Shown: positions 1-64,000 of the stretch, piece by piece
Layout: every line of letters begins with the position of its first letter
Position numbering within the stretch: position 1 is the stretch's first letter
DNA from: Terebella lapidaria
Lineage: Eukaryota; Annelida; Polychaeta; Terebellida; Terebellidae
Assembly: GCA_949152475.1 (NCBI GenBank)
Contig: OX424570.1
Location: 21,572,694-21,636,693, forward strand
Length of the DNA: 64,000 nt
Reading direction: 5' to 3'
Position numbers and translations under genes: made by a program
Notes under the pieces: generated by a model
Seen by the model: the letters and a program-made list of their open reading frames with translations, nothing else
What the model was told of the DNA's origin: nothing
Databases searched by the model: none

Positions 1-3000
1 AGTCAATGTGTAGGTGTTGTCTTTGTTCAACTACGATTGATGTTTATTTCGTCTGCATCATCCATCACAGTCTAGGTGTGCAGATGTCTTAACGGAACTA
101 ATTAATTGGCTCCCTTGATGAAGTGGGTGCCACGGTGGTACATTAAGTTGTGTGGTACTTCTCAAATACACAATTGGAAATATGTCACATTGACTGGTAA
201 GGAATCTACCCTGCTGATCCTAATGGCTTCCTTCATAGAAGCAAATACTGTGAGGTGTCAAAACTGAAAAAAAAATCAGGCACAACCATGAGAACTGGAA
301 TTTGACGTTCTGTGTTTGAAAAAAAAAACGCTCAATACACACACATTACTGCGGAAACAAGTGACTGCAAACATATCTACTATTTTACGTGCATTTGTTC
401 CTGACAATATGATGCCGGGATCGATCGTAGTTATATAAATTGTATTGAATCAGGGCTTGAATGTGCTTTAGAAATTGCGTACGTTGAGTGCCTTAGCAGT
501 GCTTGTACCTATTGAGAGGCATAATGGCCATGGTAATTGACACTGCAGTAGACCCACTTTCTTGCGGAACACACTTCTTTGAATCCTGACGGTAAAATAC
601 CCAAGGATATTAGGAAATATCAGAACCACAATTTTTTTTTATTTGGACATAAAGGCCGACCGAATATCATGCGGAGTTTGACCTTGTCTTACATCCTGCT
701 GTAAAAATATGATATTTGTAACATAAATAGACATCACAAGCTGATACATAGCCCAAAATGATTGCTAACCTTTAGCGAATAATGTTTTAGAAAGCAAGGT
801 TATATTTCCAGCAATTAACAAAATTAACATATTGTTATGTTCCTATATATTCTTCAGGTTGATAGGCTAGTTGCTAATCGGTAAACGAAGTCCTCATACC
901 TGCAGAATTGTGTATAACTTATGAAAATCATATATAACTGTTGTTGTGTTGTTGATTAGCCATGTGAAAGTGAGGGCGAAAAAATATCACGTTTATCTTA
1001 TCCAGTTGACAGGCAGCATCCTCAGTGAAAGAACAAAAATATCATCAAACTCGGTAGGGCCGAGTGCTGATCTTATAGTTTATGATAGAGCGTCATTTTC
1101 TGTGTATTCATCAATGCCGAACGGACACTTCGTGTTTAAAAAATGATCAGCACTCTGCCTAAGGAAATAAGGCATCAGAACACCAACAAACTTGAAGGTG
1201 AATGTCCATTTTCTGAAATTTGACGTTACGTTTGCTCAAATTAAACGGCTTTGTTTTCCTATTTTGTCTCCTAGTAAACCCTATCTAGTGTAAAGTTCGG
1301 CGACCCCAGGATAGAGGTATACACCATTACTGGAGTGTCACTGAATGTCTTATTAACCTGCCCGCACTGCAGCACCATAACCGTGGTGTCACTACTCGCG
1401 CAGCCCACCACGTCATAATGCTACACTAGCTTGAAAAGTATTTGCTTTGACCGTGATATTATTTAAATGAAATTGGAAAAAAATGGTACAACTTATTACT
1501 TGGGGCGAGGAGCTGCTGAAATTGTGTAATTGCATATCACATTGTGAATGGCAGAAATTCAAGACGAATACGTAAAAATAAACATCTAAACGTGAGGCGA
1601 AGCGAGAAGTGTCCTGTCTACATGTAGTATTTCAATGTAAATGGCACTATAAAAATGATAACAACCTGGAACCCACTGTTTTGTTAACATTATCACAACA
1701 ACATGCGAATATGAGTATAATTACAGTGCAATGATTACACATCACCGAATGAAATTGCACACTGCTCATCTAGATTAGATGAGAATAGTCAGAGCAGACT
1801 GGTTATTAGATTTGACGATGTTGCAAACAAAAAGTTTCTCAAAACAACACCACGAACTGCCGACGCCATAGGAATATTTTCTTCTCGAGACAATTGATTG
1901 TCTGAAAAATTGGTGGAAACTGACTGTTTGTCTTGAAGAATAGAATTATTGTCCCGAGGCGAATTTCTGCAATCAGAATCTATTGTAAACAAGCGTTTTG
2001 CACAAATAATTTCATGAACTATATCTATTATATGCGAATGTTCACTTAATATTTGTCGACTGCAATACTTGGAGCAATTAAAAATATATGTTTTAGCCAT
2101 TCATTCTGATCATTTTTTTCAAAGAGGATATTCAAGTATTATTTCATATTACTTTGGGGTCAAATAACTGTCTGCATGTGTTGATCCATGGATCATGCTG
2201 AAAATCCACATCGCTGGCAACAGCATGACCTTGTGAATGTATATCCACTTGAATATACAAAACCCTGTTGGTATGAATAATGAGTGACAAAGTAGGGACT
2301 CAAACTGTATTGTGTAAACATTTTGGATTGTCGAGTGGTGTTGATCTTTTTAATATTTTATGCCAACTTATAAATTTGATGCTTGAAACCAAAATGAAGT
2401 GTATCATCGATGGTGCTGATAGAGATCAGGGAATTTATATGATAAATTATCAATAGCATTGTCTCTCTTCAAGAGCTAAATATAGGACATGAACTTGGAC
2501 TATCCATTCCTATAGCGTATACTTGTATAGCTTTGGGCCTCAAGAATATTGCTACTTATCTAAGCATTGCCGTGCTAAAAAATTGCCAAGGATACTTTAC
2601 ACTTCAATGCAATGGGAATGTTGTGTGGTTGGTAAATGATCCACACAATTGAATCAAAAATCAACATCCAGTTCGGTAACTTTGGGATATACATGTACAT
2701 GGGTATCACTCAGTGCGAAAGTTGAATGGCTGTTATGGGATTCGATGTTCTGGCTTTCAGGGCAATTTTAATGGGAATCCTGACATCCGTTGATTCCTAC
2801 ATATTTTCAGGTTACGACCAGAACCTAACTTAAATCAGTCCGAAACGATTCCCGAGTGTCTGACTCAAATGCTCCAGCGTTTCGCATTCAGTATGCACCT
2901 GGTCATGAGGAAAGTGGCAAGTAATTACAAGTTATGTGTTGCAAACATGCCATTTCCCACAACAATTGTATTTTTGCCAACTAATATATAGTATTTGTCC

Positions 3001-4493
3001 TTAAGATCCTATTGTTATCAAAAACACCGTTATTTCATTTAACTCCCTTCCATTGCTCTTGAGAATCCATATAACTTGACTATGATATCATTGAATGTTT
3101 TCTGGGTGAAAAAAATATCTTATACCAAAAAGGTGGTAAAGGTGTTGATTCCAATATTCTAAGACTTCCTCACACTGATGTTGTACACTGAAATGTGGAT
3201 GCCCCAAAAACACGCGATAAGTCAGTTTTGTCAAAACCATAATTATAATACTTCTACTTGATTTGGTTAACCAAACATTTAACCACATGATGTCCCAATA
3301 TTCAGCAACTGCTATCCGGCACCTGATTTACATTTACCATAAGAGCGATGGTATCCTGTCAGGTGCTCCTTTCGAAGCTGACTGATCACCTCGACAACGA
3401 TAATTTACTGGACGTGTTGGAGAGGCATATATGTCACTCCGTCTTCGCTGAACATTTGATCCCCATTGCCACGATGAAGTTAATAACACAGACAAGCGCA
3501 TGTTTACTGTCTGACAGATGACGTACTCGACCTTGTGGAGGTATTCATAACAGGAAGTGCACGCAAATATTCGCGATTGATACAGAAAAGTGGAATGCTA
3601 TCACTGATAGTATGAATGATAAATAACTAGACAGTAAATATACATAGAATACATTCTAAAATGTATTATGTAAATTGAATTCCTGCAAGTAGTGTTTCCC
3701 TTGTGTTAGTGTAGTATTTCTCGTTAATTCTTTGAAATTGTTTGGCAGGGCCAACATGCCATGGAGTTTTGAAGCAAGCCCTTTCATCTCATAACACTTT
3801 GGCAAGATACGTCCCATGCTATCCGCCGAAATATCTTACATATTTTAGAAATGATTTTCTGAAAACGACAACTCACATATAAATAAGATACTCACGGGTC
3901 GAAACATTACAGGGTTATGAAACCAATCAAGATTGTATGTTAACAATGTTACACCAACCGTAAGAAAATATTTCATGTTTGGTGTACACGTGTCTGCCGC
4001 CAATCACAATCAGAGTCATAATATTCGGATTCAACCGCATGCCAGCGTATTGTATTCGCATGCATTTAAAATATTACCACATTCAGAAATTAACTGTACA
4101 GAAAATAAATTCCTAAATGATCTTATCTGACTGATTTTGTGAGAGTTTCCTCCCTTCCACGTCATTATTTTCTTTATGTTTGACATTTATTTGGTAAGTA
4201 ATTTTTAGTTTTGTTTTACAGTGAGCTCGGATACCGCGTAGGTGCTGAAAATAATGATTTCGTGCTGCAAACAACATTCTCGAAAACGCAACAAATAAAA
4301 ATCCTTCAGATGATAAATAACTTATTTATGAGTTGTCACAACTAATACCATGTAGTGTAATGAAACGCATTAGCACTGTATGATTACACGCATTCCCTTG
4401 TGCGGCGAATAGTTATTCAACAGGAAGTAGGGTTAAAAAGCTTACCAGTGATTTCGTCATGAGGTATAGACGTGATGTCGCAGTTGAACATTA
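1..4493. other. No gene recognised
   Basis: AT-rich sequence with only short, scattered open frames that show no domain, no convincing splice-bounded exon and no repeat structure I could follow. I see nothing to annotate here. Confidence 0.5.
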
Positions 4494-4770
4494 GGTACTT
4501 CTGTACAGGTCATATATGTATTCCATGAGGTTTGTTTTGGATTTCTAAATTATTTTCATAGGTTGTTTAGCAGTTGTATACTAATTCCATCAGGTGTTCA
4601 GCAGAAACAAATACATTTAACACACTGTCTGACCGTGCTAACGCTAGTGTGTTTTCAGATTAACTCTTTGGTCGGGCTTTGTTTCTAATGCAATATATTA
4701 TATTTTACGTTTGTTATTGGCGTCATCAAAATCTGGTTGTATTGGTGGTGATAGATTGAGACTTACATTC
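4494..4770 (-). repeat. Diverged reverse copy of the 362-bp satellite unit
   Basis: Read on the minus strand this matches the unit that is tandem at 11791-13257, from the segment near AATGTAAG through the CTGTACACCTGATGG-like segment to the block before ATATATGACA. It has many substitutions and small indels, so it is an old dispersed copy. Confidence 0.7.
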
Positions 4771-4845
4771 TGGCCTCATGACAAGCTCCTGGAAATTCCC
4801 CAGCTCCCATGTAATGTGTCGATGCTGCCTTTCTCAGAATATCAT

Positions 4846-5035
4846 ACAAGTGACAATCCAAAAACACATTTGGGAAGAATCTTCAGTATTCATGGCGGGT
4901 GTATTAAATGCAATTTTAAATTCCTTTCTTGGAATAGCCTACAAGTGACAATCCAAAAATGCATTGGGGAAGGATCTTCAGTATTCATGGCGGGTGTATT
5001 AAATGCAATTCTAAATTCCAGATGCAGTAATGTTT
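4846..5035. repeat. 95-bp direct duplication
   Basis: A segment starting ACAAGTGACAATCC at 4846 recurs at 4941 with a few changes, including the shared phrase TCAGTATTCATGGCGGG. Two copies only. The open frame across it is a by-product of the repeat. Confidence 0.7.
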
Positions 5036-5584
5036 TGACAGCAAATAACTGGCTGGTATTTAACTTGAAATAGGCTGTCAGTTGTATTGAATTTAGCGAA
5101 GCATGAAAACATAAAATATGTTCTCAAGGAACATGTATGAAGGCGTGGTGCTTGTTTCTTTTTCAAAAGAACAGCACTACAAGTACATGTAGCTTGTTCT
5201 ACCATAAAGAACAATATAAGATCCTTGTACATCCTTGCATTTACTCCCTCCTTTTCTCCTCTTCGCTCTCGTCCATAGATCACTTAGATTGGCCCTTTTT
5301 CACGTCCACGAATTATCAATACACGGAGGCTCTATTTAGTTGCTATATAGTATACAGGGGTATAGAATGCTCCTTGTTATACAAGGGGTTTTCATACAAA
5401 AATGCAAGTTGTTGGGGCTGTGCAGGATGCATACTGGTTTGAATCGTTAAATAATTATATATATATTGGTAAGATTATCATCGAGCCAACGGAAAACTCG
5501 ACATGAATAAATTTTGTACTCAAGAGAAAACTTGATCATACATGTATATTTCATGCGTCTGTTGGAGTTAAGCCCCAGTCCCAT

Positions 5585-6130
5585 ATAGGTCCCGGACCAT
5601 CACGGACCACATCCGGGGTGATCCTTCATCTGAACCGTGTTGACGCCGCAATGGTCCTGGATGGTCCTTGATGGTCCTTGGTGGTCCTGGGTGCTCCGGG
5701 ACATCGTCCCGGCAGTTTTTGGAAGTTAAAAACTGCCGGGGTGGTCCGGGAAGGTCCGGGCAGATTCTTATCTCCGTGGTTGTCCGTGTAGCCATCGTGT
5801 TGGGTCCTGGAACATCCGTGATGGCATCGGGATGGTCCGTGTACAAACGTGACAGTCCGGGGAAGAATTAAATATCCCAGATCATGACGGCGACGTTGCG
5901 GATGTCCCAGGACCCAACACGGACGCTTCACGGACAACCCCGGAACACGCCGGTATACTCTTTTTTAAAGGCCCACCAGCACGGATAAGCACGGTGCCAA
6001 CACGTTTCATCCCGTTGACAACACGGATACAGGACGGTTGAACACGGTTCGTCACGGATTAGCAAGGACCAGGACGGTTCAAACACGGACCACCACGGTG
6101 TAGACAAGGTGCAGACACGGACTAGCGCGG
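5585..6130. repeat. Left subterminal repeat array of Harbinger element
   Basis: Dense short words such as GGTCCTGGATGGTCC and, further in, CACGGACCACCACGG and similar, in degenerate tandem. It contains a perfect stem-loop, 5708-5720 pairing with 5728-5740 (CCCGGCAGTTTTT and complement, 7-base loop). Subterminal arrays of this kind are candidate binding sites for the element's own proteins; that role is inference. Confidence 0.8.
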
Positions 6131-6341
6131 ACGGGTGAACGGATGGGCGTTACGGGCGGACCCAATGTTAAATTTCCTATCTTAACTTTCCCCATAAGTC
6201 CTGAAAAAATCCCCATAAGACCGCACTTTCGGCTTAAACTGTGGTTGTGGGGCGTTTTCAGCTTTATTCCCCCTAAGAAATCCCCATAACTCCGTTCCGT
6301 TTGCCCGGACCAGCACGGACAAGCACGGACCACGACCATGG

Positions 6342-6349
6342 TATATAAA
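6342..6349 (+). promoter_or_regulatory. TATA box of Harbinger transposase gene
   Basis: TATATAAA 62 bases before the chosen ATG at 6404. The in-frame ATG at 6338 lies upstream of this box, so it is unlikely to be in the transcript; this decides the start. Confidence 0.7.
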
Positions 6350-6403
6350 AAGGGACAATTTTCACATCAAATCGCTTCTTCTCTCTGCAACCGACAGGTC
6401 AAT

Positions 6404-7726
6404 ATGGCTGAGCTGCCGAACACCACTGAGAACCGACTTGTGCTGATGAGATGCCAGCTTCAATTACAACAGAAGCAAAACGAGAACACCATCGTGATTG
6501 CAAGAGCGAAGCTGCGACAGAGAGAGAGAAGACGACATAAAGTAATAAGTACACCAGTTAGTACCAGAAGAAAGAAGAGGACGATTTGGGTCCGAAAGTG
6601 GCTGGCAAGAAGACCAGAGCTGGGTCAGTACTCACGGCTGATGAAAGAACTGAATAACGAAGACGTCAAGGGCTTCCGTAATTTCCTACGGATGGACTAT
6701 GAACTCTTCCAAGAAATCCTGACCCGCATAGAGGGGAGAATCAAGCCTAAGAACTCAAAGTACAGAAAGCCTCTATCAGCTGATATCAAGTTGGCAATAA
6801 CCTTGCGTTACCTAGCATCAGGTGACAGCTACCACTCCCTGATGTATGGCTTCAGGGTGGCACATAACACAATCTCTAAGGTCATCCGTCAAGTCTGCGA
6901 AGCAATAGTTGCAGAGTTCGCTCATGAGCTACTACCCTGTCCTAAAACTCCAGAAGAGTGGAAGAAGATTTCCAATGAGTTCGCTGACAGATGGCAGCTC
7001 AACCACTGTGTCGGTGCCTTGGACGGGAAGCACATTGCCATACAATGTCCTCCGCGGGGTGGTTCCTTATACTTCAACTACAAAGGGTACCATTCCATAA
7101 TCCTGATGGCCTTGGTCGACGCTGACTACAAGTTCATTTGGGCAGAAGTAGGCAGCAATGGATCCGCTGGTGACGCCCAAGTCTTCAACAACAGTGAACT
7201 GAAGGAAGCCATCGACAAGGGAGTCTTGGGTCTGCCTGAACCAGAGCCCCTGCCTCACGACGATAAACCAATGCCCTTCTACATAACCGCTGATCACGCC
7301 TTCGCCTTGAAAACCTGGCTGATGAAACCGTACTCCAAGAAGAACATGTCCGTTTCAGAGCGAATCTACAACTACAGGCTGTCCCGGGGTCGGCGAATTG
7401 TCGAGAACGCATTCGGTATTCTAGCCCATCAATTCCGTTGTCTTCTCACCACGATGCTACAGTCACCAGACACAGTGACGACCATTGTGCTGGCCTGTCT
7501 GTGCTTAAACAACCTGCTGAGACTTCGCAACAGGAAGGAGCAGGCGAACATCGCTGATCAGGAAGACAACAGCCTCAAGGAGAATGGCGAAAGGACAACT
7601 CTCTCTTGGACGGGGTTTCGGAACTCCCTCGCAACTGCACCACGAACGCAGCCAAGAACCAGCGGGAATACCTCCGTGCCTACTTCAACTCAGAAGTTGG
7701 GTCCGTGTCATGGCAGAATTACATGA
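6404..7726 (+). CDS. HARBI1-like DDE transposase (PIF/Harbinger)
   Basis: A 440-residue intact protein with the DDE_Tnp_4/HARBI1 nuclease fold, which cuts and joins transposon ends in the nucleus. The N-terminal part (about 1-90) is basic and helix-rich. The middle carries a helix-turn-helix-like segment around LASGDSYHSLMYGFRVAHNT. Catalytic candidates are D207 in GALDGKHI, D297 in ITADHAFALK and E334 in RIVENAFGIL, in the expected order, with the family motif GSAGDAQVF between the first two. Start chosen at 6404 because a TATA box lies at 6342. A polyadenylation signal AATAAA is at 7805-7810. The partner gene on the minus strand is convergent. The last ~50 residues look unstructured. There is no frameshift or stop, so the enzyme could be functional. 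Confidence 0.92.
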   Translation: MAELPNTTENRLVLMRCQLQLQQKQNENTIVIARAKLRQRERRRHKVISTPVSTRRKKRTIWVRKWLARRPELGQYSRLMKELNNEDVKGFRNFLRMDYELFQEILTRIEGRIKPKNSKYRKPLSADIKLAITLRYLASGDSYHSLMYGFRVAHNTISKVIRQVCEAIVAEFAHELLPCPKTPEEWKKISNEFADRWQLNHCVGALDGKHIAIQCPPRGGSLYFNYKGYHSIILMALVDADYKFIWAEVGSNGSAGDAQVFNNSELKEAIDKGVLGLPEPEPLPHDDKPMPFYITADHAFALKTWLMKPYSKKNMSVSERIYNYRLSRGRRIVENAFGILAHQFRCLLTTMLQSPDTVTTIVLACLCLNNLLRLRNRKEQANIADQEDNSLKENGERTTLSWTGFRNSLATAPRTQPRTSGNTSVPTSTQKLGPCHGRIT

Positions 7727-8305
7727 TCTGAACAATGCCATGAACTCAAACCACCAAAATCAACAATATTCCTTTGCTACATAATTGTGTGCTTTGTATT
7801 TTGTAATAAATGATGTTGAACAATGACTGCAATGTAATAAAACATGATGAAAGTTGAAAACGAAATTAATTATGTTTGTTTAAATGTAATTATTGAGAAG
7901 TTAAATATTGGAAAAGTGAGAAAAAAGAAATAGAAAAGAGAGAAATGTATCATAATGACAAGAATAATTATTTCACTATAAATAAATACATAATTGTACG
8001 TGATGTACCTACATTCATTTTTAACAAAAGCATATGAGAAACACCATACATTATTTTCAAAACAATATCAATAACTTGTAAAACAGGCCCAATTTTTGCT
8101 TTGTAAAGAAAACACTGAAGTATTCTATTATGTGAAAGTATTGAAATTGGTACATCACGTCTTTGTTTAGACAAGTGAAATATTGGTTCCTGTATCATGT
8201 TTGTCTCTTTTCTATTTTTGTGTCCATCAGAATAGAGTTGTACGAACTGTGTGTTCTTTGTATGGATATATTTCACAGTACCTTTTACAGTAGCTTTGTA
8301 TATGA

Positions 8306-8310
<5 letters not shown>

Positions 8311-8373
<63 letters not shown>
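8311..8373. repeat. Compound (TA)n(GA)n microsatellite
   Basis: An uninterrupted TA run at 8311-8342 followed by a GA run at 8343-8373, in the space between the convergent 3' ends of the two Harbinger genes. Confidence 0.95.
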
Positions 8374-8377
<4 letters not shown>

Positions 8378-8695
8378 TTTACTTCATTTTTGCACCAACA
8401 CAATAATTAAGAAGGCTTTTCAAACATCAAATTACAATTTTATTCACATCTTATTCACATTACATATGTCAGCACAGGTAAGTATTATTAATTACAACAT
8501 ACATTCAGTGTCAACATCAAGCACAAACAGTTCTTGTGATCAAAAGTTCAGTGATTCAGTTTCAACCGCCCGGTGGAAGAGCTGCTGGAGACGGAGTTAG
8601 ATTAGTTAAATCCGAAATGCTTGGCATCTGAAAGCTGGAGTTGAAACTAGCTGGTGTACTAGCTGGTCGAGGCGGTTGACAGGACGTTGCGACAT

Positions 8696-10036
8696 TCATT
8701 CCAGCAGTAGGGCCCATGGACCCCAGGTAGGGCTTGCTCTGCCAGTCGTACTAGTGTAGAAACTATGCTGTTGCTGCTGTTGACCGTGTTGTTGATCCTG
8801 CTGTTGACCGTGTTGTTGATCCTGTTGTTGACCCTGCTGCTTGTGAGGTCCAGCAGGCATCGGAGGTAGCAATGATGTCAACGTCCCCTGCTGCTGGTGA
8901 TCCCCTGGAAAATTGGCTGGTGCGAAATGCTGTTCTTGTTGTACTTGCAGAGGTGCAAGCTGCCTGGACTCTTCGACGAAACCCAACATTAAGTCCATGC
9001 TCGAACGGTACAAACGAGGTAGCACCCGTGGATCGAGGTCTGCAGCCATGGCCCCGAACCATGCCCCCCATGCAGCTGTGGCAGACCTCTGCTCGCGGTT
9101 TATTAAACCAGATATGTGTCCCTGCATTGCCTCTGAACGTTCCTGCTGGGATTGCAGCGTGCTGATGAGGTTCACAACCTCCTCCGTGTCGTTGAGCGCA
9201 GGCCGGGGGTTGCTCGAGGTCTTAGTGGACTTGTTAGGCAGCTTCCTTTCCGTCACAGTGGTGCTTTTCCCCTTCCCCGTCGACGATTGTGGTGGTTCCG
9301 GTGACTGCCCACGAGGAGGGTCGTCCTGCTCCATGACCAGGTCCTCCGAGTCGGTTGAAAGGAGTGTGTCATCAGGTGCCATATCGAGGCGAGACTTCAA
9401 CTGCAAAGACAGAAGGTAACAAATTCATAAATATATATTAAAAAAATTAAATGTATTATTGTATTTAATAAATTTCATAATTGTTCATGAACGAAAAAAA
9501 TTACATTTTCTACTTACACTGCATGCAGGTCTGCTTTTGACGCGAGATATGTGAGTCGCCAAGAAACCGAAGTTCTGCATCAGGAAGGTGTCCCTCTCCG
9601 TCAGGTCCTTGGTGGCTGATCCGCTTTTCTTGTCGGAGATTTTGCCGACCTTTGTCCGGACACTCTCATACCACGTCTTCAGCATAGGCCCCGACTCAAC
9701 CCCCAACTCTGCTGCCTTCTCGATCCATAACTGTATCTTCTTTGCTGTGTCTTTGTACTGTTTCAGACTCTTCGTGTAGAGCATTGGGTTATTTCGCAGC
9801 CACTCAGATAAATCCAATTCTTGTTCTTCTGTCAAGACCAATGGCTTCTTGTTCTCTCTCTTCTTTGGCTCTGTGGGTTGTGCTGGGGCTTCATTCGGGG
9901 TTTCAGTTGGGGATGGGGATCTGGACCTTGGAGGCGATGGAGACCGTGGTTCTTCTTCTTCTGGTTCTGCTCGGGTTGAACGCTTGTTGGGGGCACGTAG
10001 CCCCACCTTGACAGCAAGTCTCTTCCTGGGTGGCAT
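8696..10036 (-). CDS. MADF/Myb-like DNA-binding protein, second Harbinger gene
   Basis: Two exons, 10036-9518 and 9400-8696, join in phase 0 across an intron with donor GTAAGT and acceptor TTTGCAG, giving a 407-residue protein. In animal Harbinger elements a second Myb-like/MADF protein helps the transposase enter the nucleus and bind the ends (known for the family). Residues 1-65 are basic and Pro/Ser/Glu-rich. Residues about 72-160 form a MADF-type domain: LSEWLRNNPMLY, LWIEKAAELG and LKTWYESVRTKVGK mark its helices. The C-terminal half is low complexity, with repeats of QQDQQHGQ near the end. The start MPPRKR follows a TATATAAA box at 10119-10112. AATAAA on this strand lies at 8443-8438. 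No lesions seen. Confidence 0.88.
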
Positions 10037-10111
10037 TCTTCTTCTTGTACAGAGATCTGTTGCCTTTGGAAGTCCGAGTAGGAATGATGAAGACCCCTGC
10101 AAAATAGCCTG

Positions 10112-10119
10112 TTTATATA
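10112..10119 (-). promoter_or_regulatory. TATA box of Harbinger MADF gene
   Basis: TATATAAA on the minus strand, 83 bases before the ATG at 10036, mirroring the box of the transposase gene at the other end. Confidence 0.7.
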
Positions 10120-10129
10120 CAGCTTTTCT

Positions 10130-10495
10130 ATGGTCCGGGGCAGTCCGGGACAGTTCGTGTCTCTGCCGTGATGGTCTGTGATGGTCCGGGACAGTCCGTG
10201 TCTCTGCCGTGATGGTCCGTGATGGTCCGTGTCGCTGCCGTGATGGTCCGTGTCTCTACCGTGATGGTCCGTGATGGTCCGGGGTTCTAACGTGGCTGTC
10301 CGGGGTCATCCGTGTTGACACCGTGTTGTATCCCTGTTGCTGCCGGGTATCTGTCGGGACAATCCGGGGTCGTCCGTATTGACACCGTGTTGGGACTGGG
10401 GGAGGCGGTTGAGGAGTGTCGTCATTGCCAAAAAGTTGAAAAAACATCCCGGACCACCCCGGACCATGGTGCCTCCGTGATGGTCCGTGTCTATA
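10130..10495. repeat. Right subterminal repeat array of Harbinger element
   Basis: Tandem degenerate words GTGATGGTCCGTGTCTCTGCC and shorter GATGGTCCG units, the same vocabulary as the left array but with a more regular ~30-bp spacing in the first part. Confidence 0.8.
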
Positions 10496-10511
10496 TGGGA
10501 CTGGGGCTTTA

Positions 10512-11790
10512 TGGCTCACTCACTCAGTGTGTCTACTACCACCTGGATGAAAAGTTCCTTTGGCTGCACACAATCGAGGTGTAAGACCCACTCTATCCAT
10601 TACATGAGATGAATTAATCCCACCATAAGTCGCCATAAAAATGCCCTCAATAAAATCCCCCATGTGTGGGATATGGCTACTTTTGGGCAATGGAACTCTA
10701 ATGCCAATTCATTATTGATAGATGACATACGTCTATGTCTATACACGTTGTTCTCAATAGTAAAATAATATAATAAGCAGCACGGCACCAGACAAACACC
10801 CAAAGGTTACACATCTATTGTATGTTGTGTGTTACTTATCAGTATGTTACTCATATCTGTATTTCGTACAGCCCATGGTCATATGATGACAATACAGTGA
10901 TGATACATATATGAAGTTTGTCACAACTCTCACATGTTTGACGATCTGCTTCTGGACTAGTGTCACCGGGTCAAGCGAACCTGAATTATTCGAAGGAATA
11001 TTGTAGCTCCTGAATTATTTGGAGTGGGGGTGTGCGATCTTTGGAGGAAAACGTGACAGTAGGCTGTTAAAAGGCCGCAAATAACTGGCATACGATTAGT
11101 GTACAGACAAAGCAGTGTCATCATAGAGTATGGGATATGGTTTGTGTCATGTATGTGTCCCCCAACAAAAATCCAACATAAAGCATATTTCAGTAATCAC
11201 TGCACTACAACTTGCATGATAATGTGTTCTTGTTTATTCATTGCACAGGACATAATGAATTGTTGGTGTGAAATGATATTACACTTGACATATAAATGTA
11301 ACTCGACGAAAAACAACCGTTAAAAATACACATGTACGTCGTGATTCTAAACATAATGGCACGACAAGATTGTGGTATATGACATGAATGCTATCTTACA
11401 TAAAATCCCGACGTCTCAATATCCAATTACCTGAGTGCCATCCTTCCTATATATGACACACGCCAGGCTATATAAATCATACTGCTCTATGACCCTTCAG
11501 ATGGTCGTCACACAAATATCCGCAAACATTTGTCATGAAGATTATTGTCCGAGATGGTTTTCTAAAAACACATTTTCTTTGATTTATCTTGGTGCTCGAC
11601 ATCACAGACATTCAGCCATCATATTCACAGATAGGGCGAGACAATCATTACTAATTCGGATCATTGACAATGATATCAGATTACAATTTCGTTAATTTTT
11701 TTACAATACCGCAATATGAACATATATTATATCATTGTATACTAGAATTTATCACATGCTATTAATTTAGCTCAAACTACAAACAGCAGG
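10512..11790. other. No gene recognised
   Basis: AT-rich flank to the right of the Harbinger element. Short open frames only; nothing supported. Confidence 0.5.
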
Positions 11791-13257
11791 AATGTAAGAA
11801 TCAATCTATTACCACCAATATATTCAGATTTTGATGATGTTAATAACAAACGTAAAGTACAACATTTTGCAATAGAAACAAAGCCCGACCAAATAGTTTA
11901 TCCAAAGACACACTGGCGTCATCAGGGGCAGACAGTGTGTGAAATGTAGTTGTTTCTACTGTACACCTGATGGAATTAGTATACAACTGCCCAACAACCT
12001 ACGAAAAAATTATAAATCCAATACAAACCTTATGAAATAGATATATGACAAGTACATAAGTACCTAATCACAAGCCAAAAGGTTACTGAGTTGATGGTAT
12101 CCTCGGGGACAGATTTAACGTCCGCCAGCAGTGACACCGACTCAGTGGTATGAATGTAAGAATCAATCTATTACCACCAATATATTCAGATTTTGATGAT
12201 GTTAATAACAAACGTAAAGTACAACATTTTGCAATAGAAACAAAGCCCGACCAAATAGTTTATCCAAAGACACACTGGCGTCATCAGGGGCAGACAGTGT
12301 GTTAAATGTAGTTGTTTCTACTGTACACCTGATGGAATTAGTATACAACTGCCCAACAACCTACGAAAAAATTATAAATCCAATACAAACCCTATGAAAT
12401 AGATATATGACAAGTACATAAGTACCTAATCACAAGCCAAAAGGCTACTGAGTTGATGGTATCCTCGGGGACAGATTTAACGTTCGCCAGCAGTGACACC
12501 GACTCAGTGGTATGAATGTAAGAATCAATCTATTACCACCAATATATTCAGATTTTGATGATGTTAATAACAAACGTAAAGTACAACATTTTGCAATAGA
12601 AACAAAGCCCGACCAAATAGTTTATCCAAAGACACACTGGCGTCATCAGGGGCAGACAGTGTGTTAAATGTAGTTGTTTCTACTGTACACCTGATGGAAT
12701 TAGTATACAACTGCCCAACAACCTACGAAAAAATTATAAATCCAATACAAACCCTATGAAATAGATATATGACAAGTACATAAGTACCTAATCACAAGCC
12801 AAAAGGCTACTGAGTTGATGGTATCCTCGGGGACAGATTTAACGTCCGCCAGCAGTGACACCGACTCAGTGGTATGAATGTAAGAATCAATCTATTACCA
12901 CCAATATATTCAGATTTTGATGATGTTAATAACAAACGTAAAGTACAACATTTTGCAATAGAAACAAAGCCCGACCAAATAGTTTATCCAAAGACACACT
13001 GGCGTCATCAGGGGCAGACAGTGTGTTAAATGACAATAAATGCTCACTCTTTCCGGAACACCTGATTTCACCTCCTGATGGCCATTTACGGGGGTTCATG
13101 AGTTTCCCTGTCATTTTTGTTTTCTCTCACTTCGTATGCCTGATATGACTTTCTGTCCCCGGACTATGAGATTGGATAACGGACCCTGTTTTGTTTGCTC
13201 GGAATACTTGATACTGGGTATTGATTCCACGTCTATGTAGTTGTTTCTACTGTACAC
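11791..13257 (+). repeat. 362-bp tandem satellite, three full units plus an interrupted fourth
   Basis: The phrase AATGTAAGAATCAATC starts at 11791, 12153, 12515 and 12877, so the period is exactly 362 bp. Units are almost identical. The fourth unit is split: it breaks at about 13031, resumes at 13236 with ATGTAGTTGTTTCTAC, breaks again at 13257 and resumes at 24797. The interruptions are a Penelope-like 3' end and the 11.5-kb transposon. Diverged single copies or parts lie at 4494, 35797, 50834, 52141, 58398 and 58857 (some reversed), so this is a dispersed family that is locally tandem. Confidence 0.92.
13032..13235 (+). mobile_element. 5'-truncated Penelope-like element, 3' end only
   Basis: About 204 bp inserted in the satellite, from ATGCTCACTCTTTCCGG to ATTGATTCCACGTCT. 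The same stretch follows the RT gene at 56460-56665, which identifies it as the 3' untranslated end of that Penelope-like family. The satellite resumes with a repeated ATG, so any target duplication is very short. Confidence 0.75.
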
Positions 13258-13546
13258 TTACTGTGTACAGCGCTGTATAGACAATACATCGCTGTGCCGA
13301 CTCGACTGTCTGCGGCTGGCCGGGGAAAGTGATAAATTTGATCCGAGTATTTGGGGCATATTTACCATGCAGCGCACTCCGAAAACTGCACAGTCCTTCT
13401 CAGTTAGCTTGCAGCGACATCGCTGCAGTATAATTTGTGCGATTGCAACGAAATATTAGACTCGAATGCCAGTTTAATTTCACACACATTTCTTCCGAGT
13501 TTTTGTTGTCACCTGGTCTCCATATCCTGCATTGTGCGCATGCGCA
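13258..13546 (+). repeat. Left terminal inverted repeat of Academ-type element
   Basis: 289 bp, 99% identical to the reverse complement of 24508-24796. It contains a small palindrome (GCAGCGACATCGCTGC) and ends at its inner edge with TGCGCATGCGCA. Target duplication ACTGTACAC precedes it. Confidence 0.93.
13535..13546. promoter_or_regulatory. NRF1/EWG-type palindrome at inner edge of left TIR
   Basis: TGCGCATGCGCA matches the NRF-1 consensus YGCGCAYGCGCR on both strands. It is the last sequence shared by the two TIRs and lies about 700 bp upstream of the helicase ATG. A promoter role is inference. Confidence 0.45.
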
Positions 13547-14242
13547 AGACCATACTTCCCCGTATTTGATGTTGGCTTGCTGTTTCGTACATTGTCAATC
13601 AACCAATTGAAATTATTCGACAAATGCAATCATAACAAATATCTTAACTATAATCTGAATCAAATCTGAATAGAACTGAAGAGAACTGGCAACTGAACAG
13701 AAAGAAAAAAGCCTTGCAAGATATTCAGTGCACTTCAGTGCTATTCCTGGTATTAAACTAACCCTAAATGCTGTGAAACTTGTAGTAATTAATAGGACAT
13801 AGCGGTCCATATGCAATAATTAACAATTTCAGAAGAACAAACTAATTAGATTTGATAAAGTTACAATTTTATTTGTCACTTGTAAGTTATGTGAACTGAA
13901 CATATAGAAGGTATCTTTAATAAAACATATAAGCAGGTACCAATGCAATAGATTGATTCTTCATAAGTATGAAAGTAATCCAATGGTCATGAATGATTTT
14001 ACGTGTTGTACATCTGTTGTTGATAAAAAATATGTTTCATCATGACATGAACTTAAGAAATCAGTGTTTTGTATACAGAAATAGGTCTCAAGTGTGTGTT
14101 ACTCCAATATCATTTTTTTTATGAATACGCATTCGGTATGCAGGCCCAAGGTTTGACGTCCGTCTATCTACTATTTAAACATTCTACATGTTTTGGAATG
14201 TATTGCAATAAAGACGTTATTGATTGATATTGAACACGTGTA

Positions 14243-16111
14243 ATGATTTTGTCCATTCAGAAACATGGAGAATATCTGGCAAATATTAAAGTGGAGGTGG
14301 GGCTGCCATATAACCTCAAGGCAGAGCAGATCGAGGTGCTGAGGACAGTTGTGGAAAGGCAGCGTGATTGCATGTGTGTGCTGCCAACAGGGTATGGCAA
14401 GACTGACACGTTCATGCTGGCGCCAATGTTGAAAAACAAGGTACTGATATGTCCTGACTCGTCAATTACGTATATGTGATTGAAGGACCCAAATATATTG
14501 ATCGATAAACATAAAGGTTTATTATGGGGTTTTTTTTGGACTCGTACAACAGATGCATGGTGGAAGGACTATTGTTTTGGTAATCAGTCCCCTGAGATCT
14601 CTGATGCGTGATCAGGCGACACGCTGGAAACAGCTTAAGCCTGAGATCATTCTGCAGTCAGCAGAAATGAGCACCGCCGATGTGTCTGGTACATGAACCC
14701 TCGATATTTGCTTAGGAATAATTTGTCAGAATAATATATCGACCATTATAAATCGAGCTATAGGAAGAATGCGGCTATAGAAAGCGATATACTTTTATTA
14801 TAATAAAATACTAATAAACTACTCTAGATATCAAGGAAGGGAGATGCCATATCATCATCTCCTCCCCAGAAGCTATCCTCATGGATCAATGGCGAGACAC
14901 CATCATTCGCTTACGTGACCGAGTGTGTCTCCTTGCTTTTGATGAAGCACATTGTATGGTTACCTGGTATGTGGAAATATGACAATCAATTTGAACTCAA
15001 TATATCACAATGGCGACGCTGCCGTCAAATTAAACCTAGCATTGTTTTTTAAAGGGGCAAGAATTTCCGCAAGAAATACTTGCGAGTGAAAGAACTGAGG
15101 GCCATCCTTGGGAATGTTCCCGTCCTTGCCCTGACAGCCACAGCCGACTCAAGAATAGTTGAGGAGATCCGTTGCCATCTTGGGGTTGCACATTTTGAGC
15201 TAGTGGCAGTAATTCCAGACAGGTTAATATGTAGACTGATGCTCGACACTTTCGATATCCGATTTTGAAATACATATAATAGAGTGACTAAACCGTTTCT
15301 CAATTTAGACCGAACATTAAGCTACATATCAAGCGCAAACCTGCCACTGTGCATGACCTGGACTGGATAGTCGGATGCTTATGCGAAGAGCCCAGTAAAA
15401 TCCCCAAGATTATAATATATTGCAGGTAGTTTAAAATTCAGTAGCTAACTTAGAATAGAGAATTTAGTAGAATATAATTTAGTAGAATATCGAATATAAA
15501 GTGATGTGCTTCATCAGTGTAAGATGACTCTTGGGGATTATTTTTATAGATCCATAGAAGCTGTGACCGAGGTGTATGAGCATATTGTCTCCTCCATGGA
15601 GTCTGCTGGGGTCGGCAACGTGGACATTGTCCAAATGTTCCACGCTAAAGTGGATGAGGATACTGAGGTTGATCTTCCAGCTTCATTTGCCTCTTCTAAA
15701 TCCAGTGTTCGGTGCCTGGTTTCGACCATCGCTCTGGGTATGGGGATCCAGATTCCGGACGTTCAGTTTGTCGTACACTGGGGTGCCCCCAATTCCATAT
15801 TGGATTATTGGCAGGAGGTAGGGAGGTGTGGTCGCGATGGTCGTCCAAGTGAGGCTTTCATGTACCTTCCACCCTATTGCCTACACCCCAGTCGAGTTTC
15901 CCCAGAGTTCATGGCTATGATCAAAGCATCTGACGAGCACTGTGTCAGGTATCTTGTCTCGAGTCATCTAAACTTGACAGGTGAAGAGGTTCCTGAGAGT
16001 TCTAAGGAGGACACGTGTTGTAGTACATGCAGTAGGCTTCTTGCTGGTGATAGCACAAATGATCACACAGAATCGGATGGCATCCTGTTGGCCCATGATG
16101 ATAGCTGTTAA
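14243..16111 (+). CDS. RecQ-like superfamily II DNA helicase of the transposon
   Basis: Six exons: 14243-14440, 14553-14688, 14828-14966, 15055-15222, 15309-15425, 15550-16111. Every junction has GT and AG and every phase fits, giving an uninterrupted 439-residue protein. ATP-driven unwinding motifs appear in order: PTGYGKT (I), VISPLRSLMRDQ (Ia), AFDEAHCM (II, DEAH), ALTATAD (III), KIIIYCR (IV), VSTIALGMGIQIPDVQFVVH (V) and YWQEVGRCGRDG (VI). A short cysteine cluster CCSTC near the end recalls the RecQ zinc region. There is no HRDC or RQC domain, so it is a short helicase compared with cellular RecQ. The first exon may instead begin at an acceptor (ATTCAG at 14258-14263) after an unseen exon. 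It is convergent with the transposase gene and likely aids transposition; that role is inference. Confidence 0.9.
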
Positions 16112-17328
16112 TGTAAAGAGTAAAGAAAGGACATATATGTTTATGTTTCATGAGAAGCACACTCACATTATTTTATTGTGACGTTACAGTTCGTCACATT
16201 CATCCTATGATGAATACCGTCTCGTCCCGTATATGACACGGAAATATATGTAGATTTACCACATTGTTCTTTGATGGCGATTGTAAACTCCGAGGACTAA
16301 TTCGCTTATTTGAAAAATGAGGGTCACTTCATTTTGCAGAAGACGAACATGGCGATGACGATTTGTAAAGAACAGTCATATGTCACGGTCATGATTGCAC
16401 TCCTGACTTTCGCAGGTGCAATCAAAGAATAACCTTTTATTTGCATAAATTGATACTTATGACCTATGTAAATGATGTATAAAAGACAGGGCTTTGATTT
16501 TTCCTTAAAGACCAACACAATATGACATTCCACACGACAAACTGTCCATTTACCACATGGAAAACATGCAAGCAATATTATTCGCCATATAGTTCAATAT
16601 CCAGGAACATGATAAAGACCAACAGATTCCTAAACAAATTGGACATTCTATGCAAAAGAGCGCTGTAGCAAAGTAAGGCATCATGTTTTATGAGCTCCGT
16701 TTTCGACATCAGCACGAATAAGTTCAGGAAAACATAACATAGAATTCCTTCTCACGTTTAGACTACGGGTTAACAGAGTAAAATGCAATGACCATCAATA
16801 TACGACCACTAAATGTCAAGATTCCGCACTCATGTCGAGTCCGGGAACTAATTTCTAGTCCAGAAACTAATCTTTTTACACCTGATTGAGTGAATCCAGT
16901 GGATCATTGTACATGTAGTTTGAATCATGTAATTATCGCAGTCAATTATAGAGCGTGATAGTTAATAATAATGAATAATACTGTGGTAATGAATAATACT
17001 GTGGTAATTTTCGACCTCAATAACTATTCTAAAGCGCATCCATTAAGTACCAAGGGTCCAATCACTTGGTTGAATGAAGATTCTGATTTCCAGTCACACA
17101 TGTACATATGACAATGATCATAGTTCAACTTGAAAACTTAAGTACAAAATATTACTAATAATTGACACTAAACAGATATAATGTGGAGAACGAAAAGAGA
17201 TAATCCTGTTCCTCCAAATCCAGCACATCAGTATTTACATGTACGTATTCAAAAAATCAAAAACTCAAAACTGATAACTGAAAGTTCATATTGACTTGAG
17301 CTAGATGTTTGTTCACATCGTTGTAGGC
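16112..17328. other. Spacer between the two convergent transposon genes
   Basis: AT-rich, without supported exons. I found no clear AATAAA close to either stop codon. Confidence 0.5.
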
Positions 17329-17477
17329 TTATATTAGTCCTTCTTTCTGTTTCGAGTTCAGCTCTCTGCGCTTCCAGAAATCTAGTTTTTTGTTGAGCTC
17401 CTTGATGTGAACAGCCATTTCCAGGGGTTTCCGGAGTGTATTGTCCCGCACGAAACCAGGGAAGGCCCGGTGTTCCC

Positions 17478-17494
17478 GGGGGGGGGGGGGGGGG
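17478..17494 (-). repeat. 17-nt homopolymer in the last transposase exon
   Basis: A run of 17 G on plus (C on the coding strand) encodes a stretch of prolines. The frame is continuous on both sides at this length. Confidence 0.85.
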
Positions 17495-18396
17495 CAGATC
17501 TCGAAGAGCCCATCCTTCGCGAATTCTTTGACCAGGTGTGAGATGTCAGACGCATGAGCGGACGTCCTACCATGATACTTGGTCTTGGGCTGGCCAAACA
17601 ACTTCAAGAAAGCTTTCTGAAATTGTTTGGAGAAGGTACCGGTCATGCGCCTGCATCGAACGATTTCTGCGTCCGTATCGTTGCCTCGCGAGTGTGACAG
17701 CAGTTCTAGAAGAAAACGCCAATAATAACATTTCCTCAATCATAGGAACGTATAATGCTTAGGAGAAGATCATTTGGCAGAAATATCACAAACCCTTAAA
17801 CTCGTTGTTAAGGAGCTCGTTTATGAGGTCCAGGGGCAGGTTGGATCCTGGACCACCTGACAAGCTGCCAACCCGTTCCCAAGTGAGATCGTGGCGCAGA
17901 CGTTCAGGTAGGAACCCGGCAACATCTAAAAGATTCATACTAATCAATTGTAGTCCAAGGAACATTGTTTGAAGTAGCCATGTATATGAATCCCAAAGTC
18001 TGAAAGCATGTGTGTAACAATTGGAGCAAACTGGTAGACCATGATGGAAGAAAGATATGCAACGTACTGCATAAGAGTTGATGGCCAAGTATGAAATACT
18101 TGGGATGCTTCAAGTTCCAGAAGTTGTGCATGTAGATGCGCCACATCATCAAAATGCCTGGACCATCCCCCTCACGGATGAAATCCCTGTTTACCTGGTG
18201 CAAGAGACCACGGCCCAAGATGGCCAACGAGTGCTCTCGCACATGATCATCAGCCTCAGCGCCCAGCTGACAATCTTTACAACAGTACCATGTGTCTGCA
18301 AAAGGTTTGTTTGAAAGGTCTCTTCGGTAAATCAAAGGGATACATCATATATGTTATTGTTATATTAAGTAACAATATAAAATATTGATGATATAC

Positions 18397-18815
18397 CCTT
18401 GGACTTCGAAGATGGCCTGCCCACGCAGGATGGGTGATACAGTGACTGACGCCTGCAGTCATCACCCAGGGCACATCGCAGCATCTCCCTGTCCTCAGGT
18501 CCCTGGGTTGTCTTACACCAACAGTATGCGAATGATGTAGACTTAGAACATGAGACACTGCAATACCACACCCCATCTGGTGCCTCCGTCAGAGGTGGAT
18601 CAAGGCAGGAAAGGTGATACCAACTGTTGGCACATACTCGGTTGGCGCACATGACCATTGGACCACCAATCTCTTGAAAAGACAGGTGAAAGAACAGAGG
18701 AAAAGAACGATGAAAAGAATCACCCCAGGATGTGAACAAGCCGAAAAAGCCTACATATGGAAAAAATATTAACCTTGTCTACAGGTACAGTATGGGTAGG
18801 CAGCGTCACCAACAG
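18397..18815 (-). other. Tandem PHD finger segment inside the transposase
   Basis: The first finger reads C-x-C, then VMC, ANRVC, WYHLSC and WYCSVSC. The second reads YCWC, MLRC, GDDC, LYHPSC and, after an intron, WYCCKDC at the start of the exon beginning 18295. Each has the Cys4-His-Cys3 pattern of a zinc-binding PHD. They sit between the GDQLT and REGDG motifs, so they interrupt the presumed nuclease core. Confidence 0.78.
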
Positions 18816-19585
18816 AGGACAAAGACTCCCGGACAGGAGCTAGCTCTTAATCCACCGATTCGAAACCAACGTTCTGCACAATGGCAGTGGCCTGGCGTGC
18901 CAGCCAAACTCTTTGTTCAGGTAGTGATGAGGGGAAACCTTCCGGTGTGTCATCTATGCCTGTTGCTCCCACCTCAGATAGATATGCCAGGACCGTAAAT
19001 CCTTCAGTGACAAACTGAAGGGAAAATCCATTCGAAAAAGACAAATATAGCCAGAGAAACTGTAATATGTGTCGACCGTTATTTATAATGGAATCAAATA
19101 TTGAAACAATGTGGATGTACATTGTACCTCCAAAAAATCCCAGACGTGTTGGAAGTTGTCCATGACCTTTGACGGCCTCATGGAGCTGAAATATGGTAAT
19201 CATCACTATATTTGCTGGAATATGGTTAACTCATTAAACTATTTTAATAATTAGTGTCATCATTTTCGCCTCTGTGTTTTTGTTCCAATTCATAATGTGT
19301 TTTCAAAGATAATAACCGGTGCTTGAAATAATCTTTAAGCTGACTCAAGGTGCCACGATCAGCCACACTGGCTCCGTCATACAGATGATCCAACGTATCC
19401 TTGAACAGGAAGTAAACAAACATTGGTAATTCTGAAACAAATCATCTCATGAATATTAGTTATGCAACATTTGGCGCCGGCTTTCTAGGTGGCAAGAGCC
19501 ACTAATTATACCTGCATCATTATGCCCTCTTTGTGAAATTCCTGAGGGACTTCTTGGAGTCCAACTAGCCGCTGGCGTTCAGTCG

Positions 19586-19601
19586 CCCCCCCCCCCCCCC
19601 C
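19586..19601 (-). repeat. 16-nt homopolymer in the GDQLT exon
   Basis: A run of 16 C on plus (G on the coding strand) encodes glycines between two conserved segments that stay in one frame. Confidence 0.85.
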
Positions 19602-22396
19602 TGACCGAGCTCGTTTTGCAGATGTTGATCTTTCACAGGTAAGCTGATCACCATTACAAGGAATTGTCAGAAGACTGCCATCCTTCTGAAGGGGAATATA
19701 CTTATGCAAGTATGCGTTGATGTCAATGGTTCCAGCAGTAGTAGCTGGGTCAGCTGTCATTGCCCCGAGGTTAAGAACCTTCGACTCCTTGCACATGGAT
19801 TCAGAGTAGGCATGAGGGACATGTTTGGTGACATGTTTGTCAAGATGAGCAAGATGAGGAACATTTCTGAAAGTAGATAATCCATCTGAAATGCAATATC
19901 AATATTCATGCCACTGTTGGATTTCACTGATATTTCAAAATATGTAATATCACTGACGCTGTCATTGTACGCTCCACGATAGTCACAGCACGCTTTTCCA
20001 TGAACTCCCAATCCTCCTTTGTTGCTATCAGTGCCTTTGTTGGGATATCGCATGCCAGTGTGGTCTCCGGCCGTGTGAGATGAAGAGAAGCTGTCCTATG
20101 TAGTGAGGCATGACTTAGAGCCATGAAGAGGAAGCGATTTCCCTTGTCCATGGTGACATGTTTACGGTGTAGTTCTTTTTGCACATTGTCCCATCCAAGA
20201 CTAAAGGAACTGTAACAGCGTATCAAATAAATAGAGCGCAAAATCTAATATCTAAGATATATATTTTTGGCATGCAAAAACGTCCTATATAATACATTCA
20301 ACCTGTTACGTCTGGGTGTAAACACTGAAGATACTCTGCATACCATTGGGCCCTCCCAAAATGCCCAATGATGAACCCAAAACCACCCGAACATTCCCAC
20401 ATACATGTATTTATCAAACACACGAAGCTGCCATTCATTCAGCCACTCATTAAGCACTGTTCAACCACCTGCCCCAGAATAGTCTGGGCAGGGTCCATTA
20501 TGGTTCACCATGAGTCATAAAAACCATTAATAAGACAAAATGTAGTAATAGGCAGCGCTTTGGTTGTAGGTAAGATAATTTGCTGCTTTATCGTGACTTC
20601 AGAAGGGGGCCACTTCTGCACACTTACAGGTTCGCTTCAGCATTGCCGAAGTTCAGTCTCCGTCTGGGTACCACCTGTTTCTGGGGGCTGCTTCTCTATT
20701 GATCAAAGTTTATTTTATATCAGTGGAATATTACCTATGTGACAGATAATGATGTAGATGTTATGCCCTAGCAACTACTTGTATCTGACTGTTTCAAGGT
20801 ATCTTAAGTCCATGTAAATATTGCAGCATACTTCAATGTTCTCTTTGATGGACATAATCTCAAAGTCATGGTGTTCTATCAGCTTGTCCACTAGCTGCCT
20901 GGCTGTGTCTTTGCACGTGGATATCCCGATGAAGTTTAAGCTCCTAAATAGTTTGAGCTGACAATCTTGGCGCCACATCTCGATCCCGAACATTCCTTGC
21001 ATGAACTTATAACGCCTTGGGGCATGGGACTGCAGGACAATGCCGAGTAGGATACTGAACCTGCATGCCCACACCTCCTTACACTCATCCTCGGTCATCG
21101 TCCTTAGAAATTTATAATAGCCTACTGATCATCGTGGTGCTCGCAATTGTTATTTTGACAATGCTCAACATGTTAGCGACTAGTCAGGAGTGACTCATTG
21201 TTATACCTCTTGGCCGCTTTTGGTCCTTTGATCACTCCCCGTCTCATATCTTCACTCGGTGGCAGTAGAGAAGAAACCACAGCGTGCACCACAGGCATTT
21301 TCTGGTCACACTCGCTTACGGAGGCGGTCCATTCTAGGTCTTCTAAGGACTTCGATTACACTTCTCTATTTGTATTTAAAAAACGAACAAAATCTTGGTG
21401 CATATATGTTACCATCCCATCCCCTTAGGCTACCGGATTCATCTACATACTCGTAACCCTAACCTGGAGAAGGTATGCAGCTGTCTCTCCAATGGAACAG
21501 CTCGTTTCGTCGTGGTTCTTGTGTCCTGACGTATCAACTTGCATACGACTCCTATCATAGCTCCCTTGGCCGCCTCTGACTCTTGCACCATTCCCTGGAA
21601 GGCACGCTGGTAGTGACTATCCATAATGCGGTCGCAGGCTGTAGTCTTCCAACTGCCAGCAGCATTCGGTTGCTGATATGTCACACAATGCTGCAAGTCC
21701 ATGTTCTTCATCTTGCTGTATGGGTGTTTCTACAGGACTGACTGGTGTCTGGTTAGGGCACGGGGTGGAAACAGGGGGATCACTGGGAAAGACAGTTGGG
21801 GTTGGAAAACAGTTTGGTTTCTTGGTGAGTCGTTTAGGTGTCCAAGGCCCACTCCACTGTCTCTTTCTGTTCGCAGTAGCCTGAATAACGCCGATTTGTC
21901 ATACAGATTGTCCTACTCACATACATTTATATATATACTGTAGTATATATATTCATATATTGTATAAACAAATGGTCATGCTAATGGAAACTTTACAATT
22001 GCCTGATTGTAAATATTCCATTGTATGTATTGTATGTATGAATATTGATATGTGATAGGCCTACTTGTGTATTGTTCATTGTTTGCATTTTAGTGTTCTA
22101 TATTGTCATTCTCATTGCATTGCAGGTAAATTCCTCACCACGGGTTGGTACGATGCATTTGGGATCCAGGTTGGGGTTTATGATCTTGACCCCTGACCGA
22201 TTCCACGAAAGGGAGGGGGAGAAGGAGGGGGGGGGGGGGGAGGTGATGTAGTCCCATACAGATACTGGTTTTTCCTATGAATATCAGCCACAATATCAGC
22301 CGCCGACGATTCTACCTGGGACAGCAGGGGCGAGTATAGGATTTTGGGAGGGGTGGGGGGCAAACCCTTTGAGCGACATAATGGCGAGCGAGGGCT

Positions 22397-23010
22397 CCAG
22401 AAGCTGAAAGGTTATGCATACCCAGTGTTTTTTAGAGGTTTCCTTTGGTCCATTCCCCATTTCTCTAAGAGTTTTTGCATGGCTAATTCAGAGCAGATCT
22501 GGGATTTGAGGGATGGCCCATTTTGTGAAATGTTACTAAGCCAGCTGAAGCGAGCCCCTGTCGGCCGGGGGTCTGGGGCCTGCTCAAGGGCCCCAGACAC
22601 TGAAGGTTTATGCATCCCCAATGATGTGTTCTAGGGATCTCTTTGATCCAATTTCCATGGCCTTGGAGAGTTTATGAATACCTGATCTTGGGTGAATCCA
22701 GGGTTCGGAAGGAGTGCCAAGATATGAAATGTCGCGAAGCGAGGTGGTGAAGACCGAGGATCTGGAACCCGCTTGAGGGTCCCAGAAGCTGAAGGGTTTT
22801 GCAGTGGTGTGTTTTATAGGTTTCCTTTGGTCCATTCCCCATTCCCCTAAAGAGTGTGTTGCATGGCTGATTCAGCCAAATGTAGGATTTTGAGGGAAGG
22901 CCTAGTTGTGAAATGTCATTAAGCAAGTTGAAGCAAGCCCCTGTCGGCCTGGGGTCTGGGGCCCGCTCCCAGAAGCTGGCAGTATTCGCGTGCCTAAAAC
23001 AGCATTCCAG
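22397..23010. repeat. ~190-bp tandem repeat inside transposase intron 1
   Basis: Units start at about 22397, 22591, 22781 and 22968, marked by CCCAGAAGCTGAAGG-like and CCCCTGTCGGCC phrases. Units are about 75-80% alike by eye. It is inside the Academ-type element, between the first two transposase exons. Confidence 0.8.
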
Positions 23011-24507
23011 AGTTCTCCTGGGTCTGACTATCAAGTATTACTTAACTCCCATAAATGTATGATCACTGCAGTTGAAACAAATTATGACAATATTACTTGG
23101 TTTTGGACCCCATCAAAGGATTAAGTACATTTGGCCATGCAATGCTCTCAAATCATTTATAGAAGGTGAAGGACATAAAGTGCTTTCACTGAGAACAGGT
23201 GGGCCGGCTATAGAGTGAATACACTGCTTGCGACATATGGGGCCCCAGAAGTTAAAGCTACTTCCCGGTGTAATTTATCTTGAAAACACTTCCTCCCCTC
23301 TCTTTTTTCCCCATTTTCCTTCTTTTTGTCCCCCTTTTCCTTCATTTTGGGGCCTTGCCCCCCCCCCCTTTAAACCCGCCCCTGCCGACAGATAGCCACG
23401 CAGCAACCTTGTATACATTTATTCAGGGCCCGATGTTCAAGGGCGCTCGCAGAACAAAAAACAACAAATTTAATAGGGACATCTACACAAAGGTCTTCCA
23501 GGGGATAATGGCATTGTTCCGACACCCCATTGTCACCTAACTGTATTTAAACACTGTTGTGTCCGATTTAACTGCCATCTAACTGTAATATATGGGAGAC
23601 CCCTTCCAGGTCTGGGGGTTGTGGGGCGTCGTTAGCCGCCCCGGGAAAAAACATATTTATGATCTGCCCTCATCCACTCTACTCCGAATATTTGAGATTA
23701 CAAAGACAAGTATGATACCAAACACCTGTCCAAACAATCCGCAAGACTAAACTCAAAATCCATGGACAAAATTTACACAATCGGTATGTTAAGGTTGGAC
23801 AAAAATTCTAAATTGGTGATCAAGGTCCGAGCAATTTGAATATCACAGACATCCGGCGAAGCCAAATGTGAGATCAGGTGTACAAGTTTATTATTAGTTG
23901 TGTCATATGTTTTCATTTCATGGCCATGTGTGTATACATAATGTGATATCAAGTAACTAAAACCAGTTTTATTATCCGTTCACCTGAGTTTTCTTTCTCA
24001 AAATTTTCACACAACTTCCACAGACGAAAGATGCCGCATCGCAAGAAGGGAACACCTTATGTATGGTATAAGGCGATGCCAAGGTACTGAGGCGATATTT
24101 GTCTAAACCTCTTGAATGACCTTTCTTGGGGATGTCAATATAATAAGAGGGACACTTATTAGACATCTCGATGGCTTGTCTCCTTTCTCACACCATCGTC
24201 TGTAACCGTATAATGTCTTATATTACTACTGACATGTACACAGTAAACTTCACTTTCCTAATATTAAAATTAATTTGTATAATTGTATGATTGTTTAATA
24301 ATGCTAAAATCAGGGCCGTGTAGATACGTTGGACATACGGACGATACTTTGGACTGTCATATTAAAATACTATCAATAAAATATCTCCATGAAAATAAAC
24401 TCCTGTGATAATTTGAATATTTTTTCAAAGGAATGCAATGTGAGAATGTCAAAATTACACATGCGTGAAAATACGGCAGTAGATATGCACGAGCTGGTGC
24501 TGTGATC

Positions 24508-24519
24508 TGCGCATGCGCA
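24508..24519. promoter_or_regulatory. NRF1/EWG-type palindrome at inner edge of right TIR
   Basis: TGCGCATGCGCA, mirror image of the site at 13535. It lies about 340 bp upstream of the transposase ATG at 24166. Confidence 0.45.
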
Positions 24520-24796
24520 CAATGCAGGATATGGAGACCAGGTGACAACAGAAACTCGGAAGAAATGTGTGTGAAATTAAACTGGCATTCGAGTCTAATA
24601 TTTCGTTGCAATCGCACAAATTATACTGCAGCGATGTCGCTGCAAGCTAACTGAGAAGGACTGTGCAGTTTTCGGAGTGCGCTGCATGGTAAATATGCCC
24701 CAAATACTCGGATCAAATTTCTCACTTTCCCCGGCCAGCCGCAGACAGTCGAGTCGGCACAGCGATGTATTGTCCATACAGCGCTGTACACAGTAA
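24508..24796 (-). repeat. Right terminal inverted repeat of Academ-type element
   Basis: 289 bp; three differences from the left repeat. Followed by the second ACTGTACAC duplication and then the rest of the interrupted satellite unit (24797 to about 24880). Confidence 0.93.
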
Positions 24797-24885
24797 ACTG
24801 TACACCTGATGGAATTAGTATACAACTGCCCAACAACCTACGAAAAAATTATAAATCCAATACAAACCCTATGACATAGGGTGAT

Positions 24886-25330
24886 GTCATAGGGTTTATT
24901 CAAACAACAATGAAAGCACGAGTGTTCTATGACGTGAAAATGAAACTTCACGGGATTCAGCATTAGTACCATATAATCATGCAGAAAACGTACAACCACT
25001 GTGACGTCATAATACGAAGTATTTGACGACCGGCTGATCTTCATTATTTATACTGTTTCCTAGCAACGCACATGTTCACGGGTCTTCTACTCATGAGTAG
25101 AAGGGGTCCTTGAGTGCAATCAAAGATTATAAGAAGTTCTGGCAATCTTTGGTACTTTATTTTACATGTGTTGGGTTTTCAAATATTTTAGAATCATAAA
25201 TTCATAGCATGTCATAAAAACAAAACCTGTTTCGTGTGTTTTCCAGCACACGGGAAAGATCTCGTTTGAACATCTCTTGTATTCTTCCGACAGTTCAAAC
25301 TCGCGTGCTGGAAAACACACTCACCTAGTT
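24886..25330 (+). repeat. Hairpin-bearing dispersed repeat, copy 1
   Basis: This segment recurs in reverse at about 42805-43290, sharing phrases such as TAGAAGGGGTCCTTGAGT and GTTTCCTAGCAACGCACATG. Its right part holds an inverted repeat (GTGTGTTTTCCAGCAC and complement, about 25234-25322). Likely a fold-back or MITE-like mobile repeat. Confidence 0.7.
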
Positions 25331-25716
25331 TTGTCATTAGAATATAACCTTGCACACTGAGTTGGATTGGAACTAAATGCTGGAGTGGAATCTCCGTCCC
25401 TTCTATAAAAAAGGAAGTGCTTCATCCCTGTAATTCCTTTGAATTTTCAACGACACCGCTGTAAGTTTTGTGACGAGTGCCTGTTTATATGCACCCATTG
25501 CTTGATTCTCAGTGATTATCTGTCGCCTCTGCGTCATCACCAACAAAACAGCGCATGTGTCACCGGGGAACTTGAGGATGCACCTCAGACATCTCGAGAT
25601 GTCACTTCTCCACGGACATAAAGGTCCTCATCTGAGCAGGAAGTGTGGATCATATGCTGAGGACAAGTTCCCTAGGGTGTTAATCAGGAGTTATTCAGCA
25701 TAATGGTGTTCAGTAT

Positions 25717-26486
25717 GGGCCGCCATGACCGCCAAAAATACAATGATTACAAATGGTCAATGTACATTCACATCAAGTGTTTATCCTTCACCAAATGGAC
25801 AGGTCATTCGTGACATGGACAAGACAAATATCAATCGATTAGCTCATACGGCCAACAATAAATTCAACTTTTTTTTAATCAGTTGTTCAGTTGCAAATGA
25901 ACAGTTCATTATGTGAATCATCAATGCAAAACACGGGAGAACGACAGCAAACACGATCAGACAAGTGAATGATTGCCGTATTATTACGAACTGGACACAG
26001 ATAATTCAATTTGAACAGTTCCTTTTAACAATAATTACTTCAAACTTTAATTGGACAAGTGTCAGATTTCCAAACGAACAAAATAATTTTTGATTGAACG
26101 AGTCCACCACCAAAATGATCAAATCGATAGCCAAAAATACAATTTTCAAACAATCAAATGTACTCTCACTCAAAGTCATCTATTGGCAATTGGACACTAC
26201 ATTCATCAAGTGGACGAGCGCAACGTTAAACGATGAGTTCAAAATGCATACAGACAGGTTATCTTTTGCAGAATTATTTGATCAATAATGGAATGAACAG
26301 TTAATGTTACAACTAGACAGTACAAATGACGTATGAATCTGTGTGATCACAAACGAACAAGCAACAGGTCGCCATTCGATTACTGATAGCATGGATTAGA
26401 CACTTGCGAAACGAATTAAACAGTAGTATTCATTATTCATTACATTTAGTTCAAACCTAACAAATGCTCATTTCCAAACGATCATT
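25717..26486 (+). repeat. 770-bp dispersed repeat, forward copy (also 28162-28931 and 30607-31376)
   Basis: Present once in each 2,445-bp unit, and once in reverse at 34645-35412 with moderate divergence. It starts near GGCCGCCATGACCGCC and ends near CATTTCCAAACGATCA. It is rich in AATGGACA-like words. No protein is evident; probably a non-autonomous element. Confidence 0.75.
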
Positions 26487-26589
26487 TTCCTCCCTTTGTA
26501 TTGCCTGAGGCTGATACATGAGATAAATATCTCTCATTATGTACCAGTATTTCTGCTGAAAACTATTGAACATATTCTTGTTTATTCAG

Positions 26590-26718
26590 GATGAGGCGTC
26601 AAAGTTTGGTGTGGATCCAGATACGGTCATCCATGACACACCTAATGAAGAGGGAATTGTTGTCCCACAAACGGAAGTGTCTTTGTCAGCAGCTCAATTA
26701 GCAATATTAAAAAATTAA
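26590..26718 (+). pseudogene. Terminal-exon-like segment, integrase C-tail-like, copy 1
   Basis: After a good acceptor (TTTATTCAG) there is a 42-codon frame ending TAA, with FGVDPDTVIHD, EEGIVVPQ and LSAAQLAIL. The order GVDPD / VVVP / Q-L resembles the tail of integrase-core (rva_4-type) transposon proteins in invertebrates. No upstream exon was found in the unit, so it is likely a stranded fragment. Confidence 0.35.
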
Positions 26719-27119
26719 CCCAAAGGCTAAGATAGGTTACGGGACAATTTTGGTTTGGCCATGGCAGCACTGGCAGGTAACAGACCTTGAGATTTACCAA
26801 TCAAGGTTCACAGTGTGAACATATGACCTTGAGATTTACCAATCAAGGTCATCCTTGTGAACTTCGATGTCCCTATTACATGTATGTGTGCGGCATTTGA
26901 TATTCTATATGTTCATAATACAAAGATATATCTGGGTGGAATCGTTAAGGCCGCTCAGGTCAATTTACACATTCCGAGTCAGACATTTGGCACTCAAGGT
27001 CATCTGACGTCAAGTTCAAGTCATCATTATTTGTGCCATATATGTCTTCCTATATGTTCATATTGCAAACATGAGCTCTACCTGCAAGTATTTCATCTAT
27101 AGAGGCAAATCTGGGCATT

Positions 27120-27686
27120 TTTCGACCCAAAAATGGCTGTTTTGTCCTTTCAAGGTCAAATTCAAGGTCATCCGAATATTAAGCTCATATCATTTCCTAT
27201 ATGTCCACAATTAATTCTTAAGCGGTAAAGTCGATAAAAGGCAAGATATTGGTCACTTTGTGCTCTGACCTTGAAAATGTGGTCAGAGGTCAAATATAAG
27301 GTCACGAGAATATTCAGCACGTATCATTCTCTATCAGTCCACAATTGATTCCTGAGCTGCAAAGTTCATTATAAACGAGACATTAGCCATTTTGTGCTCT
27401 GACCTTAAAAATGAGGTCGAATTCAAGGACACGAGAATATTCAGCATACCGGTATATCATTTCCTATATCCACAATTGATTCCTAAGCTGTAAAGTCAAT
27501 AATAAGTGAGATATTAGCCATTTTGTGCTCTGACCTTGAAAATGAGATCGAAGGTCAATTTCAAGTTCATCAGAATATTTGGCATATATCATTTCTTATA
27601 TGTTCACAATTGATTTCTAAGCTGTAAAGTCGATAATAAGCGAGACATCAGTCATTTTGTGCTATGACCTCGAAAATGAGGTCAAA
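27120..27686 (+). repeat. ~133-bp minisatellite, in array copy 1 (also 29565-30131)
   Basis: TGACCTTGAAAATG-type phrases start at 27267, 27401, 27532 and 27666, a period of 131-134 bp. Units are rich in AGGTCA and its complement TGACCT. Confidence 0.85.
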
Positions 27687-29034
27687 GGGAAAGATCTCGT
27701 TTGAACATCTCTTGTATTCTTCCGACAGTTCAAACTCGATCTTTCCCGCGTGCTGGAAAACACACTCACCTAGTTTTGTCATTAGAATATAACCTTGCAC
27801 ACTGAGTTGGATTGGAACTAAATGCTGGAGTGGAATCTCCGTCCCTTCTATAAAAAAGTAAGTGCTTAATTCCTGTAATTCCTTTGAATTTTCAACGACA
27901 CCGCTGTAAGTTTTATGACGAGTGCCTGTTTATATGCACCCATTGCTTGATTCTCAGTGATTATCTGTCGCCTCTGCGTCATCACCAACAAAACAGCGCA
28001 TGTGTCACCGGGGAACTTGAGGATGCACCTCAGACATCTCGAGATGTCACTTCTCCACGGACATAAAGGTCCTCATCTGAGCAGGAAGTGTGGATCATAT
28101 GCTGAGGACAAGTTCCCTAGGGTGTTAATCAGGAGTTATTCAGCATAATGGTGTTCAGTATGGGCCGCCATGACCGCCAAAAATACAATGATTACAAATG
28201 GTCAATGTACATTCACATCAAGTGTTTATCCTTCACCAAATGGACAGGTCATTCGTGACATGGACAAGACAAATATCAATCGATTAGCTCATACGGCCAA
28301 CAATAAATTCAACTTTTTTTTAATCAGTTGTTCAGTTGCAAATGAACAGTTCATTATGTGAATCATCAATGCAAAACACGGGAGAACGACAGCAAACACG
28401 ATCAGACAAGTGAATGATTGCCGTATTATTACGAACTGGACACAGATAATTCAATTTGAACAGTTCCTTTTAACAATAATTACTTCAAACTTTAATTGGA
28501 CAAGTGTCAGATTTCCAAACGAACAAAATAATTTTTGATTGAACGAGTCCACCACCAAAATGATCAAATCGATAGCCAAAAATACAATTTTCAAACAATC
28601 AAATGTACTCTCACTCAAAGTCATCTATTGGCAATTGGACACTACATTCATCAAGTGGACGAGCGCAACGTTAAACGATGAGTTCAAAATGCATACAGAC
28701 AGGTTATCTTTTGCAGAATTATTTGATCAATAATGGAATGAACAGTTAATGTTACAAATAGACAGTACAAATGACGTATGAATCTGTGTGATCACAAACG
28801 AACAAGCAACAGGTCGCCATTCGATTACTGATAGCATGGATTAGACACTTGCGAAACGAATTAAACAGTAGTATTCATTATTCATTACATTTAGTTCAAA
28901 CCTAACAAATGCTCATTTCCAAACGATCATTTTCCTCCCTTTGTATTGCCTGAGGCTGATACATGAGATAAATATCTCTCATTATGTACCAGTATTTCTG
29001 CTGAAAACTATTTAACATATTCTTGTTTATTCAG

Positions 29035-29163
29035 GATGAGGCGTCAAAGTTTGGTGTGGATCCAGATACGGTCATCCATGACACACCTAATGAAGAGGGA
29101 ATTGTTGTCCCACAAACGGAAGTGTCTTTGTCAGCAGCTCAATTAGCAATATTAAAAAATTAA
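29035..29163 (+). pseudogene. Terminal-exon-like segment, copy 2
   Basis: Same protein sequence as copy 1, 2,445 bp downstream. Confidence 0.35.
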
Positions 29164-31479
29164 CCCAAAGGCTAAGATAGGTTACGGGACAATTTTGGTT
29201 TGGCCATGGCAGCACTGGCAGGTAACAGACCTTGAGATTTACCAATCAAGGTTCACAGTGTGAACATATGACCTTGAGATTTACCAATCAAGGTCATCCT
29301 TGTGAACTTCGATGTCCCTATTACATGTATGTGTGCGGCATTTGATATTCTATATGTTCATAATACAAAGATATATCTGGGTGGAATCGTTAAGGCCGCT
29401 CAGGTCAATTTACACATTCCGAGTCAGACATTTGGCACTCAAGGTCATCTGACGTCAAGTTCAAGTCATCATTATTTGTGCCATATATGTCTTCCTATAT
29501 GCTCATATTGCAAACATGAGCTCTACCTGCAAGTATTTCATCTATAGAGGCAAATCTGGGCATTTTTCGACCCAAAAATGGCTGTTTTGTCCTTTCAAGG
29601 TCAAATTCAAGGTCATCCGAATATTAAGCTCATATCATTTCCTATATGTCCACAATTAATTCTTAAGCGGTAAAGTCGATAAAAGGCAAGATATTGGTCA
29701 CTTTGTGCTATGACCTTGAAAATGTGGTCAGAGGTCAAATATAAGGTCACGAGAATATTCAGCATGTATCATTCTCTATCAGTCCACAATTGATTCCTGA
29801 GCTGCAAAGTTCATTATAAACGAGACATTAGCCATTTTGTGCTCTGACCTTAAAAATAAGGTCGAATTCAAGGACACGAGAATATTCAGCATACCGGTAT
29901 ATCATTTCCTATATCCACAATTGATTCCTAAGCTGTAAAGTCAATAATAAGTGAGATATTAGCCATTTTGTGCTCTGACCTTGAAAATGAGATCGAAGGT
30001 CAATTTCAAGTTCATCAGAATATTTGGCATATATCATTTCTTATATGTTCACAATTGATTTCTAAGCTGTAAAGTCGATAATAAGCGAGACATCAGTCAT
30101 TTTGTGCTATGACCTCGAAAATGAGGTCAAAGGGAAAGATCTCGTTTGAACATCTCTTGTATTCTTCCGACAGTTCAAACTCGATCTTTCCCGCGTGCTG
30201 GAAAACACACTCACCTAGTTTTGTCATTAGAATATAACCTTGCACACTGAGTTGGATTGGAACTAAATGCTGGAGTGGAATCTCCGTCCCTTCTATAAAA
30301 AAGTAAGTGCTTAATTCCTGTAATTCCTTTGAATTTTCAACGACACCGCTGTAAGTTTTATGACGAGTGCCTGTTTATATGCACCCATTGCTTGATTCTC
30401 AGTGATTATCTGTCGCCTCTGCGTCATCACCAACAAAACAGCGCATGTGTCACCGGGGAACTTGAGGATGCACCTCAGACATCTCGAGATGTCACTTCTC
30501 CACGGACATAAAGGTCCTCATCTGAGCAGGAAGTGTGGATCATATGCTGAGGACAAGTTCCCTAGGGTGTTAATCAGGAGTTATTCAGCATAATGGTGTT
30601 CAGTATGGGCCGCCATGACCGCCAAAAATACAATGATTACAAATGGTCAATGTACATTCACATCAAGTGTTTATCCTTCACCAAATGGACAGGTCATTCG
30701 TGACATGGACAAGACAAATATCAATCGATTAGCTCATACGGCCAACAATAAATTCAACTTTTTTTTAATCAGTTGTTCAGTTGCAAATGAACAGTTCATT
30801 ATGTGAATCATCAATGCAAAACACGGGAGAACGACAGCAAACACGATCAGACAAGTGAATGATTGCTGTATTATTACGAACTGGACACAGATAATTCAAT
30901 TTGAACAGTTCCTTTTAACAATAATTACTTCAAACTTTAATTGGACAAGTGTCAGATTTCCAAACGAACAAAATATTTTTTGATTGAACGAGTCCACCAC
31001 CAAAATGATCAAATCGATAGCCAAAAATACAATTTTCAAACAATCAAATGTACTCTCACTCAAAGTCATCTATTGGCAATTGGACACTACATTCATCAAG
31101 TGGACGAGCGCAACGTTAAACGATGAGTTCAAAATGCATACAGACAGGTTATCTTTTGCAGAATTATTTGATCAATAATGGAATGAACAGTTAATGTTAC
31201 AAATAGACAGTACAAATGACGTATGAATCTGTGTGATCACAAACGAACAAGCAACAGGTCGCCATTCGATTACTGATAGCATGGATTAGACACTTGCGAA
31301 ACGAATTAAACAGTAGTATTCATTATTCATTACATTTAGTTCAAACCTAACAAATGCTCATTTCCAAACGATCATTTTCCTCCCTTTGTATTGCCTGAGG
31401 CTGATACATGAGATAAATATCTCTCATTATGTACCAGTATTTCTGCTGAAAACTATTTAACATATTCTTGTTTATTCAG

Positions 31480-31608
31480 GATGAGGCGTCAAAGTTTGGT
31501 GTGGATCCAGATACGGTCATCCATGACACACCTAATGAAGAGGGAATTGTTGTCCCACAAACGGAAGTGTCTTTGTCAGCAGCTCAATTAGCAATATTAA
31601 AAAATTAA
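31480..31608 (+). pseudogene. Terminal-exon-like segment, copy 3
   Basis: Same protein sequence as copies 1 and 2, in the last unit of the array. Confidence 0.35.
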
Positions 31609-32009
31609 CCCAAAGGCTAAGATAGGTTACGGGACAATTTTGGTTTGGCCATGGCAGCACTGGCAGGTAACAGACCTTGAGATTTACCAATCAAGGTTCA
31701 CAGTGTGAACATATGACCTTGAGATTTACCAATCAAGGTCATCCTTGTGAACTTCGATGTCCCTATTACATGTATGTGTGCGGCATTTGATATTCTATAT
31801 GTTCATAATACAAAGATATATCTGGGTGGAATCGTTAAGGCCGCTCAGGTCAATTTACACATTCCGAGTCAGACATTTGGCACTCAAGGTCATCTGACGT
31901 CAAGTTCAAGTCATCATTATTTGTGCCATATATGTCTTCCTATATGTTCATATTGCAAACATGAGCTCTACCTGCAAGTATTTCATCTATAGAGGCAAAT
32001 CTGGGCATT

Positions 32010-32960
32010 TTTCGACCCAAAAATGGCTGTTTTGTCCTTTCAAGGTCAAATTCAAGGTCATCCGAATATTAAGCTCATATCATTTCCTATATGTCCACAA
32101 TTAATTCTTAAGCGGTAAAGTCGATAAAAGGCAAGATATTGGTCACTTTGTGCTCTGACCTTGAAAATGTGGTCAGAGGTCAAATATAAGGTCACGAGAA
32201 TATTCAGCACGTATCATTCTCTATCAGTCCACAATTGATTCCTGAGCTGCAAAGTTCATTATAAGCGAGACATTAGCCATTTTGTGCTCTGACCTTAAAA
32301 ATGAGGTCGAATTCAAGGACGCGAGAATATTCAGCATACCGGTATATCATTTCCTATATCCACAATTGATTCCTAAGCTGTAAAGTCAATAATAAGTGAG
32401 ATATTAGCCATTTTGTGCTCTGACCTTGAAAATGAGATCGAAGGTCAATTTCAAGTTCATCAGCATATTTGGCATATATCATTTCTTATATGTTCACAAT
32501 TGATTTCTAAGCTGTAAAGTCGATAATAAGCGAGACATCAGTCATTTTGTGCTATGACCTCGAAAATGAGGTCAAAGGTCTGATTCAAGGTCACAAGAAT
32601 ATTCGGCTGATATCATTTCCTATATGTCCACAATTGATATCCAAGCTGTAAAGTCTATAATAATTGAGATATTAGCCATTTTGTGTTTTGACCTTGAAAA
32701 TGAGGTCAAAGGTCAATATTCAAGGACACGAGAACATTCAGCATATATTATTTCCTATATGTCCACAATTGATTCCTGAGCTGTAAAGTTGATATTTAGC
32801 GAGATATTAGCCATTTTGAGCTCTGACCTTGGAAATGAGGTCAGAGATCAAATGCAAGGTCATGAGAATGTTCAACATACAGTGTATATGATTTCCTATA
32901 TGTCCACTATAGACTCTAATCTCAATACTAAGTGAGATATTAGGCATAATGTGTCCCATT
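32010..32960 (+). repeat. ~133-bp minisatellite, extended block after array copy 3
   Basis: Continues the same period with phrases near 32157, 32291, 32422, 32556, 32690 and 32825. The unit at 32700 contains AGGTCAAAGGTCA, two AGGTCA half-sites one base apart. Confidence 0.85.
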
Positions 32961-33295
32961 ATGAAGCATAGGAGAATTCAACATGGAAAAAGTCCTATTT
33001 GAGACTGGTCGATGAAATGAAAATGTCCGCCAGATGCAGACTGGGAATCTTTTGGAACCAAAATCTCTAACTGTCTGAACAATTTTTGAGAAAATGGCCG
33101 CCAAAGTCCAAAATTAGCCATTTTTGGAAAAAATGCGAAAATAAAATAACTAAAAAATAACGGCCTCTTGAAATATTTTTGGGTATTTTTGTGCAAAATT
33201 TCAGAGAGATCCGATTGTAAACTTTAAAGATAAAAATGTGGACGGATGCCGACGGACGACGGATGCAACGCCATGCCAATATATGTGTTGGAACA
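32960..33295. repeat. Dispersed repeat ending GGACGGACG-type, copy 1
   Basis: Shares with 62550-62880 the phrases AATTTTTGAGAAAATGGCCG, TTTTTGTGCAAAATTTCAGA and a tail of CGGACGACGGATGCAA then ATGCCAAT. An old dispersed repeat of unknown class. Confidence 0.65.
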
Positions 33296-33322
33296 CAAAT
33301 GCCTTAGTGTTCTGGAGTGGGT

Positions 33323-33573
33323 TTATGCATATCCAGAATAGGTGTTAACAAATGCCCAGTCCAGACACTCATAGAGCCTTTCTCGGGATGGCACCACTTC
33401 CCCGACCGGCAACTGCAGCTGGCATATGCATGTGTTCGCACGAGGGAATGCATTTGCGAGCGTCTTTGTGAAAGTTATTGACACCGGGATTTGGAAACCC
33501 AGGATCGGTTCCTTTTTGGAACCAGTCGTGAACTGCAAGATGCTACTGAGGGTAACATTTGAGCGCCTCCCAG
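33323..33573 (-). pseudogene. HECT E3 ligase C-lobe exon (fragment)
   Basis: After acceptor TTTTCGTTCCTTGCAG, an 82-residue frame runs to TAA. It reads as the C-lobe of a HECT ubiquitin ligase: ILQFTTGSKKEPILGF, then FPRANTCICQLQLP, whose TC carries the position of the catalytic Cys, then a final helix YECLDWAF. In the family this lobe forms a thioester with ubiquitin. The usual final acidic tail is absent and the N-lobe (about 250 residues) is not visible upstream. Two possible upstream exons in phase 0 lie at 34369-34349 (MAMERDK) and from 33804 (EAIEHLRARLSEMERSLEA, then a stop). Probably a decayed or captured gene piece; the HECT call itself is fairly firm. Confidence 0.55.
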
Positions 33574-34348
33574 CTGCAAGGAACGAAAATTTCATCTGCA
33601 CAGCATTGCCATCAAAAGAAAGCACCACCCTTTTCTCGCCTAACCCGTTCGCCGTTAGGTGCCTTTTCTCGGGAAGTTTGGGAACCCGGTTTTGGTCTCT
33701 CTCATTCAAGCATCAAAACAGAAGACATCGATGGTACGTTTTTTTTATGCCTCTAAAGAACGCTCCATCTCCGACAAACGTGCTCGGAGGTGCTCAATAG
33801 CTTCCTGTTGGAGGAAAGTATGCATTGTGTTCATAAGTCCATTTGTTCCACTTCACAGTTCACCCTCGCCGGAACCGTAGTTTTTCGTGTCGATTTTGTT
33901 ATTAATTGGCCTGAACGAACCACATAGATCTATTAGGGGTATAAACAGGGATCATATATTAATAGGGTGGGTAACTTCGATAATTTCATTGGGTAATTTT
34001 CTCACCCGGCCTGAGACCCCCCCCCCCCCCCTAAAATCGGCCAGAGAGACAGAAAGGCGTCACGGCCCGACGCTGAATTGCAACCTCTGACTCACGCCCC
34101 TAGTATAGTCTAGACTACTATATAGATAGATCTCATCATCTACAGACGTAGTCATCTAGATCTAGACAGCTGACACAGTGACAGGCAAACTTTTTTGCTT
34201 CGCATCCAATTTTTCTGAAAGTACATTCTCAGTCGACTCTAGATCTAGTCTAGGCCGTTCAGCCAGTACGCATATTCAAATATTCTAATTTGATAATAGA
34301 TCTAGATCTAGAAGGCTTACATATACTAGATCTACAAATGTACATCAC

Positions 34349-34520
34349 CTTGTCCCTCTCCATCGCCATGTCGTATGACTAAACACAAATCTGCACGTGC
34401 ACGCGCCCCGGAGCACGCGGTTACCGCGGCGCCATCTGTTGTCTATTCGATGCATGACCGTTTGGCGTTGTTGTCTTGTTTATTCGGAGGTAACATCGAT
34501 TGTTCGAGGAATGTGTCATA
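34349..34520 (-). promoter_or_regulatory. Possible GC-rich promoter and first exon of the HECT-fragment gene
   Basis: A locally GC/CpG-rich stretch at 34390-34450 (GCACGTGCACGCGCC, TTACCGCGGCGCCATCTG) stands out from the AT-rich surroundings. Just downstream on minus is ATG at 34369 followed by seven codons and donor GTGATG. Suggestive only. Confidence 0.3.
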
Positions 34521-34644
34521 ACGCGCTCATTGTCTTGTCCGTTGGACACCGACATGATGATTGAATTGTGTTTGGTTATTTGGTTCGCAAACTAACTTGT
34601 TTACTATTATATTGTCTCACTCTTTTGGATTTTTGTACTGATCG

Positions 34645-35412
34645 TTTGGAAATGAGCATTTGTTAGGTTTGAACTAAATGTAATGAATAATGAATACTAC
34701 TGTTTAATTCGATTCGCAAGTGTCCAATCCATGCTATCAGTAATCGAATGGCGACCTGTTGCTTGTTCGTTTGTGATCACACAGATTTATACGTCTTTTG
34801 TACTGTCTATTTGTAACATTAACTGTTCATTCCATTATTGATCAAATAATTCTGCAAAAGATAACCTGTTTGTATACATTTTTAACTCATCGTTTAACGT
34901 CCATTTGATGAATGTAGTGTCCAATTGGCGATAGATGACTATTTGAGTGGAAGTACATTTGATTGTTTGAAAATTGCATTTTTGGCTATCGATTTGATAA
35001 TTTTGGTGATTGACTCGTTTAATCACAAATAGTTTTGTTTGATTGGAAATCCAACACTTGTTCAATTAAAGTTTAAAGTAATCAATGTTAAAAGGAACTG
35101 TTAAAATTGAATTATCTGTGTCCAGTTCGTAATAATATTAATAGGATGGCAGTCATTCACTTGTCTGATCTGTTTGCTGTCGTTCTCCCGTGATTTGCAT
35201 TGATGATTCACATAATGAACTGTTCATTTGCAACTGAACAACTGATTAAATGAAAGTTGAATTGATTGTTGGCCGTATGAGCTAATCGATTGAAATTTGT
35301 CTTGTCCATTTCACGAATGACCTGTCCATTTGGTGAAGGATAACCACTTGATGTGAATGCACATTTGACCATTTGTAGTCATTGTATTTTTGGTGGTCAT
35401 GGTGGCCCATAG
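34645..35412 (-). repeat. 770-bp dispersed repeat, reverse copy
   Basis: Reverse complement of the repeat inside the 2,445-bp units, moderately diverged, for example CATTTGGTGAAGGATAAC against its mirror in the array. It forms a long inverted pair with the array copies. Confidence 0.75.
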
Positions 35413-35796
35413 TTCAGGACAAATTATGGAAATATATTGCATTACCATGAGTGGCAAATGTACCCAATTTATTTTTCTTTTTTTGTTTGGGGGGGGGGGG
35501 GGATGGGATACATTTCTCAGTATATAATACGAGTTGATATCTTCATTCAACATGGTAGACTCTCCTAGATAGCATTCCAACAAAATACTATGATACAATG
35601 TTTGATGTTGAATTGGGTAAATATATCATATTAAAATGCTATACTTGCAAATAATTTGAATGTTATGGCTGCCATCACTATTGTGAATAATGGTTCGGTA
35701 TAATGTCATAAATAAGTATAAAGTATAATGACATACTTGACATATAATTACATACCTGTCAGCAGTGTGAAGAATTGATATGTTTGAGGCTGTAGT

Positions 35797-36092
35797 GAAT
35801 GTAAGTATCAATCTATTACCACCAATTCAACTATATTTTGATCATGCCAATAATAAACATAAATTACAACATTTTGCAATAGAAACAAACCCGACCAATT
35901 AGTTTATCCAAAGACACATTGGCGTCATCAGGGGCAGACAGTGTGTGCAATGTAGTTGTTTCTACTGTACACCTGATGCAATATGCATACAACTGCCCTA
36001 CAACCTATGAAACTAATTTAGAAATCCGAAACAAACCCCATGGAATAGATATATGACGAGTACATAAGTAACTAATCACAAGCCAAAAGGCT
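35797..36092 (+). repeat. Diverged single copy of the 362-bp satellite unit
   Basis: Starts GAATGTAAGTATCAATC and runs through GGCGTCATCAGGGGCAGACA and TTGTTTCTACTGTACACC to ATCACAAGCCAAAAGGC. Single, with many substitutions. Confidence 0.8.
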
Positions 36093-39000
36093 TGTGAATT
36101 ATACGTGTTTGGGTTATATATCTAGGAGTAATAGCCAGCCTTACACGCTAGAAGATAATCATAGCTGTAGTTTTGGGTTGATCAACACCACTTAATGTCA
36201 TTTGTCTTACGCAATATGTCCTGAATGTAAGTATCAATGTAAGTATCCTGAATGTTATGGCTGAATGTTGAAACTGAAAACATCTAAAATGTTTTTTTTT
36301 CTATTGTTCATTCGAATTTGTTGTTGATCACTTTTTGACCATGTCGCATGCACCTAATCGAAATGTGAAAAATTTCAACTGTCTCTCATGTCTCCTGCAA
36401 TTAATTAAAGTGCATGCACCATCAAAATGATCATGGCAAGAATATACGATACGAGTAATCTACAGTGTAGCGAATATACGTGTGGCCAGCTGAAACATTT
36501 TGGAATAGAAAACTTTGAGGGTTTCCTTAAATTGGAGAAAACAGGAGAAAAATCGCAATCAACAATCCATAATTAGCGATGTTAGTACCTGCAAGGACAT
36601 ATCGTCCGGAAGCCTCGTGACCCTGTGGGAGTCTGTTTTTGGCAACATTAGGAGACAGAGGGTGTGCTCGGGACAATAAACTGATTCATCACCTATCTAC
36701 CTCCCAACGAGTGTCAAGAGACGAAATTCATCCATTATACATTGTCCACAGTTATATATAGAACAGGAGAGTGCCCGCCAATGTCCATTGTACATATATT
36801 TGTGCACATATTTATTACGGTAACATTTGTCTGGAGAGAACTTCTAATGGACAGTGGCGATTATCTGCGTGCAAGTCGCTGTCATTAGCCAGTGCATCGA
36901 TATCACTCAGATGCTGAACGAGAAAAAAAATACGATGCCCGCCGATGAACTAGTCTTGAAAATCCCTTTTATTAGTATGTTTTATAGTATCATAGTGCAA
37001 AATAATGGAGCATATAAAGTAGTACATTGACCACTGTCTGTGTTGATAGCACTGTACTGATTCACATAAATACATTTTGTGTTGAAATTGAAGTCTGGTT
37101 GTCACGTGTGCATGTTGAATAGCTCACTCCTGATGTGATGTTTGAATATATTGTTGTTATTTTAATTCAAGCCACTCAAATGTCCATAACGTTAAGGGTG
37201 GTTACTTTTGAATTACATGTCAACTTCCAAACATGTAAGTTTAAAATTGGGACGGCACTAAAATGGGACGGCACTAAAATGGCCGTCAAAAGGCCAAAAA
37301 CGCTTCAGTCGATTTTTTTCTGTATCCTTTTGGGAAGATGTAGCCGTTAAAGGCTCCCCAGCACAGGGATAGATTTAGTCAATTACTATAACATAATCTA
37401 AATTCCTCTTTGTGAATGGCCGCCAAATGTCGGAGGTATGTGATATGCCTGATGCATTGCTCACTTGGTGCACCACATATGCTAGGCCACTCAGGGCCAT
37501 CAGCTGGTCATCTTGGAGGGTTTCACTCATTGACAGTGATCTGGTGTAGAGTGATTCCACTCCAATGGAGTCCTATCAGATCAAGCTAATAAAGATAAAG
37601 CGCGGACGTCACAGTGACCTGTTCAAGGATTTCGTCCTCAGTAAGGGCATCTTAAAGAAAGGAAGTAGCTGAGATTGTGAAACGACTATGAGAGAAATCA
37701 ATAGAGAAAGACAATCAGCAGAAATATAAGAAGGAGAATGAAATTGGTGCCTTGCAAAGCTGTGAAAAGGTCACCCCAGAAGACCTTGCAAAATTGAGAC
37801 ATTCCTGGAGGATTGTTTTTAATTTGTTTTTATTCAGCTCGGTCTGTTATGTAATTGGAGCAGCTTTCTTGAACACCTGGTTCGGTACTAGCAAAGATGC
37901 TGGTGCACATCTTGTACATATGATGTGGCATACATCGAACCACTGGAGCGAACCCATGATGTTATGGATAATGATGTCATGCACTGCCAAATTATTGTTG
38001 ATATGCTGTATGAAGAACTTGTTTTGGTGGACTAATTGCCTGGATAATTATGTGGACTGGATAATTATGAACTTCATGCAAATACAGTTGAAAGGAGTCT
38101 GTGATATAGTTAAGAGTTGTTGTTTTCCAACGTTGTTTTACCGGTTGCGAGTTCATCACACTATGATTTCAAATTCACATTTTCCTATTACATTTCCTAT
38201 TATACTATAAACTATCATAGTGGGCTTATTTTCCATTATATATTCAATTTCCATGACATGATGAGCTCACCTAGTTCGTCAAAATTTTACTCAGTAATTC
38301 TCAAACTGGACACTGCGAATCGACTGACTCAGTACAGCTGTTCAACGACAAAATATAACACCAAAGGCTTAAAGTGAAAATATGTCATGACACTAAAATT
38401 GATGATAATTCATGTTGATGAATCCAATGAAATACCTAACACGAAACATTGTTTGAAGAAATAAAGCCCGTTCAAATATTGTGTCCAGACAGACTTGCAT
38501 CATCCAGTATAGATCCAAAACAAACCCCACACTGAAAACATCATTTTTCCTGAGGGTCATTGGCTATACAGACAAGAGTACACCAAACATGGATTACTCT
38601 GGTAAACGGTTACATCCAAGTATCATGTTATTCGTATTTTATTGTCTGATAATTTTATGAGTTTAGAGGCCATTGGCTACACATACATGTTGTATCCAAC
38701 ATATAATGTTGTTTGATTATTAAATAGAACCCATATTCAACCACCAACATGAGAGAGTCTTATTTTACATGGGTCACCCGGATGGGATTTTATGTTCCAA
38801 AGAAGACAGTTCCATCAACGGTTTCTGTCCGATAGAGGACATTAATGTGGGTGGAGTAGAGGTGTCTGGGTGGAGCACTCTTGAAGCCGCACGGTAATAG
38901 GTAATGATCATAAATATGTCAACTGACAAAATAAAAGCTCAGGGATTTACCAGGAATTCGCATAAATATTGATTGTGAGATTTATGATAAAAATAGACAG

Positions 39001-39885
39001 TTTTGTGTTGCCATCTGCAATTTCAATAGAGGAAGACATGCACGATACAAAATTTACCCCCGAAGATGCAAAAATGCACAATATTCGAGGAGCAAGAATG
39101 CTGTACAAATATTTCCTCTTTCTTAGAAGCCTCTTTCGATTTAATCAGTCAGCCGAGAGCTGCTGAGAGCTGTGAGAAAATCCTCTGTATTTCACATCTT
39201 AAATATATTACCGCACACAAGCTTTTCGTGGTGTGATAGGGATTTTTATTATCAGTCAATTACACGTAGGATAATTAACAGACAATGGAATGTGCAATCA
39301 TACGGCGCTGCGTTTGATTATACTCTAATGTATCAGATGTGACAACTCATTCATATGTAAATTACCACTAATGAAAGGGTCCGTGTCTGCTGTGTGTATG
39401 TGAATTCTGTTGCTTTTCCCGAAGTTGCACGGTAAACGAACTTGCCCTGTGGAATATTATAACCAATCAGATGTCGCATACAATGCCAAAGCATTGAGTA
39501 AAATACTTAGTGGAAAGAACCACAATATGTGGTACAGAATCAGGTCAGGTGAGAACGATTACGCATATATTCTATGCCCATCATGTGGTACATTTGAAAT
39601 ATTTGTAAATACTTGTACTTTATCAGTTATGCACACCACGTTTCTGTAGCGTAATTGGTAATAATTCCATGCACACCCTGATGTGAATCCCTCCACGGGG
39701 TTAGATATTGAAAATGTGTTTTTGACTTCATTGAGGAAATAAAGGTCAAGTATGTGGGGAAGACCGAATGGAACCCCCTCTTAAACATGCTCAAGGGTTA
39801 TCGTTGTTGAGGTGATCAGGCACTTACGATTGGAACACTGGGCAGACGACCATCTCTGTAATGAGGAGAATTCAAGTGTCAGATC
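36093..39885. other. No gene recognised
   Basis: Contains a 152-codon open frame at 37752-38210 with no recognisable domain or biased composition, and an AT-rich background. Nothing else supported. Confidence 0.45.
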
Positions 39886-40036
39886 CGATGGCCAAATACT
39901 GGGACATATTGTCATTTGATATTGACAGCGGCCAAATACTGGGACATATTGTCATTGATATAGACAATTGCCAAATGCTGGGATATATTGTCATTGATTT
40001 TGACAATGGCCACATATTGGGACATATTGCCATTTA
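39886..40036. repeat. ~40-bp minisatellite, four units
   Basis: Units GGCCAAATACTGGGACATAT followed by TGTCATTGATATTGACA recur about every 40 bp from 39889. Confidence 0.85.
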
Positions 40037-40349
40037 GTGTAGGGTCTTCAATTGATAAAATTGACGCACAACATGAATCTCGTAATGATACATATTTTGG
40101 CTTAACAAAATTGACTTCTCTCCATTCGTTAAATATCTCAAAATCAGTGTGAAAATCAACCATCATGGAGTATCATTACTATCCATGACATCAACATGTG
40201 AATGTATTCTAACAAGCAATTTAAGCTGCATATTTGTGCATTTTTTAAATTATCTATTTTGCCTTTATTGAAATAATAATAGTCGCTATATTGAATATAC
40301 ACTTGACATAAAGATGCTACCATCTTCTTTGTCTTTTTTCAACTACACA

Positions 40350-40515
40350 GATGGATCCATTAGTTTTTACAGTCAATTTCATTTTCTTAGTAGCAACATT
40401 CCCTGGCCGTCAGTGCACGCTGTGTTTGTTCCACAACTCATATCGCTTCTTCAGAGCTAGTTGCACACTTGAGGACTTCATCGAACGAAGTGCCCATCTC
40501 TGTACAGCAGGATCA
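40350..40515 (+). pseudogene. Penelope-like RT fragment
   Basis: In pieces of two frames this reads like the Penelope RT segment after the YIDD block: VNFIFL-like, then GTGTTTGTTCCACAACTCAT and AGAGCTAGTTGCA, which align with 56205-56280 (GTGTTTGTTTCTCAACTTAT, AGAGCTAGTTGCAA). One base is extra between them, so it is frameshifted. A short relic. Confidence 0.65.
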
Positions 40516-40739
40516 TCAGCTACTTTAAGTTTTATGTACTGAACGCGACATCTGACCAATTATCATGATTGTTGATCTCATCACAACCCCTAAATCCAAA
40601 TAATTTGGTGAAATAAAAATAAAAAATGCTGTTTTGAAAGGCAGTCAGTGTGGCACGTCCTAGTTCGCCCTTGCTCCATAGCATCTCCTCCTCCTCCACT
40701 AGTGTTAGAGACTCAGATCGGTTGGGTCGATTGTCATGG

Positions 40740-41035
40740 CCTCACTCTTTTAGCCCCTTACGTTTGGCACGCAGGACATCCTGGGAAATGCTGAAAGCCT
40801 TGTCCTTCACCAGGCTGAACCCATAACCACTGTCTCTGAGGTGTCTGTCCGGGGCTCGCTGATAGTTGGTCAAGGGATGTGGCTCATGGGGTGCCCCATC
40901 GGGTTTTTCAATGACAAGAGAAAGCCGCCTACGTGCACATCAAGCTCTGATGGGGGAATGGTTACCGGATTGCGGTGCTCTCCACTGCTTACCAACCAAT
41001 CTGTAAATTTCTTTACGCAAGAGTCGGTTTTTCTT
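40740..41035 (-). pseudogene. Crypton/DUF3504-like (KIAA1958/QRICH1-type) fragment
   Basis: On minus, one frame gives CVKKFTDWLVSSGEHRNP then PPSELDVHVGGFLLSLKN; after a frame change the next gives LTNYQRAPDRHLRDSGYGF then SQDVLRAKRKGLKE. This order (WL..RN, P..ELD..L..FL, Y....DRHL...GY.F, VL.AKRK.LK) matches the N-terminal core-binding region of Crypton-derived tyrosine recombinase relatives. The catalytic domain is absent. A transposon relic with one frameshift. Confidence 0.6.
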
Positions 41036-41078
41036 AGGGTGTTTTTATTTCGTTTTGACTTTCGTTTTGACTGTACAA

Positions 41079-41345
41079 TAATAATAATAATAATAATAAT
41101 AATAAGATTTATTTAACGACGGTCCATGAAGATAGACAATTCTGCTTGTCTACCCCATCCCCCGTCGAATGACAGTTTTGAAATTGGAAAGCACATTCGA
41201 ATGGAGAAACCTTTGCGGTGCCAGGATGAAAACTCCACCTACTGTGCTGGTGACGGGGATCGACCCGCGTCACCTACCGCCTCTGAGCTTCGTTGCTTCA
41301 AGAGCCACCAGTCCAATCTACTCGGCCACAGAGGCGGTGTTAATG
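41079..41345 (-). mobile_element. tRNA-derived SINE with (ATT)n tail
   Basis: On minus it opens with a type II tRNA-like head (Leu/Ser style): A-box-like TGTGGCCGAGTAGATTGG near 41335 and B-box-like CGGGTCGATCCCCG near 41255. A ~130-bp body follows and it ends in an (ATT)n run at 41079-41105. The head stems are imperfect, so it is not a working tRNA. Confidence 0.68.
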
Positions 41346-42804
41346 GAGGTCGTTGGTGGAGCTAGTATAGGACACTCCCACTTCCATATCTTCAGCAGTA
41401 TGCACGAGGTCATTGTCAGAAATGAAGTCCGTGTCAGCTATTTCAGTGTTTCCAGAACTCGGAAGGGTCTGGGAATGAGAGTTTGGATAGGGGAGGGATG
41501 CTGTCTGATCTACATCTGAAGCAGGTCGTCTGAGGGTGCACTCTGTAATGAGATTCTCTTTTTAATATTTCACTAAAATATATTTTATTGAAGCCAACTT
41601 CATCTATCAGTGAAATACGATTTTTGGCCATAGTTTTGTCATGGATCATCATATTTATTGAAATTTTGTGTGTCCAAATCAGGTATCATGCCGCAATTTG
41701 TCACCAAATTTCAGAAAGCTATCTTTCAAAAAATATTGGCAATGTAACCCAATGTTGAATTTCAACCCCTACATGGAATTTCAGAGTCTGCACAAAGGCC
41801 CAACTTGTTTTCGATGTATGAGTTACATAATGCTTCAAAATAAACATATTTACGTAAGCTAAAATACATCGACTATGTCTTTAGACTCCAAAATCAGTGC
41901 AATAGGTTCGTGATTTTGTTGGAATTTATTTTATCCCATTTTGGACTGAAATTGAACATTGGGTAGATTGCCAAATTTTTCATTTTTTGAGATAGAATTC
42001 TGAAATTTTGTGAAAAATCACGACATGATACCCATTTAGACACACAAAACTTCAAGTTGATCCGAACAAGACTACGGCCAAAAAGCGTGTTTCACTGATA
42101 GATAAATTTGACTGCAGTCAATGTTATTGTTCTGAATACAAAATGTATAATGTAAATCGAACGATGAAAGAATTTATGTCATTTTGGCCACTATTTGCTA
42201 CATTTTTCTGTATATTATATATTTACATGAAAATGTTGTACTATTGAATGATGTTGCTGTAAACTAAAACAGATGGGTGTAACTACCAGATCATGTCATT
42301 TTTGTCATGTTACTTATTGCATTTCTTATTTTATTCATGTTCATGTAATCCCTACTGGCCAGTAGTACTTTGTGAAAATATTTGACTACTTTTGATATAT
42401 TCAGCAACACACACCTATGGTAACATGGACAAATATTCGATGTACAAGGCTCACTGTCTGACATCCTGCTGCCCGACGATCGAACGTCAGTAATTTGAGG
42501 CTAAAACCAGTCATTAGTCATCTCCGCGTACTTGTATCTAGTCAATATCAAATATCCATAATAGAACGTTATTCTTTGTTTTCGAATGTATTGGTTCACG
42601 CTCTGTTCACAGACGACCTTAATTTAGTATTTTTATTATCATCCATAGTTATGCACCTATAGTAAATACAGATATCCAATGGGGTAATACGGGCTTATAT
42701 CATATGTTGTATGGAATCCGATATCTGAATAGATCATTTGATCCCCTTTCTCTTACTCATGGATCCGCCCCACATACCATCAATCGAACAAAGCCCCAAA
42801 CTTT
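41346..42804. other. No gene recognised
   Basis: AT-rich sequence without supported exons or clear repeats. Confidence 0.45.
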
Positions 42805-43290
42805 TGCAATACAATGACAAAACTAGGTGAGTGTGTTTTCCAGCACGCGGGAAAGATCGAGTTTGAACTGGCGGAAGAATACAAGAGAGCACGAGACCAA
42901 AGGTCGAGTTCTTTCTGATGTTCTTCCGCCAGTTCAAACGAGATCTCTCCCGTGTGCTGGAAAACACACGAAACAGGTTCTGTTTTTATCACATGCTATG
43001 AATTTATGATTCTGAAATATTTGAAAACCCAACCCCTGTAAATTAAAGTGAAATTGTACCAAAGATTGCAAGAACTTCTTACAATTTTTATTGTACTCAA
43101 GGACCCCTTCTACTGATGAGTAGAAGACCCATAAACATGTGCGTTGCTAGGAAACAATATAAACGATGCAGATCACCGGGTCGTCAAATACTTTATATTA
43201 TGACGTCATAGTGGTTGTACGTTTTCTGCATGGTTATATGTTACTGAGGCTAAATCGCGTGAAATTACATTGTCACGTCATAGAACACTC
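42805..43290 (-). repeat. Hairpin-bearing dispersed repeat, copy 2 (reverse)
   Basis: Reverse counterpart of 24886-25330. Holds the best-preserved hairpin: about 50-bp arms at 42831-42880 and 42920-42969 (GTGTGTTTTCCAGCACGCGG with its complement) around a ~40-base loop. A fold-back element. Confidence 0.75.
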
Positions 43291-45468
43291 GTGCATTGTT
43301 TGTTGTTTCACATTAAGAAAAGTGAATGTGAATTATGTGAAATGTGAAGCAAAAATGTGAAGAAAAAATAGTGCAAACATGATGTTTCCGACAAAGGTTA
43401 TCACACTGTCGGAAATCACTGTGTGTTCCTACTGTTTGCAGTTTAAGATAAAATTCATAGCATGTGATAAATAGCAGTTCACAACCAAAACGAGACAATC
43501 AGAGATTGCAGACCCTCGACCCTTCAGATGTAGTTGCTAAATTTAAACCCTTGCATTTTCGACCCGCTAATTCCCATCATATGAGTGGGAATTAGCCATA
43601 GAAAATACACAAATCATGGGAGTAATAAATAGTAATAAAAGAAATAATTTTTTGTAATAATTGTTTCTATTATCAAGGCACGTCTTCTGAACGAAAAAGT
43701 TCTAAAATTGTGAAAACCGGTTTCGCAATATGGTCTGGAAGTTCAAAACACTCTGAACTCGTAAAATCGTGACCCCTAAATTTTTACCTCAGGTCATCGG
43801 TCATACACCGTACAGATGCAATACCCTCTCCCCCATCCGGACGAGGGTAACAAGGGCAATATGTGTGAATTACTACACTGAATTAATGTGTGCATACCAT
43901 TTCCGCTGCTTGGTTTTAAACGATCGATATTGAAGAATCAGAAGAAGTACGACATCCTATACAATACCATATGATGCAAATTAAAAAGATATTATAGGGA
44001 GAAGGATAATATAATGCATGGGCCGCTATTTCTGCTGTTTTGAAATTGCTTTGTGAGCATTCTGGTATGTATACATTAGAAAACAAGTACTGTAGAAAAA
44101 CATGCTTTTGTGACGTTTAAGATTGAGTATCAGGCACGATCCACGAAATTTCAATGGTTTCATACCACGTGAAATTTTGGTTCATATCTCGGCCGTTTCA
44201 TAACATACTTACATGAAATTTCGAATATATATTCTGTATTTATCTGTGAAGCTGATGTGAATAAGATATTGAAGATTTCATTGATAAATTGGTATATAAA
44301 TGGAGTTGAATGTTGCTTGAACAAATGTAACTTACGTTGCGTACACGAAGCATTACATGGTGTATTTTTTTAACTGCACCGAGTGCACATATCCGTGATC
44401 AATAACCTACCCCTGGATTTTAGGTATCCCATCGATAATCATGTCAAATTGATGTGCAAATGTGTATATCTATTGCGATCTGGCGAAAATGTTTGTGCCG
44501 CTGGTCAGTGAAGCGCTAAGTACAGATCAGCGGATTATTCGTATGACAAATACCGTCAATGCTCAGCTGTCGAGAACGTTGTACTCAGGAGTGAGATGTT
44601 GTTGTGATTTTGGTTATATACTGCACTTAGAAAATATTAGAGTCGCTGAATTCTTGATGTAGTTTGCGGTTGAGTTTACAATGTCAACGGATATAGACGT
44701 CATTAATGCGATTGACAATCAATTTCTTTTGCCCAGTGTATTTTCAATGCGGATGATATATAACATGGTATTTTGACCATCAAACTCCCATCAAGTGTTT
44801 AGGAAAATCCCAAAACAGGCAGTAGGTTATTGTTCTATGATAGGTAATCTAACCATAGTCAAGAAACTGTACCCTGAAACGCTGTCAGTTTTCTATGTAA
44901 GTTGCATTTGATTGGCGGTGTAAAACATTCAGGATCTGTATGAATACCGACCGGGTCTTCAATATGGCCATTGGGCAAGCATTGCAGTCGTCGATAGAAC
45001 CTACACAACAGTTTTCAGCGCAATCCATTACCAAACTCTAGAGTTATAAGCCAAACAAAACATACCAGAATTCTGCTGATAAGGCATGGATCCTGACTGA
45101 TAAGCATCCTTAAAGATTTACATCGTGGACGAGAATATTGTATTGAATATAAGGCCACACATTTTATAATATTGAAATGCCATTCGAATGTCCCGATTTT
45201 TCTGAGAATACAACTAGAAAATACACTGTACTTGTATCGGTATATATATTTGCTATTCACTGTTCCTGTATTCGATAATGACAGGCATACTGAGTTACTA
45301 TACGAACGCTAACATGTCGATACCAAATATTTGCTGAATTTGGCCTGAAAACATTTAGTACACTTAGTGACTGAAAACACAAGTATCTGCCCAAATACTT
45401 GCAAATTATATTGCAACAAATTAATGTAAGGCTATCGTCATAATAACTCTTTCCTCTTGTATTTTCAG
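43291..45468. other. No gene recognised
   Basis: AT-rich; short open frames only. Nothing supported. Confidence 0.45.
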
Positions 45469-45731
45469 TTCCTGAACGTAAGCCAAATACGCGCAGTTTG
45501 AGGGATTTCTTCATCAGGCAAAGTAGAAAAGTCACGTCTCAGAATTGTGGAGATGTCGCCAAGACAGGGAAAATGTTGGAACACTACAAATCGATGTCAC
45601 ATTTAAAAGACGTTTCTAAAGCCAGAGAGACGGTCAGCAACTTGGACATTGCTGCTGGTGTCACTGGCAACAGTAAATTGACTGATTTACTACTAATGAC
45701 TCAATGGTGTGAACGGAGTGAATGTGGATGA
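45469..45731 (+). CDS. Possible terminal exon, unknown protein
   Basis: A strong acceptor (CTTGTATTTTCAG) is followed by an 86-codon frame to TGA containing RSLRDFFIRQSRKV, KTGKMLEHYKSMSHLKD and NLDIAAGVTGNSKLTDLLLM. It is hydrophilic with amphipathic helices, unlike the AT-noise frames nearby. I do not recognise the family and cannot see partner exons within 5 kb upstream. Confidence 0.3.
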
Positions 45732-46039
45732 CTTAATTTTGTAAACCTGACTTCTGACACAATGACAAAGACAATTGCCAATACATGTGTGTCGTTATAT
45801 CCTGCATGTGTGAAAACTTAGCAATGGACATATTAGTCGTTATCTTATAACAAACATTCACTGGCACATTACAATATATGTACCTAGATTTGGCATTTCA
45901 CAGAACCACTTTGACCATATATGTTCTTTTGCAAGAGGATTAGTTCATTTCATGCCAAATTAAGTACACATTTGAAATCTACATACATGGAAATATAAGA
46001 ATAAACCAAATTCTGGACCAAATATCGGTGAAGAGAGTA

Positions 46040-47640
46040 CATTATCTTCGTTCAGCTATGCATAATTGTAGCCATCTTGGATTTTTCCCATGATGAATGC
46101 TTCGTTTGTTGGAAATGGCTTTTACTTAATGGCATTCAACGTCACGTTTATGCACATTACATGACTTTTGATTGTGTTCTATTGATTGTGTTCTAGTTCA
46201 ATATTGCTGCAATTGTGTTTATTGCCAAATTCAATATATCTTTTAGCAGTTGAGGCATTGGGGACATTGTTATTTTAACCACTGATGTTGTTAAGCACCA
46301 CCAGCATGTAATTAAGGCACAAAATTCGTGATAATGGCTACACATTTGTTTTAAAATATTAGAGTTTTAGAAAAAGTATGATAAAATATGCCATTCTGGT
46401 GGCTGCCATCTTGGATTTCATGCTAATGGAGTATGCTAAAGTAGTTGAAAACAATATTATTGCATTCCCTAAACTCTAACACATATGTTTAGGTACAAAG
46501 TTCGCACAATTAGGGTAAAAGATATACATGTATGCAATTTTGTGCTTATCATTGATCAATTTTGGTCTTGTGGCGATTGTGTTTATTGCCAAAGTCAACA
46601 TATTCTTGAGCAATTAAGGCTTATGGGACATTGTTAGTTCTACCACTGATGTTTTGAAGTACCATTAGCATGTATTGGAGCACATAATTGGTAATAATGA
46701 CCACACATTTGTTTAAAATATCAAAGTTTCATGAACAAAATATGAAAAAATATGCAATTATGATGGACGCCATCTTGGATTTCATGCCGGAGCGCTATGC
46801 TAAAGTAGTTGAAAACAATTTCATTGCATTCCTTGACCTCTAAAACGTAAGTTTAGGTACCAAGTTTGTGTCTCTAGCACAATTAGTAGCAAAAAATTAT
46901 GCAATTTTGTTTATTGTTGATTAAATTCGGTTTTGTCGCAATTCTGTTTATTGCCAATTCAAGGTATTTTTTTTTAGCATTTAAGGCATTGGGGACATTG
47001 TTATCATTGCCACTGATGTTATCAAGTACCAATAGCATGTGTTAAGGCACAAAATTGTTGATAATCTTTACAGAGTTTTTTTAAATATTAAAATTTTAGG
47101 AAAAAATATGCGATATTGATGGTCGCCATCTTGGATTTCATGCAGAAGGGGTATGCTTAAGTAGTTGAAATTATTTTTATTGTATTCCTTAGCATCAAAA
47201 ACATATGTTTAGGTACTAACTTTGTGTCTCTAGCACAATTAGGGGCAAAGATATATACAACTTGTGTTTATTGTTGATCGAATTCGGTTTCGCCGCGATT
47301 GTGTTTATTGCCAAATTCAACGCATTTTTCAGCAATTAAGGCATTGGGGACATTGTTATTTCTGCCACTGATGTTATCTAGTACCAATAGCAAGTATTGG
47401 AGCACATAATTGTCAATAATGGCCACACAGTTCCTTAAAATATTAAAGTTTTAGAAAAAATATGACAAAATATGCGATTCTGATGGCCGCCATCTTGGAT
47501 TTCATGCTGAAGGGATAGGCTGAAGTAGTTGAAAATTTTATTGCATTCCTTGACCTCTAAAACATATGTTTAGGTACCAAAATCGTGTCTCTAGCACAAT
47601 TAGGGGCGAAGAAAAATACAAATTTGTGTTTCAAGAAATG
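46040..47640. repeat. ~360-bp satellite, four to five units
   Basis: GCCATCTTGGATTTCATGC recurs at 46405, 46769, 47125 and 47489 (spacing 364, 356, 364), with an incomplete unit near 46070. Other markers are TTTATTGCCAAATTCAA and GGCATTGGGGACATTGTTAT. Units are diverged (roughly 80%), so the array is older than the 362-bp one and unrelated to it. Confidence 0.88.
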
Positions 47641-47759
47641 TCTCGGTTTTGATGGCGGCCATTTTGTAAAGCCGCCATATTGGATAGTTCATCCCAGGCT
47701 ATCGAGTGTTAACAAGCTGATTCTGAAGCTCAAGGGTCCCCTGAACAAAATGACACCCC

Positions 47760-47790
47760 TCGCGGAGAGTCCTGGGGGGGGGGGGGGGGT
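47760..47790. repeat. Poly-G tract
   Basis: A long G run near 47767-47788. Similar runs of G or C occur near 22230, 34020 and 35490. No function evident. Confidence 0.8.
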
Positions 47791-48540
47791 GCACGGTGGA
47801 CCCCCTGGGCTCATGGACTAAAGGGAAAATGCAATCATATTTTACTAATATTTCAAAAAACATTTCAAGTGGATATAATCGACTTCAAGTCGACATGTTG
47901 CCTGGTCAGACTACTTTAAGTACAGCCGACTTCGCCTTGACACCCATCATACCAGGGATACAATAGGTAACAATCTGATATTGCTACCACACCTGAGCGT
48001 CAGTGACATATTTATTTTCATACATGTATTAACACCTAACTCTGGGTTAGAGATTGGATTACTCGGTTTTTGATGGATCAGAATATTAACTACATTTATA
48101 TGATCTTAAGGCGGTTTTGTGATACATATTCGATGATAATATATATCCGTAATATAACCATATGTTACCAGCCTGTATAGGCTTTAACGCTAAGTAAAAC
48201 AAAGATCAAAATAATGATCATAATATGTTGCTCCAGTAGATTTTCAACAAAAAAGCTTGTCGTACCGACTGTACGTGTGTCCAATATTGCTGTATTTGCG
48301 ATAGACAAACAGAGAGAATTTTCCCAAAAAGGCATTTTCTTACTTCAGTTATGTTGCATTATATTAACACATATATGTAAGTTGCTGTTGCTGTCACGTG
48401 TGACTTTGATATGACAAGGAAACTAGCCAGAAGCCAGAAATCTGGGAAAACATTACTCTGATGGTAGGCAGGAACATTAAACATTGTCTCTAGCTTCCAG
48501 ATTGCTCCGCGCAATGACACCTAAAGTCGAATATAGCTTG

Positions 48541-48612
48541 TGCCTGTATTCAGAGACAATAATAGACGTGGAGGCGAGAAGCACAGAGTAACACATTTAA
48601 CAAGACTGCCAC
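48541..48612 (-). pseudogene. Relic of a GPCR TM6 exon
   Basis: TGCCTGTATTCAGAGACAAT, then GAAGCACAGAGTAACAC and a stretch like CTCTAACAGATGGAAGC, align with the intact TM6 exon and its acceptor flank at 63006-63110. Several indels break the frame. It is the block A counterpart of the receptor gene. Confidence 0.6.
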
Positions 48613-48869
48613 CTCTAACAGATGGAAGCTAAGTGCAAGATATTATTAACGTGATTATAATGTTCCTTCTTCGTCTAGGGCACATGAAAAAATAAAAGTA
48701 ATTGATATCGAAAAAGATCGTATTCGTATATACTCAGATAGATACTCTTATGTTCACATGGCTTTGATTTAGATTGATGGTATTACTCCGACTAATTACA
48801 AAGAGTTTGGTGATTTGTCCATGAATGTGGTCTTTGAATGTGGAATTGTTCGTATGTCAGTCCATTTGT

Positions 48870-49200
48870 GCTTTCGCCTTAAAGGAATAGACGTGGAATC
48901 AATACCCAGTATTAAGTATTCCGAGCAAACAAAACAAGGTCCGTTATCCAATCTCATAGTCCGGGGACAGAAAGTCATATCAGGCATACGAAGTGAGAGA
49001 AAACAAAAATGACAGGGAAACTCATGAACCCCCAAAAATGGACATTAGGAGGTGAAATCAGGTGTTCCGGAACGAGTGAGCATTTCCTGCCCCACTAGTG
49101 GAACCCGTCATGAATTGCCCCACTAGTGGCACCCGTCATGAATGGTCAAAGCCTATACAGCATTTCCTGCCCCACTAGTGGCACCCGTCATGATATCGAA
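48870..49200 (-). mobile_element. Penelope-like 3' end, reverse orientation
   Basis: Reverse copy of the 3' end seen at 56440-56665 (TTCCGGAACGAGTGAGCATT and onward). It is followed by a short tandem of a ~40-bp piece marked by CCCCACTAGTGGCACCCG. Confidence 0.72.
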
Positions 49201-51440
49201 ACCATTTTCGATATCGTATGGTAGATATAATAATGTCCTTAGTCAAGTGCGGTAATAAAATTTCGTAACACATTTAACACCAAGTTTTGTCATTGTTCAT
49301 TATGAATTTTTTGCCTAAATCAATCTATTTTGTTTCCGGTCACACTAATTTCTCTAATGGAAGCTTCATTTGCATAGCATATGCAGAGGTATTGACGTCT
49401 GATACATTAACTCGCAAACACTGAAGATCACTATGTAATTGAATATTCTTGTGTTCATCATATTAACTGAATGGAAAACATGTATTGACAGATGTTCTTT
49501 GAACTACACTAGGTAATGGCTCTCAATTACGTCTGGGCCACTGCAGGGAATACCGAGTACTCTTCGTCTTTTCCCACGCATCTTGGTGAAATGTGTCATC
49601 ACGTAAAGATGAAGTAATGCAGACTCTCAGTATCATACAGCACATTACCTTTTCATGTTTGATCATTGTGTCATGATCCCGAGAATGCGCATCAATTGAT
49701 TAGATATTATTTTTGACATAGAACACATCCACCACACAAGCATACAATATTCATCCATGCGCACATTAACATTCTTAAATCATTGTCTTCTATTGTACAC
49801 TTAGGATAGTCATCGTTTTACAATACATACAATAAGATTGTTAAAAATCAATCTGATCTTTGCTTAAAAAACAATGCATCTGGGTGATAGTTTTGATATT
49901 GAATTACAAATCGGTCCAATTGAATTGCAAAGACGCATGACGTTTCATCATCTGTACATTCCGTTATACTGGGTAAAATTTAAGGACCACGATTAGTTCA
50001 AATCCATCGCGTGATCAAATGATATAGGCCATCTGTCTACTTTGCCAGGTGACGATCTGCCATGAAGTAGCCTTTGGTATTATCACGCGGTCGTGAGATA
50101 GAACGTTTGCCGGATCTTGTTCACCACACGTAACAACACTCACAATGCCGAAACCGTACACAAAGTCATCATGAATTTCAGCAACTGTGCTGCACAACTT
50201 AAAACTCTGTTTTCCGCATATTCATGTCCGTGCTGTGTAAACAATATTTGTATTCTTATTCTTGTGTTTACTGGGTTTTTTTCACTAACGGTATTCAAAG
50301 ATGTTCTGTAGCCTATTTGAAAATAATATGTATGTGCTCTCTGGAGCTGAGGAATGTATAACTGTCTGCCCACTGAGCAACGATTGGCTTCAATGCATTG
50401 TAAATTTTACCCAGTATAATAATGAACAAATTTTGCTTGTTGACACAGGTAATGGGGTACATTATCGAGAGTCACAAAACAGTTGTGTCTTTCTGTAGTT
50501 AGACCCGATTTGCCTTCTACGGATATTCCATGTCCAAGAGTTAATCAAGCATGGTTAAAATCAATCAATATTCATAGGCGCTGATCAGCGTTGACCAGTA
50601 GGCTGACTAAATCCCTGAATATGCTATGCATGAATGGTTTCCTCACAAGAGGGCACGAAATGCAAGTCGGGTCTTTACTGAACGACTCCAACCAATTTGC
50701 CATTGTCGCCGGTACCCCATAGGCCAAATGATTTGAGCCTCGGGATGCGACAGTGAATTAATGGTTCACTAACACTATCACATCCCTCGGGTCAAAATAT
50801 TTGTCTATTACCTGGGTAAACAGGCAAAAAGTTGAATGTAAGTATCCATCTATTACCACCAATACAGCCAAATTTTGATGATTATATTCGTCTCTAATAG
50901 TAAGTTTTCGATTCACCAAAAATTATGAATTCTATCAACCGAATAAGACCCAGATAGAGACATCAAACGAAGGGGGAAGAATGAGTATTAAATAATAACA
51001 AAACAGACTTCACGATGTTTTAAGAATTCCCATTCACAATATTTTATTCTGACAAAATGGAAAACATGAGCATTTTTCATTTAGCAATATTCTTGCACAT
51101 ATCACGTGATGGATGAGCAGGGTTTAGTTATGAACAGCACTGATTCTTGCTCGGTTTTTATATTATACATGTGACATATTCCATAATACTCTCATTGAAT
51201 ATGTAGCGCTTTAGATGCGTGAGTCACTTGAATGAAACTGTCACAGTTGTCTTCGGTTTGGTAAATGTTTATTATCGTATATATTCATACAGAAAGATAT
51301 ATACACTGACTGTGCTTTCGTTAGCTTTTACGGAGATGAATAATCTCAGCACAAATCTTATTTTGAAAACTATGGGTAAAAAAACACGTTCTCCCAGTCA
51401 GCCTCTGGAACATTCATATGACATTATATGACACGGACGC

Positions 51441-51515
51441 TGACGTCACGAGTCCGCAATACCTCCAGTCCATTACCTGCTGAATATAAACTGTACAATG
51501 ACAATAGTGTACTCA
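51441..51515 (+). promoter_or_regulatory. CRE-TATA promoter-like block, block A
   Basis: TGACGTCA at 51441-51448 and TATAAA at 51485-51490, 44 bp apart. The counterpart in block B has the same two sites at the same spacing within a conserved stretch. Confidence 0.45.
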
Positions 51516-52140
51516 ACTAACTATGGGGTTGGTAGTTTGAGACACTGCACAATTGATGGCAGGGATATAATCGAATTAGTATTTTGTGGTTTACATTTAG
51601 TGTTTTGTATTATGCATGACATGAACTGAGGATTTGATTGTTTATCCCCGTCCTGTAGTGGTCCAACTAATATAATCCATCACTTTTTATATACCACCTG
51701 TTCTGTACATTTTTTAACCTGTATAAAGTGAACGAATAATGATCACATTTTCCCCCAACTTAAGTCTTATTCATGCTTTTCGATACCCATGAATTAAAAT
51801 TGAGTTTGGCATTTCGACAATAACGTGTCGTTGTCATTGTGTTTGTTGTAAATGCATAATCCTCCAAGCAGTAAAAAAAACATAAACATACCTCACATTG
51901 TGTACTTTACCAGTACAAAATTCTTATTGAAAAAGTGTGCTCATAACCTTCTGCAGTATTTGGATCTTTCATATATTTATATACAAATTTTCTATATTGC
52001 AGATTGTCTCTCATGTGGAATCAACCGATTACCACAAACGCCACATGATTTTAATGATCCCAAACGATAAAGCTAAACAAAACAACTACGAAACAGTCTG
52101 TTTCTGTAGAAACAGTCTGATCAAACATTTTTCAATTGGA

Positions 52141-52305
52141 GTCACCAGGGGTAGACAGTGTGTAAATTAAGTGTTTCTATTATACAGCTGATGAAATTAG
52201 TATACAAGTGACCAAAAACCGAGTAAATAAACAATTTCTAAATCCATACCGTACCCCACGAAACAGAGGTATGACAAGTGCAATCATAAGCGAAAAGGCT
52301 ACTGA
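52141..52305 (+). repeat. Partial 362-bp satellite unit in block A (with 50834-50885)
   Basis: The 3' half of the unit is here (GTCACCAGGGGTAGACAG to GCGAAAAGGCTACTGAGG); the 5' portion is about 1.25 kb upstream at 50834, so the unit is split. Confidence 0.65.
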
Positions 52306-52972
52306 GGACATTTGTTGTAATAACAGAGTTTGTTAATTTGTTTTGTTAGATCGAAGAAAACATCAAGTTTGCACCAAGTCAACAATGCCCAATCAACAAT
52401 CCACGTTCCCCTCTGACAACAATAGTGTAAATATTTACACATGCCCTGCAATTAATCTGTTTATGGCAACCTCAGGGGCCAGCATCTGTATGCTGGCCTA
52501 TAAACATGGCAAGTCAGATAACAGTGATTATCACCTTTTAATAATGATAAATATCCAAAACACGTCATGCATCACGATATACCTTTCTGGACTTGGCTAG
52601 TTTGAATCTTGAACAGCCGATATTAATCGTGCGTCTCAACTAGTGAGTACGTTGGTGGAGTGTTTTGTGATATTTTGGAGACGATCATTGGAAACTATTC
52701 AATTAAAATAAGTCTGTGCAACCAATCATTACTGTTGCTCACCTAATGAGACTTAAATCTGTGAAAATGGCTGAATCATAATGGAGTATTTTTCGTGATT
52801 CCCTTATAGGTTTTCAGTCGAAAAAAAGTTATATATACATATATTGGCAAAAACGTCTTATGTTTATTGACAACAAACATCTCGTTTCTAATTTGACCCA
52901 TTTTTGCATTGGAAGGCGATATCATATTCAATCATTCACATCCATATATCACCTCCACCTTGACCCACAGAA

Positions 52973-53063
52973 CAGGTACACTACAGGTAATGATTTTTCA
53001 CACCTGTGTTAATTAGCTTGATATTTGTTTAATACATGCCAATACATGTCCCTTGGTATAAAA
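52973..53063 (+). promoter_or_regulatory. Second conserved TATA block, block A
   Basis: CAGGTACACTACAGGTAA at 52973 and TATAAAA at 53057 (84 bp apart), with CACACCTGTGTTAATTAGCT between. Confidence 0.4.
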
Positions 53064-54619
53064 TCTGGGCCATTTGTGCATGTGTTATCACCCTTTTTTG
53101 TGTCGTTGGCCTCGGTGTCTTAATAGAATTTCACGATCGACCAACCACATTTAAAATAATAATGAATAATCCATCATTGTGCAGACAAATGGCCGAATAT
53201 ATTGCTACGAATGTGCATGAGAATATATTCCTTGCGACTTCGTCGTCGTGTTTAGACTCGAATAATCTGTATCGTTGAGATGCCCATGTTCATGTATCAC
53301 TTACAAAATACTAACGAACTGTAATTATGCAGAATTTGTTTCAAAATCACACCCAGATTATAGTCTCAGAAATAGACACATGCATACTTATTACCGTGTA
53401 CAACATACCAGGTTATTTTCCTAAAGTTAATTTTCTTATTCACAAATCAACATCGATTAATATTACTCATAGGCATTTTCTGTTTCCTAGAAGTAGCAAT
53501 ATACCTATACTCTGATTTTTCTAACTCGATTACACTGTTTTTTGCAGATATTTTTACGATGTTTAATGGTATCGTATTGTAACTTGGAATACTTCACCTG
53601 GAGACCAAACGGCATTTTTCTGCAAACTTTCAGACTTCTGCTCATAGAACTGTGAGAGCTAGCAATCTACTGCAATGATAAATTTTCCCTGAAATCCTGT
53701 CGTTTGCATGTCAACAAATATTGTTTTCCTTTGGCACGTGATGCGTGATTCTGTTCCGATAATTTGCATAGGGGCGAGGGTTAGGATTCGGGACCGCCCA
53801 CGCAGGTAAACTGATTCGAAATTACTCGCACGTGCAGGCACCTTGACGACAACTGACAACCCGATCCCCCTATTGTGACTAATTTGAACTGGTCCATTTG
53901 GATTCCGTCATCAGTTGTCGAGAACCAAGTAATATGTCTGCGCCCACGGTTCGAGCAAATCCTCGCTTAAATAAAACTTTTGTGTTTTGAAAGAAACAGA
54001 TAGCGTTCCGGAAGGCAGGTTTGTGTAAATTAATTGCCGTTTGTATCACAGATATGCAATATTCAGTTGAATAGTTCGCCCGAAGTAACTTGACTGAACT
54101 GAAGGCAAAAAACGGTGTAAACGAGTTTAAAAAATCAGAGTTTTTATATTGATGTGTTCACATCACAAATATGTATGATATCAGGACAGATATCAAGACG
54201 TTGTTGCACCTGATTTCACCTTCAAAATATTGTAGGCATGTATTGGTTTTCATATAGTCTCTTTACATTATACCTGACACGGGTTAGAGATCGGATTACT
54301 CGGGTTTTTGTGCGATCAGCATAGTATTTTTATATGACCAGAACACATATTCGATAATATTAAATACATATTCGTAATTTACACCATATGTTCCAAGTAT
54401 AATATTGACCATCATATGTTGTTCTATATTGTGTTCCAGTGGATGTATTCAGCAAAAAAGCTGGTAATGTACTATATGTACTATTAATATTAACGAATAT
54501 ATACCACCGAATTCCGAATATATACCACCCAAACGGTCTTTTCTGAAGATAAAATTTGCCAATTGAGGTATTGATGCAATTAGCATCAGTAATATATTAC
54601 ATCATAAATCTGTTCAGTC

Positions 54620-56425
54620 CCAGGTACCATCATACTTCACTGACACGGCCGCTCCATCTGTATCCTACTCATTTACCAAATCTGTTGCTTCCAAGATATT
54701 CAACTACAAACAAACATTGAATGATTTGGATATTGATGATCTCTTACATAACCCAACCTCCTGCACTTGCATTAACTCTCCGTTCATACACGATCCAGTT
54801 GGGCATGTTATTTCAGGCGACCTCAATATAGTGGAGAATGAATCATTGAAAGACATTTTGTCCAAAGGTCCCAAATAAGGAGAGCCCACGTCTTTTTCAT
54901 GGAGATACAATTTTAAGTAAATCATGGATGCAGTTGAGGAGCATGCCAGAAAATGGACAAAGCGAGAGAAGGCAGAAACTGATTCTCTGTCAGAATGGGT
55001 CAAACAGATTAGGTCATTGGTAAACAAACGCATTAATGTTTTGTCAAAGTCAGTTAGTACTAAATATAGCTCTGTCTTCAATGATCCCGTGGTTACTAAT
55101 AGTTTGTTGAAACTTCAAGAAAGGTTCGTCATTGTCCCTGCAGATAAAGCTTCTAATAATGTAGTTTTTGTTTGTAAAGCATACTATATACAGTGACTGT
55201 TTGACAAACTGGGTATTGCCAACAATACTAATTCCAATAGTACATACCAAGCCATTACCGTGCCCAAACAGGATATCTTATCAAACCATTTGTCTGTATT
55301 GCATTCGTTTGGTATTACTACCTCATGTAAAGATTCTAATCTACCAAACTTATATTGGATCTCACAGATGCACGAAAATCCACACAAACAAAGATATATT
55401 TCAGGTTCAGCATCATGTTCTACCAAAGCCCTTTGTAAAATATTAACTGTTATTTTGTCTAAAATTAAACAGGGTCTCCAAAAGTACTCTGAAACCATCT
55501 ATTCTAGAAGTGGTATAAACCAAATGTGGATATTAAAAAATTCCAAATCTTTATTGGAATATCTACATGCCCACACACTTCCAAAAGTAACGTCTATCAA
55601 AACATTTGATTTCTCCACTTTGTACACAACTATACCTAATTCTGAACTGAAGTCTCAGCTTTAAAAGCTAATCAATAATTCATTTTTCTCTAAAAAGGGA
55701 CAACGTCGGTACCACTATATTGTAGTCAAATATAATACCGCTTATTCTGTTAAAGGCGACTCTGATGCCCCATACAAATATACTGAAATAGATGTGGTAA
55801 ATATGGTTAATTTTCTGATTGATAATATTTTTGTGGAATTTGGTGGTCGAATATTTCAACAAATTATTGGTATTCACATGGGTAAAAACTGTGCACCATT
55901 ATTGGCAGACCTGTTTTAATACTCATATGAATCAGATTTTATCCAACGTTTACAAAGAGGAGGTTCTAAGAAACTAACATGTAATTTTAATTTCACTTTC
56001 CGATACATAGATGATGTATTGTCGCTAAATAATCCCAAGTTTGGTGATTATTTGGATGCCATATATCCTAAGGAACTTGAAATTAAGGATACTACAGAAT
56101 CCGCTAATTTTTCCAACTATCTAGACCTGAGGTTGGAGATTGATAATGATTCGCACCTGTCAACTAGATTATATGACAAACACCGGCATATGTCACCGGC
56201 ATATGGTGTGTTTGTTTCTCAACTTATATGCTATTCCAGAGCTAGTTGCAAATATGAGGATTTTCTATCGAAGTGCCCAGCTAGTTTCTAAACTGCTGCG
56301 ACAAGGATATGTTTGACCAGGACTTATAGCTGCGTTTAAGAAATTCTATGGACGTCATCATGATCTGGTTGATAAATACAGCAAATCCATGTCTGCCATG
56401 CAACTAGATCTATTTTCATGTTAAT
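54620..56425 (+). pseudogene. Penelope-like element reverse transcriptase (decayed)
   Basis: A nearly full-length RT readable in one main frame with several stops. N-terminal family segments are GHVISGDLNIVENESL, MDAVEEHARKWTKREK and VIVPADKASNNVVFVCK. RT motifs are TFDFSTLYTTIPNSELKS (motif A, Asp), GIHMGKNCAPLLADLF (motif B) and FRYIDDVLSLNN (motif C, YIDD at 56004-56015), followed by YPKELEIKDTTESANFSNYL and, past a stop, KKFYGRHHDLVDKYSKSM. Stops lie near 54878, 55195, 55662, 55917 and 56289, and a piece is missing after RLYDKH (about 56180). I see no C-terminal GIY-YIG endonuclease. It inserted into block B of the segmental duplication. Confidence 0.88.
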
Positions 56426-56665
56426 TTGGGGGAATTCATGATGGGTGCCACTAGTGGGGCAGGAAATGCTCACTCTTTCCGAAACACATGATTTCACCTC
56501 CTAATGGCCATTTTGGGGGGTTCATGAGTTTCCCTGTCATTTTTGTTTTCCCTCACTTCGTATGTCTGATATGACTTTCTGTCCCCAGACTATGAGATTG
56601 GATAACGGTCCCTGTTTTGTTTGCTCGGAATACTTAATACTGGGTATTGATTCCCCGTCTATTAA
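56426..56665 (+). repeat. 3' end of the Penelope-like element
   Basis: Non-coding tail starting GGGTGCCACTAGTGGGGCAG and ending near GGGTATTGATTCCCCGTCT. Copies at 13032-13235 and 48870-49200 define the family's 3' end. Confidence 0.75.
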
Positions 56666-57688
56666 CCTGTTTCGTTTCCGGACACACTGATGTCGCCGAG
56701 GAAGGCTTCATTTGCATAGCATATGCAAACGTATTGACGACTGATACATTAACTTGCAAAAGACTCAAGACAACTATGCAATTGATTATGCTGGTGTGTT
56801 CACCGTGTTAAAAGAATGGGAAATATGTATGGACAGATGTTCGTTGACCTCTACTGGGTAATGCCACCAAAATTACGTCTGCGCCGCTGCAGGGAATGCA
56901 GAGTACTCTTCTTCATCTTTTCCCAGGCATCTTGATGAAATGGGTGCCCTCACTTAAAGATGAAGTGATGCAAACCCTCTTCTTCAATATAATATAGTCC
57001 ATTATCTCATGTTTGATCATTGTGTCATGATCCGGTGAATGTACATTTATAACTGATTTGATATTATTTTTGACATAGAACACATCCATCAGACAAAAAT
57101 ACAGTGTTCATTCACGCACGTATTAACATTCCTAAATCAACCATTGTCCTTCATTGCACACTTAGACCAGTCATCATTTTATAATACGTGCAATAATCTA
57201 AAAACTCAAACTGATCTTGAAAAAAAAAATGCCTCTGGGTGATATTTCTGAAGTTTGGTCATTTATTCAACATAAAAAGAATGGTCCAATTGAATTGTAA
57301 ATACTAATGACGTTCCATCATCTCTACATCCCATTATATTCATCCCTGTTAATAAATTTTTGATTAGCCAAGAATGTAGACTCCTGAGTAATAACAAAAC
57401 AGTCTACGGAAATTAATGTGTTGAAAAGTATTTCTTAATCACCTCTTTTGACAAAACAAAACATCAGCATTTTTCATGTAAATATCTTCATGTGTGTATT
57501 ACTTAATGGCTGAGCAGTGTTTATTTTCGAATAATATTGATTCTTGCTGTTTGTGTATATTTTTCATGTTATATATTTCATGACATGCTCATACAACAGT
57601 ATCCATACAACAGTATATGTGAAATGGTGCGTTGGTCCTCTCAGTAAACCTCTGGGACAATCATTCTAAATCACGCTCAGTCTGGTGC

Positions 57689-57763
57689 TGACGTCACAAG
57701 TTAGTAATTACCCCAGTCCATTAACTGCTGCCTATAAACAGTACAGTGACAAAAGTATACTCA
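57689..57763 (+). promoter_or_regulatory. CRE-TATA promoter-like block, block B
   Basis: TGACGTCA at 57689-57696 and TATAAA at 57733-57738, again 44 bp apart. A possible donor GTAAGA lies about 50 bp after the expected start of transcription. Confidence 0.45.
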
Positions 57764-58397
57764 ACTAACTGTGGTGACCATACATCGGGCTAGCCACCAG
57801 GGTTGATAGTAAGAGACACTGCATAAATAATAGCAAGGATGTCATTGAGTCAGTATTTTGTGGTTTGCACTTAGTAGTTTGTATTATGCATCACATGAAC
57901 TGCAGATTTGATTGTTTTTCACATCATGTAGTGGTCCAAGTAATATAATCCATCACTTTGTATATTACACCTGTTTTGTACATTTATTAACCTGTAATTG
58001 AAGGGATAATCAAGGGGATGTTCGCGAAAAATTGCACTCACGGAAAACTCAGCACGCGCTGCTATGATAACAGTTCATCAAATATTCATATATTTAGTCA
58101 TGATTCCCGCCATTGGGTATTATTGTTCATTGACATAAGCATGCCTTACATATGTACTTTATCAATACAGAATTAAATCACAGAAATGTGCTTATTACCC
58201 GCAGTGATATTCGTATATGATATATCTATGCAAGTTCTCTACATTGCAGGAATATTTTTCGTGTGGACTTGTATGGATTACTACTAACGCCACCAACGGT
58301 TTTGATGATGACTATAAACATTTTCGTACTAGAAACAGTCTTATCAAATATTGTTTTCAAATATTCTTTTTCAAAATATTCTGAAGACACATTGGAG

Positions 58398-58570
58398 TCA
58401 CTAAGGGCAGACAATGTGCCAATTAGTTGCTTCTACTGTACAGCTAATGAAATAAGTATTCAACTGCCCAACAACCGAGTAAATAAACTATTCAGAAATC
58501 CAAACCCAACTCCATGAAACAGGTGTATGACAAGTATATAAATACCCAATCAGAAGCCAATAGGCAATGA
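58398..58570 (+). repeat. Partial 362-bp satellite unit in block B
   Basis: Counterpart of 52141-52305, reading GTCACTAAGGGCAGACAA to AATCAGAAGCCAATAGGC, so the repeat was present before the segmental duplication. Confidence 0.65.
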
Positions 58571-58707
58571 AATGACGATATTTGTAGTAATGACAAAATT
58601 TGTGGACTTCTTCATAGAAACATCAAGTTTGCAGTTAACATTGCACAATCAGCAATACCCGATTGGCTCTGACAATTCTGATTCTCCATATTTTAACAGA
58701 AAGCGAA

Positions 58708-59370
58708 GCCACATGTCCTGCTCCGCATCTGTTCTTGGTAGCCTCAGGGGACCAGCGTCTGTAAGCTGGCTAATCACAAAATAGTGATGATCACCATTCA
58801 GTAATGTTAATTATGCAATGTCATTTAACACCATGTACTGTCTGATAGTATGCTAATGTTGTATATTAGGTTTGTTATTGGCATCATCAAAATCTGACTA
58901 TTGGTGGTAATAGATTGATACCTACTTTCAGACTTGGGTAATTTGCACATTTTAACTGCCGATATTAGTCGTATGCAGGATGATGGCATCTCACTCCAAT
59001 GACTATGTAGGTTGGTAAAGTGGTTATTTGAATACATATCGCCACATGTCCTGCTCCGCATCTGTTCTTGGTAGCCTCAGGGGACCAGCGTCTGTAAGCT
59101 GGCTAATCACAAAATAGTGATGATCACCATTCAGTAATGTTAATTATGCAATGTCATTTAACACCATGTACTGTCTGATAGTATGCTAATGTTGTATATT
59201 AGGTTTGTTATTGGCATCATCAAAATCTGACTATTGGTGGTAATAGATTGATACCTACTTTCAGACTTGGGTAATTTGCACATTTTAACTGCCGATATTA
59301 GTCGTATGCAGGATGATGGCATCTCACTCCAATGACTATGTAGGTTGGTAAAGTGGTTATTTGAATACAT
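58708..59370 (+). repeat. Exact 333-bp tandem duplication
   Basis: 58708-59040 is repeated at once at 59041-59370 with no difference that I can see. The unit includes a reversed piece of the 362-bp satellite (58857-58930). Recent event or assembly error. Confidence 0.92.
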
Positions 59371-59693
59371 TTCAATTAAAAGAAATCTATACAACCAAAC
59401 ATTACTGTTGTTCACTTATCGAGACTTGAGTCAGTAGGAATGGCTGAATTATTATGGATTATTTTCCGTGATTCTCGTAAAAGGTTTGTTTTTCGAAATA
59501 ATCACGTTTCAAACATCAAGAGAGATGAATGGAAAAAAAACTCCTCAGCATACTCTTTCGTTGTTTTTTTTTTTATCTCTTACTTTCTAATTTGATACAT
59601 TATTAATTGGGAGTCGACGCCATAGTCAGACATATAATCTGGTGATTTTTCATACTTAAGGTACACCAGACAGCTCCACCTTGACCCATAGAC

Positions 59694-59784
59694 CAGGTAC
59701 ACTACAGGTAACGATTTTTCACACCTGTGTTGATTAGCTTGATATTTGGTGAATACGTGCTAATTCATGTGCCTTCCTATAAAA
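59694..59784 (+). promoter_or_regulatory. Second conserved TATA block, block B
   Basis: CAGGTACACTACAGGTAA at 59694 and TATAAAA at 59778, also 84 bp apart, in a stretch more conserved than its flanks. Confidence 0.4.
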
Positions 59785-59959
59785 CCTGGACCATTTATCA
59801 AGTTTCTTTTGTGTCGTTGGCCTTGGTGTCATATTAGAATTTAATGATCGACCAACCACATTTAAAATAAAATAATAATGACTAATCCATCAGTGTACAG
59901 ACCAGTGGCGAAATATATCGCTACAAATGTGAATGAGAATAATTCTTGAGATGACTGCC

Positions 59960-60863
59960 CATATTCATAAGTCGCTTCCAACATACAAAAGAACGGTTAT
60001 TATGCAGGATTTATTTCAAAATCACACCCAAATTGTAGTCGCAGAAAACGACACATTGTGCGGTTATTACCACGTATACATGTAATAACATACCAACAAA
60101 TCAATAATGTATGTGTGTACATGAACATGTACAGTAAGTGCGTTCTCACCTTTCAGCTTTTCAATTAAAAGCCACTCGGATTCACTGTCAATTCACCATC
60201 AAACATAATATAGCCGTGTGTGTAGAGTATCGCAAAATATTAGTCCACACTTGTTATGCTTTCCGTTCGACACATTGATTCTACAATATTATAACCAATC
60301 TCCAAGAACAACATTGAAAGTTGAGTTATGAATGTTAAAATAATTGGGTTTGGATCTCTGCACTCAAGCTGGACATTCCAGCAAAAATAAAACACCCATA
60401 TACTTTTAAATGTTGCTCGTTGTTGAACGATATAAGTGATTGTCGTTATATCTTGGTGATCATGACCGTGTGATAGGAATCACGTCTGACAAATGTTGTG
60501 GAAGAAACCATAGAACTGTATCGGCGATCAGAGGGTGAAATACGCAACAACACTCGGAACCCTGTAAAATAGAAGTGATATTTTCTGGTATGATATTATC
60601 ATGTTAACAATTCCATAACTGGCCATTGTTGTGTTGGCTACTATTAACATGCATTTTATCAAATATAACGTCCATGTGAATCAGGCATTACATGGAATTT
60701 ATAAAGATAATTGTGTGACTTGTGTTGCAGGAGATGGTGATCACTGCCATGTAAATGTGGAGACACATTCTTCTTTAGAAAAGATTAGCCAGAACAATTG
60801 AGGAAGAAAAACTTTAAAGAAACATTTTGTCACCTATAGAAAGAGCAAGGTTGAAGAACTTAC
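59960..60863. other. 3' flank of the GPCR gene, no exon identified
   Basis: The final cytoplasmic-tail exon of the receptor should lie here on minus or further left; I could not identify it. Confidence 0.4.
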
Positions 60864-63091
60864 CTCGCCTGAAGTTGCCATTGAAGCCCGCGTACACGAG
60901 CGGGTTGAGTGCACTGTTTGAGAACGCCAGGAAAGTCGCTATATACGTGAAAGTAGGGTACCAGACTGGCAGCTGTGAAACAAATCGTATCGATGAACAT
61001 GTGAATAAATGGATCACAACATATAGACGATGAATTCGTGAACCTGTAATATATAAGATTTTACTGTAAAATATGAATTATACGTGCAAATAATGTGAAT
61101 ATTTCGCGTCGATGAGTATTGGTGGTGTGAACACTATCTGAACAAAAACATCTGTCACTGCCTGTTTTTTTTCATACGTGCTGACGTCATTTTTCAACAG
61201 AAGTGCATGAGGTTCGACTGATATCATATCCATCAACTAGAGCAGCTATCCGTGAGCATCACGTATTATCGACTTGGATAATTAACCATTAATAATAACC
61301 TTTAAAGGCTGTGTAACTTGTGTTTGACCTGTAATATTACATAGAAATGTTGTTTGATCTTCTGCACTGATGTTGTGTCTGTAATTACTGTAGTCAGTAG
61401 ATAACAGAAACCAGTTACATAGAAAAGAGGATTTCACCGACTTGATTCACGTTCGATTACATTTCACATAAATATTACCTATGTTGACTCCTGTGATTTT
61501 GACGAAAAACATGAACACAAGGGCCGAGGAAGGTTACCGGAGAAATGTATGGTGTTGAGCAACAAATGTCATAACGGCATTTCGGCACCAAATGCCCTTA
61601 TGGTTTGGTCTGAGTTTTTTTTCTTTTCTTTTTTTTTCTTTCACTCTCCGCCGTTTCGTTTTCGTTTTAGGTCGACTTGAATTTTTCCCCACTGCTCAGA
61701 CATATCATGTAGATGTGCTTTATAGTTTTTGAAACCGATGCCAATTTTTTCTACTTTGTTTCTGTGTAATAATTAAAAAAATATTGGGGTCTGCAAAACT
61801 TTGCACAGAGGTCCAAATATCACCGAGGAAGAGCCCGATCGATTTTGAGGTCATATGGTGAAACGATCTTTGACCTAGAGCTCGAATTTTTGCTTAGTCA
61901 TACCTCGGAAACGGTGCATCATACAGTGAAAGGGACGTTATTTTCGGACTCCTTGCCCTAGACAAGCATGTATCAAGGGTATGAACTTTTACCTTGACCG
62001 GAAATTATTTGCTGATTCCGCATTTTTCATTTTCGTCAATATCTCGGATATGGTGTGTCGTAATTTTCAGACTCGTCGCCCTAGACAAAGCTGTCTAAGG
62101 GGTAAGTCGGGTGAAGTTCAACCTCGGATGTGATCAGACAGTTTTCGAGAAAAGACAGACAAGGTGCAAATTTGAGCACGCAAAAATGTCTGTTTTGACC
62201 ATTCAAGGTCATCCAAGGTCAAATTCAAGGCCAACACACAAGTCGCCATATTTGACTTCCCATTTGAAAGTGACATTTTCTAAGCTCTATCTTCAGGCGT
62301 TCTAGAAGTACAGTTATGGCAGCTCGCATTATGAAGGAAAAAAGTGCTGAAAATGTCCAAAAAAAGTTTTTCAAAGGGTGAAAAATCCTCTTTGCCTCGA
62401 ATTGGCCTAAAATGGATAGTAATGCCATTTGGGCCGGGAAAAAAAATTTTTACCGACCCGTCAAAAAATCAAAATGGCCACCACGCGCAGACCGGCGATT
62501 CGAGGGCAACCAATCCTATATACATCACAGAGGTATATAAGAGGAATCTTTTAAAACAAACTCTCAAAACTGTCTGTACAATTTTTGAGAGAATGGCCGT
62601 CAAAGTCCAAAATTGGGCATTTTTCAACAAAAATGACCGCCATTTCGAGGAATATGTGAAAATCAAAAAACGAAAAAAAAAACTTTCTTGGGAATATTTT
62701 TAGCTATTTTTGTGCGAAATTTCAGAAAGATTTGACCGTGAACTTTGGACTAAAGGTCCGGTAATCTGAGAACTAACTAAATTATACCTCCTTTTCGGAT
62801 TTTTGTGAGCTAAACCGTGAAGGATTGTAGACGGACGACAGACAATGGATGCAAATGCAATTTCATGCCAATAGGTTATCAGAACAGAGGTAGGTAACCT
62901 AAAAATCAGTGGAATACCACTTAGCAACTCCGGCGAGAAACTACATTGAAAGTAAGATCATTAAAGGTTGTCTCTGTTTTTCTCACCTGCAAATGTTGGT
63001 TTTGCCTGTATTCTGAGAAAATAATGGACACTTGTAGCGGCAACCAGCAGGCGACGAACACACAGAGTAACACCATTAGCATGATTGCAAC
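60864..63091 (-). CDS. Class A (rhodopsin-like) GPCR, TM6 and TM7 exons (partial gene)
   Basis: Two exons on minus. 63091-62987 encodes TM6 with the signature CWLP in VACWLPLQVSIIFSEYR. 60972-60864 encodes the third extracellular loop and TM7, FTYIATFLAFSNSALNPLVY, which ends in the NPxxY motif, then FNGNFRRG, the start of helix 8. Donors are GTGAGA and GTAAGT, acceptors TTGCAG and TTCACAG; the junction is phase 0 and gives a continuous loop. FSNSALNP and NFRRG recall neuropeptide receptors (NPFF/QRFP/galanin type); the ligand cannot be told. TM1-5 must lie beyond 64000 or in unrecognised exons at 63092-64000. The 2-kb intron holds a dispersed repeat. Both exons are free of lesions, unlike the relic in block A. 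Confidence 0.85.
61600..62880. repeat. Dispersed repeat in the GPCR intron, ending GGACGGACG-type
   Basis: A pyrimidine-rich start (61616-61655), then phrases such as GCCCTAGACAAG used twice (61957 and 62080). The 3' part, 62550-62880, is shared with 32960-33295 (AATTTTTGAGAGAATGGCCG, TTTTTGTGCGAAATTTCAGA, GACGGACGACAGACAATGGA). Inserted between the TM6 and TM7 exons. Confidence 0.65.
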
Positions 63092-64000
63092 CTGCAACAG
63101 ATAGAAGCGTGTAAAAGCCATGGGGATGTGCGAGATGTAATTACCGCTATCATCAGACTCTCACTACGTCTTAAAGCACGATGTAAAATAACAGCGCTCT
63201 CTATAGCACTATCTATATAGCTTCATAGGAGAGTGGTGCAAAAACAGTCTCAACACATATTTAACAATCTGCAATAAGGGGAGCAGTCATTCGGAGTTTA
63301 CACCCCCACCCTCCCCTTATTCACGAGTGGAATTATGTGTATTCGTTTATGATTGGTAATTCTAACTGTTTGTCACACAAACCGACCGGTAGACTGATGT
63401 ATACTGTATAGTTGTGATTTCAAATATGGAAGCTTCTCAAAGAGGCTCCATATGCATAATTATTTGTTGCAAACATTATCCGCCATCTTGATGGTATCCA
63501 TACTCTCATGTGTGAAAGTAGAACTGGTACACTAACATGCAGCGTGGTAAAGGTATCTAATAAATAGTACGTATTATATTTTATAGTGGAATGTGATAAC
63601 CCTTTACCACGTCGTGAGCGTGTGTTGCCCACGTTAACTGAATGGCAAATGTGTATTGACAGATGTTCTTTGAACTCCACTCCGTAATGGCTCTTAATAA
63701 GGTGGCCATCACTGCAGGAAATACTGAGGTCTCTTTTTCCCACACATGTTGGGAAGTGAGCATGCTCTCTTGGATGAAAGGCATACAGTAAATATGACCA
63801 TAATAATGAAGACCATCTTCTTCAATAATGACGAACATTACGTTGTGCCTTTGATAATTTCGCCTCGTGTTGGTGGAGGTACATTAACTTATTTCTTTGA
63901 AATCATAGTACTGACTTTGGCGACAAAGTGACACTGTTTTTTTCTCTTTTATTAATGTCATTCGATTGATATCAGTCATCAACATAAAAAGTAATACACA
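63092..64000. other. Part of a third duplicate block (C), otherwise no exon seen
   Basis: 63640-63760 (AACTGAATGGCAAATGTGTA, GACAGATGTTCTTTGAACTC) matches 49466-49580 of block A and 56800-56940 of block B. In blocks A and C it lies to the right of the receptor TM6 sequence, so the gene order is the same. Confidence 0.65.

Follow-up and report, generated by a model that had tools for sequence, protein, structure and literature searches.

The region at positions 13258-24796 of the window, the 64,000-nucleotide stretch of the 762-Mb Terebella lapidaria genome analyzed herein, is an 11,539-bp element with an AcademH-type layout, and it is very probably best explained as an AcademH-type DNA transposon that would employ a DUF6589 DDE-type transposase, a RecQ-type helicase, and PHD-mediated docking.

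The element is bounded by terminal inverted repeats (TIRs) of 289 bp at 13258-13546 (+ strand, starting with TTACTGTG) and 24508-24796 (- strand), which are 99% complementary with 3 mismatches over 289 bp, and it is flanked by an exact 9-bp target-site duplication (TSD), ACTGTACAC, at 13249-13257 and 24797-24805 (strand not applicable). A search of the whole window for the terminal 20-mer, allowing 3 mismatches, matched the two element ends only, with 0.01 occurrences expected. Joining the flanks restored an empty site identical to the satellite unit at 12306-12397 in 92 of 92 bases (23 to the left and 69 to the right of the junction), the invaded satellite being a 362-bp tandem repeat at 11790-13032. 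The repeats with their mismatches, the exact duplication, and the restorable empty site had all been claimed in the initial annotation and were confirmed upon recomputation. The insertion site lies in satellite DNA rather than in an evident promoter, which weighs against the proposed explanation.

Two further copies, C2 and C4, were found in the genome, 96-99% identical in pieces. C4 possesses both TIRs, with 2 mismatches over 289 bp, and its own 9-bp TSD, CCGACAACT, while C2 lacks one end and has all 14 transposase and 6 helicase exons open. The initial annotation had named copies devoid of one of the two genes, or a TIR confined to a single locus as part of a segmental inversion, as observations that would speak against a transposon; both near-identical sister copies retain the helicase and the transposase genes, and the C4 ends reside at a second locus.

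The transposase gene occupies 17329-24166 on the - strand, is convergent with the helicase gene, and comprises 14 exons (exons 1-7: 24166-23984, 21880-21451, 21349-21207, 21102-20832, 20695-20628, 20209-19958, and 19866-19512; exons 8-14: 19399-19317, 19185-19128, 19014-18774, 18672-18397, 18295-18068, 17925-17794, and 17705-17329); an imperfect tandem duplication of approximately 385 bp (22390-22968, + strand) lies within its intron 1. The comparison with Pfam DUF6589 (PF20231) suggested earlier yielded 74.3 bits in the read-through model against a curated cut-off of 27, with PHD also above its cut-off, and the ORF with exon 7 alone and the sister C2 exon gave 38.5 and 39.6 bits, respectively. 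The first part of DUF6589, in exons 6-7 (19512-20209, - strand), contains the putative D1 (WDNVQ) and D2 (NGDQLTCER) motifs, and the last part, in exon 13 (17794-17925, - strand), the putative catalytic Glu (PLDLINELLNNEFK). Of 11 sequences examined, 6 showed all three motifs in this order, and 5 matched the motif set only partly. Because of the conserved D..D..E motifs and the TSDs, the DUF6589 protein is presumed to be a DDE-type transposase.

The first search with the transposase gave no match at E 0.001 among 4001 candidates, and a search with residues 735-1010 identified one, the lancelet protein P0121. A two-sequence profile compared with the PDB at E up to 1 retrieved 53 sequences, which were PHD entries apart from a small number of weak matches, with no transposase among them, and a viral-contig scan for relatives gave none. 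The AlphaFold prediction of P0121 alone (pLDDT 35) was not usable as a structure model. A frame-shift assigned to exon 12 in the first reading was dropped, since the suspect stretch is an intron: the lancelet protein skips exactly this stretch, and the splice sites fit.

The RecQ-like SF2 helicase gene (14243-16111, + strand) consists of 6 exons (14243-14440, 14553-14688, 14828-14966, 15055-15222, 15309-15425, and 15550-16111) encoding 439 aa. The protein passed the TIGR00614 RecQ family cut-off and its best PDB match was WRN (E 2.1e-46), so that with DUF6589 and PHD also above their cut-offs the proposed combination of a RecQ-like helicase and a DUF6589/PHD gene in one element was borne out. 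While it shares the SF2 core with the RecQ helicases (WRN, BLM, RECQ1, and bacterial RecQ), it differs from them in having a divergent, Cys-rich tail, and winged-helix and HRDC domains were sought with no match up to E 0.1. The short RecQ form, which the initial annotation thought possibly undescribed, is not peculiar, as 10 of the 13 nearest relatives (from the 120 proteins listed of 4085 matches) were 410-457 aa long, and in a tree of 28 of these 120 listed proteins the window helicase grouped with short, mostly animal proteins (100/100), separately from bacterial RecQ.

Compared with both sister copies, the window copy bears two disabling lesions in the transposase gene, with the frame broken in exon 2 and exon 10, where an in-frame TAA (18847-18849, - strand) is private to the window copy among the three. 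In the helicase gene, it lacks 1 base shortly 3' of the inferred start codon, which in the sister copies is an ATG within exon 1. The earlier description of the element as near-complete thus held for its structure, the ends being complete, and failed for its coding capacity.

The association of the two genes extends over the genome. Merging 76 DUF6589 rows gave 73 loci, 41 of which had a helicase match within 15 kb (35 convergent and 6 not), against approximately 0.3 expected by chance, many of the loci being copies of the same families; 93 helicase rows were used, 14 of 107 being extra exons of counted loci. The other 32 of the 73 loci had no scored helicase match nearby, with 96 of 576 helicase candidates scored. 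A related 703-bp MITE was also found at 40 scored loci, 37 of which matched the query copy at 98% or more; its best end was 93.6% identical to the window TIR over 200 bp, and the other end approximately 82%. A tally of TSD length over copies, as proposed in the initial annotation, gave 9 bp in the window copy, 9 bp in C4, and exactly 9 bp in 19 of 24 MITE loci, with 8 bp in 4 and none in 1, an interrupted copy; these 24 were the loci cut out from 34 MITE-type matches.

With its RecQ-type helicase beside a DUF6589 transposase, its TIRs, and the 9-bp TSDs of the window copy and C4, the element fits AcademH, so that the lineage originally proposed for it is supported at the level of published descriptions: papers citing Kojima (2020) describe AcademH as having 9-10 bp TSDs (PMC10045372) and a helicase, and as occurring in animals and fungi (PMC10045372, PMC10799480). 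AcademX, a member of the same superfamily, was rejected, as its TSDs are described as 3-4 bp long and a nuclease takes the place of the helicase (PMC10045372), in contrast to the helicase and 9-bp TSDs found here. Long and nearly perfect inverted repeats might also be produced by a segmental inverted duplication posing as a transposon. This explanation is refuted with near certainty because dispersed copies exist, sharing the same ends and in one case having their own TSD; the empty site likewise stands against it.

An origin from KolobokH, another helicase-bearing superfamily, or from a RAG-like element appeared very improbable. Kolobok duplicates TTAA at its target, and this duplication was found neither in the window copy and C4 nor at the MITE sites, where the TSDs were mostly 9 bp and varied in sequence. 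KolobokH has nevertheless been named as a helicase source as well (PMC10799480), and RAG-like transposons (RAG1L-RAG2L), according to the account in PMC7204232, likewise have both a DDE enzyme and a PHD finger and resemble the window element in their convergent gene pair. In that account, however, they generate 5-bp TSDs and carry the PHD finger in a second, kelch-bearing protein, whereas neither protein of the window element has a kelch match, its transposase matches DUF6589 and contains the PHD fingers itself, and its partner is a helicase.

The tandem ING-like PHD fingers are encoded in exons 10-12 (approximately 18250-18810, - strand) inside DUF6589, and both were placed within the putative DDE triad, after its second Asp and before its Glu. 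DDE transposases often bear an insertion domain at this position. Paired fingers within DUF6589 were also present in lancelet P0121. Eight other loci were compared, chosen as the best helicase matches (L057-L060) or for a DUF6589 frame or gene order (L061-L064) and corresponding to about seven families, as L057 and L058 are near-identical; two fingers were found in 5 of the 8 (one partial), one in 1, and none in 2, and the fingers are therefore not essential to the chemistry. A second helicase phylogeny, arranged by PHD number, had 7 of its 16 inner branches open and was for the most part unresolved, with a firm six-row group formed by the window family and the C3, C7, C2b, C11, and C1 loci (100/99). 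Relative to AcademH as portrayed in the citing papers, the PHD insertion is an addition that we provisionally regard as new.

The best PDB match of finger 1 was YNG1 (E 1.2e-10), and ING/Yng1 fingers were the closest to both finger 1 and the single finger of L063. In an alignment of finger 1 with hand-joined rows, Met was kept at the ING cage position in 6/6, Trp in 5/6, and Tyr/Phe in 5/5 of the rows reaching it, and we take the aligned Tyr-Met-Trp positions to be the ING cage residues. ING-type PHD fingers reading H3K4me3 are described with a semi-aromatic cage (PMC2726290), and the sea urchin RAG2L PHD is likewise stated to bind H3 methylated at lysine 4 (PMC7204232). The transposase may possess a built-in histone reader with a role comparable to that of the RAG2 PHD. 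We tentatively propose, as a possibility somewhat short of probable, that AcademH transposases captured an ING-like PHD at the DDE insertion site and later doubled it, and that reading of H3K4 methylation ties excision or the choice of target to active chromatin, as an independent one-polypeptide counterpart of the RAG1-RAG2 PHD. It is also quite conceivable, if not the expected outcome, that the fingers are structural zinc modules for folding, dimerisation, or TIR binding rather than histone readers, which would agree with their location inside the catalytic domain, the Leu at the Trp position of finger 2 in the window family and L064, the Arg at the finger-1 Trp position in the L058 copy, and the two loci devoid of PHD; the affinity to ING/Yng1 and the retained cage residues argue against such modules.

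In the proposed mechanism, the DUF6589 transposase would bind the 289-bp TIRs and excise the element, and reinsertion with a 9-bp stagger would leave 9-bp duplications. The helicase probably acts on the DNA of the ends or the target, opening or remodelling it, and the most likely role of the PHD fingers would be to anchor the complex to nucleosomes that carry H3K4 methylation. The window copy entered a satellite unit and now has a disabled transposase frame, and the activity of related elements is recent enough that the MITEs they left are still near-identical. If histones are indeed read by the fingers, DDE elements acquired chromatin-guided transposition on at least two occasions, in the RAG-like group and in the element described here. 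The T. lapidaria genome offers a natural comparison set of zero, one, and two fingers, and animal DUF6589 gains a working context from its linkage to RecQ-type helicases far above chance. The some forty, mostly near-identical MITE insertions provide material for measuring target bias. A weak preference, not relied on herein, was seen at their target sites, with C at -3 in 14/24 and G at +3 in 13/24 (binomial 3e-5 and 2e-4, uncorrected for positions, all 24 loci including the interrupted one).

The initial annotation of the 11,539-bp element (13258-24796) as a transposon with 289-bp TIRs, 3 mismatches between them, and an exact 9-bp duplication was confirmed, the 9-mer ACTGTACAC being found exact at both flanks. 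Allowing up to 3 mismatches, the 20 terminal bases of the element recur nowhere in the window apart from its two ends. The insertion target was a 362-bp tandem satellite (11790-13032), and the flanks joined across the junction restored an uninterrupted satellite unit (92/92 bases), the empty site noted earlier. The broken unit also holds one copy of a dispersed repeat of approximately 200 bp (~13038-13236), which recurs at 48887-49085 and 56464-56662. Scattered, diverged single pieces of the 362-bp unit itself were observed at 4546-4770, 35796-36100, 52135-52279, and 58391-58574, and thus the tandem satellite may have been derived from a dispersed repeat.

The element encodes an SF2 helicase of 439 aa on the + strand (six exons) and a DUF6589 protein on the - strand (14 exons). 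The helicase matched DEAD (81 bits), Helicase_C (53 bits), and the RecQ family TIGR00614 (233 bits; cut-off 220), with WRN as its best solved relative. Neither a winged-helix nor an HRDC domain was among the matches listed up to E 0.1. The 13 nearest relatives were 346-587 aa long (410-457 aa in 10 of them); 11 were named as animal proteins (acorn worm, sea star, nemertean, limpet, bivalves, and a fish), and two had no name. In a 29-row tree, the window helicase, these 13 proteins, and a lancelet protein (P0055) formed one group (support 100/100), apart from the other 14 rows (13 bacterial or unnamed and one beetle). According to a citing paper, AcademH elements have 9-10 bp TSDs and a helicase, and AcademX elements 3-4 bp TSDs and a nuclease (PMC10045372); the helicase and 9-bp TSDs of the present element agree with the former description and support its assignment to AcademH. 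Two further papers report AcademH as low-copy in three fungal phyla (PMC10799480) and an average of 5.6 kb for curated bivalve Academ elements (PMC10294476), about half the length of this element.

At least two other near-identical copies (96-99% in aligned pieces) were found in the 762-Mb host genome (438 contigs), a lower bound since 40 of 348 TIR candidates were scored and copies whose ends have diverged further may have escaped; a more distant relative (82-90% in pieces) lies on contig C3. The copy on contig C4 (C4:26629233-26641930) retains both TIRs (2/289 mismatches) and the TSD CCGACAACT, but its transposase has lost 4 bp from exon 7, exon 9 is disrupted and contains a stop, and exon 14 is interrupted by ~1.2 kb. 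The copy on contig C2 (C2:41071017 onward) supports the gene model, as all 14 transposase and 6 helicase exons are open in it; positions 1-99 of its right TIR are missing, and further insertions are present. Compared with these two, the transposase of the window copy is frameshifted in exon 2 and carries a stop in exon 10, and its helicase gene has lost one base just downstream of the inferred start codon; an upstream in-frame ATG could still serve as the helicase start. None of the three copies is therefore whole in both ends and genes, and the earlier description of the window copy as near-complete held for its ends and structure but overstated its coding integrity. The N-terminal Cys positions of the transposase are common to the window protein and its lancelet homologue, and one Cys kept in both sister copies is Tyr in the window copy.

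The notable part of the element is the PHD insertion, which is common to several families and the lancelet and variable in number. Two PHD fingers interrupt DUF6589 in the window transposase (profile positions 10-222 before and 259-390 after), as in lancelet LOC118423433 (9-242 and 261-382; 39% identity over the searched region). Among eight other DUF6589 loci, a non-random sample in which L057 and L058 come close to being a single family, two fingers were found in five (L057, L058, the partly read L059, L060, and L064), one in L063, and none in L061 and L062. The L063 finger scored 19 bits against Pfam PHD, below the cut-off of 24, and matched ING2 at E 5.7e-11. L062 has no PHD, yet adjoins a helicase, and L064 (C7:28323000-28328500) has the PHD pair with helicase and transposase divergent, not convergent. 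L061 (C17:25860700-25864200) has a single-exon 559-aa DUF6589 ORF (971-2650, - strand) with no scored helicase match within 15 kb, and may represent another lineage or a host-adopted gene. Finger 1 best matched Yng1 in the window protein (E 1.2e-10), and its lancelet counterpart matched Yng1 at E 7.8e-9. Tyr, Met, and Trp line the ING cage, and in a hand-joined alignment the corresponding positions of finger 1 held Met in 6/6, Trp in 5/6, and Tyr/Phe in 5/5 rows reaching that position. In finger 2, the lancelet Trp position is Leu in the window family and L064, and Tyr or Phe in three other families. ING2/Yng1 fingers favour H3K4me3 via a semi-aromatic cage (PMC2726290). Among the literature matches listed, a set outside which the founding AcademH paper falls, none described PHD fingers in Academ, AcademH, or DUF6589 elements, which is weak evidence.

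The motifs DNV, GDxxxxER, and DLxxE occurred in that order in 6 of 11 sequences (window, C2 copy, L057, L061, L063, and the lancelet homologue P0121), and only one or two matched in L058, L059, L060, L062, and L064, the pattern being loose enough for chance matches. We infer a putative DDE triad with the PHD fingers between D2 and E, where DDE transposases often hold an insertion domain.

The host genome contains at least 73 merged DUF6589 loci (102 of 216 candidates scored), and 0 of 14 control genomes gave a match. A RecQ-like helicase match lay within 15 kb of 41/73 loci, with approximately 0.3 expected by chance (73 x 93 x 30 kb / 761.6 Mb), although the loci are not independent, several being copies of one family, the window, C2, and C4 copies included. 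The order was convergent, as in the window, in 35 of the 41 pairs, divergent in five, and same-strand in one. The remaining 32 loci had no scored helicase nearby, and the linkage is a lower bound because scoring covered just 96 of the 576 candidates for helicases. Another convergent pair lies at C17:21558451-21561901, ~11 kb upstream of the window start.

A 703-bp MITE, which matches its reverse complement at ~81% identity, resembles the element TIR at one end by 93.6% (outer 200 bp) and at the other by ~82% (over 289). Among 40 loci scored of 373 candidates, 37 (query included) were at least 98% identical to the query copy, and the others 97, 90, and 89%; the TSDs of 24 loci were exact 9 bp in 19, 8 bp in four, and absent in one interrupted copy. 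Such near-identity points to recent activity of elements related to this one.

Elsewhere in the window, a 478-aa DDE_Tnp_4 transposase ORF (6290-7726, + strand) and a MADF (Myb/SANT-like) ORF (9485-10255, - strand) probably constitute a Harbinger-type element. Three copies at 2,445-bp spacing (25302-32877) are 99% alike over a 300-bp reference, with a 134-bp sub-repeat array after each one and inverted further parts at 34639-35365, and a perfect 333-bp tandem duplication occupies 58708-59370.
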